Shown piece by piece: positions 1 through 36,529 of a DNA stretch of 36,529 nucleotides (position 1 is its first letter; each line of letters starts with the position of its first letter). This stretch comes from a virus. The translations under genes and the position numbers were made by a program. The DNA is taken from positions 1-36,529 of IMG/VR virus record IMGVR_UViG_3300046516_000522. One strand, given 5' to 3'. The notes below the pieces were generated by a model that did no database searches, was not told the origin of the DNA, and worked only from the letters and a program-made list of their open reading frames with translations.

Positions 1-933
1 AGGCGATGACTCCGACTCCGACGCAGGTCGATACGGGTGGCTCGATCCAGTACAAGGATACGAACCCGCTGACGAACCCCGGCATCATCGGTATGACGAT
101 GCAGAAGACGCTCGACCCGGTGACGGCATCCTCACCCGTCAATGTTATCGGGCCGAACAACACGCCTGGCGTTGTTCCGCGTGGCGAAATGTGGAACGCA
201 CCTCCGCTTCCGACTGGTGCGAATCCGCAGGGCGCTGGCGCGCCGGCGCCGCTTCCAGGTCAGTCGGCGGCACCTGGGCAACCCGCTAGTCCCCACTTTG
301 TAGCGACCGGCCCCGCAATGGGTGTGCAGGGCTCGAATGACGGCAATGTGCAGACGGTCAATACGCACTGGGGCCAACTGAGCAACGATGCGGCGAACGC
401 ACAGACCAACATCGGTATTGCTCAAAATATCAAGGCATATGCAGATAAGGCTCTGACCGGCAAGCAGGGTGACAAACTCGCTGCAGTCAACGGCATCCTG
501 TCGATCTTCGGGCAGGGCGGCCAGACTGACATCTCGACGGCGACCGACCTGTTGCAGAAAAACATGGCTCGCCTGTCGCTCACTTCCCGCCAGGGTGCGG
601 GCGGCACGGACGCGGCCGGCGCGTTAGCGACTGCGGCGAACCCGCACGGCACGATGACGGCTGCCGCGATCAAGGATGCCGCCGATCAGGTCATCGGTGC
701 TCAGCAGATGGCGCTTTCCGAGCAGAAGATTTTGCAGCCGTACAAGCTGAGCAACGACGTCGCAGGGTATCAGCAGGCTCAGACGCAGTTCAACCAGGCA
801 GCCGACCCGCGCATCTGGCAATTTGCGAACATGAGCCCGCAGCAGCGCGCGAGTTTCAAGGCCGGCATGAGCCCCGCTGACCAGAAGGCGTTCAGCAGCA
901 AGATCCGCACACTTGAAGGGATGGGTGCCATTC
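1..933 (+). repeat. Left copy of a 933-bp diverged direct repeat
   Basis: Positions 1-933 align without gaps to 35597-36529 (offset 35,596). By eye about 70 positions differ. Only about five of these lie in the first 360 nt; the last ~100 nt are much more diverged. Most changes look like third-codon changes and the reading frame is kept. This implies a genome unit of about 35.6 kb whose two ends come from closely related but distinct molecules. Confidence 0.9.
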
Positions 934-938
934 AATGA
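1..938 (+). CDS. P22 gp20-like DNA ejection protein, C-terminal part (5' truncated by window edge)
   Basis: This is the last ~310 residues of a virion ejection protein; the window cuts its 5' end, so the ATG at 6 is internal. The copy at the right end starts at 35029 and shows that residue 192 of the full protein corresponds to this ATG. The visible part is Gln/Ala/Gly-rich with no transmembrane segment or enzymatic motif. The stop (936-938) overlaps the ATG of the next gene, so the two are translationally coupled. Naming rests on gene order (gp7-like, this, gp16-like, tailspike) and on composition, not on a recognised motif. The full protein would be 501 residues, close to P22 gp20. Confidence 0.7.
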   Translation, partial: AMTPTPTQVDTGGSIQYKDTNPLTNPGIIGMTMQKTLDPVTASSPVNVIGPNNTPGVVPRGEMWNAPPLPTGANPQGAGAPAPLPGQSAAPGQPASPHFVATGPAMGVQGSNDGNVQTVNTHWGQLSNDAANAQTNIGIAQNIKAYADKALTGKQGDKLAAVNGILSIFGQGGQTDISTATDLLQKNMARLSLTSRQGAGGTDAAGALATAANPHGTMTAAAIKDAADQVIGAQQMALSEQKILQPYKLSNDVAGYQQAQTQFNQAADPRIWQFANMSPQQRASFKAGMSPADQKAFSSKIRTLEGMGAIQ

Positions 939-3247
939 GCCTTGCCGACGATTTTGATTCGATAGGTGCGGCACCGAAGAAGGGCGGCGCCGCATCGGCC
1001 GCTGCAAAGCCTATCGCTGCGCAGGCTGCGCCGTCATCGTTGGCGGATCAGTTCGACGCGACGCCGATGACGGCGGCCAAGGCACCAGCTCCGAAGCCAG
1101 ACGCAGCGCAGCCGCATGAAACGATGCCGCTTGATATTCTCGGCGGCGCCGTGGAGCCGCTCGCGACGATGGCGACGGGCACAATTGGCAGCGTAGTCGG
1201 TGGAATCGCGCGCCTGGGCTCTGCAGCGCTCGGCAGCAGCTACGACGACGCGAAGGCGACCGGTAACAAGGTAACTGATGCGCTGACCTATCACCCACAG
1301 ACGCAGGGCGGACAGCAGGCATTAGCGGGCCTTGGCGATATGGCAACGAGCGCGAAAAATGCTGTGATGAATTCGCCCGTTGGCCCCGCGCTCACCGCGG
1401 TCGGCAATGCCTACGACAATACGTTCGTGAAGGGCGCACCGAATGCACTGATGGCGACGATCAATGATCAGGTGCCGACGGTCACGGCAAACCTTGTTGC
1501 GCCTGCGGCGCTCGATGCGCTGAAGGGCGCCCCGAATGCACTGCGGGCTGCGATTGCCAAGCCGGCCGCCGCTGTCGAGCGCGTCGAGCCCTCCATACAA
1601 CCGCCCGGCGCCAATCCTCAGCCTGCTGCGCCCGGCCCGACACCCAATGGTCCGCGCCCGGTGCCGCCTTCCTCCGCGGCTCCCGGCGCAGGCGCGACAC
1701 CTGATGCATCGGCGCAGGGCGCAACGCTGCGCGGCGTCGGCGCGGCAGAATCGAACCTCAATCCCTATGCCGGCCAACTGACCGGCGAGGAAGCGGCGCG
1801 CGGCGGAAGTTCTGCGTTCCCGCAGGTGAAGGTGGCGAAGAACGCGGGTGACGTCCCTGCGGATGAGCAGGCGGTGCGCGCGCAGATCGCTAACGAAATT
1901 CTGGGCCCTGACAATGACGCGGTGCGTACTGGCGTCATTACCGGCAACGAAGACGCGCTGCGAAGCGAACACACGTTGTCGCGCAGTTCGGATAACACAC
2001 CAGAACAGGTAGCCTTGCGCGGTCAGATCGCGCGCGAGCAACAGGCGCTGTCGAACTATGCGCAAGACCGGATCGACGCGACAGGCGCAAACCCGAATCT
2101 GATCAACAACGAGCAGCGTGGCCAAGTCATCAATGATGCAGTGCATGGCGACGGGGGGCTTACTGAGTATTTCCAGCAGGCCAAGCAGCAGATCTATGAC
2201 CAGGCTCGTCAGGAGTCGGGTGACAACCCCATCCAGACAAGCCACGTCGATGCGCTGCTGAGCGATCCGCAATTTATCGCTGAGGCTGAGCGTGGAGGCA
2301 ATGCACGTGTCGTGTCGGGCATTACGCGCCTGATGGATCTCGCGCGCAGTACCGGCTTCCGTGACCCGATCACGGGTGAAGTGACGTCTCCGGGCAGCGT
2401 GGCGGCATGGGACGCAGTGCGAAAGTCGAATAACGCAGACTGGAACGACGCGAACGCGCGCACCATTGGCGCGGTCAATCGGGCGATCGATCAGGACATC
2501 GCAGCGGCGGCCGGCTCGGACGCGTACAAGCTCGGCGACGCGATCCACCAGGCGCAGCAGAACATCATGGGCGCGCGCGGGTTCAAGCAGATTTTTGGGG
2601 ACGCGGATTCCAACGGCGTGAAAAGCGGCACGGCTGTTGAGCAGATTCCCGGCCGGCTCAACAACATGCCGATCGATCAGTGGCGCCATATCTACAACAC
2701 GTTAGACGACCTCTCGCGCGGCCAGATCAGCGGCGCACCTGATGGCATCCCCGCTATTCCTAGCGACTTGCAGCAGGCGGCCCAGGCGGCAAAGAATGAA
2801 ATGTCGGGCGCGCTCGCACGGGAAGTGTACGAGCAGGGCGCGGGAAAGTCAGGTGTCTGGAACCAGAATAGCGTCAACAAGACGCTCAACTCGGTCGTCG
2901 GGCAGAAGATTCTGCAAACCTTCCCGCCTGATGAAATAGCGCGCTTCCATACCTTGAACTATGGCGGCCAGATCATGCCTGGTGTGCACTCGTATGAGGG
3001 TGCCGGGCTTCAATCGCAACGCCTGAGCAAAGGAAGCCTGGTCGAGCGGCACGCGCAGAAGATCGGATCAACCGTTGGCGCAACGATTGGCGGCGCAGTT
3101 AGCGGCGGTGCTGCGGCTGGCGTAGGTTCGACCGCTGGTTCGTGGGCTGGCAACAAACTCGCGGGTCGGGCTGCTTCCGGCCGGCTTCAGGGTGAGGCAA
3201 ACAAGCTCGTCGAGGCGATGCGTTCTAACTCAAAGCTCGGTCGATAG
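935..3247 (+). CDS. P22 gp16-like DNA ejection protein
   Basis: This 770-aa protein is probably packaged in the virion and released through the tail to carry DNA across the envelope. It begins with two copies of the motif SLADxFD (residues 2-8 and 35-41), followed by an Ala/Gly-rich hydrophobic stretch (68-100), a Pro-rich linker (about 218-250), a long helical Gln/Asp-rich middle and a Gly/Ala-rich hydrophobic C-terminus (about 706-735). The ATG overlaps the stop of the gp20-like gene. It is the last gene of the ejection block and ends before two terminators and the tailspike, the P22 order. ESNLNPYA at 272-279 recalls a transglycosylase motif, but the rest of that domain is not seen. Assignment is by size, composition and order. 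Confidence 0.7.
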   Translation: MSLADDFDSIGAAPKKGGAASAAAKPIAAQAAPSSLADQFDATPMTAAKAPAPKPDAAQPHETMPLDILGGAVEPLATMATGTIGSVVGGIARLGSAALGSSYDDAKATGNKVTDALTYHPQTQGGQQALAGLGDMATSAKNAVMNSPVGPALTAVGNAYDNTFVKGAPNALMATINDQVPTVTANLVAPAALDALKGAPNALRAAIAKPAAAVERVEPSIQPPGANPQPAAPGPTPNGPRPVPPSSAAPGAGATPDASAQGATLRGVGAAESNLNPYAGQLTGEEAARGGSSAFPQVKVAKNAGDVPADEQAVRAQIANEILGPDNDAVRTGVITGNEDALRSEHTLSRSSDNTPEQVALRGQIAREQQALSNYAQDRIDATGANPNLINNEQRGQVINDAVHGDGGLTEYFQQAKQQIYDQARQESGDNPIQTSHVDALLSDPQFIAEAERGGNARVVSGITRLMDLARSTGFRDPITGEVTSPGSVAAWDAVRKSNNADWNDANARTIGAVNRAIDQDIAAAAGSDAYKLGDAIHQAQQNIMGARGFKQIFGDADSNGVKSGTAVEQIPGRLNNMPIDQWRHIYNTLDDLSRGQISGAPDGIPAIPSDLQQAAQAAKNEMSGALAREVYEQGAGKSGVWNQNSVNKTLNSVVGQKILQTFPPDEIARFHTLNYGGQIMPGVHSYEGAGLQSQRLSKGSLVERHAQKIGSTVGATIGGAVSGGAAAGVGSTAGSWAGNKLAGRAASGRLQGEANKLVEAMRSNSKLGR

Positions 3248-3395
3248 GCTCAAGGATGCCGTAAAGCCAGCTCCACACCCATTCGGTTTCTTTGCCGTCA
3301 CACACTGCCGCATAGATCATCAATGGAATCCATGCCTGAGTGCAGATCACGAGCACCAGCGCTAGCACCTGAAACAGCCATTTAATCGTGTTCAT
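3225..3395 (-). CDS. Small minus-strand membrane protein at the immI position (superinfection-exclusion candidate)
   Basis: A 56-aa protein with a hydrophobic segment of about 26 residues (WLFQVLALVLVICTQAWIPL and following) and a short polar tail, so probably one or two inner-membrane passes. The ATG at 3395 is chosen because GGGGA lies 8 nt upstream; a longer frame to 3503 would read through terminator sequence. It runs against the late operon and its 3' end overlaps the gp16-like gene by 23 bp. A perfect TATAAT on the minus strand (3433-3438) could serve its own promoter, although no clear -35 is visible. P22 places sieA and the mnt/arc/ant genes between gene 16 and gene 9, the same location, so superinfection exclusion is a positional guess. 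No sequence family was recognised. Confidence 0.6.
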   Translation of the reverse strand: MNTIKWLFQVLALVLVICTQAWIPLMIYAAVCDGKETEWVWSWLYGILEPIDRALS

Positions 3396-3408
3396 TTTTT
3401 GATCCCCG

Positions 3409-3431
3409 AGCCCTCCCCGTGAGGGCTTTTT
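3409..3431 (+). terminator. Rho-independent terminator after the gp16-like gene
   Basis: A 7-bp stem (AGCCCTC 3409-3415 with GAGGGCT 3421-3427), a 5-nt loop and a run of five T. It ends the ejection-gene transcript before the tailspike. Confidence 0.8.
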
Positions 3432-3437
3432 CATTAT

Positions 3438-3468
3438 AGGCCACCCGCAGAATGTGGCCTTTTGTTTT
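3438..3468 (+). terminator. Second terminator-like hairpin before the tailspike
   Basis: AGGCCAC (3438-3444) pairs with GTGGCCT (3454-3460), followed by a T-rich tract (TTTTGTTTT). It sits directly before the tailspike ribosome-binding site GAGG. The tandem arrangement suggests the spike is controlled separately or depends on antitermination. Confidence 0.65.
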
Positions 3469-3477
3469 GAGGCGACT

Positions 3478-5301
3478 ATGGGTTCGCAACTCCCTAATGG
3501 CAAACAGCAGTTCGTAACGATCCTCGGGACGCCGCTCGTAGGTGGGAAGGTCTATTTTTACGAGCCGGGAACTGAGACGCCCAAGACCACGTATCAGGAT
3601 TCGGCCCTGACGATCCCGAACACCAATCCGGTTGTTCTCGACTCGCGAGGTCAGGCGGTTATCTGGGGCAGCGGCACCTATCGGCAGGTTTTGGTCGACG
3701 TGTTCGGCGTGCAGATATGGGATCAGATCGTCGAGGATATCGGTGCGCAGATTACAGGTTCGCTTGCTGACCCAGGCGGATCGGCATTGGTCGGATTTCT
3801 ACCTGGCGGCACCAGTTCAGTGACGCGTACCGTGCAGGACAAGTTGCGCGATATCGTCAGCGTCAAGGATTTCGGCGCAAAGGGCGACGGGTCTACAGAC
3901 GATACAGAAGCAATCCGCTTGGCAGATGGTTCCAACATCGCTGCGTACTATTTCCCACCTGGGACCTACTGCGCGAACAATCTGGTGCTGACGAAGCCGT
4001 TCGACATGGACGTCAACGCGGTCATCAAGTACAACGGTTCGAACGATAACGATGTCCTGATCAACTTCAATGGGAACAATGTCGCGCTCGGCAGGGTGAA
4101 CGTCGATGGAAATAGCACGAACCCGCTGGGTCTCTTCACCATCAACGGCAATGGCAATACCGTTGAGGAGGTCAACGCGGCTAATCAGACGTGCCCGGCA
4201 GACGGCATCGCCAACGGTGCGGTGAAGTTCCTCGGCAATGGAAATCTCATCAAGCGGTGTACCGGCGAGAACTTAACCAATGGGGGCAATGCGAATGTGA
4301 GCCTCCCGCAGCTTCTTACGTTCGGAGGGGCATCGAATCAGAACACCTGTGAAATTCTTTATGGCAACAATATTCGCGCGGGCATCGTCGGGTTCTCCAC
4401 CGGCACGATCAACTATGTTGGGCACGCAGAATATACGAACATCAATGACAACGGCTGTTACATGATCATGGGTTACACGTCCGTCAAAACACTTCGATAT
4501 GACGGGGCTGATGAGGTGCTTGTCTCCATCGGTGGTGGAGGCGATTTTGGCACGGTGATTGTTACCTCGGCGGGCGGTGATAACGCGGTTGTTGGAATTA
4601 ACAATAGCAATGCGATAACTATCGGCGAAATCCTTCTGCACGGCCCGAACTCACCCGCAATTATTTTGCGCTCCCGCGGCGATTCTACCCAGGTGTGCGC
4701 ACCCCTGAAGATCGGGCGGATCGCGGGCGGCTTCTTCGGCAATGAGCCTTTCTTTCTGGACGATACCGGGAAGCTGGATACGCTGTCGATAGACTGCGTA
4801 GACATTACACACTTCCTGAATGCGAATAGTTTGACCGGGTCGTGGAGCAAGCTCGATGCGGCACAAAGGCTGAATCTTGGAAAGATCAATATCAAGGTAG
4901 TCGACACGACTAATGGGACTGGCGACCTTCATCTTTCCATCAATCCGGGTCTAAGTTATCCAAGTAATGCCGACACCATATCGGTGAGTATCTTCAACTC
5001 GGATGGCATCACGCCAAATGCGGGGCGACAGTTCTTCGCGGACAATTTTTTCCAGCCGAACATGAGCTACGTCGGCAGCGCAAGTGTCCACAATGTACTG
5101 GCCTCGATACAGAAATCAGACGGCACACTGCCGAGTGGAGGCGGTCTGTTCTCGTCTGCTGTGCCGACTGGGGGAACCTGGAAGCGTGGACAGCACATTT
5201 GGAGATCATCCCCCAATGCTGGTGCGACGCCTGGGTGGGTGTGCGTAGCGTCTGGAACACCGGGGACCTGGGTTCAGATGGCTCTTTTGCAGAATTCCTA
5301 A
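3478..5301 (+). CDS. Tailspike protein with pectate-lyase-type beta-helix
   Basis: This 607-aa receptor-binding tail protein probably binds or cleaves host surface polysaccharide. Residues 1-95 form a small beta-rich head-binding domain of the kind shared by podovirus spikes (KVYFYEPGTETP, VVLDSRGQAVIWGSG). At 131-142 DFGAKGDGSTDD is the entry signature of the pectate_lyase_3 beta-helix family, and a long Asn/Gly-rich repetitive stretch follows (about 150-480). The start at 3478 is chosen for GAGG 7 nt upstream; an in-frame start at 3454 lies inside a terminator. It follows the gp16-like gene, as P22 gene 9 does. Catalytic residues cannot be assigned by eye, so enzymatic activity is inferred. 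Confidence 0.85.
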   Translation: MGSQLPNGKQQFVTILGTPLVGGKVYFYEPGTETPKTTYQDSALTIPNTNPVVLDSRGQAVIWGSGTYRQVLVDVFGVQIWDQIVEDIGAQITGSLADPGGSALVGFLPGGTSSVTRTVQDKLRDIVSVKDFGAKGDGSTDDTEAIRLADGSNIAAYYFPPGTYCANNLVLTKPFDMDVNAVIKYNGSNDNDVLINFNGNNVALGRVNVDGNSTNPLGLFTINGNGNTVEEVNAANQTCPADGIANGAVKFLGNGNLIKRCTGENLTNGGNANVSLPQLLTFGGASNQNTCEILYGNNIRAGIVGFSTGTINYVGHAEYTNINDNGCYMIMGYTSVKTLRYDGADEVLVSIGGGGDFGTVIVTSAGGDNAVVGINNSNAITIGEILLHGPNSPAIILRSRGDSTQVCAPLKIGRIAGGFFGNEPFFLDDTGKLDTLSIDCVDITHFLNANSLTGSWSKLDAAQRLNLGKINIKVVDTTNGTGDLHLSINPGLSYPSNADTISVSIFNSDGITPNAGRQFFADNFFQPNMSYVGSASVHNVLASIQKSDGTLPSGGGLFSSAVPTGGTWKRGQHIWRSSPNAGATPGWVCVASGTPGTWVQMALLQNS

Positions 5302-5321
5302 GCGAAAAAAAGGTGAATCAC

Positions 5322-5597
5322 ATGGCACTGAAAATAGATACCACGACGCCGCAAGGCATTAATGTAACAAGCGCTTATTGCCGCGTCGAAGGTATCTCCC
5401 TGACGAAAACGGACATCACCTTCACGCTGCGTCGCTACAAAGACAACAGCGGCCTGCCGTTCTTCATGGAGGAACCTTTCGCCGCACCGTATGCGCTGAC
5501 CGGAGTTAATCCGCTCCAGCAGGCCTATGACTACTTGAAGACGCTTCCGGAATTCACGGGTGCTGTCGACGTGCTCGAGGTAGGCCAGCCCCAATAG
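5322..5597 (+). CDS. Small conserved tailspike-adjacent protein
   Basis: A 91-aa soluble protein starting MALKIDTTTPQGI, with alternating beta-type sequence and no cysteine cluster or membrane segment. The ATG at 5322 has an A-rich Shine-Dalgarno-like AAGGTGA about 6 nt upstream; a longer frame from 5199 would overlap the tailspike and is rejected. It lies 20 nt after the spike and before a strong terminator, so it belongs to the tail transcript. A role as a spike accessory or chaperone is positional inference; the family was not recognised with certainty. Confidence 0.7.
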   Translation: MALKIDTTTPQGINVTSAYCRVEGISLTKTDITFTLRRYKDNSGLPFFMEEPFAAPYALTGVNPLQQAYDYLKTLPEFTGAVDVLEVGQPQ

Positions 5598-5620
5598 CGG
5601 CCTGCGATACCTGCTCAGTC

Positions 5621-5645
5621 AAGCCGCCTTCGGGCGGCTTTTTTG
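5621..5645 (+). terminator. Strong Rho-independent terminator after the tail genes
   Basis: AAGCCGCC, loop TTC, then GGGCGGCTTTTTT: an 8-bp GC-rich stem followed by six T. It separates tailspike and partner from the lysis cassette. Confidence 0.9.
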
Positions 5646-5691
5646 TGTCCGTTCGCGCGAAGTGAGAACAATCTCAAACGGGGAGTCCCAC

Positions 5692-5862
5692 ATGCATGAC
5701 ATTGCAGCAAGCGCAGCGAAGGCCGCACCGCCGGTCGGTGCCAACTACTGGCTCTGGCTCACGAATCACGACATCAACTGGTATGTCGCCGCTGCCACGC
5801 TCGTCTATATCGGGCTGCAATCCTATTACCTGATCAAGAACAAAGGCCGGAGGACCGACTGA
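5692..5862 (+). CDS. Small membrane protein, first gene of the lysis cassette (holin candidate)
   Basis: A 56-aa protein with a polar N-terminus and one hydrophobic helix (about residues 27-48, INWYVAAATLVYIGLQSYYL), ending in a basic tail KNKGRR. The ATG at 5692 has GGGGAG 8 nt upstream. Its stop shares a base with the endolysin ATG (5862), so it is coupled to the endolysin. Position and topology suggest a small holin or pinholin, but the third gene of the cassette is also holin-like. One may be an antiholin. No specific family was recognised. Confidence 0.65.
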   Translation: MHDIAASAAKAAPPVGANYWLWLTNHDINWYVAAATLVYIGLQSYYLIKNKGRRTD

Positions 5863-6344
5863 TGAGCAGCTTTGACGATGCATTCGCCGCGCTGATCGGC
5901 AACGAGGGCGGATATTCGAACAACCCGGCGGATCCGGGCGGCGAAACCATGTGGGGCGTGACGGCGCGCATCGCGCGCGCAAAGGGCTATACCGGCGCAA
6001 TGCGCGATCTGCCGCTCGAGACTGCCAAGGCGATCGCAAAGGGCGAGTATTGGGACCCGCTGCACCTCGACGAGCTTGACGGTCGCATCGCCTTCCAGAT
6101 GTTCGACGCCAATTACAACGGTGGGCAGACCGTGCGTTGGGCGCAGCAGGCGAGTGGTGCGGCGGTCGACGGCAAGTACGGCAACGACACCATTGCCGCA
6201 ATCAAGGCCGCCGATCCGCGCGCATTCTGCCTGGCCTTCCTCGCGCTCCGGCTCAAGTATCTGGCAGGCCTGAAGACCTGGCCAACGTTCGGCCGCGGAT
6301 GGTCGAATCGAATCGCATCCAACATGCTCAAGGGAGCAGTCTGA
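5862..6344 (+). CDS. Endolysin, glycosyl hydrolase family 108 (N-acetylmuramidase)
   Basis: A 160-aa peptidoglycan hydrolase. Residues 15-18 are EGGY, the catalytic-Glu signature of GH108 (E15 predicted acid), followed by NPADPGGETMWGVT (21-34). The C-terminal half (from about 95) fits the PG_binding_3 module with DGKYGNDT. There is no signal peptide or SAR helix, so it should need a holin to reach the periplasm. It overlaps the upstream membrane gene by one base and is followed one base later by the GTA-type holin gene. Length matches the family. No separate Rz/Rz1 spanin pair was found in the cassette. Confidence 0.92.
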   Translation: MSSFDDAFAALIGNEGGYSNNPADPGGETMWGVTARIARAKGYTGAMRDLPLETAKAIAKGEYWDPLHLDELDGRIAFQMFDANYNGGQTVRWAQQASGAAVDGKYGNDTIAAIKAADPRAFCLAFLALRLKYLAGLKTWPTFGRGWSNRIASNMLKGAV

Positions 6345-6345
6345 C

Positions 6346-7080
6346 ATGGATCTGAAAACACTCGGAACCGAAATCGCAAAGATCGGCTTGCCGCTGCTTG
6401 GCGCGGCACTCCCAATCCCCGGCGGCATGGCGCTCGGTGCCGCGCTCGCCTCGACCATCGGCGCACCATCGACGCAGCCCGAAGACATCCTCGCGACGCT
6501 CACCGGGAACGCCCAGGCTCTCGCGCAGGCCAAGCAGTTCGAGCTGACGCATCAGGAGACGATGCTGAAGATCACCATGGACGCGCAGACGGCGCAGTTT
6601 CAGGCCGAGGTAAGCGACCGGCAGGACGCGCGCTCGAAGCTGGCCTCCAACGGCGCTCTCTGGTGGATTGCTGCGCTCGTGCTTGTCACGTTCGCGGTGA
6701 TCATGGCCGCGGTGCTCGCCGGATCGTGGAGCCTGCTCGAAGGCGGGATCACGATCAAGGATGTCTCGGTCGTCGCGGCAATCTCGGGCCTCGTTGGCTC
6801 GATCGTCGGTTATGTGGCGGCGAACGCCCAGACGGTCATCAATTTCCTGTTCGGCGGATCGATGGGCAATGAGAAGAATTCGGCCGCGTTGGCAGACAGC
6901 GTGCGCACGTCGACTCAGGCGCTCGCGGTGGGCAATAACACGCCATGGAGCCCGGCCGCTGCTGCGCCGCCGCGGTCGATCTCGCCAAGTAGCACGCCAA
7001 GTGCTGTCGCGGCGCCCGCGGTTGAACAAGACTATGTGCCGTCGCCTGGCGCGCAGGGTGACATCTACCGGGGAAGTTGA
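6346..7080 (+). CDS. Holin of the three-TM GTA type
   Basis: A 244-aa inner-membrane protein. Hydrophobic segments lie at about 14-38, 105-126 and 141-168. A charged amphipathic region (60-100) separates the first two, and a Pro/Ala/Ser-rich tail follows (about 200-235). This layout fits the holin_3TM family first described for gene-transfer-agent release. It is the last gene of the lysis cassette, just after the endolysin. It probably forms the lesion that releases the endolysin, unless the 56-aa upstream protein does so. The extended low-complexity tail is unusual for a holin. Confidence 0.75.
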   Translation: MDLKTLGTEIAKIGLPLLGAALPIPGGMALGAALASTIGAPSTQPEDILATLTGNAQALAQAKQFELTHQETMLKITMDAQTAQFQAEVSDRQDARSKLASNGALWWIAALVLVTFAVIMAAVLAGSWSLLEGGITIKDVSVVAAISGLVGSIVGYVAANAQTVINFLFGGSMGNEKNSAALADSVRTSTQALAVGNNTPWSPAAAAPPRSISPSSTPSAVAAPAVEQDYVPSPGAQGDIYRGS

Positions 7081-7107
7081 TCGAAGCGGCTGAGGCTGTC
7101 GTTACAG

Positions 7108-7311
7108 TTATGACGCGAAATTCAGGGCTTGCGAGATCTGGAGGTGGCGGGTTACCTCGTCTTCTAGTGCGGTGAGGTTGTTCTCGATTTCCTCTGCAGT
7201 CATGCCGCGGAGTCGACCGAGGTGCCGCGCCGCGTGCGTTACATATGCTGCACCGTCGCCGAAGTAGTTGCCGATGCGCTGCATGTCCTGCTGGCGTTTG
7301 CTTTGTTCCAT
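7108..7311 (-). CDS. Lone small minus-strand protein with its own promoter (moron candidate)
   Basis: A 67-aa soluble, mostly helical protein (MEQSKRQQDMQR start; a second amphipathic helix MTAEEIENNLTALEDEV). There are no cysteines, membrane segments or recognisable DNA-binding motif. The ATG at 7311 has AAGAGG 5 nt upstream. It sits alone against the late strand after the lysis cassette and has a perfect TATAAT upstream, so it could be expressed from the prophage. The family was not recognised and function is unknown. Confidence 0.65.
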   Translation of the reverse strand: MEQSKRQQDMQRIGNYFGDGAAYVTHAARHLGRLRGMTAEEIENNLTALEDEVTRHLQISQALNFAS

Positions 7312-7338
7312 TTTTGCCTCTTCTTTTTAGATCGGGCG

Positions 7339-7365
7339 ATTATAAGGTACTCCCACGAAATGCAA
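7339..7365 (-). promoter_or_regulatory. Candidate sigma-70 promoter for the 7311 minus gene
   Basis: On the minus strand TTGCAT (7365-7360) and TATAAT (7344-7339) are 15 bp apart, a little short. The start would fall near 7332, about 20 nt before the ATG. The rest of 7366-7626 shows no supported gene or structure. Confidence 0.5.
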
Positions 7366-7626
7366 TCCGCAGAGCTGGAGTGCCCCGATGGAAAACGGCA
7401 ACGCCGCCGAATACCTGGCTTGAGCGTGCCGCGATCATGGAGATCGTGAAATACTCTGCGTCGTACCGTTTCATTCCCCGCTGTAACCGGACTTGCGCCG
7501 CAGCTCCCGCAGCGCTCAACTACAAGTTGATCATCTGCATGCTCATGGTCGATGAGGCGATGGCCAGAACGTCGGCCCGTTCCTGCGGAATCCCGAAACC
7601 CGGTGTGAAGCGGTTCAGGGAGCGAT

Positions 7627-7857
7627 TCAAATCAGTTCCCCTGCAGCCTGGCGAATCTCAGCCGCCAGTTCTGAGCCGAGCCAGCATACGTTTTCGTGGT
7701 GCTGGGCAGGAAACACTTCCGACTTGGCAGTGTGCGCAAGCAATACCAGCAGCGATTCTAATTGGGTCGCTTTTATTGTGATTGCATCAATCGCGTTATT
7801 GACCCTATTCAGGGTCGTCTGTGCGGCGCGCACTGCATCCTCATTCCAATCCATCAT
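7627..7857 (-). CDS. Small helical hypothetical protein
   Basis: A 76-aa protein starting MMDWNEDAVRAA with an amphipathic helical pattern and a short conserved-looking C-terminus (WLGSELAAEIRQAAGE). The start at 7857 is preferred because AGAAGG lies 5 nt upstream; an in-frame ATG at 7899 has no good ribosome-binding site. It is transcribed away from the ribbon-helix-helix gene at 8015, so 7858-8014 would hold divergent promoters. AT-rich -10-like boxes are present but none is convincing. Function is unknown. Confidence 0.55.
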   Translation of the reverse strand: MMDWNEDAVRAAQTTLNRVNNAIDAITIKATQLESLLVLLAHTAKSEVFPAQHHENVCWLGSELAAEIRQAAGELI

Positions 7858-8014
7858 TGACGCCTTCTGATCACCCTCCCGGGATAGGAGTGATGCCATT
7901 TTGATGCCACAAATAATGCTGTAATGACCTGAATAGACGTTAATAACAACCCTATTTCGATGCTTAAATTGGTAGCAGTGGCGCACGCCAATATCGACCG
8001 ATAGAATCCGCCGC

Positions 8015-8389
8015 ATGGCGAACGATGACGACAATCTGGTCAAAACCTCCCTCAGGCTACCGCGGGCGCTCCACGCCGAGATCGAAAAAGCTGCGGATGC
8101 CGCCGGCATCTCGACGAACGCAGAAATGCTGCTGCGCCTCGCGCGAGATCCTCATGTCGATACGGCCGGTCAAGTTATTGAGCACATCAGGGAGACAGAA
8201 AGTCATGCCGTCGACGCAATGGCCCGGCAGATGAAAGCATTATGGAGCGCGCTGGATCGCGCAAACGTCACGTTGGATCATGTAGCGGGGGCGATGGCAC
8301 AGGTGAGGCCAGGTACCGATGCAGCCACGCTGAAAGGCGAGGTGGAGTTCGCGCGCGAGCTCATCAACGCCTTGGCCGCTCACCGATGA
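8015..8389 (+). CDS. Arc/Mnt-type ribbon-helix-helix DNA-binding protein
   Basis: A 124-aa putative repressor. Residues 8-43 (VKTSLRLPRALHAEIEKAAD and following) match the Arc-like ribbon-helix-helix fold: a beta-strand with alternating polar residues, helix A, then a GISTNAEML turn into helix B. The C-terminal ~80 residues form a coiled-coil-like extension, possibly for oligomerisation as in Mnt. It sits between the lysis cassette and integrase. It may act on its own divergent region or on nearby int, but its targets are not shown by the sequence. No strong Shine-Dalgarno precedes the ATG. Confidence 0.75.
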   Translation: MANDDDNLVKTSLRLPRALHAEIEKAADAAGISTNAEMLLRLARDPHVDTAGQVIEHIRETESHAVDAMARQMKALWSALDRANVTLDHVAGAMAQVRPGTDAATLKGEVEFARELINALAAHR

Positions 8390-8698
8390 CACCTCATTTC
8401 CCCTCATTTGAATGACCATCCAGTGTGCCGCTAAGGTGCCATAGCTCTGCGAAGAAAGCTTAACTTCTTGAAAATTAAGCAATATTTCTATGGATGGAGC
8501 AGATCAAGTATTCGACGGCGCTGCCGGTGCGGCCGGGTAAAATCACGGCTAACGAGTGAAAAAGATCAGTAAATACGGTGCTTGTGAGCGCTTTCTCTGA
8601 CTCGCATTTGATCACGTTCAGTCTACATTTTCGCTTGTTTTTCGTGTGCCGTGGCTCCAAAATGTGTGCCACGAAGGTCATGGCACACTGGGGAAAAG
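8390..8698. promoter_or_regulatory. Integrase upstream region, candidate attP/operator
   Basis: This 309-bp non-coding stretch is AT-richer than its neighbours. It holds the half-site GTGTGCC at 8423-8429, 8644-8650 and 8664-8670, and its complement GGCACAC at 8682-8688. The last two form GTGTGCCA-9 nt-TGGCACAC (8664-8688), a perfect 8-bp inverted repeat 10 nt before the integrase ATG. GCTTAA/TTAAGC (8458-8480) form a second, weaker hairpin that overlaps a promoter-like TTGAAA/TATGGA pair. Clustered half-sites fit integrase arm/core sites or an int operator. The true attP core cannot be identified without a host junction. Confidence 0.5.
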
Positions 8699-9787
8699 AT
8701 GGCATCTATTACACCGCGGAAAAACAAGGACGGTTCGGTCTCGTATAAGGCTCAGGTCCGAATCCGCAGAACCGGCAAAATCGTGCACCAAGAGACTCGG
8801 ACATTCGATCGTCGACAGGCAGCCGCGAACTGGGCCAAGAAGCGTGAGAGTGAGCTGGCGAGCGCCGAAGGGCTGCGCGCAGCTCTTCAGGAAAATCCGC
8901 CGATTGCGGACATCATCGACAAGTACAAGAAGGATCGGAAGAAGCCGCTGGATCGGACCAAGAGTTCCATCCTCGAACAGCTCGCGCAATCTGACGTCGG
9001 TTCGATCAAGGCAAACGAGCTCACAAGTTCCGACATCGTCTCTGTGGTCAAGGAAGTGGAGATTGCACCGTCGACTCGCGGCCAATACTTGTCACACCTT
9101 TCGAGCGTGTTGAAGGTGGCGCGCCCGCTGTGGGGATACCCTGTGGACGCGACCGTGGTCGCTGACGCGCGAGTGGCGCTGACCGACATGGGCCTAGTTG
9201 GGCGTTCGCGGCATCGAGAGCGCCGGCCAACGATTGACGAACTCAATCAACTGATGACGCTTTTCGGTCGAATTCGGGAGGGGGCGCCAAGCAGCATTCC
9301 CATGCAGGCAATCACAGCATTCACGATTTTCTCGATGCGTCGCATCGGCGAGATTTGCAGGATTGAGTGGGACGATTTCGACCCCGACGAAGCGCGGGTC
9401 ATGGTGCGCGATCTGAAGCATCCGAACACGAAGATCGGCAACGATACTTGGGTGGACCTGACGCCGGAGGCGGTGCGGATCATTGAGGCTCAGCCGAGGA
9501 CAGACAAGCGGATATTCCCGTACAGGCCTCTAACCGCGAGTACCGCGTTCGGGAATGCGACTTCGTTGCTTGAGATTGAAGGCCTGACGTTGAACGACTT
9601 GCGGCACGAAGGGTGCAGCCGCCTGGCAGAGATGTCATGGACGATTCAGCGCATCGCTGCGGTGACGGGCCACCGTAGTTGGAATACGCTGAAGCGCTAC
9701 ACGCATGTGAGAAAGGTGGGGGACAAATTCGCCGGTTGGAAGTGGCTCGACGTCATCGCCCCGCCGAAGGAAGCAGTTACGACCTGA
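8699..9787 (+). CDS. int: Tyrosine-family site-specific integrase
   Basis: This 362-aa recombinase should integrate and excise the phage genome. An N-terminal arm-binding/SAM-like region (1-165) precedes the catalytic domain. Catalytic positions by motif are R215 (MRRIGE), K240 (DLKHPNTK), R302 in DLRHEG, H325 in GHRS and the nucleophile Y334 (TLKRYTH). The His normally two residues before the DLR box appears as N299 (LTLNDLRHEG), a notable substitution. The ATG at 8699 has GGGGA upstream; a longer frame from 8651 crosses the inverted repeat and is rejected. Its 3' end overlaps the convergent PrtN-like gene by 11 bp. Confidence 0.93.
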   Translation: MASITPRKNKDGSVSYKAQVRIRRTGKIVHQETRTFDRRQAAANWAKKRESELASAEGLRAALQENPPIADIIDKYKKDRKKPLDRTKSSILEQLAQSDVGSIKANELTSSDIVSVVKEVEIAPSTRGQYLSHLSSVLKVARPLWGYPVDATVVADARVALTDMGLVGRSRHRERRPTIDELNQLMTLFGRIREGAPSSIPMQAITAFTIFSMRRIGEICRIEWDDFDPDEARVMVRDLKHPNTKIGNDTWVDLTPEAVRIIEAQPRTDKRIFPYRPLTASTAFGNATSLLEIEGLTLNDLRHEGCSRLAEMSWTIQRIAAVTGHRSWNTLKRYTHVRKVGDKFAGWKWLDVIAPPKEAVTT

Positions 9788-10037
9788 GTTGATCGCGCTC
9801 CTTGTTCGCCGCCGCGGCGCGTTCGTCGATATATTCGGCGAGCGCCTGCACCGTGACGCCCTTGGAGGATTTTTGCGACCCCTCGATGCGCACGACTGGC
9901 AACGCTATCTCGCCGGCATTGATTTTGGCGAGTAACTTGTCAGTCTTCAGGTGGGGGAAGTAATCCCTGCACACCTGGTCGAGAGGGATCACAGCCCGGG
10001 CACCATATTGCGCGAGCAGAATAAATGCGGTGTTCAT
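9777..10037 (-). CDS. PrtN-like (pyocin activator family) regulator
   Basis: An 86-aa small DNA-binding protein. MNTAFILLAQYGARAVIPLD, a YFPHLKTDKLLAKINAGEI segment and VVRIEGSQKSSKGV match the PrtN pyocin-activator family. Members are common beside phage integrases in beta- and gammaproteobacteria. It is the last gene of the leftward operon. Its ATG overlaps the stop of the AlpA-like gene (TAATG) and its 3' end runs 11 bp into int. It may help excision or activate genes on induction; which of these cannot be told from sequence. Confidence 0.8.
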   Translation of the reverse strand: MNTAFILLAQYGARAVIPLDQVCRDYFPHLKTDKLLAKINAGEIALPVVRIEGSQKSSKGVTVQALAEYIDERAAAANKERDQLRS

Positions 10038-10219
10038 TATTTGTTTATTCCTTTCATCAGTTCACGCAGGCTATCCGCCGGTACCGCACTCGCGCGTTTG
10101 CCGACCTTGACCAGCTTGAGTCGCCCCTCGGCGACCATCCGATATATCGTCGTCTGTGACAGCCCTAGTAGCTCCATGACCTCTGGTATCCGGTAGTGTT
10201 TCTGGATAATGTTGCTCAT
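10037..10219 (-). CDS. AlpA-like / excisionase-type helix-turn-helix protein
   Basis: A 60-aa winged-helix protein of the HTH_17/AlpA type. YRIPEVMELLGLSQTTIYRM (residues 9-28) is the helix-turn-helix and EGRLKLVKVGKRA the wing. Small proteins like this next to an integrase typically act as excisionase or integrase regulator. It overlaps the upstream 127-aa gene by 4 bp and the PrtN-like gene by one base, so the three are coupled. Placing it in the leftward early operon would allow excision only on induction. Confidence 0.82.
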   Translation of the reverse strand: MSNIIQKHYRIPEVMELLGLSQTTIYRMVAEGRLKLVKVGKRASAVPADSLRELMKGINK

Positions 10220-10599
10220 TGGCGCACCTCGCTTTCTGGAATCAGCTCAGCCAGCGAGTCAAACCATTCTTCCGCTTGCTCGACTGCGTCGCCCACATCT
10301 TGGGCCTTCACACCGAAACGGTGAGCCAATACGGGATGACTGATCTGATAAAGATTCGGGCGCACGGTAGTGACGAGTAGCGGCCCCCAGCGATCACTCT
10401 CGACGACAACGAATTCGAAAGCAGCCGGCATGCGAGTGTCGCGCGGCCACGCCATGCGCGAGGTGGCATCATGGAGGCGGAGCGACAAGCTACTGTAGCC
10501 GGTCAGCACCATGAACGGATGCGCGATCAGATCGTGGATGACGGCCCAGCCTAGAAGCTGTTTTTCATTGGCACATGCTTTGCGCGGGTCAGTTCGCAT
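10216..10599 (-). CDS. Hypothetical protein of the leftward early operon
   Basis: A 127-aa protein. The ATG at 10599 is chosen for GGAG 7 nt upstream and an 11-nt overlap with the end of the antirepressor gene. The sequence shows CANEKQLLGWAVIHDLIAHP near the N-terminus, a beta-rich middle (FEFVVVESDRWGPLLVTTV) and an acidic C-terminus. There is no recognisable catalytic or DNA-binding motif. The coupling suggests it is co-expressed with the antirepressor and excision genes. Function is unknown. Confidence 0.65.
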   Translation of the reverse strand: MRTDPRKACANEKQLLGWAVIHDLIAHPFMVLTGYSSLSLRLHDATSRMAWPRDTRMPAAFEFVVVESDRWGPLLVTTVRPNLYQISHPVLAHRFGVKAQDVGDAVEQAEEWFDSLAELIPESEVRQ

Positions 10600-11410
10600 C
10601 GGCGCACTCCAAGCGTGCCGCAACTTGTGCATGCATCTCTGCGAACCGCTCGACGTACCAGTGCGGTTGAGTCTCACGCGGATTGCCCGGATTCGTCAGA
10701 TTCTTCCCATACTGCAGCCCCGCATCCGTGATCGCCCAGAAATGCTTGATGCCATCGGCGGCGCGCGGCGAGTTGCTTTTCCGTTTCATCTCGACGAGGT
10801 ATCCCGCCTCACCCAGCAGCAGGTTGTATGCGCGCACGCCGATCCGGATACCGTGGTCGCGGAGCAGCGCGGTCAGCGGCTTCGTAACCATTGAACTGCC
10901 TGGTGTATCTGTCGCTGCGTCAACGACGTATGCAGGCAGGAATCCCGGATCTCCGCCGTTGCTCTTGATGATGTGGGTAAGCATTGCGACCTGGCTTGAT
11001 GGCGCTGGCTTGAGCATGCGTGCAAAGGCCTCGGCACCAGCCAATTCGACGTCAATCTTCGACGGTTGACGAGGCGCCGCGGGCATTTGATAGCCGCCGG
11101 TCTTACGAATGCTCGTCAACACCTCTTCGAAAACCCAGCGCTCGAATGCATCGGCGGCCGGAAGGGTGCTGTTGACCACCAGACGCATCATGTCCGCTTC
11201 TGAGAGCACGCGCATGTCCTGCGTCCGCCCTAAGGCATCAGTGATGGGGTGCAGGATTTGCACCCCACGGCAGTGCGACCGCAATGCCGTGGTTGAGTCG
11301 GCATATCCAAGGATGGCCGCGACGTCTTTACCAACAAAGAAAGGCTCACCGTCGATCTGAATGACGCGAATCTGTCGGCCGGAAAATTCAAACGGAATCA
11401 GCTTGTTCAT
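10589..11410 (-). CDS. Bro-N domain phage antirepressor
   Basis: A 273-aa protein with an N-terminal Bro-N domain (about 1-105: FSGRQIRVIQIDGEPFFVGK, AAILGYADSTTAL, and the later WVFEEVLTSIRKTGGY). Its C-terminal region (about 175-250) resembles phage antirepressor ANT domains, with LLGEAGYLVEMKRKSN and ITDAGLQYGKNL. Proteins of this type bind and inactivate phage repressors, as P22 Ant does. GGAGG lies 8 nt before the ATG, the best ribosome-binding site of the operon. The start abuts the stop of the 35-aa gene. With a repressor that looks non-cleavable, this is the natural candidate for the switch to lytic growth. Confidence 0.85.
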   Translation of the reverse strand: MNKLIPFEFSGRQIRVIQIDGEPFFVGKDVAAILGYADSTTALRSHCRGVQILHPITDALGRTQDMRVLSEADMMRLVVNSTLPAADAFERWVFEEVLTSIRKTGGYQMPAAPRQPSKIDVELAGAEAFARMLKPAPSSQVAMLTHIIKSNGGDPGFLPAYVVDAATDTPGSSMVTKPLTALLRDHGIRIGVRAYNLLLGEAGYLVEMKRKSNSPRAADGIKHFWAITDAGLQYGKNLTNPGNPRETQPHWYVERFAEMHAQVAARLECADAN

Positions 11411-11518
11411 TTACGCTTCCTCCACTGATAAGAAGTGGATCAACAGTTCGGTCTCGCGGTCGGAGATGATCTCGGCCGCCCAAAGCTTCATCAGGAATTG
11501 CTTGAGGATCATTTTCAC
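11411..11518 (-). CDS. 35-aa coupled leader-type protein before the antirepressor
   Basis: A very short gene with GTG start at 11518, GGAG 7 nt upstream, and a stop directly abutting the antirepressor ATG. The protein (KMILKQFLMKLWAAEIISDR and following) is an amphipathic helix with an acidic end. An ATG at 11512 is an alternative start. It overlaps the 3' end of the S24-like gene by 4 bp. It may mainly couple translation of the antirepressor to the upstream gene, or be a small regulator. It is supported by the ribosome-binding site and exact junctions, not by homology. Confidence 0.55.
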   Translation of the reverse strand: MKMILKQFLMKLWAAEIISDRETELLIHFLSVEEA

Positions 11519-11832
11519 GATTGCACTCCTTGGGCAAGTTCGATTTCGTTCATGAACGCCGGCCGGGCCCGCGCGATGACCGGATAGACGGCTGCCACAC
11601 GTGCCGCGGGCAGGGCGCCGACGGCCGGCGGCGAGTACGACTTCAGCCGCAAGCCATCGTCTGTATGCGCGATCAGTTCGCGAACGATGCAAGCACCGTC
11701 GACGAGCTCGATAACGACGTCGTCGCCTGGTTCCGCGTTGCCTTGCGTGTCGTAGATCACCGCCTCGCCGAGCTTGATACGCGGCCGCATGTCGTTCGTG
11801 GGCATTGGAAACGAGAGATAGCGCTCAGGCAT
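11515..11832 (-). CDS. Stand-alone S24/LexA-type C-terminal domain, protease residues missing
   Basis: A 105-aa protein that aligns by eye to the C-terminal dimerisation/protease domain of LexA/CI proteins (PTNDMRPRIKLGEAVIYD, then a GDDVVIEL strand, then ACIVRELI). It has no helix-turn-helix. The catalytic Ser position is Asp14 (NDM for xSM) and the Lys position is Arg51, so self-cleavage is not expected. The same two substitutions occur in the phage repressor (13972-14673). The ATG at 11832 has GGGAG 8 nt upstream. It precedes the antirepressor in the same operon. It could pair with the repressor through this domain; that is inference. Confidence 0.7.
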   Translation of the reverse strand: MPERYLSFPMPTNDMRPRIKLGEAVIYDTQGNAEPGDDVVIELVDGACIVRELIAHTDDGLRLKSYSPPAVGALPAARVAAVYPVIARARPAFMNEIELAQGVQS

Positions 11833-11833
11833 A

Positions 11834-12094
11834 TCACACGCTCCCGTAGTGGGCGGCGAAGTAACCGAGTCCGCCAGGGTTGCATTCGAGGACTTCGGCG
11901 CAGTTCTCCATGTCTCGAGCAATGCCACGAAGAGCATCGCTGAGAATCACGAAGTCAGTGACGTCACCTTCAGACGGCGGGTTGCGGATACTCCGTAGAC
12001 ACAGGTCATGCAGCGCCGTGATCGAGTGGTACGTTAGTTCGCAGCGGCCCGCGACTGCGGCGATGTCCGATGGTGACGGCGAAGCGTTAGCCAT
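11834..12094 (-). CDS. Small helical early protein
   Basis: An 86-aa predicted all-helical protein (SDIAAVAGRCELTYHSITAL then DFVILSDALRGIARDMENCA). There is no membrane segment or metal motif. GGGGGTG precedes the ATG, which overlaps the upstream stop by 8 bp. It resembles the 108-aa and 131-aa neighbours in length, helical pattern and content, suggesting a related group of small early proteins. Function is unknown. Confidence 0.65.
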   Translation of the reverse strand: MANASPSPSDIAAVAGRCELTYHSITALHDLCLRSIRNPPSEGDVTDFVILSDALRGIARDMENCAEVLECNPGGLGYFAAHYGSV

Positions 12095-12350
12095 GGTTCA
12101 CCCCCAGACAGTCCGTCCGCGTGAAAGCCTCCACCAGGCTAGACATTTCATGGGCCAAGTCCTGCGCTAGGCCCATAACCGTCACGAGATGCAGATCACC
12201 CTCACAAGTCTCGTACTCACCCAAAATAGCAAGCAGCGAAGCGAGCTGACCAGACCTGATTTCTGCATAATCGCGAATCTGGAACCCATGATGCGTCACA
12301 GTGACCGTTCCCGCCTCTCGGTCATGGACAAATGTATGAGTCTTAGGCAT
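12087..12350 (-). CDS. Small early protein with beta-strand N-terminus
   Basis: An 87-aa protein. The first ~30 residues look like a beta-hairpin (THTFVHDREAGTVTVTHHG) and the rest is helical (LASLLAILGEYETCEGDLHL). The ATG at 12350 is preceded by GGGAGGTG and lies 8 bp inside the end of the upstream gene; a longer frame to 12422 is rejected as it would overlap that gene deeply. It belongs to the coupled leftward operon. No family was recognised. Confidence 0.65.
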   Translation of the reverse strand: MPKTHTFVHDREAGTVTVTHHGFQIRDYAEIRSGQLASLLAILGEYETCEGDLHLVTVMGLAQDLAHEMSSLVEAFTRTDCLGVNHG

Positions 12351-12669
12351 TTGCCACCTCCCGCTCCCGCTTCCACTCGGCATGCATGGCGGCCGTCTTG
12401 CGCATGCTTTCTGTTTGCTCAAACACGTATTCGCCTAGGCATTCGAGCGCGTTTAGAATGTGCTGCATGGATCCGACGTCGAGGGGCTGGGCATGGCTCA
12501 TATCGGGCTGGCCCAAGCTGTTGTGCACGATCCGCGACAGTACCTTGATGCCATTGGCCGCGCGTGTAATATCAGCGATATTCACGGAGTGACACACGGA
12601 ATGCTCCGGCTCGTCGTCGGACAGCCAGGTGTCATTCACAAAGGGATGCGGACCTTTGAATTCAGACAT
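12343..12669 (-). CDS. Small early protein, helical
   Basis: A 108-aa protein starting MSEFKGPHPFVNDTWLSDDE, followed by two long helices (ADITRAANGIKVLSRIVHNS; MQHILNALECLGEYVFEQTE) and a charged C-terminus. AAGGAG lies 7 nt before the ATG. It overlaps both neighbours by 8 bp. No DNA-binding or catalytic motif is evident. Confidence 0.65.
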   Translation of the reverse strand: MSEFKGPHPFVNDTWLSDDEPEHSVCHSVNIADITRAANGIKVLSRIVHNSLGQPDMSHAQPLDVGSMQHILNALECLGEYVFEQTESMRKTAAMHAEWKREREVANA

Positions 12670-13057
12670 GCTCGCGCTCCTTGCGCTGCAATTGAAACGC
12701 AGCATCGGCGCCGATTTGTGCCAGTTCACTGATAACCCGAACCTGGTCCGCGATTACGAAAAGCAGGCTGCTTACGTTGTCGCCGATCTCGAAATTTCCA
12801 GCGCGCATCTTCCCCGGCGTGTAGTCGGTATTTATGAGGCATCCGACATTCGAGACAGTATCGGCAAGGTTGTAAGCCATGTGGCTCGCGCACTCGGTTG
12901 CCTCCGAGAGAAAGCCAAGTTCGTCGGCGTCAAGGTCTCGGACGCGCTCATTCAGAAAACTGAGGACACTGCTCGGCGTGAATGGCCCAAACCGGCGACC
13001 TTCGGGTTTAGCTGTCTTGACATCTTGCTGCTCTGCACTAAAATTCGGCTTGTTCAT
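12662..13057 (-). CDS. First gene of the leftward early operon, helical hypothetical
   Basis: A 131-aa protein starting MNKPNFSAEQQDVKTAKPEG, with a Pro/charged N-terminal 30 residues and helical stretches (PSSVLSFLNERVRDLDADEL; SHMAYNLADTVSNVGCLINT). The ATG at 13057 has GAGG 8 nt upstream. It is the first gene after a long leader (13058-13701). Being the promoter-proximal product it would be the first made on induction. No lambda N-like arginine-rich motif is present, so it is not an obvious N antiterminator. Confidence 0.65.
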   Translation of the reverse strand: MNKPNFSAEQQDVKTAKPEGRRFGPFTPSSVLSFLNERVRDLDADELGFLSEATECASHMAYNLADTVSNVGCLINTDYTPGKMRAGNFEIGDNVSSLLFVIADQVRVISELAQIGADAAFQLQRKEREHV

Positions 13058-13701
13058 TTCGTTTTGCCTCTGTTGTATCTGCGCGCCGCATGTTCCTAGG
13101 CATTCGGCGCGCACCCTTCCAAGCTGCCATTTCTGGCAACCCCCTAAAAAACTCTTCTTCTTCAAATCGTAGGCGCGAGTGCATCCAACTAGGCAGGACT
13201 GCCAAGTAAGCGGGTGACACTACGATTCGAGGGTTTCGTTTGTTCTTGTCTTCGCTAGATTTGCTCCTTGATTCGTGTTGCTACGTTATGGGAATCAATG
13301 TTCCGGTAATCGGGTCACAAAAACAACTGTCTGGTCAGGATAAGACCAATCGATGGACTAGATCCCGCCTATCACTTGCATCGAAATCTATCACAGCGGA
13401 GGAACAGCTCTAAGCAGGTGAAGAACACCGCGCTTTGTCCATCCACTTTTAAAAATGCTACAGCATAAAAAGGCGAGTTCGACAATACTGGGTTTGATCT
13501 TTTCAGTTCGTTCCTAAATAACCCTTAAAAATCAATGACTAGGATCCACCGATTACGCGACCTGAGTTTCCATGTTTAACCTTGATATTGTCGCGAATGC
13601 GCGCTATCAGTGAACGCGATCCTGCCAGGATAGTCCTTGAATCGGTCTGGAAGCCGAGTAAGTAGACAACGATCGGCAAGTGGAAAATACGCCCCGGTTC
13701 G
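13058..13701 (-). promoter_or_regulatory. Long structured leader of the leftward early operon
   Basis: About 640 nt without a convincing gene. It holds a long-range perfect inverted repeat AATCGTAG (13165-13172) / CTACGATT (13220-13227) enclosing a GGCAG-GA-CTGCC palindrome, and a smaller TGGTC/GACCA hairpin near 13333-13350. No classical terminator is seen on the minus strand. The transcript from the 13929-13956 promoter must cross it, so it may act as an antitermination or attenuation RNA. This is inference from its length and structure. Confidence 0.4.
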
Positions 13702-13893
13702 TTAGAAACCGATATTGCTGGGTCTGATGCTATCGTCAAGCAGGTCTTCCCACACGCGGCTGATGAGCGCGTTGATAACGCAGCTGTCGCGCGATACTTT
13801 CGAGAACCGGAGGCAGCCGATGGCGCGCATGATCGGCTCGGCGATATGGGCTGCTGGGCATTGCACCGCGTAGTGGAATCGGATCAGGTTCAT
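13702..13893 (-). CDS. Small ORF between repressor and leftward operon
   Basis: A 63-aa ORF starting MNLIRFHYAVQCPAAHIAEP with GAGG 6 nt before the ATG. It is the first ORF downstream of the candidate leftward promoter, about 30 nt after the expected start. The sequence is mixed helical with three cysteines and has no recognised motif. It could be a true early protein or a leader ORF. The ribosome-binding site and position give moderate support. Confidence 0.5.
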   Translation of the reverse strand: MNLIRFHYAVQCPAAHIAEPIMRAIGCLRFSKVSRDSCVINALISRVWEDLLDDSIRPSNIGF

Positions 13894-13928
13894 GCTGGCC
13901 TCAATGTGCGGTAGGACACGTTGAGGTA

Positions 13929-13956
13929 ACTATATCATACGAAACTCAAATTGCAA
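13929..13956 (-). promoter_or_regulatory. Candidate leftward early promoter overlapped by a repressor site
   Basis: On the minus strand TTGCAA (13956-13951) and TATAGT (13934-13929) are 16 bp apart. The -35 overlaps CTTTTTAGGTTGCA (13965-13952), a close match to two sites in the cI/cro region. This places the leftward operon under the same repressor, as PL/OL is in lambdoid phages. Transcription would begin near 13922 and run through the small ORF and leader. Confidence 0.6.
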
Positions 13957-13971
13957 CCTAAAAAGTAAAAA

Positions 13972-14673
13972 CTATAACTTCCCGAAAACCCCTACCACCT
14001 CAGCAAACTCTTGAACGACTGCTGCGTCTGCAGCTGGCAGCTCCCAGTCTGGATGGCGCTGCTTGTCCGGGTTGTCTGCGACCAACTTTAGCCCTCCATC
14101 TGGTCGAATGAAAAGGCGTCGAATTAGGATCTGTCCCTGCATATGGCAGACATAAATACGTCCGCTCGTGATCTTGAAGTCGCTTACGCGGACGATTAGT
14201 GTGTCGCCTTTAACTATGCGCGGCCCCATGTCGTCATTGGGTGCGATCATCGTGGCCGCAGATTTCTCTCCTAAACCAGATTCTTCCAGCCACGCTTTAT
14301 GCACCGACAGCATGCGCTCAGTATGCTCCGTTAGGAATTCCACATATTCGTCATCTGCACTCTCAAACCTCATTTTTGGAAGGGTCAAGTAGTCCCATTG
14401 AGGAATGCCCACCGCCTTGAGAACTTTCTGCCCCAGGGTTTGTGGCTGGGCATCAGGCAAATGATCTGTGTCAAGCCAGTTGGCGGGCATCTTTAGCGTA
14501 TCTTCATACCGGCGCGCGAACTTGTCCCCGATCACCTTAGTGCCACGCAAATGTTGGTTGACGATAGATGGCGATGGCAATTCCATCATTCGAGCGATAG
14601 CAGTCTGGCTGTAAGGCGAGTCATCAACCCATCTACCCAAGTTGACGCGTCGTATTTCGCTGATTGGTTTCAT
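13972..14673 (-). CDS. Phage repressor, CI-like, with S24 domain lacking protease residues
   Basis: This 233-aa lysogeny repressor has an N-terminal helix-turn-helix (about 21-45: SQTAIARMMELPSPSIVNQH) and a C-terminal S24/LexA-type domain (about 140-233). In that domain the Ser of the GxSM box is Asp148 (PNDDMGPRI) and the Lys is Arg185 (ILIRRLFI), so RecA-stimulated self-cleavage is unlikely although dimerisation may remain. It faces the Cro-like gene across an operator region. No Shine-Dalgarno precedes the ATG; a TATGGT box ends 11 nt upstream, so the transcript may be nearly leaderless. Confidence 0.85.
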   Translation of the reverse strand: MKPISEIRRVNLGRWVDDSPYSQTAIARMMELPSPSIVNQHLRGTKVIGDKFARRYEDTLKMPANWLDTDHLPDAQPQTLGQKVLKAVGIPQWDYLTLPKMRFESADDEYVEFLTEHTERMLSVHKAWLEESGLGEKSAATMIAPNDDMGPRIVKGDTLIVRVSDFKITSGRIYVCHMQGQILIRRLFIRPDGGLKLVADNPDKQRHPDWELPAADAAVVQEFAEVVGVFGKL

Positions 14674-14770
14674 GTCGGCATTAGACCATAGGCAACCTAA
14701 AAGGTAAATTAATTGTAACCACGTCGGAAGACGGTTGCAACTATAACTTTTTAAGTTGTATCATGTGGCC
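14674..14770. promoter_or_regulatory. Divergent repressor/Cro operator-promoter region
   Basis: Two related sites, CCTTTTAGGTTGCC (14704-14691, minus) and CTTTTTAAGTTGTA (14747-14760, plus), match the third site at 13965-13952; consensus CYTTTTARGTTGYM. A further GGTTGCAAC half-palindrome lies at 14733-14741. The rightward promoter may be TTGCAA (14735-14740) and TATCAT (14759-14764), 18 bp apart. The leftward -10 may be TATGGT (14690-14685, minus). The plus-strand site lies between its -35 and -10, as expected for repression. Confidence 0.6.
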
Positions 14771-15019
14771 ATGAGCAAACCAGTCTACATCCCACGCAAC
14801 TTCCGAGAGTTCTTCTTGGCTCTTCCGAAGGAGCACCGTGAGCGATTCGCCGCAATCGCAGGCACTACCGAAACCTATATCGCCGTGAAGCTCGTCCGAG
14901 CTGCCGCCGTTCCTCGTCCGGATCAAATGAACAGGCTTTGGGACGCTTGTGAGGCATATCGGGCGCCCTTCACCCGTGCTGATCTCCTGAAGTTCTTCTA
15001 TCCGGAGTCGCGCGCATGA
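14771..15019 (+). CDS. Cro-like small regulator
   Basis: An 82-aa protein starting MSKPVYIPRNFREFFLALPK, with a helix-turn-helix-like stretch (HRERFAAIAGTTETYIAVKL). It diverges from the repressor and begins the rightward early operon, the classic position of cro. The ATG at 14771 has no Shine-Dalgarno and coincides with the predicted transcript start, so the mRNA may be leaderless. A TTG start at 14756 would extend it by five residues. The stop overlaps the ParB-like ATG. The Cro call is by position and size. Confidence 0.65.
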   Translation: MSKPVYIPRNFREFFLALPKEHRERFAAIAGTTETYIAVKLVRAAAVPRPDQMNRLWDACEAYRAPFTRADLLKFFYPESRA

Positions 15020-15930
15020 GCGGATTTACACGCCACCCGTTGTCCGCCGCATTCCCATCGTTCTCCGACGATGACCTAACCGCACTCGTCGAGGATATTC
15101 AGCAATTCGGTCAGCGTGAAACTGGCCTGATGCTCGATGGGATGATTCTGGACGGCTGGAATCGTTATCAGGCCTGCGTGCGCTTGGGCATCGAATTCAA
15201 TTACCTCGAGTTCGAGGACGAATTCCCTAGCACGGATCCTCGCGCCTACGTCAAATCGAAGAACTACCATCGTCGGCATATGACGGCGTCGCAGCGAGCC
15301 GCGTCGATTGTCGCCTTGTCGCAGTGGGCACCTCCCGGAAAGCCTAACGTGGCACCCGGTGCCACGTTAGCGACGAATGCAGAACTCGCACGCGAAGCAG
15401 ATGTTAGCCCGCGGACGATCCGACAAGCCAAAGCGGCTCACGAAGCGGGCCTTGGTGGCGCGGTGATCGCCGGTGAAATGAGTCTGAAAGAAGCCGATGC
15501 ACAGATTAAGGCTTCGCGCGCGCGGACCATCCCCGAACAAGAAGCTGCTCTAGTTCACGAAACCGCAGCGGAACTTGCGGCGCGCACGGATGCAGTTGCA
15601 ACTAAACCGTCTTTGCGTGTCGACGCCGCTGAGGAGTCCTCACAAGCGGCCGACGATGATCTGATTTCGGAATTGCAGGCGCTTCAACGCCGCGTCAGTG
15701 TTCTGTCGGCCGAGATCGATTTGTTGACAGCGACCGATCACGGTGCCGAGATCCACAAGCTGACGCAGCTGCTCCTGAATGCCGACGATAAGATCGCTCG
15801 GTTCGAGGAGCGCATGAATGATCTGAAACAGTTCGGCGCGAAATTCGATGCGCTGCGGAAGTTGCTGAACGTGAAAAGCAATCGCGACGTTGTGGGTGCA
15901 GTGCGCAAATTGGTAGAGGGCCAGCAATGA
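15016..15930 (+). CDS. ParB-like N-terminal domain protein (replication module)
   Basis: A 304-aa protein. Residues 10-95 fit a ParB/Srx-type domain, with MILDGWNRYQACVRLGIEF as box I and KSKNYHRRHMTASQRAAS as box II. A helix-turn-helix follows (about 118-140: NAELAREADVSPRTIRQAKA). A C-terminal coiled coil (about 210-285) probably dimerises it. It begins the replication module before helicase and primase, coupled by ATGA overlaps on both sides. It may bind an origin or partition-like site; a perfect inverted repeat lies inside the gene at 15344-15370. Whether it acts in replication, partition or as a nuclease is not decided by sequence. Confidence 0.8.
   Translation: MSGFTRHPLSAAFPSFSDDDLTALVEDIQQFGQRETGLMLDGMILDGWNRYQACVRLGIEFNYLEFEDEFPSTDPRAYVKSKNYHRRHMTASQRAASIVALSQWAPPGKPNVAPGATLATNAELAREADVSPRTIRQAKAAHEAGLGGAVIAGEMSLKEADAQIKASRARTIPEQEAALVHETAAELAARTDAVATKPSLRVDAAEESSQAADDDLISELQALQRRVSVLSAEIDLLTATDHGAEIHKLTQLLLNADDKIARFEERMNDLKQFGAKFDALRKLLNVKSNRDVVGAVRKLVEGQQ
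15344..15370. repeat. Perfect 12-bp inverted repeat inside the ParB-like gene
   Basis: CTAACGTGGCAC, spacer CCG, GTGCCACGTTAG: 24 paired bases with no mismatch, lying between the ParB domain and helix-turn-helix coding regions. It looks like a protein-binding palindrome such as a parS- or origin-type site for the encoded protein. It is too symmetrical to be an incidental codon effect. A hairpin role in the mRNA is the alternative. Confidence 0.7.
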
Positions 15931-17471
15931 GGCCGATTACCCCCGAAGAACAGGCTGCGTTCGACCACTTCGGCTTGCGCCAGTATCAGATCGACGCCGT
16001 GCTGCGCGTGCGCGAGGCTTATCGCAATGGTGCCCGGAATGTGCTTCTCTGCGCGCCAACGGCGGCTGGCAAGACGCGCATTTCCGCTTGCGTGGTGCAC
16101 TTGGCATCGAACCGCGGTAAGCAATCCCACTTCGTTGTCGACCGTGAGAATCTGATTGACCAGACGTCGCGCACGTTCGATCAGTTCCGGGTCGCTCATG
16201 GCATCGTCCAGCAGAAACACTGGCGCTATCGGCCATATGAACGCGCGCAGGTATTGTCGATTCAAACCGTGATGCGCCGCGGCTGGCCGGACGAACCGAA
16301 GCCAGATTTTGTCGTTGTCGATGAGGCGCATACCGTTCACGATGACACTAAAAAGCGGCTCGCTGTCGGTGACACGTATGGTCTTGGCCTGACGGCTACG
16401 CCGTTCACCAAGGGACTCGGCCAGATATACGACACGTTGATCAACGTCGAAACAACGAATCGCCTGATCGAGCAAGGCGCGCTCGTACCGTATCGCATTT
16501 TCTCGCCCTCGCAGCCGAACATGGAAGGCGTGAAAGTCAATGCTGGCGAGTGGGAGCAGAAAGAGGCGACGAAACGCGCGCTCCAGGTAGTCGGAGATTG
16601 TGTTGCCGAATATATCAAGCACGGCAACGGCCAGAAGTTCATCTGCAGCGCGATCACCGTCGACCATGCCCGCGAGCTACACCGCCAGTTCACAGCCGCC
16701 GGCATCCAGTGCGTCGTCTATACCAGCCGCGAATCGAAGGAAGAGTGCGACGAGATCGTTCAAGAATTCAGCAAACCTGAATCGTATATTCGCGGCCTGA
16801 TCACGGTTAGCAAAGCGACGAAAGGTTTTGACGTGCCCGATGTCGGCTGTGTAATTATGTGCCGCCCCCTCCGCAAATCGCTTGCCGATCACATCCAGTT
16901 GCTCGGTCGGGGCTTGCGAACGAGTGTCGAAACGGGGAAGACCGAGTGTATTGTTCTCGACCACTCTGGAAACTGTGAGCGTTTCTGGGATGAGATGAAC
17001 GAGTTCTTCGAGACTGGCGCCATTGCACTGGACGACGGCACGAAGAAGCCGAAGGAAGCGAAAAAGAAGCCCAAGGCTGAAGACGTGATGGTGAAGTGCC
17101 CGCACTGCAAGGCACTGCATAAAGCCCGTCCGGTATGCCCGAGCTGCGGCCATGAGTATCCGCGTCGAGCGACGACCGAGCATCTTCCCGGAACGCTCGA
17201 AGAAATGCTTGCTGCCGGCCACCATAACCGTCTGAACGCCGACGTATGGCCACAGGTCTGCACGTATGCGCGTGACAAGTACCCCGATGACTTTCTGAAG
17301 GCTCGCGGCGCCGCTTACGCGATGTACAAGGTGTTGACCGGCCAGATGGCAAAAGCCGACTTTTGCCAGACGACCCCGAAGCCGTTGACGTCTGAATTGC
17401 GTAAAAAGCTCGAGAACATGGATAGGGCTTATTGGGTCAGGCTTCGGGCAAGACAAAGGAGAGCCGCATGA
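15927..17471 (+). CDS. SF2 DEAH-type DNA helicase
   Basis: A 514-aa helicase for phage replication or recombination. It has Walker A APTAAGKT (43-50), DEAH (132-135), TATP (156-159) and a motif VI-like QLLGRGLRT near 330. A C-terminal zinc ribbon with CPHC and CPSC lies near 390-410, after a Lys-rich linker. This arrangement fits the RecG/UvsW/RapA-like phage DEAD/DEAH helicases that follow ParB-like genes. It overlaps the ParB-like stop and the primase start by four bases each. Confidence 0.9.
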   Translation: MRPITPEEQAAFDHFGLRQYQIDAVLRVREAYRNGARNVLLCAPTAAGKTRISACVVHLASNRGKQSHFVVDRENLIDQTSRTFDQFRVAHGIVQQKHWRYRPYERAQVLSIQTVMRRGWPDEPKPDFVVVDEAHTVHDDTKKRLAVGDTYGLGLTATPFTKGLGQIYDTLINVETTNRLIEQGALVPYRIFSPSQPNMEGVKVNAGEWEQKEATKRALQVVGDCVAEYIKHGNGQKFICSAITVDHARELHRQFTAAGIQCVVYTSRESKEECDEIVQEFSKPESYIRGLITVSKATKGFDVPDVGCVIMCRPLRKSLADHIQLLGRGLRTSVETGKTECIVLDHSGNCERFWDEMNEFFETGAIALDDGTKKPKEAKKKPKAEDVMVKCPHCKALHKARPVCPSCGHEYPRRATTEHLPGTLEEMLAAGHHNRLNADVWPQVCTYARDKYPDDFLKARGAAYAMYKVLTGQMAKADFCQTTPKPLTSELRKKLENMDRAYWVRLRARQRRAA

Positions 17472-18361
17472 ATTTCGAACAGGCTCTCTCCGCTCATGGC
17501 CTGATGCCTAAGCGCATTGTCGACGACGGCAAATGGTACCGCTGCGCAACCGCAGACAAGCCGGGCAAGCGTAATGGCGCCTATCTGCTGTGGTTCGGTG
17601 GCCAGCGTGGCTACTTCAAGAACTTCGCTACGGACGACGACTATTGCGAATGGCGCTCTGACCGTCCGGTTTCAGTCTCCGATCAGCGCGCCATGGATGA
17701 GCGCATCCGGCGCCTTCGTGAACAGGAAAACGCTGCTCGCGCCCGCGCAGTTGCGGCAGCGCGCACTCACTGGAATTCCCTTCCGATCCTCACAGACTGG
17801 CATGCGTACATCGAACGCAAGGGGCTGACGCTGCAGGGCTGCCAAGGGCTCCGCGTGGATGGCGACGACCTGGTCATCCCAATGTATCGCGGCGGCGCGC
17901 TGGTGAGCCTGCAGAACATCTCGATGGCCGGTGAAAAGCTGTATCGCAAGGGATGCCCGACGAAGGGCGCTTCGTTCGTGATGTCGCGATCGAAAAGCGT
18001 AGTGACATGTTTCGTCGAAGGGTTCGCTACCGGCCTGGCCGTGTTTCAGACGGTACCGAATTCATCGGTTGTGGTGTGCTTTGACGCACAGAACCTGCTC
18101 GCCGTCGCGCAAGAGACGAAGATCCGCGGTATGGGCGTCGTGTGCGCTGACAATGACTGGGAGACGCAGCGCGACAAGGGTATTAACAAGGGTGTCGAGA
18201 ACGGCAGGAAGGCCGCCGAGATGATCGGGTGCGGCATCTCCTACCCGGAGGGAATCAAAGGTACTGACTGGGCCGATGCGTTACAGGAGTGGGGCGATCG
18301 CGGTCCGGCAAAAGTCCGGATGCAGATCATGAAGGGCGCGAAGCTAGTTGTTTCGCGGTAG
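17468..18361 (+). CDS. Toprim-domain primase
   Basis: A 297-aa protein. The N-terminal part (1-65) has a small beta-rich fold that recalls phage primase entry domains (GKWYRCATADKPGKRNGAYL) without a clear zinc finger. A Lys/Arg-rich helical linker (80-100) precedes a Toprim domain: E184 in CFVEGFATGLAV, then D228 and D230 in VVCADND. This acidic triad supports primer synthesis. The ATG at 17468 has AGGAGA upstream and overlaps the helicase stop. It lacks a fused helicase domain, which the preceding gene may supply. Confidence 0.85.
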   Translation: MNFEQALSAHGLMPKRIVDDGKWYRCATADKPGKRNGAYLLWFGGQRGYFKNFATDDDYCEWRSDRPVSVSDQRAMDERIRRLREQENAARARAVAAARTHWNSLPILTDWHAYIERKGLTLQGCQGLRVDGDDLVIPMYRGGALVSLQNISMAGEKLYRKGCPTKGASFVMSRSKSVVTCFVEGFATGLAVFQTVPNSSVVVCFDAQNLLAVAQETKIRGMGVVCADNDWETQRDKGINKGVENGRKAAEMIGCGISYPEGIKGTDWADALQEWGDRGPAKVRMQIMKGAKLVVSR

Positions 18362-18607
18362 GGGTGTAATCGGATTACACCGCGCCATGACAGGCGTTAT
18401 GCGGAGAGCCCGCAGTCGTGCAGTGCATGCAGTACCGCGAATAGGTGTAGCGGGATAGAAGAAAACCGAACGGGGGGCCATAACCCAGCCCCAGCGGATA
18501 AAAGGATCGGGAAACTGATTCGGCGTAGCGCCTGCCGCGATAAACGTACCGAACTTCGGGAGCTTGAATGTGAGCCCGTTGGAGCAGATGGAAAGGTCAC
18601 CGCACAC
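18344..18607 (-). CDS. Antisense short ORF after the primase (doubtful)
   Basis: An 87-codon minus-strand ORF with GTG start and no Shine-Dalgarno. The product is Pro/Arg/Ala-rich (FIRWGWVMAPRSVFFYPATP, then a basic C-terminal segment). The style recalls short P4-type Ash or P1 Icd-like phage proteins encoded against the surrounding operon, but this is an impression and not a match. It overlaps the primase 3' end by 18 bp. Another frame (18397-18642, TTG start) is open in the same place, which weakens the case. The sequence may act as RNA. Confidence 0.3.
   Translation of the reverse strand: MCGDLSICSNGLTFKLPKFGTFIAAGATPNQFPDPFIRWGWVMAPRSVFFYPATPIRGTACTARLRALRITPVMARCNPITPLPRNN
18363..18381. 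repeat. 19-bp palindrome after the primase
   Basis: GGTGTAATC-G-GATTACACC is a perfect 9-bp inverted repeat with a single central base, starting right after the primase stop. It has no T-run and a loop too small for a hairpin, so it reads as a protein-binding operator and not a terminator. Confidence 0.65.
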
Positions 18608-18780
18608 GGGCGCGACAGTCTGCTTAGGTTAGATAAACCCAACGCTACCGCACCGTTTTTTGGTGCGTCCCGGGTGTGGTTCTTGAGAAGTGGAAGCCTG
18701 GTTCTGATGTCCGCTGGCTGGCAACGGCCTCCGAAAACCAGTTCATGAAAAGCAAGTACGAAAACCGAATGGAGATGTCA
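18382..18780. other. Non-coding, structured stretch before the accessory genes
   Basis: About 400 bp with no convincing plus-strand gene. It contains CGCACC-GTTTTTT-GGTGCG (18649-18667), a 6-bp stem with a T-rich loop, and several GC-rich local repeats. The composition differs from flanking coding DNA. It may hold a small RNA, a promoter for the accessory genes or an origin. None of these is proven. Confidence 0.4.
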
Positions 18781-19209
18781 ATGAACGTACAAGAATTTCC
18801 GACGCTGCGCGCAATTACGGATCATGTGGTGAATCCTGCCAATGATCGTCTACGGATCACGGTGACCGATGCACCTGGCTCGGGCGGTGCAAATCACCGA
18901 TACGTAGTCGGCGGCTTCGACCTGTCGAGCAACCCGTCTCTTGATCCGGATGGCCTAGAAACCGAGTCGCCTAGGCAGGTCGTGATGGTGTTTCAGAACG
19001 GCCCGATTAACGAAGCCGGCGTGAATGGCATCACGCATGAGGTGCTGCTCGCGATCGTCGCCGATCGTCTGCGTTCGTTCCAGGCTGGCCCGTACGCATG
19101 CAAGGCAAATGCCTGCGCGCTGACGCATATCGAGGAAGCGCAGCACTGGCTCCAGCAGCGCACGCTCGAGCGGATGCGTCGCGGCGTCGAAGGCACACAC
19201 CAAGCTTAA
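18781..19209 (+). CDS. Putative Acb2/Tad1-like small phage protein (anti-defence candidate)
   Basis: A 142-aa protein. The N-terminal ~65 residues are beta-rich. The C-terminal part has a pattern common in phage proteins: FQNGPINEAGVNG (71-83), a helix EVLLAIVADRLRSFQ, a second helix ALTHIEEAQHWLQQRT, and RRGVEGT (133-139). From memory, proteins with this two-helix tail are annotated as Acb2/Tad1-domain proteins, cyclic-nucleotide sponges that block CBASS or Thoeris. The match is by motif impression only. The start at 18781 is chosen for GGAG 7 nt upstream; an earlier in-frame start at 18676 is less likely. Confidence 0.55.
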   Translation: MNVQEFPTLRAITDHVVNPANDRLRITVTDAPGSGGANHRYVVGGFDLSSNPSLDPDGLETESPRQVVMVFQNGPINEAGVNGITHEVLLAIVADRLRSFQAGPYACKANACALTHIEEAQHWLQQRTLERMRRGVEGTHQA

Positions 19210-19220
19210 TGGGAGGTGCG

Positions 19221-19439
19221 ATGCATCAGATCGACCGGCTGACTTCGCGCGATGGCGGGTGGGTTACTACGCGGACGAAAGACGGCTCGCAGACGCTGCA
19301 AGAGCCGTTCTACTCGACGAACCCGCTGTACGTCGCGCAGCACAAGGAATGGGACTGGCAGGAATGCGACGCCGCGCTCGCGAGGCGCGAAGTCAACCGG
19401 TCCTTGAGGATTAATTCAACGAATCACGAGAAAGCATGA
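19221..19439 (+). CDS. Small hypothetical accessory protein
   Basis: A 72-aa protein starting MHQIDRLTSRDGGWVTTRTK, with several Trp and basic residues and no recognised domain. GGGAGGTG lies 3 nt before the ATG. An ATG at 19209 that overlaps the previous stop is an alternative. The stop overlaps the start of the next gene (ATGA). Confidence 0.6.
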   Translation: MHQIDRLTSRDGGWVTTRTKDGSQTLQEPFYSTNPLYVAQHKEWDWQECDAALARREVNRSLRINSTNHEKA

Positions 19440-19579
19440 CCACGACTGTTCTCTTGGTCTTTCTGATGGCCGCACTCTCGATCGCGCTGCACGACCGGCG
19501 GATCACGCACCGGCAATTCACCTGGTGGGCGGTGCAGTCGATCGCGCTCGCGATGTTCGTTGTGGGGAGGCAGCTTTGA
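19436..19579 (+). CDS. 47-aa membrane protein
   Basis: A tiny protein with two hydrophobic segments (TTVLLVFLMAALSIAL and TWWAVQSIALAMFVVG) joined by a basic loop HDRRITHRQ, so probably a two-pass inner-membrane protein. It is coupled by ATGA to the upstream gene and by TTGA to the next. A role in exclusion or lysis timing is possible but not shown. Confidence 0.55.
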   Translation: MTTTVLLVFLMAALSIALHDRRITHRQFTWWAVQSIALAMFVVGRQL

Positions 19580-19824
19580 TTTATTCAATCACATGCGTCC
19601 AGACTGGCACGCAATGCCAGCGCAAAGTTTGCTTGCAGGGCTCTCAATGTGTCCTAGGCGATCCGTCAAAGAGCGTTTCGCATCAAGTCGGCGCCAATGA
19701 TTATCCGCTTCCATCTCCTCAACTCGGTTGGAAATGCCCTGTTTGCGGCAAAGGCAACGCGCCATTTTCACCGACATGCGGCAACCCAATGTGTGGCGTG
19801 GATCTATCGAGGCCGACATGCTGA
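19576..19824 (+). CDS. Zinc-ribbon small protein with TTG start
   Basis: An 82-aa protein. The TTG at 19576 is preferred because GGGAGG lies 5 nt upstream and it overlaps the previous stop as TTGA. The C-terminus has WKCPVCGKGNAPFSPTCGNP with a following CG, a four-cysteine ribbon likely to bind zinc. The N-terminal part also has several Cys. It belongs to the run of small accessory genes. The family was not recognised. Confidence 0.55.
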   Translation: MIYSITCVQTGTQCQRKVCLQGSQCVLGDPSKSVSHQVGANDYPLPSPQLGWKCPVCGKGNAPFSPTCGNPMCGVDLSRPTC

Positions 19825-19967
19825 TCTCAATCGACCCAGGCATCCATCCCGGCATCTGTACGGCAACGAGTTCTGTCCGCTGGCCAAGCACGATGGACGG
19901 GCAGACAGCCTGCTCATTGGACGGTATGCGCAGCGGCATTTTGTGTGAGGTGAGAAATGAGATCTAG
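19818..19967 (+). CDS. 49-aa ORF with RuvC-like start, possible remnant
   Basis: It begins MLISIDPGIHPGICTAT, which resembles the first active-site strand of RuvC-type resolvases (hxhDPGxxxG), but ends after 49 residues, far short of a ~160-aa enzyme. It overlaps the upstream and downstream genes by 7 and 11 bp. It may be a decayed resolvase or an unrelated peptide. No clear ribosome-binding site is present. Confidence 0.4.
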   Translation: MLISIDPGIHPGICTATSSVRWPSTMDGQTACSLDGMRSGILCEVRNEI

Positions 19968-20259
19968 ACTGTACTCGATGGCGCACGATTGCCCGCAATG
20001 TGGTTCTAAAGATGCGCCTGATGTGTGGGGCGGCGCTCGTATGCTGTCAAGCCAATGGGGCCACGACTTCTTATGCTGTAGCGACGCCTGTGGCTTTGCG
20101 TTTGCCGAAAAACACCGCAAGCTTGAAAAGACGCGAACAGGCCGGAAAGAGCTTGCCGATCTCTGGGAGAAGCTCGCCGAGCAGAACGATTCGCGCCTCT
20201 GTGGAGAGCCGTATTACGGATATGATGCCGAGCAGCTTCTGAAGCATCGGAGGAGCTGA
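19957..20259 (+). CDS. Small zinc-ribbon protein
   Basis: A 100-aa protein with CPQC near residue 12 and CCSDAC near 40, plus a charged helical C-terminal half (KLEKTRTGRKELADLWEKLA). The cysteines suggest a zinc ribbon and the helix a DNA- or protein-binding tail. GAGGTGAG precedes the ATG, which overlaps the 49-aa ORF. Function is unknown. Confidence 0.65.
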   Translation: MRSRLYSMAHDCPQCGSKDAPDVWGGARMLSSQWGHDFLCCSDACGFAFAEKHRKLEKTRTGRKELADLWEKLAEQNDSRLCGEPYYGYDAEQLLKHRRS

Positions 20260-20260
20260 C

Positions 20261-20578
20261 ATGTGTTACGGCAACCCCACCAAATCCCTCTCCATCGCCC
20301 GCGAGCGCATGACAGCCGAGCAATGGGCGAAGTTCGAGGTTGACTTCGAGCACTTCTGTGTGACGAGCGGTCTCGGAGTGCCAAGTCCTCTTGATATTCC
20401 TGGTTGCTTGTCGTTCTCTTGGGCTAAGTGGTCCTATCTCAGCGCGAGGCCTCGCGATCCTTATCCGACTGCAGATCAACGCGTCTCTGACGCCTACTTC
20501 GAGAAAGTCGCCATTGCCTCGATGACCGACGAGCAGGCGGAAATGAGTTTGGAGCGATGGAAAGGAGAGGCGAAATGA
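20261..20578 (+). CDS. Hypothetical accessory protein
   Basis: A 105-aa soluble protein starting MCYGNPTKSLSIARERMTAE, helical with a Trp-rich middle (SFSWAKWSYL). GGAGG lies 7 nt before the ATG. It ends GEAK at a GGAGAGGCGAAATGA seam that recurs at the end of the next gene. No family was recognised. Confidence 0.65.
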   Translation: MCYGNPTKSLSIARERMTAEQWAKFEVDFEHFCVTSGLGVPSPLDIPGCLSFSWAKWSYLSARPRDPYPTADQRVSDAYFEKVAIASMTDEQAEMSLERWKGEAK

Positions 20579-20790
20579 TGACGGACAGCGAAATTATTGA
20601 TGCGGCGCTTCGCCATTACCACATGTTTCTCTCGGATGCCGGATGCGCAATGGCACAAAAGTCATTCCGCTTTAAGTCAGGCCGGGAGTTGACAGCAAAT
20701 GAAGTGTCTGAAGTTCTCGATACAGCGAGACGTACCGCCGAAATCTTGCGCATTCGCGCCGAGACGAAGTCAAATGGAGAGGCGAAATGA
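20575..20790 (+). CDS. Small accessory protein flanked by duplicated seams
   Basis: A 71-aa protein (MMTDSEIIDAALRHYHMFLS start) with helical content and one recognisable turn (SGRELTANEVSEVLDTA). Its start and its end both sit in the identical 15-nt sequence GGAGAGGCGAAATGA (20564-20578 and 20776-20790), and it also ends in GEAK. It looks like a cassette that could be gained or lost cleanly. Function is unknown. Confidence 0.65.
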   Translation: MMTDSEIIDAALRHYHMFLSDAGCAMAQKSFRFKSGRELTANEVSEVLDTARRTAEILRIRAETKSNGEAK

Positions 20791-20981
20791 AGCTCTGCAA
20801 AGACTGCAAGCACTTGGGGCATATCGGCCCCTATGACATGTGCCGTTCGCCGGATGCCGCTAAAGATCCGGTCACTGGAAACGCATTCGCCACGTTTGAG
20901 CGGCAGGCGATAGGCAATTGCAAATCCGAGGGGAGGCTATTCGAACAGCGAATTGGCTTCTTCAAACGAATATTCGGCTGA
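20787..20981 (+). CDS. Small CKDCKH-type protein
   Basis: A 64-aa protein starting MKLCKDCKHLGHIGPYDMCR. The CxxC and following Cys/His suggest metal binding. The ATG overlaps the preceding stop. It is a likely paralogue of the gene at 21005, which begins MKFCKDCRHF. No function can be assigned. Confidence 0.65.
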   Translation: MKLCKDCKHLGHIGPYDMCRSPDAAKDPVTGNAFATFERQAIGNCKSEGRLFEQRIGFFKRIFG

Positions 20982-21004
20982 CAGCACGAACAACGGGGAA
21001 TGAC

Positions 21005-21280
21005 ATGAAATTCTGCAAGGACTGCAGGCACTTCGAGAAAGGCGTCTTCGCGAACGGCGGCTCGCTGTTGCCCGGCTTCGCGATGGCCTTTCCGCCTAAG
21101 TGCCACGGCAATCCAGAGCCCACGTTCAACCTGGTGACCGGCGAGCGCAGAACCTATGCGGGCGATTGCGCTGACGTGCGCTGCGACGGCATGAGGTGCG
21201 GCCCGGCGGCTAACTGGTTCGAGCCTGCGACGCTTGACGGGCGACTCGCAATGTTGGAGGAAAGCGATAGTGACAGATGA
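21005..21280 (+). CDS. CKDCRH-type protein, paralogue of the previous gene
   Basis: A 91-aa protein starting MKFCKDCRHFEKGVFANGGS, with later Cys pairs (CADVRCDGMRC). The N-terminus is homologous to the 64-aa neighbour. GGGG lies 8 nt upstream of the ATG; a longer frame from 20918 overlaps the previous gene and is rejected. It is probably a metal-binding protein of unknown role. Confidence 0.65.
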   Translation: MKFCKDCRHFEKGVFANGGSLLPGFAMAFPPKCHGNPEPTFNLVTGERRTYAGDCADVRCDGMRCGPAANWFEPATLDGRLAMLEESDSDR

Positions 21281-21479
21281 CATGCTGGACCAGGCTGAGC
21301 GCGATGTGATCGAAATCATCAAAATGATCCAGCGCGACTATCAGAAACAGATTGAGCCGTATGTGGAACGATTAGCGACGCTTCGGAGCTTGCTGCCGGC
21401 TCCCCCCATTGTGATAGATGCGTCGGTATGGCAGGACTTACACATTGCAAAGGTGGCGAATGAACGATCAACAAATTGA
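21270..21479 (+). CDS. Small helical protein before the late regulator
   Basis: A 69-aa protein with GTG start at 21270 preceded by GGAGG (10 nt spacing), helical in its first half (MLDQAERDVIEIIKMIQRDY). It overlaps the end of the previous gene by 11 bp and the start of the Q-like gene by 20 bp. It may mainly couple translation of the regulator. An ATG at 21282 is an alternative start. Confidence 0.5.
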   Translation: MTDDMLDQAERDVIEIIKMIQRDYQKQIEPYVERLATLRSLLPAPPIVIDASVWQDLHIAKVANERSTN

Positions 21480-21888
21480 TGCGTATTGCGAACGCTGGTA
21501 CATGTGGTGCGTAACGCGCCGACTGTATGCGCCGCCGTCAAAGCTGAACATTCTGGCTCGCTTGCAGCCGCGCAAGACGCCGCTGCGCGATCCGGACGGC
21601 CAGCTTGACGCCGACATGTCATTCTTCAATATGGCCATCCACGGGCTCTGTGAAGATCCTGCACATGCTGCCGAGGCTGCGTGCTTCCTCGGACTGTTCT
21701 GGTACGCCGTCAACGTCAAGGCATTGGCTCGAGAGATGAACTGCGCGCGAGGCACTATCTATAACCGGGCTCGCAAGTTTGCGGCCCATGCGATGACGCT
21801 TAGCAAGACGCTCCGAAAAATTCAGGATGCCAATAGTTTGCCGAAGTGTTCAAGTTTCTCTGAACATAATAGTGCTTTAGTAGATTGA
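21460..21888 (+). CDS. Q-like late transcription regulator
   Basis: A 142-aa protein. It has helical N- and middle parts with Cys and Trp, and a C-terminal helix-turn-helix (about 87-108: KALAREMNCARGTIYNRARK) of the sigma-region-4-like type seen in phage late regulators and Q/RinA/ArpU-type activators. It is the last early gene, just before terminators and the terminase/head operon. It probably allows RNA polymerase to read through the terminators at 21942 and 22269. The exact class is not decided by sequence. Confidence 0.65.
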   Translation: MNDQQIDAYCERWYMWCVTRRLYAPPSKLNILARLQPRKTPLRDPDGQLDADMSFFNMAIHGLCEDPAHAAEAACFLGLFWYAVNVKALAREMNCARGTIYNRARKFAAHAMTLSKTLRKIQDANSLPKCSSFSEHNSALVD

Positions 21889-21894
21889 ACACTT
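21844..21894. repeat. 10-bp inverted repeat across the Q-like stop codon
   Basis: AAGTGTTCAA (21844-21853) and TTGAACACTT (21885-21894) are perfect complements, 31 nt apart, spanning the end of the late regulator gene. It could be a binding site for that protein or an RNA hairpin feeding the late transcript. Confidence 0.6.
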
Positions 21895-21916
21895 AGGCGT
21901 AGAATTGAATGTAATT

Positions 21917-21937
21917 AGGCAGTCTCCGAAACTGCCT
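21917..21937 (+). other. Hairpin in the late leader
   Basis: AGGCAGT, loop CTCCGAA, ACTGCCT: a perfect 7-bp stem. It has no following T-run and lies 5 nt before the terminator, so it may be a processing or pause site within the late leader. Confidence 0.5.
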
Positions 21938-21941
21938 CTGA

Positions 21942-21973
21942 AGCCCGCAACGCGAAAGCGAAGCGGGTTTTTT
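21942..21973 (+). terminator. Terminator between Q-like gene and late leader
   Basis: The stem CCCGC/GCGGG carries an inner CGC/GCG stem closed by a GAAA tetraloop and is followed by six T. It would stop early transcription unless antitermination occurs. Confidence 0.8.
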
Positions 21974-21995
21974 GTATTTTGTCCCGAAAAAGCAC

Positions 21996-22148
21996 ATGGA
22001 TACCTCGCCAGACGGTCAGCGGATTGTCGATTCGATCGAGCGCGACATCACGCACATGCGCGCAATCGACGCCGCGCTGAAAGAATCGCTATTCACTCGA
22101 CTGGATGAATTGCGCGACATTCTCGGTGCTTTGAAGCCGGCAGCCTAA
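21996..22148 (+). CDS. 50-aa helical protein in the late leader
   Basis: A 50-aa protein (MDTSPDGQRIVDSIERDITH start) that is wholly helical and acidic/amphipathic. It is preceded by a weak ribosome-binding site and ends 3 nt before the tRNA-like gene. Codon use fits the neighbours. It could be real or a chance ORF between terminator and tRNA. Confidence 0.5.
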   Translation: MDTSPDGQRIVDSIERDITHMRAIDAALKESLFTRLDELRDILGALKPAA

Positions 22149-22151
22149 TAC

Positions 22152-22224
22152 GGGTGGTAGCGCAGGGCGCAGGACGGATTCCAAATCTGCTCCGGGTGGA
22201 GTTCGACTCTCTCGCCGCCCGCCA
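22152..22224 (+). tRNA. tRNA-Trp(CCA)-like, unusual short D-arm
   Basis: It is 73 nt including an encoded CCA. The 7-bp acceptor is GGGTGGT/GCCGCCC with two wobble pairs. The anticodon loop TTCCAAA carries CCA (22181-22183), so tryptophan. The TTCGACT loop has a T-stem with one mismatch. The D-arm can only form GCGC/GCGC around a 3-nt loop and lacks the usual GG of the D-loop. It may be a functional phage tRNA or a degenerate or repurposed tRNA-like RNA. Confidence 0.55.
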
Positions 22225-22230
22225 TTTCGA

Positions 22231-22247
22231 TAGGCTCTTCGAGCCTA
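22231..22247 (+). other. Short hairpin after the tRNA
   Basis: TAGGCTC, loop TTC, GAGCCTA: a perfect 7-bp stem 6 nt after the CCA end, followed by GTTCTT. It may mark tRNA processing or weak termination. Confidence 0.5.
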
Positions 22248-22268
22248 GTTCTTAGAGATTCACAAATC

Positions 22269-22292
22269 AAGCTCGCATTCGCGGGCTTTTTT
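22269..22292 (+). terminator. Terminator before the terminase genes
   Basis: AAGCTCGC, loop ATTC, GCGGGCTT, with T-run at 22287-22292. It is a second barrier that late transcription must cross before reaching the packaging genes. The rest of 22293-22425 has only a 28-codon GTG frame of doubtful reality. Confidence 0.75.
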
Positions 22293-22425
22293 CATTTCAG
22301 ATCTCGCAAGCCGTGAGTGCGCTAACCGCGGCAGCCTCTGACGTTCTGGAAGTCGTGGGTCTCCGCCGGCACGCCGGAACTCTGCACGACGCGGGCTGAG
22401 GCATCCTTAACCCTTGGAGTGAATC

Positions 22426-22929
22426 ATGAGCGATCCCGTCGCAGAAGCAGCAGCGCAATTGGTGCAGCAACCGGCCGAGCCGACCTTGCTCGAAACGGCC
22501 ATGAACACGATTCATGACCTCGAAGCGAAGGTCGAGCATCTGATTCATCCGGAGGCCGTGAGCGTGGGCATCGAGAGCAAGCCGTCGCTGGAATCCGCAC
22601 CGCTCGCTACCGCTGAAGTCGCCGCGCCCGTCACTGGCAACGTGCTGGTGAACGCGGCACCGGTTGTGGAGGGAAACGTCGATACCGGAACGTCTGGCTC
22701 AACCGTCCCGGCCATCTCTTCGAGCCGCCCCTCGATCAATTCCGATGCGAATGTGGGCGAATCTGGTTCGCAAGCGACTGGAGCCGAGGCTTCTGACCTC
22801 CCGCGCGCATCGCACCTGATGCTGCTCGAAGCGAAGATCTCAGGCTTCCGCGCGAAGCTTGCCAATGCCGAACGTGTTGCGCTCGACGAGTTCGAGGCGA
22901 TCGTCGGGCATGTGAAAGCTGTTCTATAA
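22426..22929 (+). CDS. Hypothetical protein before small terminase
   Basis: A 167-aa protein starting MSDPVAEAAAQLVQQPAEPT. The N-terminal helix is acidic, the middle (about 45-115) is low-complexity Ala/Val/Ser/Thr, and the C-terminal helix (HLMLLEAKISGFRAKLANAE and following) looks like a coiled coil. GGAG lies 6 nt before the ATG. It is the first late gene. The coiled-coil end suggests an assembly or packaging accessory role, but no family is recognised. Confidence 0.65.
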   Translation: MSDPVAEAAAQLVQQPAEPTLLETAMNTIHDLEAKVEHLIHPEAVSVGIESKPSLESAPLATAEVAAPVTGNVLVNAAPVVEGNVDTGTSGSTVPAISSSRPSINSDANVGESGSQATGAEASDLPRASHLMLLEAKISGFRAKLANAERVALDEFEAIVGHVKAVL

Positions 22930-22946
22930 CAACGGCCACTGGAAAG

Positions 22947-23543
22947 ATGGGTCGCAAGTCTTCGCTCACGCCGGAGCAATGGGTAGAGATCGAGCGGCGC
23001 CATCTCGTCGACGGCGAGTCGGTTCGGTCGCTTGCGAAAGAATTCAGTGTCGATGAAGCCGCTATCCGTCGCAAGATAAATCCGCAAAAGTCCGTAGACG
23101 AAAAGTCCGTGAAAAGCTTGCGGGAATTGGCAGACGCCAAACTCAGCGCTGACAAAGTGGTTAAGGAAATATCCGCGGAAATATCCGCATTACCGATCGC
23201 ACGGCAGCAGATCGTGAGTGACCTCGCACAGAAGCTCATGAACATCAGCGGCCACCTGGCGTCAGCGGCCGAGTACGGCGCTGCTACGGCTCACCGGCTG
23301 TCTGGCATCGCTCACATGAAGATTGCCGAGATCGACGACTCGAAGCCGCTAGACCCGCAGAGCATCGAAACGCTGAAGGGCATCGCTGTGCTTACGAAGA
23401 TGGCTAATGAATCCAGCGAGATTGCCGTCAATCTGCTGACCGCTAACAAAGAGACGGTGAAAGAGTTGAACAAGCCTCGCGATCTGTCGACGGAAGTCAG
23501 GCGTGTTGAACTGGTGCCGATGGATGATAACGGCGCAAATTGA
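22947..23543 (+). CDS. terS: Terminase small subunit
   Basis: A 198-aa DNA-recognition subunit of the packaging motor. Residues 8-45 (TPEQWVEIERRHLVDGESVR then SLAKEFSVDEAAIRRKI) form a helix-turn-helix, followed by a helical oligomerisation core. It is directly upstream of and overlaps the large subunit by 20 nt, the standard terminase order. Its target (pac/cos) is not identifiable from sequence alone. Confidence 0.8.
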   Translation: MGRKSSLTPEQWVEIERRHLVDGESVRSLAKEFSVDEAAIRRKINPQKSVDEKSVKSLRELADAKLSADKVVKEISAEISALPIARQQIVSDLAQKLMNISGHLASAAEYGAATAHRLSGIAHMKIAEIDDSKPLDPQSIETLKGIAVLTKMANESSEIAVNLLTANKETVKELNKPRDLSTEVRRVELVPMDDNGAN

Positions 23544-24852
23544 TCTTCCGCGCAAGCTGATTCCGGTATTTGCTGGGGAAGCTGACGTACGCGGGGCATA
23601 CGGCGGTCGGGGTTCAGCCAAGACGCGGAGCTTCGCAAAGATGGCTGCGGTGCGCGGCTATATGTACGGATCGGCCGGCATCACCGGCATTCTGCTGTGT
23701 GCGCGGCAGTTCATGAACTCGCTTGAAGATTCCTCGCTCGAGGAAGTAAAGCGAGCGATTGAAGAAGAGCCGTTCTTGGCTGCGTATTACGAGATCGGTG
23801 AGAAGTACATCAAAAGCCGTGACGGTCGGATTTCGTTCGCGTTCTCTGGTCTTGATCGCAATATCGCGTCGGTCAAGTCGAAGGGTCGGATTTTACTGTG
23901 TTGGGTCGATGAGGCCGAGCCGGTAACCGATGAAGCGTTCACCACGCTGATACCGACGCTGCGGGAAGAGGGCGACGACTGGAACGCTGAGCTGTGGGTG
24001 ACGTGGAACCCGAAGCGGAAGACGGCAGCGGTCGAAAAGCGCTTCCGATACACCGAAAGCCCTCGCGTGAAGGTGGTCGAGCTGAATTGGCGCGATAACC
24101 CGAAGTTTCCACGAAAGCTACAGCGCGACCGTCAGACCGATCTCGACGAGCGGCCGGAGCAGTGCGACCACATATGGGAAGGTGGATATGTGACTGCGCT
24201 CGAAGGAGCGTACTTCACGAAGCACCTGGCCGTGGCGAAAGAGGAGGGCCGAATCGGCTTCTTCCCGGCTGACCCGCTGATGACGATTCGCCTCATCTGC
24301 GACATCGGCGGGACGGGTGCACGTGCTGATGCGTTCGTGATTTGGGCGATGCAGTTCATCGGTCGTGAGATCCGGATTGTGAACTACTACGAGGTTGTTG
24401 GTCAGCCTGTCGATGCGCACGTAGCGTGGTGTCGGTCAGAGGGCTATACGCCTGATCGCGCGCAGTTCTGGTTGCCACATGATGGATCTACGCAGGACAA
24501 GGTTTATGACGTCTCGTATCAGTCCGCGCTGAAGGCCGCTGGATACAAGGTAACGGTAGTTCCCAATCAGGGCAAAGGCGCAGCGATGCAGCGCATTGAG
24601 CGCGCGCGTGTGCTGTTCCCACAGATCCGTTTTAACGCAGAAACGACTGAAAAAGGCCGCGACGCACTTGGCTGGTATCACGAAAAGCGCGATCAGGCGC
24701 GCGGCATCGGACTAGGTCCCGAACATGATTGGGCCAGTCACGGCGCCGACGGATTTGGCCTTGGCTGCGTGATCTGGGAAGAGCCGACGCCTCCGAAACC
24801 TAAACCTGTTGTCCGCCGCCCATCAGTTGGTGCTGGCGGCTGGATGTCTTAA
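23524..24852 (+). CDS. terL: Terminase large subunit
   Basis: This 442-aa ATPase/nuclease packages DNA into proheads. Walker A-like GGRGSAKT is at 27-34 and Walker B-like ILLCWVDE at 123-130 (D129, E130). The C-terminal nuclease part has acidic clusters (CDIGGTGARADAF, LPHDGSTQD, HDWASHGADGFG). The start at 23524 (MITAQIDLP) is preferred to an earlier 23503 start. Length and motifs fit the PBSX/P22-like terminase families. It is followed by the portal. Confidence 0.9.
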   Translation: MITAQIDLPRKLIPVFAGEADVRGAYGGRGSAKTRSFAKMAAVRGYMYGSAGITGILLCARQFMNSLEDSSLEEVKRAIEEEPFLAAYYEIGEKYIKSRDGRISFAFSGLDRNIASVKSKGRILLCWVDEAEPVTDEAFTTLIPTLREEGDDWNAELWVTWNPKRKTAAVEKRFRYTESPRVKVVELNWRDNPKFPRKLQRDRQTDLDERPEQCDHIWEGGYVTALEGAYFTKHLAVAKEEGRIGFFPADPLMTIRLICDIGGTGARADAFVIWAMQFIGREIRIVNYYEVVGQPVDAHVAWCRSEGYTPDRAQFWLPHDGSTQDKVYDVSYQSALKAAGYKVTVVPNQGKGAAMQRIERARVLFPQIRFNAETTEKGRDALGWYHEKRDQARGIGLGPEHDWASHGADGFGLGCVIWEEPTPPKPKPVVRRPSVGAGGWMS

Positions 24853-24866
24853 GGAAGCCTGTCTAA

Positions 24867-27050
24867 ATGGCACGCAAACGCAAATCCGACGACGCTGAAT
24901 CGAGCGGGCTGGACCCGATCGTCAAGGAAGCGAAGGATAGGTTCGCCCGTTGCGAGGACGCCGAAAGCGAGTTCCGGAAGCTCTTCGTCGAGGATATGAA
25001 ATTCGCCAACGGTGACCCGGATAACAACTGGCAATGGCCGGACCGCATCCGCCAGTCTCGAGATGGCGACGCTCGGCCATGCCTGACGATCAATAAAGTC
25101 CGTCAGCACAACCTCCAGATCATCAACGATGCGAAGCAGAACAAGCCGAGCATCAAGACGCTGCCGGTCGATGGCCAGGCTGATATCCAGATCGCTAAGA
25201 TTCTCGACGGCATCATGCGGCACGTCGAATACAACTCGCACGCCGAGATTGCGTATGACACGGCTACCGAGTTCGCGGTACAGGGCGGCCTGGGCTACTG
25301 GCGCGTGATCACTGACTATGCGCACGACGGTTCGTTCGAGCAGGAAATCTTCATCCGGCGCGTGAAAGATCCGTTGTCGGTCGTGATCGATTGCGATATT
25401 CAGTCCGCCGATGGCGCCGATGCCAAGTTCGGCTTTGTGTTCGAGGACGTGCCGAAAGAGGAATACGAGGCGCAATATCCGGACGAAGACCCAGCGAGCG
25501 TCACATTCCCGATGTCTGCTACCGGCGATCCGTGGCTTGATAAGGACCACGTGCGCGTATGCGAATACTTCCGCCGCGCCGAAAAGAAAGACATGCTGAT
25601 CAACCATCCGGTCAAAGGCCCGATGAAGTTGTCTGCAGTGGATGATGCGGACGAGCGTAAATCCTTGCTGGCTGACGGCAATGTGAAGAAACGCGAGATC
25701 GTTGAGCCGCATTTCGAGTGGTACAAGATTGCCGGCGACAAGATCATCGATCGCAAGGAGTGGCCAGGCCGCTATCTGCCGATCGTGCGCGTAGTAGGCG
25801 AGGAAATTGTCATCAACGGCAAGGTCGAGCGTAAGGGCCATACGCGAGGCATGAAAGACGCTGCGCGCATGTACAACTACATGACCTCGGCTAACGTCGA
25901 ATACATCGCGCTCCAGACGAAGACGCCGTACATTGCGCCGGCTGAAGCGATCGAAGGCTATGAGGATGAGTGGGCAAACGCGAACAAGGACAACAAGGCG
26001 TATCTGCCCTACAACAGCGTCGACGAGCACGGCAATCAGATTCCCCGTCCGCAGCGCGAGCAACCGCCTGTAGGCGCTTCTGCGTACCTGCAAGCCATGC
26101 AAACGGCCCAGCAGGAACTGATGATGGCCAGCGGCCAGTATCAGGAGCAGTTTGGCGCACCGTCGAATGCTGATGCGGGCGTTGCGATCGCGGCCCGTCA
26201 GCGCCAGGGCGACAAGGCTACCTATCACTTCATCGACAACGTTGCTCGAGCAATCCGCTACACCGGTCGGATCATGGTCGACCTTATCCCGAAGATTTAC
26301 GACACGCAGCGTGTGGTGCGGATCGTCGGCGAGGACGGCAGTGAGGACTTCGCGCAGATCAATCCCGAGCAGCCGCATGCAGTGGGCGATGCTAACGGTC
26401 AGCCGGCACCGATTCAGCCGCAGGGATCGCAGAAGCCGACCGCCGCAGAGGCCGCGCAACTGATCTACAACCCCGGCATCGGGCGCTATGACGTGACGGT
26501 TGAGGTCGGCCCTAACTACGAGACGCGCCGGCAGGAAGCGTTCCACGCGCTCACGCAGATCATGTCGCAGGATCAGGACTTGATGAAGGTCGCCGGCGAT
26601 CTGCTGTTCAAGGCCGCGGACTTCCCGATGGCCGATGAGGTCGCAGAGCGCCTGCACCGCACGATCCCGCCTCAGATCCTCGGCGAAGGTCCGAGCCCGG
26701 AAATGCAGGACGCCACGCAGAAGATGCAGCACATGGGCCAGATGATCGAGCACCTGTCGCAGCAGCTTCAGCAGGCACTCGCTGACAAGAATATCGAGCA
26801 AGTGAATGCCAGCATCAAGGCATACGACAGCGAAACCAAGCGCATGCAAGCTCTCGGACCTGTCGATCCCGCGCTCGTTTCTCACTTGGCGACGCAAGTC
26901 GTGATGCAGATGATGCAGGAGGGCTCGCCTGAAGGCATGGTAGCCCCTCAGATGCAACCGCCGCAGCTGCCGCCTCCACAGGCCGCGCCGCAAACCCAAC
27001 CGAACCCGCCGAGCGCGGGTTTTTCTTTGCCCGCTCCCCAAGGACAGTGA
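24867..27050 (+). CDS. P22-like portal protein
   Basis: A 727-aa dodecameric portal through which DNA enters and leaves the head. Length, the helical N-terminus (SGLDPIVKEAKDRFARCEDA), the WQWPDRIRQSRDGDARPC region and the long helical C-terminus with a Pro/Gln-rich tail (about 690-727) match the P22 portal family with its extended barrel. It follows terminase with a GGA-containing ribosome-binding site and precedes the head genes. Confidence 0.88.
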   Translation: MARKRKSDDAESSGLDPIVKEAKDRFARCEDAESEFRKLFVEDMKFANGDPDNNWQWPDRIRQSRDGDARPCLTINKVRQHNLQIINDAKQNKPSIKTLPVDGQADIQIAKILDGIMRHVEYNSHAEIAYDTATEFAVQGGLGYWRVITDYAHDGSFEQEIFIRRVKDPLSVVIDCDIQSADGADAKFGFVFEDVPKEEYEAQYPDEDPASVTFPMSATGDPWLDKDHVRVCEYFRRAEKKDMLINHPVKGPMKLSAVDDADERKSLLADGNVKKREIVEPHFEWYKIAGDKIIDRKEWPGRYLPIVRVVGEEIVINGKVERKGHTRGMKDAARMYNYMTSANVEYIALQTKTPYIAPAEAIEGYEDEWANANKDNKAYLPYNSVDEHGNQIPRPQREQPPVGASAYLQAMQTAQQELMMASGQYQEQFGAPSNADAGVAIAARQRQGDKATYHFIDNVARAIRYTGRIMVDLIPKIYDTQRVVRIVGEDGSEDFAQINPEQPHAVGDANGQPAPIQPQGSQKPTAAEAAQLIYNPGIGRYDVTVEVGPNYETRRQEAFHALTQIMSQDQDLMKVAGDLLFKAADFPMADEVAERLHRTIPPQILGEGPSPEMQDATQKMQHMGQMIEHLSQQLQQALADKNIEQVNASIKAYDSETKRMQALGPVDPALVSHLATQVVMQMMQEGSPEGMVAPQMQPPQLPPPQAAPQTQPNPPSAGFSLPAPQGQ

Positions 27051-27051
27051 C

Positions 27052-27354
27052 ATGTACCCAGGCATTCTGCAGGACCTCGGCTCGACGACGCCGATTCAAG
27101 GCCTCTACAACATCAAGCAGGTTCTGACGCCGGCCTCGGTCGGCGCGAACACCACGAGCGAACAGACGTTCAACGTTCCTGGTGTGCTGCCGGGTGACTC
27201 GATTGACATCAACAAGGCATCGCATCAGGCCGGATTGGGCATCACGAATGTTCGCGCCAGCGCTGCCGGTGTCCTGGCGATCACATTCATGAACAACACT
27301 GCGGCGCCGATCGTGCCGGTGAGCGAGCAATACATCATCGGCGGCGTTCGCTAA
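27052..27354 (+). CDS. Small head-associated protein
   Basis: A 100-aa beta-rich protein (MYPGILQDLGSTTPIQGLYN start) starting one base after the portal stop and ending before a strong terminator. Its overall pattern, a small beta-sandwich with a conserved-looking middle, resembles head decoration or completion proteins of other podoviruses. It is similar in length and style to the 108-aa protein at 32915. Function is not assigned. Confidence 0.6.
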   Translation: MYPGILQDLGSTTPIQGLYNIKQVLTPASVGANTTSEQTFNVPGVLPGDSIDINKASHQAGLGITNVRASAAGVLAITFMNNTAAPIVPVSEQYIIGGVR

Positions 27355-27381
27355 GACACGGCAATACAGCGCCTTTCCACG

Positions 27382-27420
27382 AAGGCCCGTTTCTCTCACG
27401 AGAGCGGGCCTTTTTCTTTT
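27382..27420 (+). terminator. Terminator between portal and scaffold genes
   Basis: AAGGCCCG/CGGGCCTT, an 8-bp stem with an inner CTCT/AGAG pairing, then TTTTTCTTTT. A strong hairpin inside the late operon implies either attenuation or dependence on Q-like read-through. Confidence 0.85.
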
Positions 27421-27467
27421 GGTCCGTACCGGTGCGGAATCACCGGGCTCAATCCTTGGACACGTCC

Positions 27468-28196
27468 ATGCAAACGCAAGAGAACGCTTCAACCGAAGTA
27501 GAGAACGTCACGCCTACGGCCTCCATGGAACAGGCGCAACAGCCCGCTGAAGTCAGCACGGAACCGGGCGCCGGGCAAACCGCAGAGCAATTCGAGCAGC
27601 AGGCGCAGCAGGAAAAGCCCAAGAACGACTGGGTTCAACGCCGCATCGACCAGCTCACGCGGGAGAAACACGAGGAAAAGCGGCAGCGTGAAGCGCTCGA
27701 ACAGCAGTTGCGGCAGTACCAGCAGCCTACTGAGAGCACGGCTCCGAAGCAGATGACCGCTGACGAGATCCGGGCCGAAGCGAAGCGCCTCATTCAGCAA
27801 GAGAAGTTCGACGACGCATGTAACAAGGTTTTCGACGCCGGCAAAGGCGAGTTCGGCAACGAGTGGGATTCGTCGCTGCGCACGTTCCAGATGCTCGGCG
27901 GCGCATCGCCCGAGTTTCTCGAGGCCGTCACTGCGATGGATGCAGGCCACAAGGTACTGCATCACCTCGGCCAGAACCCGGAAGTCGCTGAACGCCTGCT
28001 GTCCCTTCCTCCGTTGCGCATGGCGCTTGAGCTCGCCCGTCTCGAATCGACGGTCGGTCAGGCGAAACCCAAACCCGTTTCCAACGCCCCCGCACCGATC
28101 AACCCGATCGGCGGACGGTCTGCGTCTGTCGAGCCCGAAGAGTTCGCGACGGCCGCAGAGCAGATCGCGTGGTGGAAGAAACACGGCTCCAAATGA
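27468..28196 (+). CDS. Scaffolding protein
   Basis: A 242-aa Gln/Glu-rich protein, helical throughout (about 35-110: EQFEQQAQQEKPKNDWVQRR and following), with a short basic C-terminal region. Its charge, low-complexity helical nature and place between portal and coat match phage scaffolds. The start at 27468 is chosen over a GTG at 27432, which lies just after the terminator without a good site. It guides coat assembly and leaves the mature head. Confidence 0.8.
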   Translation: MQTQENASTEVENVTPTASMEQAQQPAEVSTEPGAGQTAEQFEQQAQQEKPKNDWVQRRIDQLTREKHEEKRQREALEQQLRQYQQPTESTAPKQMTADEIRAEAKRLIQQEKFDDACNKVFDAGKGEFGNEWDSSLRTFQMLGGASPEFLEAVTAMDAGHKVLHHLGQNPEVAERLLSLPPLRMALELARLESTVGQAKPKPVSNAPAPINPIGGRSASVEPEEFATAAEQIAWWKKHGSK

Positions 28197-28206
28197 GGCC
28201 TAGAAA

Positions 28207-29409
28207 ATGAGCAATACCCTTCTTAATACCAGCAAGATCCTCGATAAGTCGCTGATGATCCTTGAAAACAACCTGGCGTTTTCGAGCCGGGTGAACAAGG
28301 AATACAGCGACGAATTCGCCGTCAAGGGCGCGAAGATCGGCTCGACGGTGAACGTGCGAAAGCCGGTGCGCTTCGTCGGTACGAGTGGCCCCGCGCTGAA
28401 CATCGAGAACGTGAATGAAACCGTGATGCCGGTCACGCTCGACACGCAGTTTCACGTCGACTTCCAGTTCTCGTCGCAGGAACTGACGTTGAACATCGAC
28501 GACTTCGCTGAGCGCTATCTGGCGCCGGCGATGGCGACGATCTCGAACAAGATCGATCTCGACGGTCTCAGTCTGTACACCAAGGTTGGCAATCAGGTCG
28601 GTGTCGCCGGCACCACGCCGACCGATATTCAAACCCTCCTGGATGCCGGCACGCGTCTCGATCAGGAGGCAGCGCCGCGCGATGGGCAGCGTGCTGTCGT
28701 ATGGGACCCGGCTGCAAACGGAAAGATGGTGAAGGGCGCCGCCGGCCTGTTCAACGCACCGCAGAAGATCAGCGACCAGTATGCAAGCGGCATCTTCGTT
28801 CCGGCGCTGGGCTTCGACATCGGCATGGACCAGAACGTCAACGTGGCGACCACTGGCACGCGCACCAACGGCACGGTATCGGGCGCAGGTCAGACGGGTA
28901 GCTCGCTGCTCATGACCGGTCTCGGCGCTGGTGGCACGGTCGCGGCGGGCGACACCTTCACGCTCGCAGGCGTGTTCGCCGTCAACCCGCAATCGCGCCA
29001 GTCGACGCGCGTGCTGCGCCAGTTCACAGTGCTCGCCCCGGCGACTGCTGACGGATCGGGTAACGCCACGCTGTCGATCTTCCCAGCGATCAACACGGCT
29101 GCATCGAACCAGCAGTACCAGACGGTCACGGCCGGCCCGGCGAACGCCGCTGCGGTCACGTGGGACGTTGCCGCGGGCACGCAGTACACCGTGAACATGG
29201 CGTACCACAAGAACGCCTTCACGCTGGCCACGGCTGACCTGCAAATGCCGGAAGGTGTCGACTTCGCCGGCCGCCGTAATCACAAGGGGATCTCCATGCG
29301 GATCGTGCGTCAGTACGCGATCGGCACGGACACGTTCCCCTGCCGTATCGATGTTTTGTACGGCTGGCGCCCTGTGTACAACGAGCTCGCCTGCCGTATC
29401 GCCGGCTGA
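28207..29409 (+). CDS. Major coat protein, P22 gp5 family
   Basis: A 400-aa capsid protein. Its N-terminus (SNTLLNTSKILDKSLMILEN and SSRVNKEYSDEFAVKGAKIG) and the pattern PVRFVGTSGPALN match the P22-type coat family with an inserted domain (about 215-300, Gly/Thr-rich). It is one of the best recognised genes of the window. A hairpin follows at 29417. Confidence 0.9.
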   Translation: MSNTLLNTSKILDKSLMILENNLAFSSRVNKEYSDEFAVKGAKIGSTVNVRKPVRFVGTSGPALNIENVNETVMPVTLDTQFHVDFQFSSQELTLNIDDFAERYLAPAMATISNKIDLDGLSLYTKVGNQVGVAGTTPTDIQTLLDAGTRLDQEAAPRDGQRAVVWDPAANGKMVKGAAGLFNAPQKISDQYASGIFVPALGFDIGMDQNVNVATTGTRTNGTVSGAGQTGSSLLMTGLGAGGTVAAGDTFTLAGVFAVNPQSRQSTRVLRQFTVLAPATADGSGNATLSIFPAINTAASNQQYQTVTAGPANAAAVTWDVAAGTQYTVNMAYHKNAFTLATADLQMPEGVDFAGRRNHKGISMRIVRQYAIGTDTFPCRIDVLYGWRPVYNELACRIAG

Positions 29410-29416
29410 TTGACCA

Positions 29417-29451
29417 AGGGGCTGCCATGTTCGGTTCGACATGCGGCCCCT
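29417..29451 (+). other. Stable hairpin after the coat gene
   Basis: AGGGGC(TG) pairs with (CG)GCCCCT, and CATGT with ACATG inside, about 13 bp with one bulge and an 8-nt loop. It lacks a true T-run (GTCTCTTTC follows), so it may stabilise the coat mRNA or reduce downstream expression more than terminate. It lies before the ATG of the next gene and argues against an earlier start at 29427. Confidence 0.6.
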
Positions 29452-29471
29452 GTCTCTTTCTGGAGTGGTTC

Positions 29472-29801
29472 ATGTCCTACGAAAAATTTCCGATGTGGAC
29501 GCATAAGCAGGGCGAGAAATCGCGCATCGTTCACAGCCAGGAAGAACTTGAAGCACTCGGCGAAGGCTGGTCAGATTCGAATCACGTGCCGTCCAAGGTA
29601 CACGTCGATGCCGACACGTTCCAGCATTACCCGAAGTGGGTAGGTGACAAGTTGGTGCGCAGCGCCGAGGAAGAAGCCGCACTTGAGCCCGAGGAGACCG
29701 ACGAACGCACGGTGCTGCTGCAGATCGCCGACGAGCGCGGCGTGAAGATTGATCGCCGCTGGTCGGCTGAGAAGATCCGCGCGGCTGTGGAGGCAGCGTG
29801 A
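29472..29801 (+). CDS. Small head-completion or tail-adaptor protein
   Basis: A 109-aa acidic protein starting MSYEKFPMWTHKQGEKSRIV, with a helical C-terminal end (TVLLQIADERGVKIDRRWSA). GGAG lies 7 nt before the ATG. It overlaps the gp4-like GTG start. Placement between coat and tail accessory suggests a head-completion role; the C-terminal part has a small DNA-binding-like look. Confidence 0.65.
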   Translation: MSYEKFPMWTHKQGEKSRIVHSQEELEALGEGWSDSNHVPSKVHVDADTFQHYPKWVGDKLVRSAEEEAALEPEETDERTVLLQIADERGVKIDRRWSAEKIRAAVEAA

Positions 29802-30514
29802 CTGCTCCTGTGGAATTGATCACGCTTGCGTTGAAAGACATCGGCGCGCTCGGCATCGGTCAGTCGATCTCCCCCGAAGACACCGCTGATGCGCTCGCCA
29901 CGCTGAATATGATGCTCGGCCAGTGGTCGGCGGAGCGTCTGAGCATCTATCACCTGATCGATACAGCCATTCCGTCTACCGGCGCGCAGTCCTATACGGT
30001 CGGTTCTGGCGGAGACTTCAACATCGCGCGCCCGATCAAGATAAATGCGGCCTATGCGCGGCTGACGAGCAGCGGCGCCAGCAATGCAATCGACTATCCG
30101 ATTCGCCTGATAGATGCTCGCGAGGATTACGCAAATATTTCCGTCAAGTCCCTGGTATCGTTCCCCGAATGGGCGTTCTACGACTCCGCATTCCCGCTCG
30201 GCAATCTGGCTCTTTATCCGGTTCCAAACAGTAGCTTCGAACTCCACATCGTAACAATGGACGTACTGCCGCAGTTCACCGACTCCGCGGCACAGATCAG
30301 TTTGCCAGACCCGTATCTCGCAGCGATCCGCTACAACCTCGCCATTTATCTTGCGCCGTCGTACCAGATCCAGCCGATGGGCGCACTCGTGCAGCTTGCG
30401 ATGAACGCCAAGCGCGTCGTGAAGCGCATGAACGTGCAAATCCCCTCGCTGACGATGCCTCGCGGCATTGTGAGCAAGTCGCGCTACAACATTTACGGCG
30501 ACACAACCTACTGA
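29798..30514 (+). CDS. P22 gp4-like tail accessory factor
   Basis: A 238-aa protein with GTG start overlapping the upstream stop (GTGA). Its beginning, VELITLALKDIGALGIGQSI and DALATLNMMLGQWSAERLSI, is typical of the gp4 superfamily, which binds the portal ring and prepares it for gp10. It lies directly before the gp10-like gene, as in P22. Length somewhat exceeds P22 gp4. Confidence 0.8.
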   Translation: MTAPVELITLALKDIGALGIGQSISPEDTADALATLNMMLGQWSAERLSIYHLIDTAIPSTGAQSYTVGSGGDFNIARPIKINAAYARLTSSGASNAIDYPIRLIDAREDYANISVKSLVSFPEWAFYDSAFPLGNLALYPVPNSSFELHIVTMDVLPQFTDSAAQISLPDPYLAAIRYNLAIYLAPSYQIQPMGALVQLAMNAKRVVKRMNVQIPSLTMPRGIVSKSRYNIYGDTTY

Positions 30515-31938
30515 TGCGCATCCCGCTCACCACCGGCGCGTATCAGACGCGCAGCGTCATTGCGGAAGCGCAGCGCAGCGTGAACCTGTATGCCGAAGCG
30601 AACCCGCAGGACGCGCCGTGCCCGTTCACCTATTACCCGACGCCGGGCCTCACGCTCGTCTCGGCGCCGCCGGTTGCGGGTGAGTCGCGCGGCATCTACA
30701 CCGCGAGCAACGGCAAGCGGTACGAGGTCGTGGGTCCATCCGTCTATACGGTCAGCTCAACGAACGTCTATACGCTGCTCGGCAAGCTAGCGTCGTCTGC
30801 CGGCCCGGTGTCGATGGTCGATAACGGAACTGACCTGTTCATCGTTGATGGAACAGTGAACGGATTCACGGTTAGGATTGCGACAAGCGTCATGTCGCCA
30901 GTGACTGATCCGGCATTCTATGGCGCGGACAAGGTTGATTTCGTTGATGGATTTTTCCTGTTCAATCGGCCCGGAACGCAGCAGTTCTATATCTCTCTGT
31001 TCGATGACGTAACGTTTGATCCGCTCGATATTGCATCGAAATCGACCTATTCCGACGATCTTGTCACGTTGGCCGTGATGCACCGGGAAATCTGGCTGTT
31101 CGGTGCATTGACGACCGAGGTCTGGTACAACACCGGCGCCTCAGATTTCACATTCGGCCGCATGCCTGGCGTGTTCATCGAGCATGGGTGCGCGGCCAAG
31201 CATTCCGTCGCCAAGATCGATCTGGCGCTGTTCTGGCTCGGTCAGGATCTGCAAGGTCAGAATGTCGTATTTGCCGGCCGCAACTACAGCGCTGAGCGCA
31301 TCTCGACACACTCCATCGAGCAAGCGCTGGCCGGCTATTCACGCATTGATGACGCGATCGGCTTTTCATACCAGCAGGGCGGTCACGCCTTCTATGTGCT
31401 GACGTTTCCGACCGCTAATGCCACGTGGTGCTTTGACGTGGTGACTGGCCAGTGGCACCAGCGCGCATATCTGGAAGCAGATGGAACGCTTAGCCGTCAT
31501 CGCATGAACTGCCATTCGCTCAATGGTGGCCGGAATCTCGTAGGTGACTGGCAGACGGGTGCAGTCTACATGCTCGACCAGAACGCCTATACGGACAACG
31601 GCGCGACCATCGAATACATCCGCGCATTCCCGCACATTCTCGGCGCTGATGGCAACCGCGTGATGTTCCGCCAGTTCATCGCAGATATGGAGGTCGGCAA
31701 CGGTCTGCCAGACGACTCTGCTGAGCCTCAAGTCCGGTTGCGATGGAGCGACGACCGCGGCCGAAGCTGGGGCAATTGGGTGACCGCATCACTTGGCAAG
31801 GTCGGCGAATACCTGACCTCCATCCAGTTTCAGCGGCTCGGTTACGCACGCGATCGCGTGTTCGAACTGTCCTGGTCGGCACCGGTGAAGACTGCGCTTA
31901 ATGGCGCTTTCGTCGATGTTTCGAGGGCACGCACGTGA
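30514..31938 (+). CDS. P22 gp10-like packaged-DNA stabilisation protein
   Basis: A 474-aa tail-tube protein that plugs the portal. It is beta-rich with VNLYAEANPQDAPC and TYYPTPGLTLVSAPPVAG near the N-terminus, a region common to podovirus gp10 homologues. It follows gp4-like by ATGA overlap and precedes the needle-like gene. Length matches P22 gp10 (472). Confidence 0.82.
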   Translation: MRIPLTTGAYQTRSVIAEAQRSVNLYAEANPQDAPCPFTYYPTPGLTLVSAPPVAGESRGIYTASNGKRYEVVGPSVYTVSSTNVYTLLGKLASSAGPVSMVDNGTDLFIVDGTVNGFTVRIATSVMSPVTDPAFYGADKVDFVDGFFLFNRPGTQQFYISLFDDVTFDPLDIASKSTYSDDLVTLAVMHREIWLFGALTTEVWYNTGASDFTFGRMPGVFIEHGCAAKHSVAKIDLALFWLGQDLQGQNVVFAGRNYSAERISTHSIEQALAGYSRIDDAIGFSYQQGGHAFYVLTFPTANATWCFDVVTGQWHQRAYLEADGTLSRHRMNCHSLNGGRNLVGDWQTGAVYMLDQNAYTDNGATIEYIRAFPHILGADGNRVMFRQFIADMEVGNGLPDDSAEPQVRLRWSDDRGRSWGNWVTASLGKVGEYLTSIQFQRLGYARDRVFELSWSAPVKTALNGAFVDVSRART

Positions 31939-32906
31939 ATACCGGGGCAAATTTCCCGTCAGGCAACCCGCTTGATCCTGCCGGTAATTTGACACCGCAA
32001 TGGCGCATGTTCTTCCTGACGCTTTTCACCCGATCTGGCGGCGCCGCGGGGAACGATACGTCGACGCTTCAGGCCGCGATTGCCGCTGCGAATGCGAATA
32101 TCGACGATCTTCAGACCGAAGATGGACAAGGCGCGCCGGCACCGGATATGGCGGCTGTGTTCGGCCTGATCTATGTTGTCGAAGCGATCGCAGCGCAGGC
32201 CATGGCCGCGGCATCGCGGCAGCCTGACGAGCGTGGGGAGACCGGAGAAAGCGCGAGCGTGACCCACCTGTCGCAGCGCGTCGCAGAACTTGAAGGGCAG
32301 CTCGAGCACTATCGCTGCGATGATGCGTTGCGGATTCGCATTGCCGATCTCGAATCGAAGATCGAGGCGATTGCTACGCCTCAGATCGCAGACGCGTCGC
32401 AACTTGGACTCGGCACGGCAGATTCGCCGACCTTCGCGGGCGTTACATCGACGGGGCCGGTCACCGGTATAGGCGCATCAACATCGACATATGCGATGAC
32501 AGCGGCGCGCAATGGCGCGTCGTCGTCGCAGTATGTCGGCCTCGGTGGACTGGCTGGATCAAACGCAGTCGACTCATATTCCGCATCATCGAACGCGAAG
32601 TTGATGACGTACAACGCAACTACCACCTCGAGCAATACGGCGCCGACGTCAGGATCTGTCGGGCATCAGTGGTCGATCCTTGGAGTCGCGAAGATGTTGC
32701 TGAACCAGAGTGGCAACCTGCTCGTAGGCACGACGACGGACGACGGCAGCGGGAATCCAATTCAGTCGAATGCCGGTCTATCTATCAAGCCCTCCACTAC
32801 AACAACAGCGCCAGCTGCTGGCGGCGCTGGTGCACTCCCGGCTACGCCTCTCGGCTACGCAACGATCCGCATCAACGGCACTGACCGCAAGGTCGCCTAC
32901 TACTGA
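31935..32906 (+). CDS. Putative tail needle or fibre protein
   Basis: A 323-aa protein with GTG start overlapping the gp10-like stop. The N-terminal part (1-60) is proline-rich with a short hydrophobic helix. The middle (about 112-150, VTHLSQRVAELEGQLEHYRC and following) is a clear coiled coil, then a Ser/Thr/Gly-rich beta region to the end. In the P22 order this is where gp26, the trimeric needle, lies. The coiled coil supports it, but the long beta C-terminus also fits a fibre. Not certain which. Confidence 0.65.
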   Translation: MNTGANFPSGNPLDPAGNLTPQWRMFFLTLFTRSGGAAGNDTSTLQAAIAAANANIDDLQTEDGQGAPAPDMAAVFGLIYVVEAIAAQAMAAASRQPDERGETGESASVTHLSQRVAELEGQLEHYRCDDALRIRIADLESKIEAIATPQIADASQLGLGTADSPTFAGVTSTGPVTGIGASTSTYAMTAARNGASSSQYVGLGGLAGSNAVDSYSASSNAKLMTYNATTTSSNTAPTSGSVGHQWSILGVAKMLLNQSGNLLVGTTTDDGSGNPIQSNAGLSIKPSTTTTAPAAGGAGALPATPLGYATIRINGTDRKVAYY

Positions 32907-32914
32907 GGCAATCA

Positions 32915-33241
32915 ATGATTACGTGGAAACAACTCTGTCAGAACGTCCTGACCGGAGCGGCTGCGGCCGTATATGCGGCTCCCACTGGCACGGCGACCGC
33001 TATCCATCAGGCGAGCGCGTGGAATCCCGGCGCGAGCGTCGTGCAGCTGAAGCTCTACATCGTGCCTGCCGCGGGCGCTGCAGCCGATGCGACGACGATC
33101 TGGTCGACGAACGTTCCGGCCGGTGCGTCTGTGCAGATTCCGCAAATCATCGGCCACAAGTTGCAGGCCGGGCAGCAACTGTTCGCGGTTGGCCTGGGTG
33201 TCACGTTCACCGTGTCGGGCGCGGAGAACGTCCAGCAATGA
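32915..33241 (+). CDS. Small beta-rich structural protein
   Basis: A 108-aa protein (MITWKQLCQNVLTGAAAAVY start) with hydrophobic beta strands and no cysteine pair. It lies between the needle-like and oxygenase genes; ATGA overlaps the next small ORF. It could be a tail or head decoration protein. Family not recognised. Confidence 0.6.
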   Translation: MITWKQLCQNVLTGAAAAVYAAPTGTATAIHQASAWNPGASVVQLKLYIVPAAGAAADATTIWSTNVPAGASVQIPQIIGHKLQAGQQLFAVGLGVTFTVSGAENVQQ

Positions 33242-33306
33242 CGACACACATCGGGCATTCCGCCTGCACGCTGAATATCAGCGGTATTGAATTCTTCCCG
33301 AGCTAA
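33238..33306 (+). CDS. 22-aa coupled ORF
   Basis: A tiny ORF coupled by ATGA to the preceding gene; its stop is 3 nt before the oxygenase GTG. The peptide begins MTTHIGHSACTLNISG. It may be a translational coupler and is too short to judge. Confidence 0.35.
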   Translation: MTTHIGHSACTLNISGIEFFPS

Positions 33307-33309
33307 CGC

Positions 33310-33879
33310 GTGGAACATTTTCTGCAAATTGCATCTGGCGTTGACGTGGCGCCGCTGATGGCAGCCATCGACGCGCAGCCGGAACTATGGGATGCACACA
33401 GGGAGCGCAAGGAATCGGACGGTAGTCCGCACTCGCGCATGTCGGATATCTGGGTCCGATACAACGATAAGGCGCGATACAAGGATCGTGAGTCGTTCAA
33501 CGCGGAGCATGTGCCGGTCTGGTATCCCGCATGGCATGCGCTGCCGGAAATGCGGCCGATCGTTTTCGATCTCATGGCTGAGGTTGAGGGTGAAATGCTC
33601 GGCGGTGTGCTGATCACGCGCATCCCTGCCGGCGGCGGCATCGCTCCGCACGTCGATTGCGGTTGGCACGTCGAGTACTACGACAAGTTCTATGTGTCGC
33701 TTCGCAGCGCGCCGGGCGCGGAATTCTTCTGCGATCACGACGGCATTGTTGAGGCGCTCAATCCGAAGGTGGGCGAAGTCTGGCGCTTCGACAACCGGAA
33801 GAATCATTGGGTAGAGAACCGTAGTGATCAGGACCGCGTAACGCTGATCGTATGTATCAGGACGGAAAAATTCAAATGA
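33310..33879 (+). CDS. Fe(II)/2-oxoglutarate oxygenase-like protein (Asp/Asn beta-hydroxylase type)
   Basis: A 189-aa protein with GTG start. The double-stranded beta-helix signature HxD is H114-V-D116 (IAPHVDCGWHVEY), the distal His is H166 (KNHWVENRS) and R176 is the likely 2-oxoglutarate-binding Arg (DRVTLIVCIR). This is the full set needed for an Fe(II)-dependent dioxygenase, likely acting on Asp/Asn side chains or similar. It sits in the tail/ejection operon next to a cupin, where P22 has gene 14. Its substrate is not shown; a virion protein is a reasonable guess. Confidence 0.8.
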   Translation: MEHFLQIASGVDVAPLMAAIDAQPELWDAHRERKESDGSPHSRMSDIWVRYNDKARYKDRESFNAEHVPVWYPAWHALPEMRPIVFDLMAEVEGEMLGGVLITRIPAGGGIAPHVDCGWHVEYYDKFYVSLRSAPGAEFFCDHDGIVEALNPKVGEVWRFDNRKNHWVENRSDQDRVTLIVCIRTEKFK

Positions 33880-34181
33880 TCGACCTGCATATCAAGCATT
33901 TCTTTTCGGGGCGCGAGTACGCCAAACAGATGACATTGCCGGCGGGCCATTACGCCGAGACGCACGAACACCAGTACGACCATATCTCAATCCTTGCTGC
34001 CGGTGAGGTCATGGTTTGCATCGACGGAATGCAAGAGAAGCATGTTGGCCCGACTGCGCTGGTTATTCCAGCCGGCAAGGTGCATCGGATCGATGCCATC
34101 ACGGATTCGGTCTGGTTTTGCGTGCATGCGACTGATGAAACCGACCCGGAAAAGGTCGACGAAGTTTTGATCAAGGGGTAA
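33876..34181 (+). CDS. Small cupin-domain protein
   Basis: A 101-aa single-domain cupin. Metal ligands expected at H30, H32 and H70 (HYAETHEHQYDHIS and IPAGKVHRIDA), with GEVMVCIDG between. The ATG overlaps the oxygenase stop by 4 bp, so the two are made together. It may bind metal and modify or stabilise a phage component, or assist the oxygenase. Enzymatic function is unknown. Confidence 0.8.
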   Translation: MIDLHIKHFFSGREYAKQMTLPAGHYAETHEHQYDHISILAAGEVMVCIDGMQEKHVGPTALVIPAGKVHRIDAITDSVWFCVHATDETDPEKVDEVLIKG

Positions 34182-34185
34182 TGCC

Positions 34186-35028
34186 ATGCCATGGGGATTT
34201 GCAGCCGCAGCCGTCGGTACGGTTGCAGGAGCAGTGATCAGCGGCAACGCGTCAAAGAGCGCTGCTGATACACAGGCGCAGGCCGCAGAGGATGCGGCAC
34301 ACCTTCAGAATGACCAGTGGAACCAGACGCAGGCGAACCTCAAGCCGTACATGCAGCTCGGCTCGTCGTCGATCAGTCCACTCCTTCAGGCGATGGGATA
34401 CAACGTCACGCAGAACAGCGACGGGACCTACAGCTACAACGGCACGAACTCGAGCAATCCACTTCAGCAGACTTTCAGCGCGCCGACCGAGGCCCAAGCG
34501 CAATCGACACCGGGTTATCAGTTCACTCTAAACCAGGGCTTGAAGTCGGTTCAGAACAGTGCGGCCGCGCGCGGCCTCGGCACATCCGGTGCGGCGCTCA
34601 AGGGCGCTACGACCTATGCGACAGGGCTTGCCGACTCCACCTACAACGACGTCTACAACCGTGCGCTTCAGACGTTCAACACGAACTACAGCAGCGCGGC
34701 CAACAACGTCAACCGACTGACTGGCATTGTCAATAGCGGCCAGAACGCGGCGGCGACTAACGGATCGCTCGGCGCATCGACGGCCGCTAGCATCGGCAAC
34801 ACGCTGATGAGCGGTGCGAATGCAACGGCATCCGGCACGGTTGGATCTGCCAATGCATTGAGTGGCGCACTATCAAGCGCGGGCAATGCAGGCTTGACAT
34901 ATGGCTTGTTGAACAACAACGCGTCGGGCGGTTCAGGCGGTTCCGGTATTGCAAATTACGGCGCAGTCAATTCGAGCAATCCGTCCGGCTATAACGTCGG
35001 TTCTAACTCCTACAGGTTCACCGCTTAA
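34186..35028 (+). CDS. P22 gp7-like DNA ejection protein
   Basis: A 280-aa Ala/Ser/Asn/Gly-rich protein starting MPWGFAAAAVGTVAGAVISG, with a hydrophobic N-terminus, a Gln-rich helical part (about 30-60), then a low-complexity region and a helical segment (about 170-240). The N-terminal pattern with a short processed-like leader resembles gp7, which is cleaved in P22. AGGGG lies 8 nt before the ATG. It begins the ejection block. Confidence 0.65.
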   Translation: MPWGFAAAAVGTVAGAVISGNASKSAADTQAQAAEDAAHLQNDQWNQTQANLKPYMQLGSSSISPLLQAMGYNVTQNSDGTYSYNGTNSSNPLQQTFSAPTEAQAQSTPGYQFTLNQGLKSVQNSAAARGLGTSGAALKGATTYATGLADSTYNDVYNRALQTFNTNYSSAANNVNRLTGIVNSGQNAAATNGSLGASTAASIGNTLMSGANATASGTVGSANALSGALSSAGNAGLTYGLLNNNASGGSGGSGIANYGAVNSSNPSGYNVGSNSYRFTA

Positions 35029-36529
35029 ATGCCACTCGATACCTCGATCCCATTGCAGGCCCAAGCGCCTCAATTCAACCCGCTCCAGCAGGCGTTGCAG
35101 GTTGCGCAGTTTCGCGCCTATAACGCCAACGGGCAGGCAGCACAGCAGCAGCTTGACGCCAATCGTGCGACGTCCGCCGCCTATCAACAGGCCACAGACC
35201 CGACGACGGGGCAAGTCGATAACAACAAGCTGATCGGTATACTGAGCCAAGACCCCCGCGCTGCGTACAACCTGCCGCAAGTCATGCAGGGCATCCAGAA
35301 CCTAAAGCAAGCACAGCAGACGTATGCGAAAGGCCAAATTGGCCTGAGCAGCGACCAGATCGACAACGCGCAGAAGATGAATACGATGATTTATCAGCGC
35401 TTGTCGACGCTTGACCCGAATGATCCAAAGTTTCAGGCGAAGGTGCTTCAGAACGGCGTGGATCTTATTAACCAGTTCCACGCCGATCCGAGCATGGTGA
35501 TGAGCCATCTTCAGGACATCCCACAGGACCCGCAAGGTCGCCAGCAATGGCTTCAGCGCGGCCTCGCTTCGGTATCGGGGACCCTCGAAAACCTGAAGGC
35601 GATGACTCCGACTCCGACGCAGGTCGATACGGGTGGCTCGATCCAGTACAAGGATACGAACCCGCTGACGAACCCCGGCATCATCGGTATGACGATGCAG
35701 AAGACGCTCGACCCGGTGACGGCGTCCTCACCCGTCAATGTTATCGGGCCGAACAACACGCCTGGCGTTGTTCCGCGTGGCGAAATGTGGAACGCACCTC
35801 CGCTTCCGACTGGTGCGAATCCGCAGGGCGCTGGCGCGCCGGCGCCGCCTCCAGGTCAGTCGGCGGCACCTGGGCAACCCGCTACTCCCCACTTTGTAGC
35901 GACCGGCCCCGCAATGGGTGTGCAGGGCTCGAACGACGGCAACGTGCAGACGGTCAACACGCACTGGGGGCAATTGAGCAACGATGCGGCGAACGCACAG
36001 ACCAACATCGGCATTGCTCAAAACATCAAGGCATATGCGGATAAGGCGCTGACCGGCAAGCAGGGCGATAAGCTGGCTGCAGTCAACGGCATTCTGTCGA
36101 TCTTCGGGCAGGGCGGTCAAACGGACATTTCGACGGCGACCGACCTGTTGCAGAAGAACATGGCTCGCCTGTCGCTCACATCGCGCCAAGGTGCAGGCGG
36201 AACGGATGCGGCCGGCGCGCTGGCGACTGCTGCAAACCCGCACGGCACGATGACAGCTGAAGCAATCAAGGACGCCGCCGATCAGGTCATCGGCGCTCAG
36301 CAGATGGCGCTCGCCGAGCAGAAGATTTTGCAGCCGTACAAGCTGAGCAACGACGTCGCCGGGTATCAGCAGGCTCAGACGCAGTTCAACCAGGCAGCCG
36401 ACCCGCGCATCTGGCAATTCGCGAACATGAATCCGCAGCAGCGGGCGACGTTCAAGGCTGGAATGTCGCCCGCCGATCAGCAGGCCTTCGGCGCGAAAAT
36501 CCGTACGCTTGAATCATTGGGGGCGATCC
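35029..36529 (+). CDS. P22 gp20-like DNA ejection protein, N-terminal and central part (3' cut by window edge)
   Basis: 500 residues visible of about 501. The N-terminus (MPLDTSIPLQAQAPQFNPLQ) is Gln/Pro-rich, followed by helical repeats rich in Gln. The second half is the diverged homologue of positions 1-933. The ATG starts right after the gp7-like stop (TAAATG). By alignment with the left copy only the last residue and the stop are missing. The same product should continue into the gp16-like gene at 935 on the circle. Confidence 0.7.
   Translation, partial: MPLDTSIPLQAQAPQFNPLQQALQVAQFRAYNANGQAAQQQLDANRATSAAYQQATDPTTGQVDNNKLIGILSQDPRAAYNLPQVMQGIQNLKQAQQTYAKGQIGLSSDQIDNAQKMNTMIYQRLSTLDPNDPKFQAKVLQNGVDLINQFHADPSMVMSHLQDIPQDPQGRQQWLQRGLASVSGTLENLKAMTPTPTQVDTGGSIQYKDTNPLTNPGIIGMTMQKTLDPVTASSPVNVIGPNNTPGVVPRGEMWNAPPLPTGANPQGAGAPAPPPGQSAAPGQPATPHFVATGPAMGVQGSNDGNVQTVNTHWGQLSNDAANAQTNIGIAQNIKAYADKALTGKQGDKLAAVNGILSIFGQGGQTDISTATDLLQKNMARLSLTSRQGAGGTDAAGALATAANPHGTMTAEAIKDAADQVIGAQQMALAEQKILQPYKLSNDVAGYQQAQTQFNQAADPRIWQFANMNPQQRATFKAGMSPADQQAFGAKIRTLESLGAI
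35597..36529 (+). repeat. Right copy of the 933-bp diverged direct repeat
   Basis: The partner of 1-933, gap-free and in frame; identity by eye is about 92-93% overall, near 99% in the first 360 nt and much lower in the last 100. It shows that the genome unit is 35,596 bp and that the two window ends do not come from one identical sequence. Confidence 0.9.

Follow-up and report, generated by a model that had tools for sequence, protein, structure and literature searches.

The CI repressor of phage 186 is inactivated by the antirepressor Tum and not by cleavage. It consists of an HTH and a C-terminal domain of LexA/CI fold without a working protease (PDB 2fjr, 2fkd), an architecture shared by the repressor described here. 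Likewise, the Gifsy repressors are not cleaved and are instead inactivated by LexA-controlled antirepressors (PMC3121763), and 210 of 271 telomere phage repressors are predicted to be non-autoproteolytic; SOS-independent inactivation of repressors by small proteins is also described (PMC10432266). By analogy with 186 CI and Gifsy, a non-cleavable repressor that needs another inactivator would be of a known kind.

The cI gene studied here lies in a viral stretch of 36,529 nucleotides (IMG/VR record IMGVR_UViG_3300046516_000522), referred to at its full length as the window. The gene and the codons in question, the latter assigned from alignments, are the following:

13972-14673, minus strand: CI-like repressor P0001, 233 aa, with an HTH (residues 1-75), a linker and an S24/LexA-fold domain (about 96-233)
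14230-14232, minus strand: codon of Asp148 (GAC), in the column of the nucleophilic Ser
14119-14121, minus strand: codon of Arg185, in the column of the catalytic Lys
14353-14358, minus strand: codons of Ala106-Asp107, in the column of the scissile Ala-Gly

PHROGs labels the protein a CI-like repressor, and residues 115-214 match the Pfam family Peptidase_S24 (PF00717) at 8.5e-12, with 45.2 bits against a curated cut-off of 23.3. Thus, the S24 domain of P0001 can still be recognised from its sequence, unlike that of 186 CI, and no LexA-controlled Tum-like gene was found in the present locus. Similarly, the Gifsy repressors GfoR and GftR resemble P0001 as non-cleavable repressors of temperate phages that encode an antirepressor (PMC3121763), but they comprise about 136 aa and lack a cleavage motif, whereas P0001 comprises 233 aa and carries a full S24 domain.

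In the original prediction the nucleophilic Ser of the LexA/CI dyad is replaced by Asp148 and the Lys by Arg185, with the surrounding fold motifs retained. Alignments were made with phage repressors found by tblastn, with 27 IMG/VR relatives and with an S24 protein from an Aquitalea plasmid, and all of them agree on both columns, with Asp148 where G-D-S-M-x-P has its Ser and Arg185 where (V/I)-K-R-L has its Lys. In a profile of 28 relatives the Ser and Lys of lambda CI fall in the same two columns. No Ser or Lys able to fill in was found by alignment near the dyad columns, the neighbouring residues being N146-D147-D148-M149 and I184-R185-R186-L187. The motifs GDSMEP, FIKRLF and SAGPG of the intact Aquitalea relative correspond to NDDMGP, LIRRLF and SADDE in P0001. 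An AG or CG is likewise absent from the expected stretch of the linker, where Ala106-Asp107 is found, albeit this is a weaker feature since some relatives with intact Ser and Lys also lack AG/CG there. The scissile Gly to Asp replacement is presumably the same change as in the non-cleavable LexA G85D (lexA3).

Each of the two dyad codons is at least two base changes away from any Ser or Lys codon, respectively, so that a single sequencing error cannot account for either change; as the dyad is also kept in 72 of 74 comparable repressors (see below), chance or sequencing error is unlikely. No close full-length homologue of P0001 was found in IMG/VR or among GTDB genomes, and a scan based on the HTH returned only the phage locus L128. 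The further claim that RecA-stimulated self-cleavage is closed is well supported at the sequence level, nucleophile, general base and scissile Gly all being replaced within a retained fold. With Ser, Lys and scissile Gly each looked for and absent, P0001 falls outside the autoproteolytic S24 repressors, and it is best described as a non-cleavable CI-type repressor that would work like 186 CI or the Gifsy repressors.

The AlphaFold model of P0001 has a mean pLDDT of 87.3, and its C-terminal domain matches LexA C-terminal domains with Z 13-15, in line with the predicted retention of the S24 fold. The domain also matches lambda CI and phage 186 CI (Z 12.2 over 109 residues), and the matches include LexA and CI in RecA-bound structures. 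A RecA-binding fold that is retained in this way could permit P0001 still to be cleaved, via Asp-based chemistry or by another protease after contact with RecA. We regard this as extremely improbable, given that the scissile Gly is also Asp, as in what we take to be the equivalent non-cleavable LexA G85D. A further precedent is Streptococcus pyogenes SipA, a Ser-Lys protease of related fold that has Asp at the Ser position and works without catalysis, the Asp playing no part in its activity (PMC4049620). SipA differs from P0001 in being a cell-surface protein of the signal-peptidase family with Gly at the Lys position.

The two halves of P0001 have different nearest relatives. The HTH shows 36% identity to that of phage SPC32H Rep (PDB 5d50; Z 13.4) and 39% to that of the Enterobacter phage BUCT554 repressor, which has no S24 domain. 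Conversely, the nearest S24-domain relative found is the S24 repressor of an Aquitalea sp. USM4 plasmid (NZ_CP029540; 27% identity over 220 aa), which, unlike P0001, retains Ser, Lys and Ala-Gly. P0001 thus resembles a combination of a Rep-type HTH with an S24 domain of Aquitalea type. BUCT554 also shares the gene in the cro position:

14756-15019, plus strand: first rightward gene, occupying the cro position; Enterobacter phage BUCT554 has a homologue in that position

As both this gene and the P0001 HTH resemble BUCT554, the immunity region seems to derive from a BUCT554-type phage (Uetakevirus).

Outside the immunity region, the portal gene (24867-27050) has relatives at 70-90% identity in 77 IMG/VR loci, the regulatory regions of which differ widely, some encoding repressors without S24 and some repressors with Ser and Lys. 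Long open frames run antisense to the portal gene (24849-27065, minus strand, 738 aa), the major head gene (28099-29442, minus strand, 447 aa) and a 770-aa gene (1322-2689, minus strand, 455 aa), and are probably a by-product of codon usage. At the left end of the window, the genes at 6-938 (310 aa) and 935-3247 (770 aa) matched no PHROG or Pfam family.

The cI gene is flanked by three 15-bp palindromic operator-like sites of the pattern YAACYTNNNARGTWR, one of which overlaps a predicted promoter:

14744-14758: operator-like palindrome TAACTTTTTAAGTTG, between cI and the divergent rightward operon
14693-14707: operator-like site CAACCTAAAAGGTAA, directly upstream of cI
13954-13968: operator-like site CAACCTAAAAAGTAA, downstream of cI, overlapping the predicted leftward promoter
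13929-13956, minus strand: predicted leftward promoter, TTGCAA, 16 nt, TATAGT with TG (consensus match only)

With at most one mismatch allowed, the pattern gave 7 matches over the whole window against 0.7 expected, a number reached by 0 of 100 shuffles, although the enrichment is partly circular in that the pattern was derived from the sites themselves. Six of the 7 matches fall at the three sites flanking cI (both strands counted). Likewise, a phage-specific repeat of its own occurs on both cI flanks in four of five relatives (L125, L126, L127 and L128), including L126, the repressor of which also lacks the dyad. A simple consensus search for sigma-70-like promoters on the minus strand of 9780-15100 returned only the two at cI. 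Since operator-like sites flank cI at both early promoters, P0001 looks to be a working repressor still, and the leftward operon appears to be under its control because one such site overlaps the predicted promoter of that operon.

The operon read from this promoter comprises a 63-aa ORF, several small ORFs, an 86-aa ORF, an ORF for a stand-alone S24 domain, the antirepressor gene ant and an excisionase-type gene. These features, together with the integrase gene, are:

13702-13893, minus strand: 63-aa ORF that opens the leftward operon and is conserved in L100 (G008) and L126
13060-13230, minus strand: conserved leader DNA/RNA of the leftward operon
11834-12094, minus strand: 86-aa ORF immediately preceding the stand-alone S24 gene, with 55-60% identity in three relatives
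11515-11832, minus strand: stand-alone S24 domain, 105 aa, without HTH (PF00717 at 4.7e-6, above cut-off)
10589-11410, minus strand: Bro-N antirepressor Ant, 273 aa (PF02498 at 9.1e-18; phrog_130 at 6.6e-50)
10037-10219, minus strand: AlpA/excisionase-type HTH that closes the leftward operon
8651-9787, plus strand: tyrosine integrase

In L124 the first gene of the leftward operon (about 4013-4800) is Rha-like by eye and stands in place of the 63-aa ORF. The leader contains an invariant GGGTTGCCAGAARTGGCAGCTTGG after a T6 run, found once in each of the six phages with a stand-alone S24 gene (the window and L124-L128) and in no other locus compared; as a candidate for a known RNA it gave no Rfam match, no covariation among five sequences and a z of -1.4. 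A comparison of the 86-aa and other leftward-operon ORFs with the PDB for an SPC32H-like Ant gave no match. In L128 the 86-aa ORF, immediately ahead of the stand-alone S24 gene, is fused to an HTH that shares 58% identity with the P0001 HTH (L128:4805-5347); the phage's own repressor (2570-3328) keeps Ser and Lys.

The presence of Ant 2.5 kb downstream of cI bears on how P0001 might be inactivated. It had been proposed that induction comes most simply from this Bro-N antirepressor, which as a dedicated inducer replacing self-cleavage would be made on a signal and would then bind and inactivate the repressor. The pairing of non-cleavable repressors with antirepressors is established for Gifsy prophages, where non-cognate repressors can also be targeted (PMC3121763), and an internal ant promoter or a host factor could serve such a model. 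However, the Gifsy antirepressors lie outside the immunity region and under LexA, whereas Ant is distal in the leftward operon, downstream of the operator-containing promoter (consensus evidence only). A search for the full LexA box with 3 mismatches allowed gave 0 matches, albeit with a consensus that may not suit the host, and a simple consensus search for the CTG-N10-CAG core gave 7 matches against 10 expected, which is not above chance; one match lies close to ant, at 11661, but relatives lack it at the corresponding place. Located behind a predicted promoter that overlaps a repressor operator, and with no LexA box found, Ant should be silent in the lysogen and unable to start its own induction.

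Of 50,697 phage records, 1112 contain an Ant relative. The best 80 loci with such relatives were surveyed, 74 of which have an S24 repressor within about 8 kb, and these repressors, which form 14 clusters at 70% identity, keep both Ser and Lys in 72 of the 74 cases; the two exceptions, L142 and L144, are the same phages as L126 and L124, respectively. The presence of Ant as a predictor of dyad loss was rejected on these counts, and Ant is an accessory that generally accompanies intact S24 repressors in phages, not a marker of a non-cleavable one. Furthermore, the Ant proteins of the window and L126 share 76% identity, although the two repressors are only 18-21% identical. In combination, the predicted repressor control of its operon, the consensus searches that found no LexA box, the 72 of 74 intact dyads and the conservation of Ant across unrelated repressors leave the proposal unsupported, and we hold a dedicated-inducer role for Ant to be possible but doubtful. 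A function as a lytic-commitment or trans-acting antirepressor is plausible.

The stand-alone S24 gene, in the same operon as ant, begins one base after the stop of the 86-aa ORF. Its product likewise has Asp (TNDMRP) and Arg (IVREL) in the dyad columns, as do its five IMG/VR relatives in phages L124-L128, which are 74-80% identical to it. Values of dN/dS between 0.07 and 0.30 (15 pairs) identify it as a selected protein-coding gene. Its distant relatives are complete repressors that have both Ser and Lys, so it derives from a cleavable type. No NCBIfam family was matched up to E 0.1 in a HumD/UmuD test, PF00717 being the sole match; no true relatives were found in the phage, plasmid and GTDB collections, and AlphaFold modelling from six sequences was poor (pLDDT 45).

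In the six phages with this gene, the repressors differ in their dyad residues, which are Asp and Arg in the window, Lys and Cys in L124, Ser and Lys in L125, L127 and L128, and Asp without Lys in L126 (Met or Gln, depending on the alignment). The three dyad-less repressors (window, L124 and L126) are about 20% identical to each other, and the four distant L126-repressor relatives that were examined all have Ser and Lys; close relatives of the L124 and L126 repressors in IMG/VR were only these proteins themselves. The low identity, together with the intact dyads in the distant L126-repressor relatives, indicates that the dyad was lost more than once. Within the sampled set, loss is confined to phages with the stand-alone S24 gene, in 3 of 6 against 0 of 12 clusters (hand-computed Fisher p about 0.025) or, when single loci are counted, 0 of 72 (p about 0.0003) outside this group. 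Near-identical counts of 13 clusters and 71 loci gave 0.021 and 0.0003, respectively; all these p values ignore shared ancestry, the six phages being related to each other.

Dyad loss in three unrelated repressors of related phages could also be taken to mean that P0001 is a decaying gene, in a phage that is effectively lytic or has another repressor. This is very unlikely in view of the intact ORF, the confident fold and the full set of operator-like sites on both flanks, and the integrase and excisionase-type genes are intact as well. Moreover, Asp and Arg at both columns, recurring in the stand-alone S24 domain, are unlike random decay.

The shared domain family and Asp/Arg pair, the operon shared with Ant and the purifying selection would each fit a stand-alone S24 domain that acts as partner of the repressor by pairing with its C-terminal domain. 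Conversely, P0001 and the stand-alone domain are only 29% identical, and the latter does not track the repressor. It is 96% identical between L124 and L125 and 92% between L126 and L127, whereas the repressors within each pair are unrelated or 25% identical. The repressor-partner candidate is weakened by this conservation across swapped repressors, and we rate it as distinctly unlikely. Because the stand-alone domain is conserved while the repressors differ, a partner common to these phages is more likely than the repressor C-terminal domain; it may be the RecA filament, LexA, the 86-aa protein or another product of the operon. One unlikely reading makes the stand-alone Asp/Arg S24 domain a small phage regulator of a new kind, which as a pseudo-protease would mimic LexA/CI and bind a conserved partner; the RecA filament or LexA of the host would be the most plausible candidates. 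The SOS cleavage signal would thereby be taken out of the phage circuit, and loss of the dyad from the phage's own repressor would be tolerated as a result. The loss of the dyad from three unrelated repressors in phages with this gene lends such a decoy some backing.

We consider it probable that P0001 is a pseudo-protease prophage repressor which holds both early operons off, and that induction takes place by a route other than self-cleavage. Its S24 domain would be a pseudo-protease kept for oligomerisation, and the protein would bind all three predicted operator palindromes, of which two adjoin the divergent rightward operon and the third lies at the leftward promoter, keeping both operons off. 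RecA filaments would be unable to trigger self-cleavage with nucleophile, base and scissile Gly gone, and the lysogen would be Ind- with respect to repressor cleavage. Repression might instead be lost through an antirepressor acting in trans from a co-resident or superinfecting phage, through dilution or degradation of the repressor, or through a host signal. Once leftward transcription has begun, Ant, and perhaps the stand-alone S24 domain, would lock in the lytic state. Taken together, the findings suggest that this phage is induced by a route other than the usual DNA-damage alarm.

What is new compared with the 186 and Gifsy systems is the triple substitution in an S24 domain still recognisable from its sequence, along with the conserved stand-alone Asp/Arg S24 gene. 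A Bro-N antirepressor beside a repressor says little on the route of inactivation, the same family being found nearly always beside intact dyads. Models of prophage induction mostly assume RecA-driven cleavage of the repressor, and P0001 would be a natural case in which the protease fold is present but nucleophile, base and cut site are replaced. As such it may offer a clean case for asking which signal replaces SOS, and whether dead S24 domains serve as binding modules or as SOS decoys.
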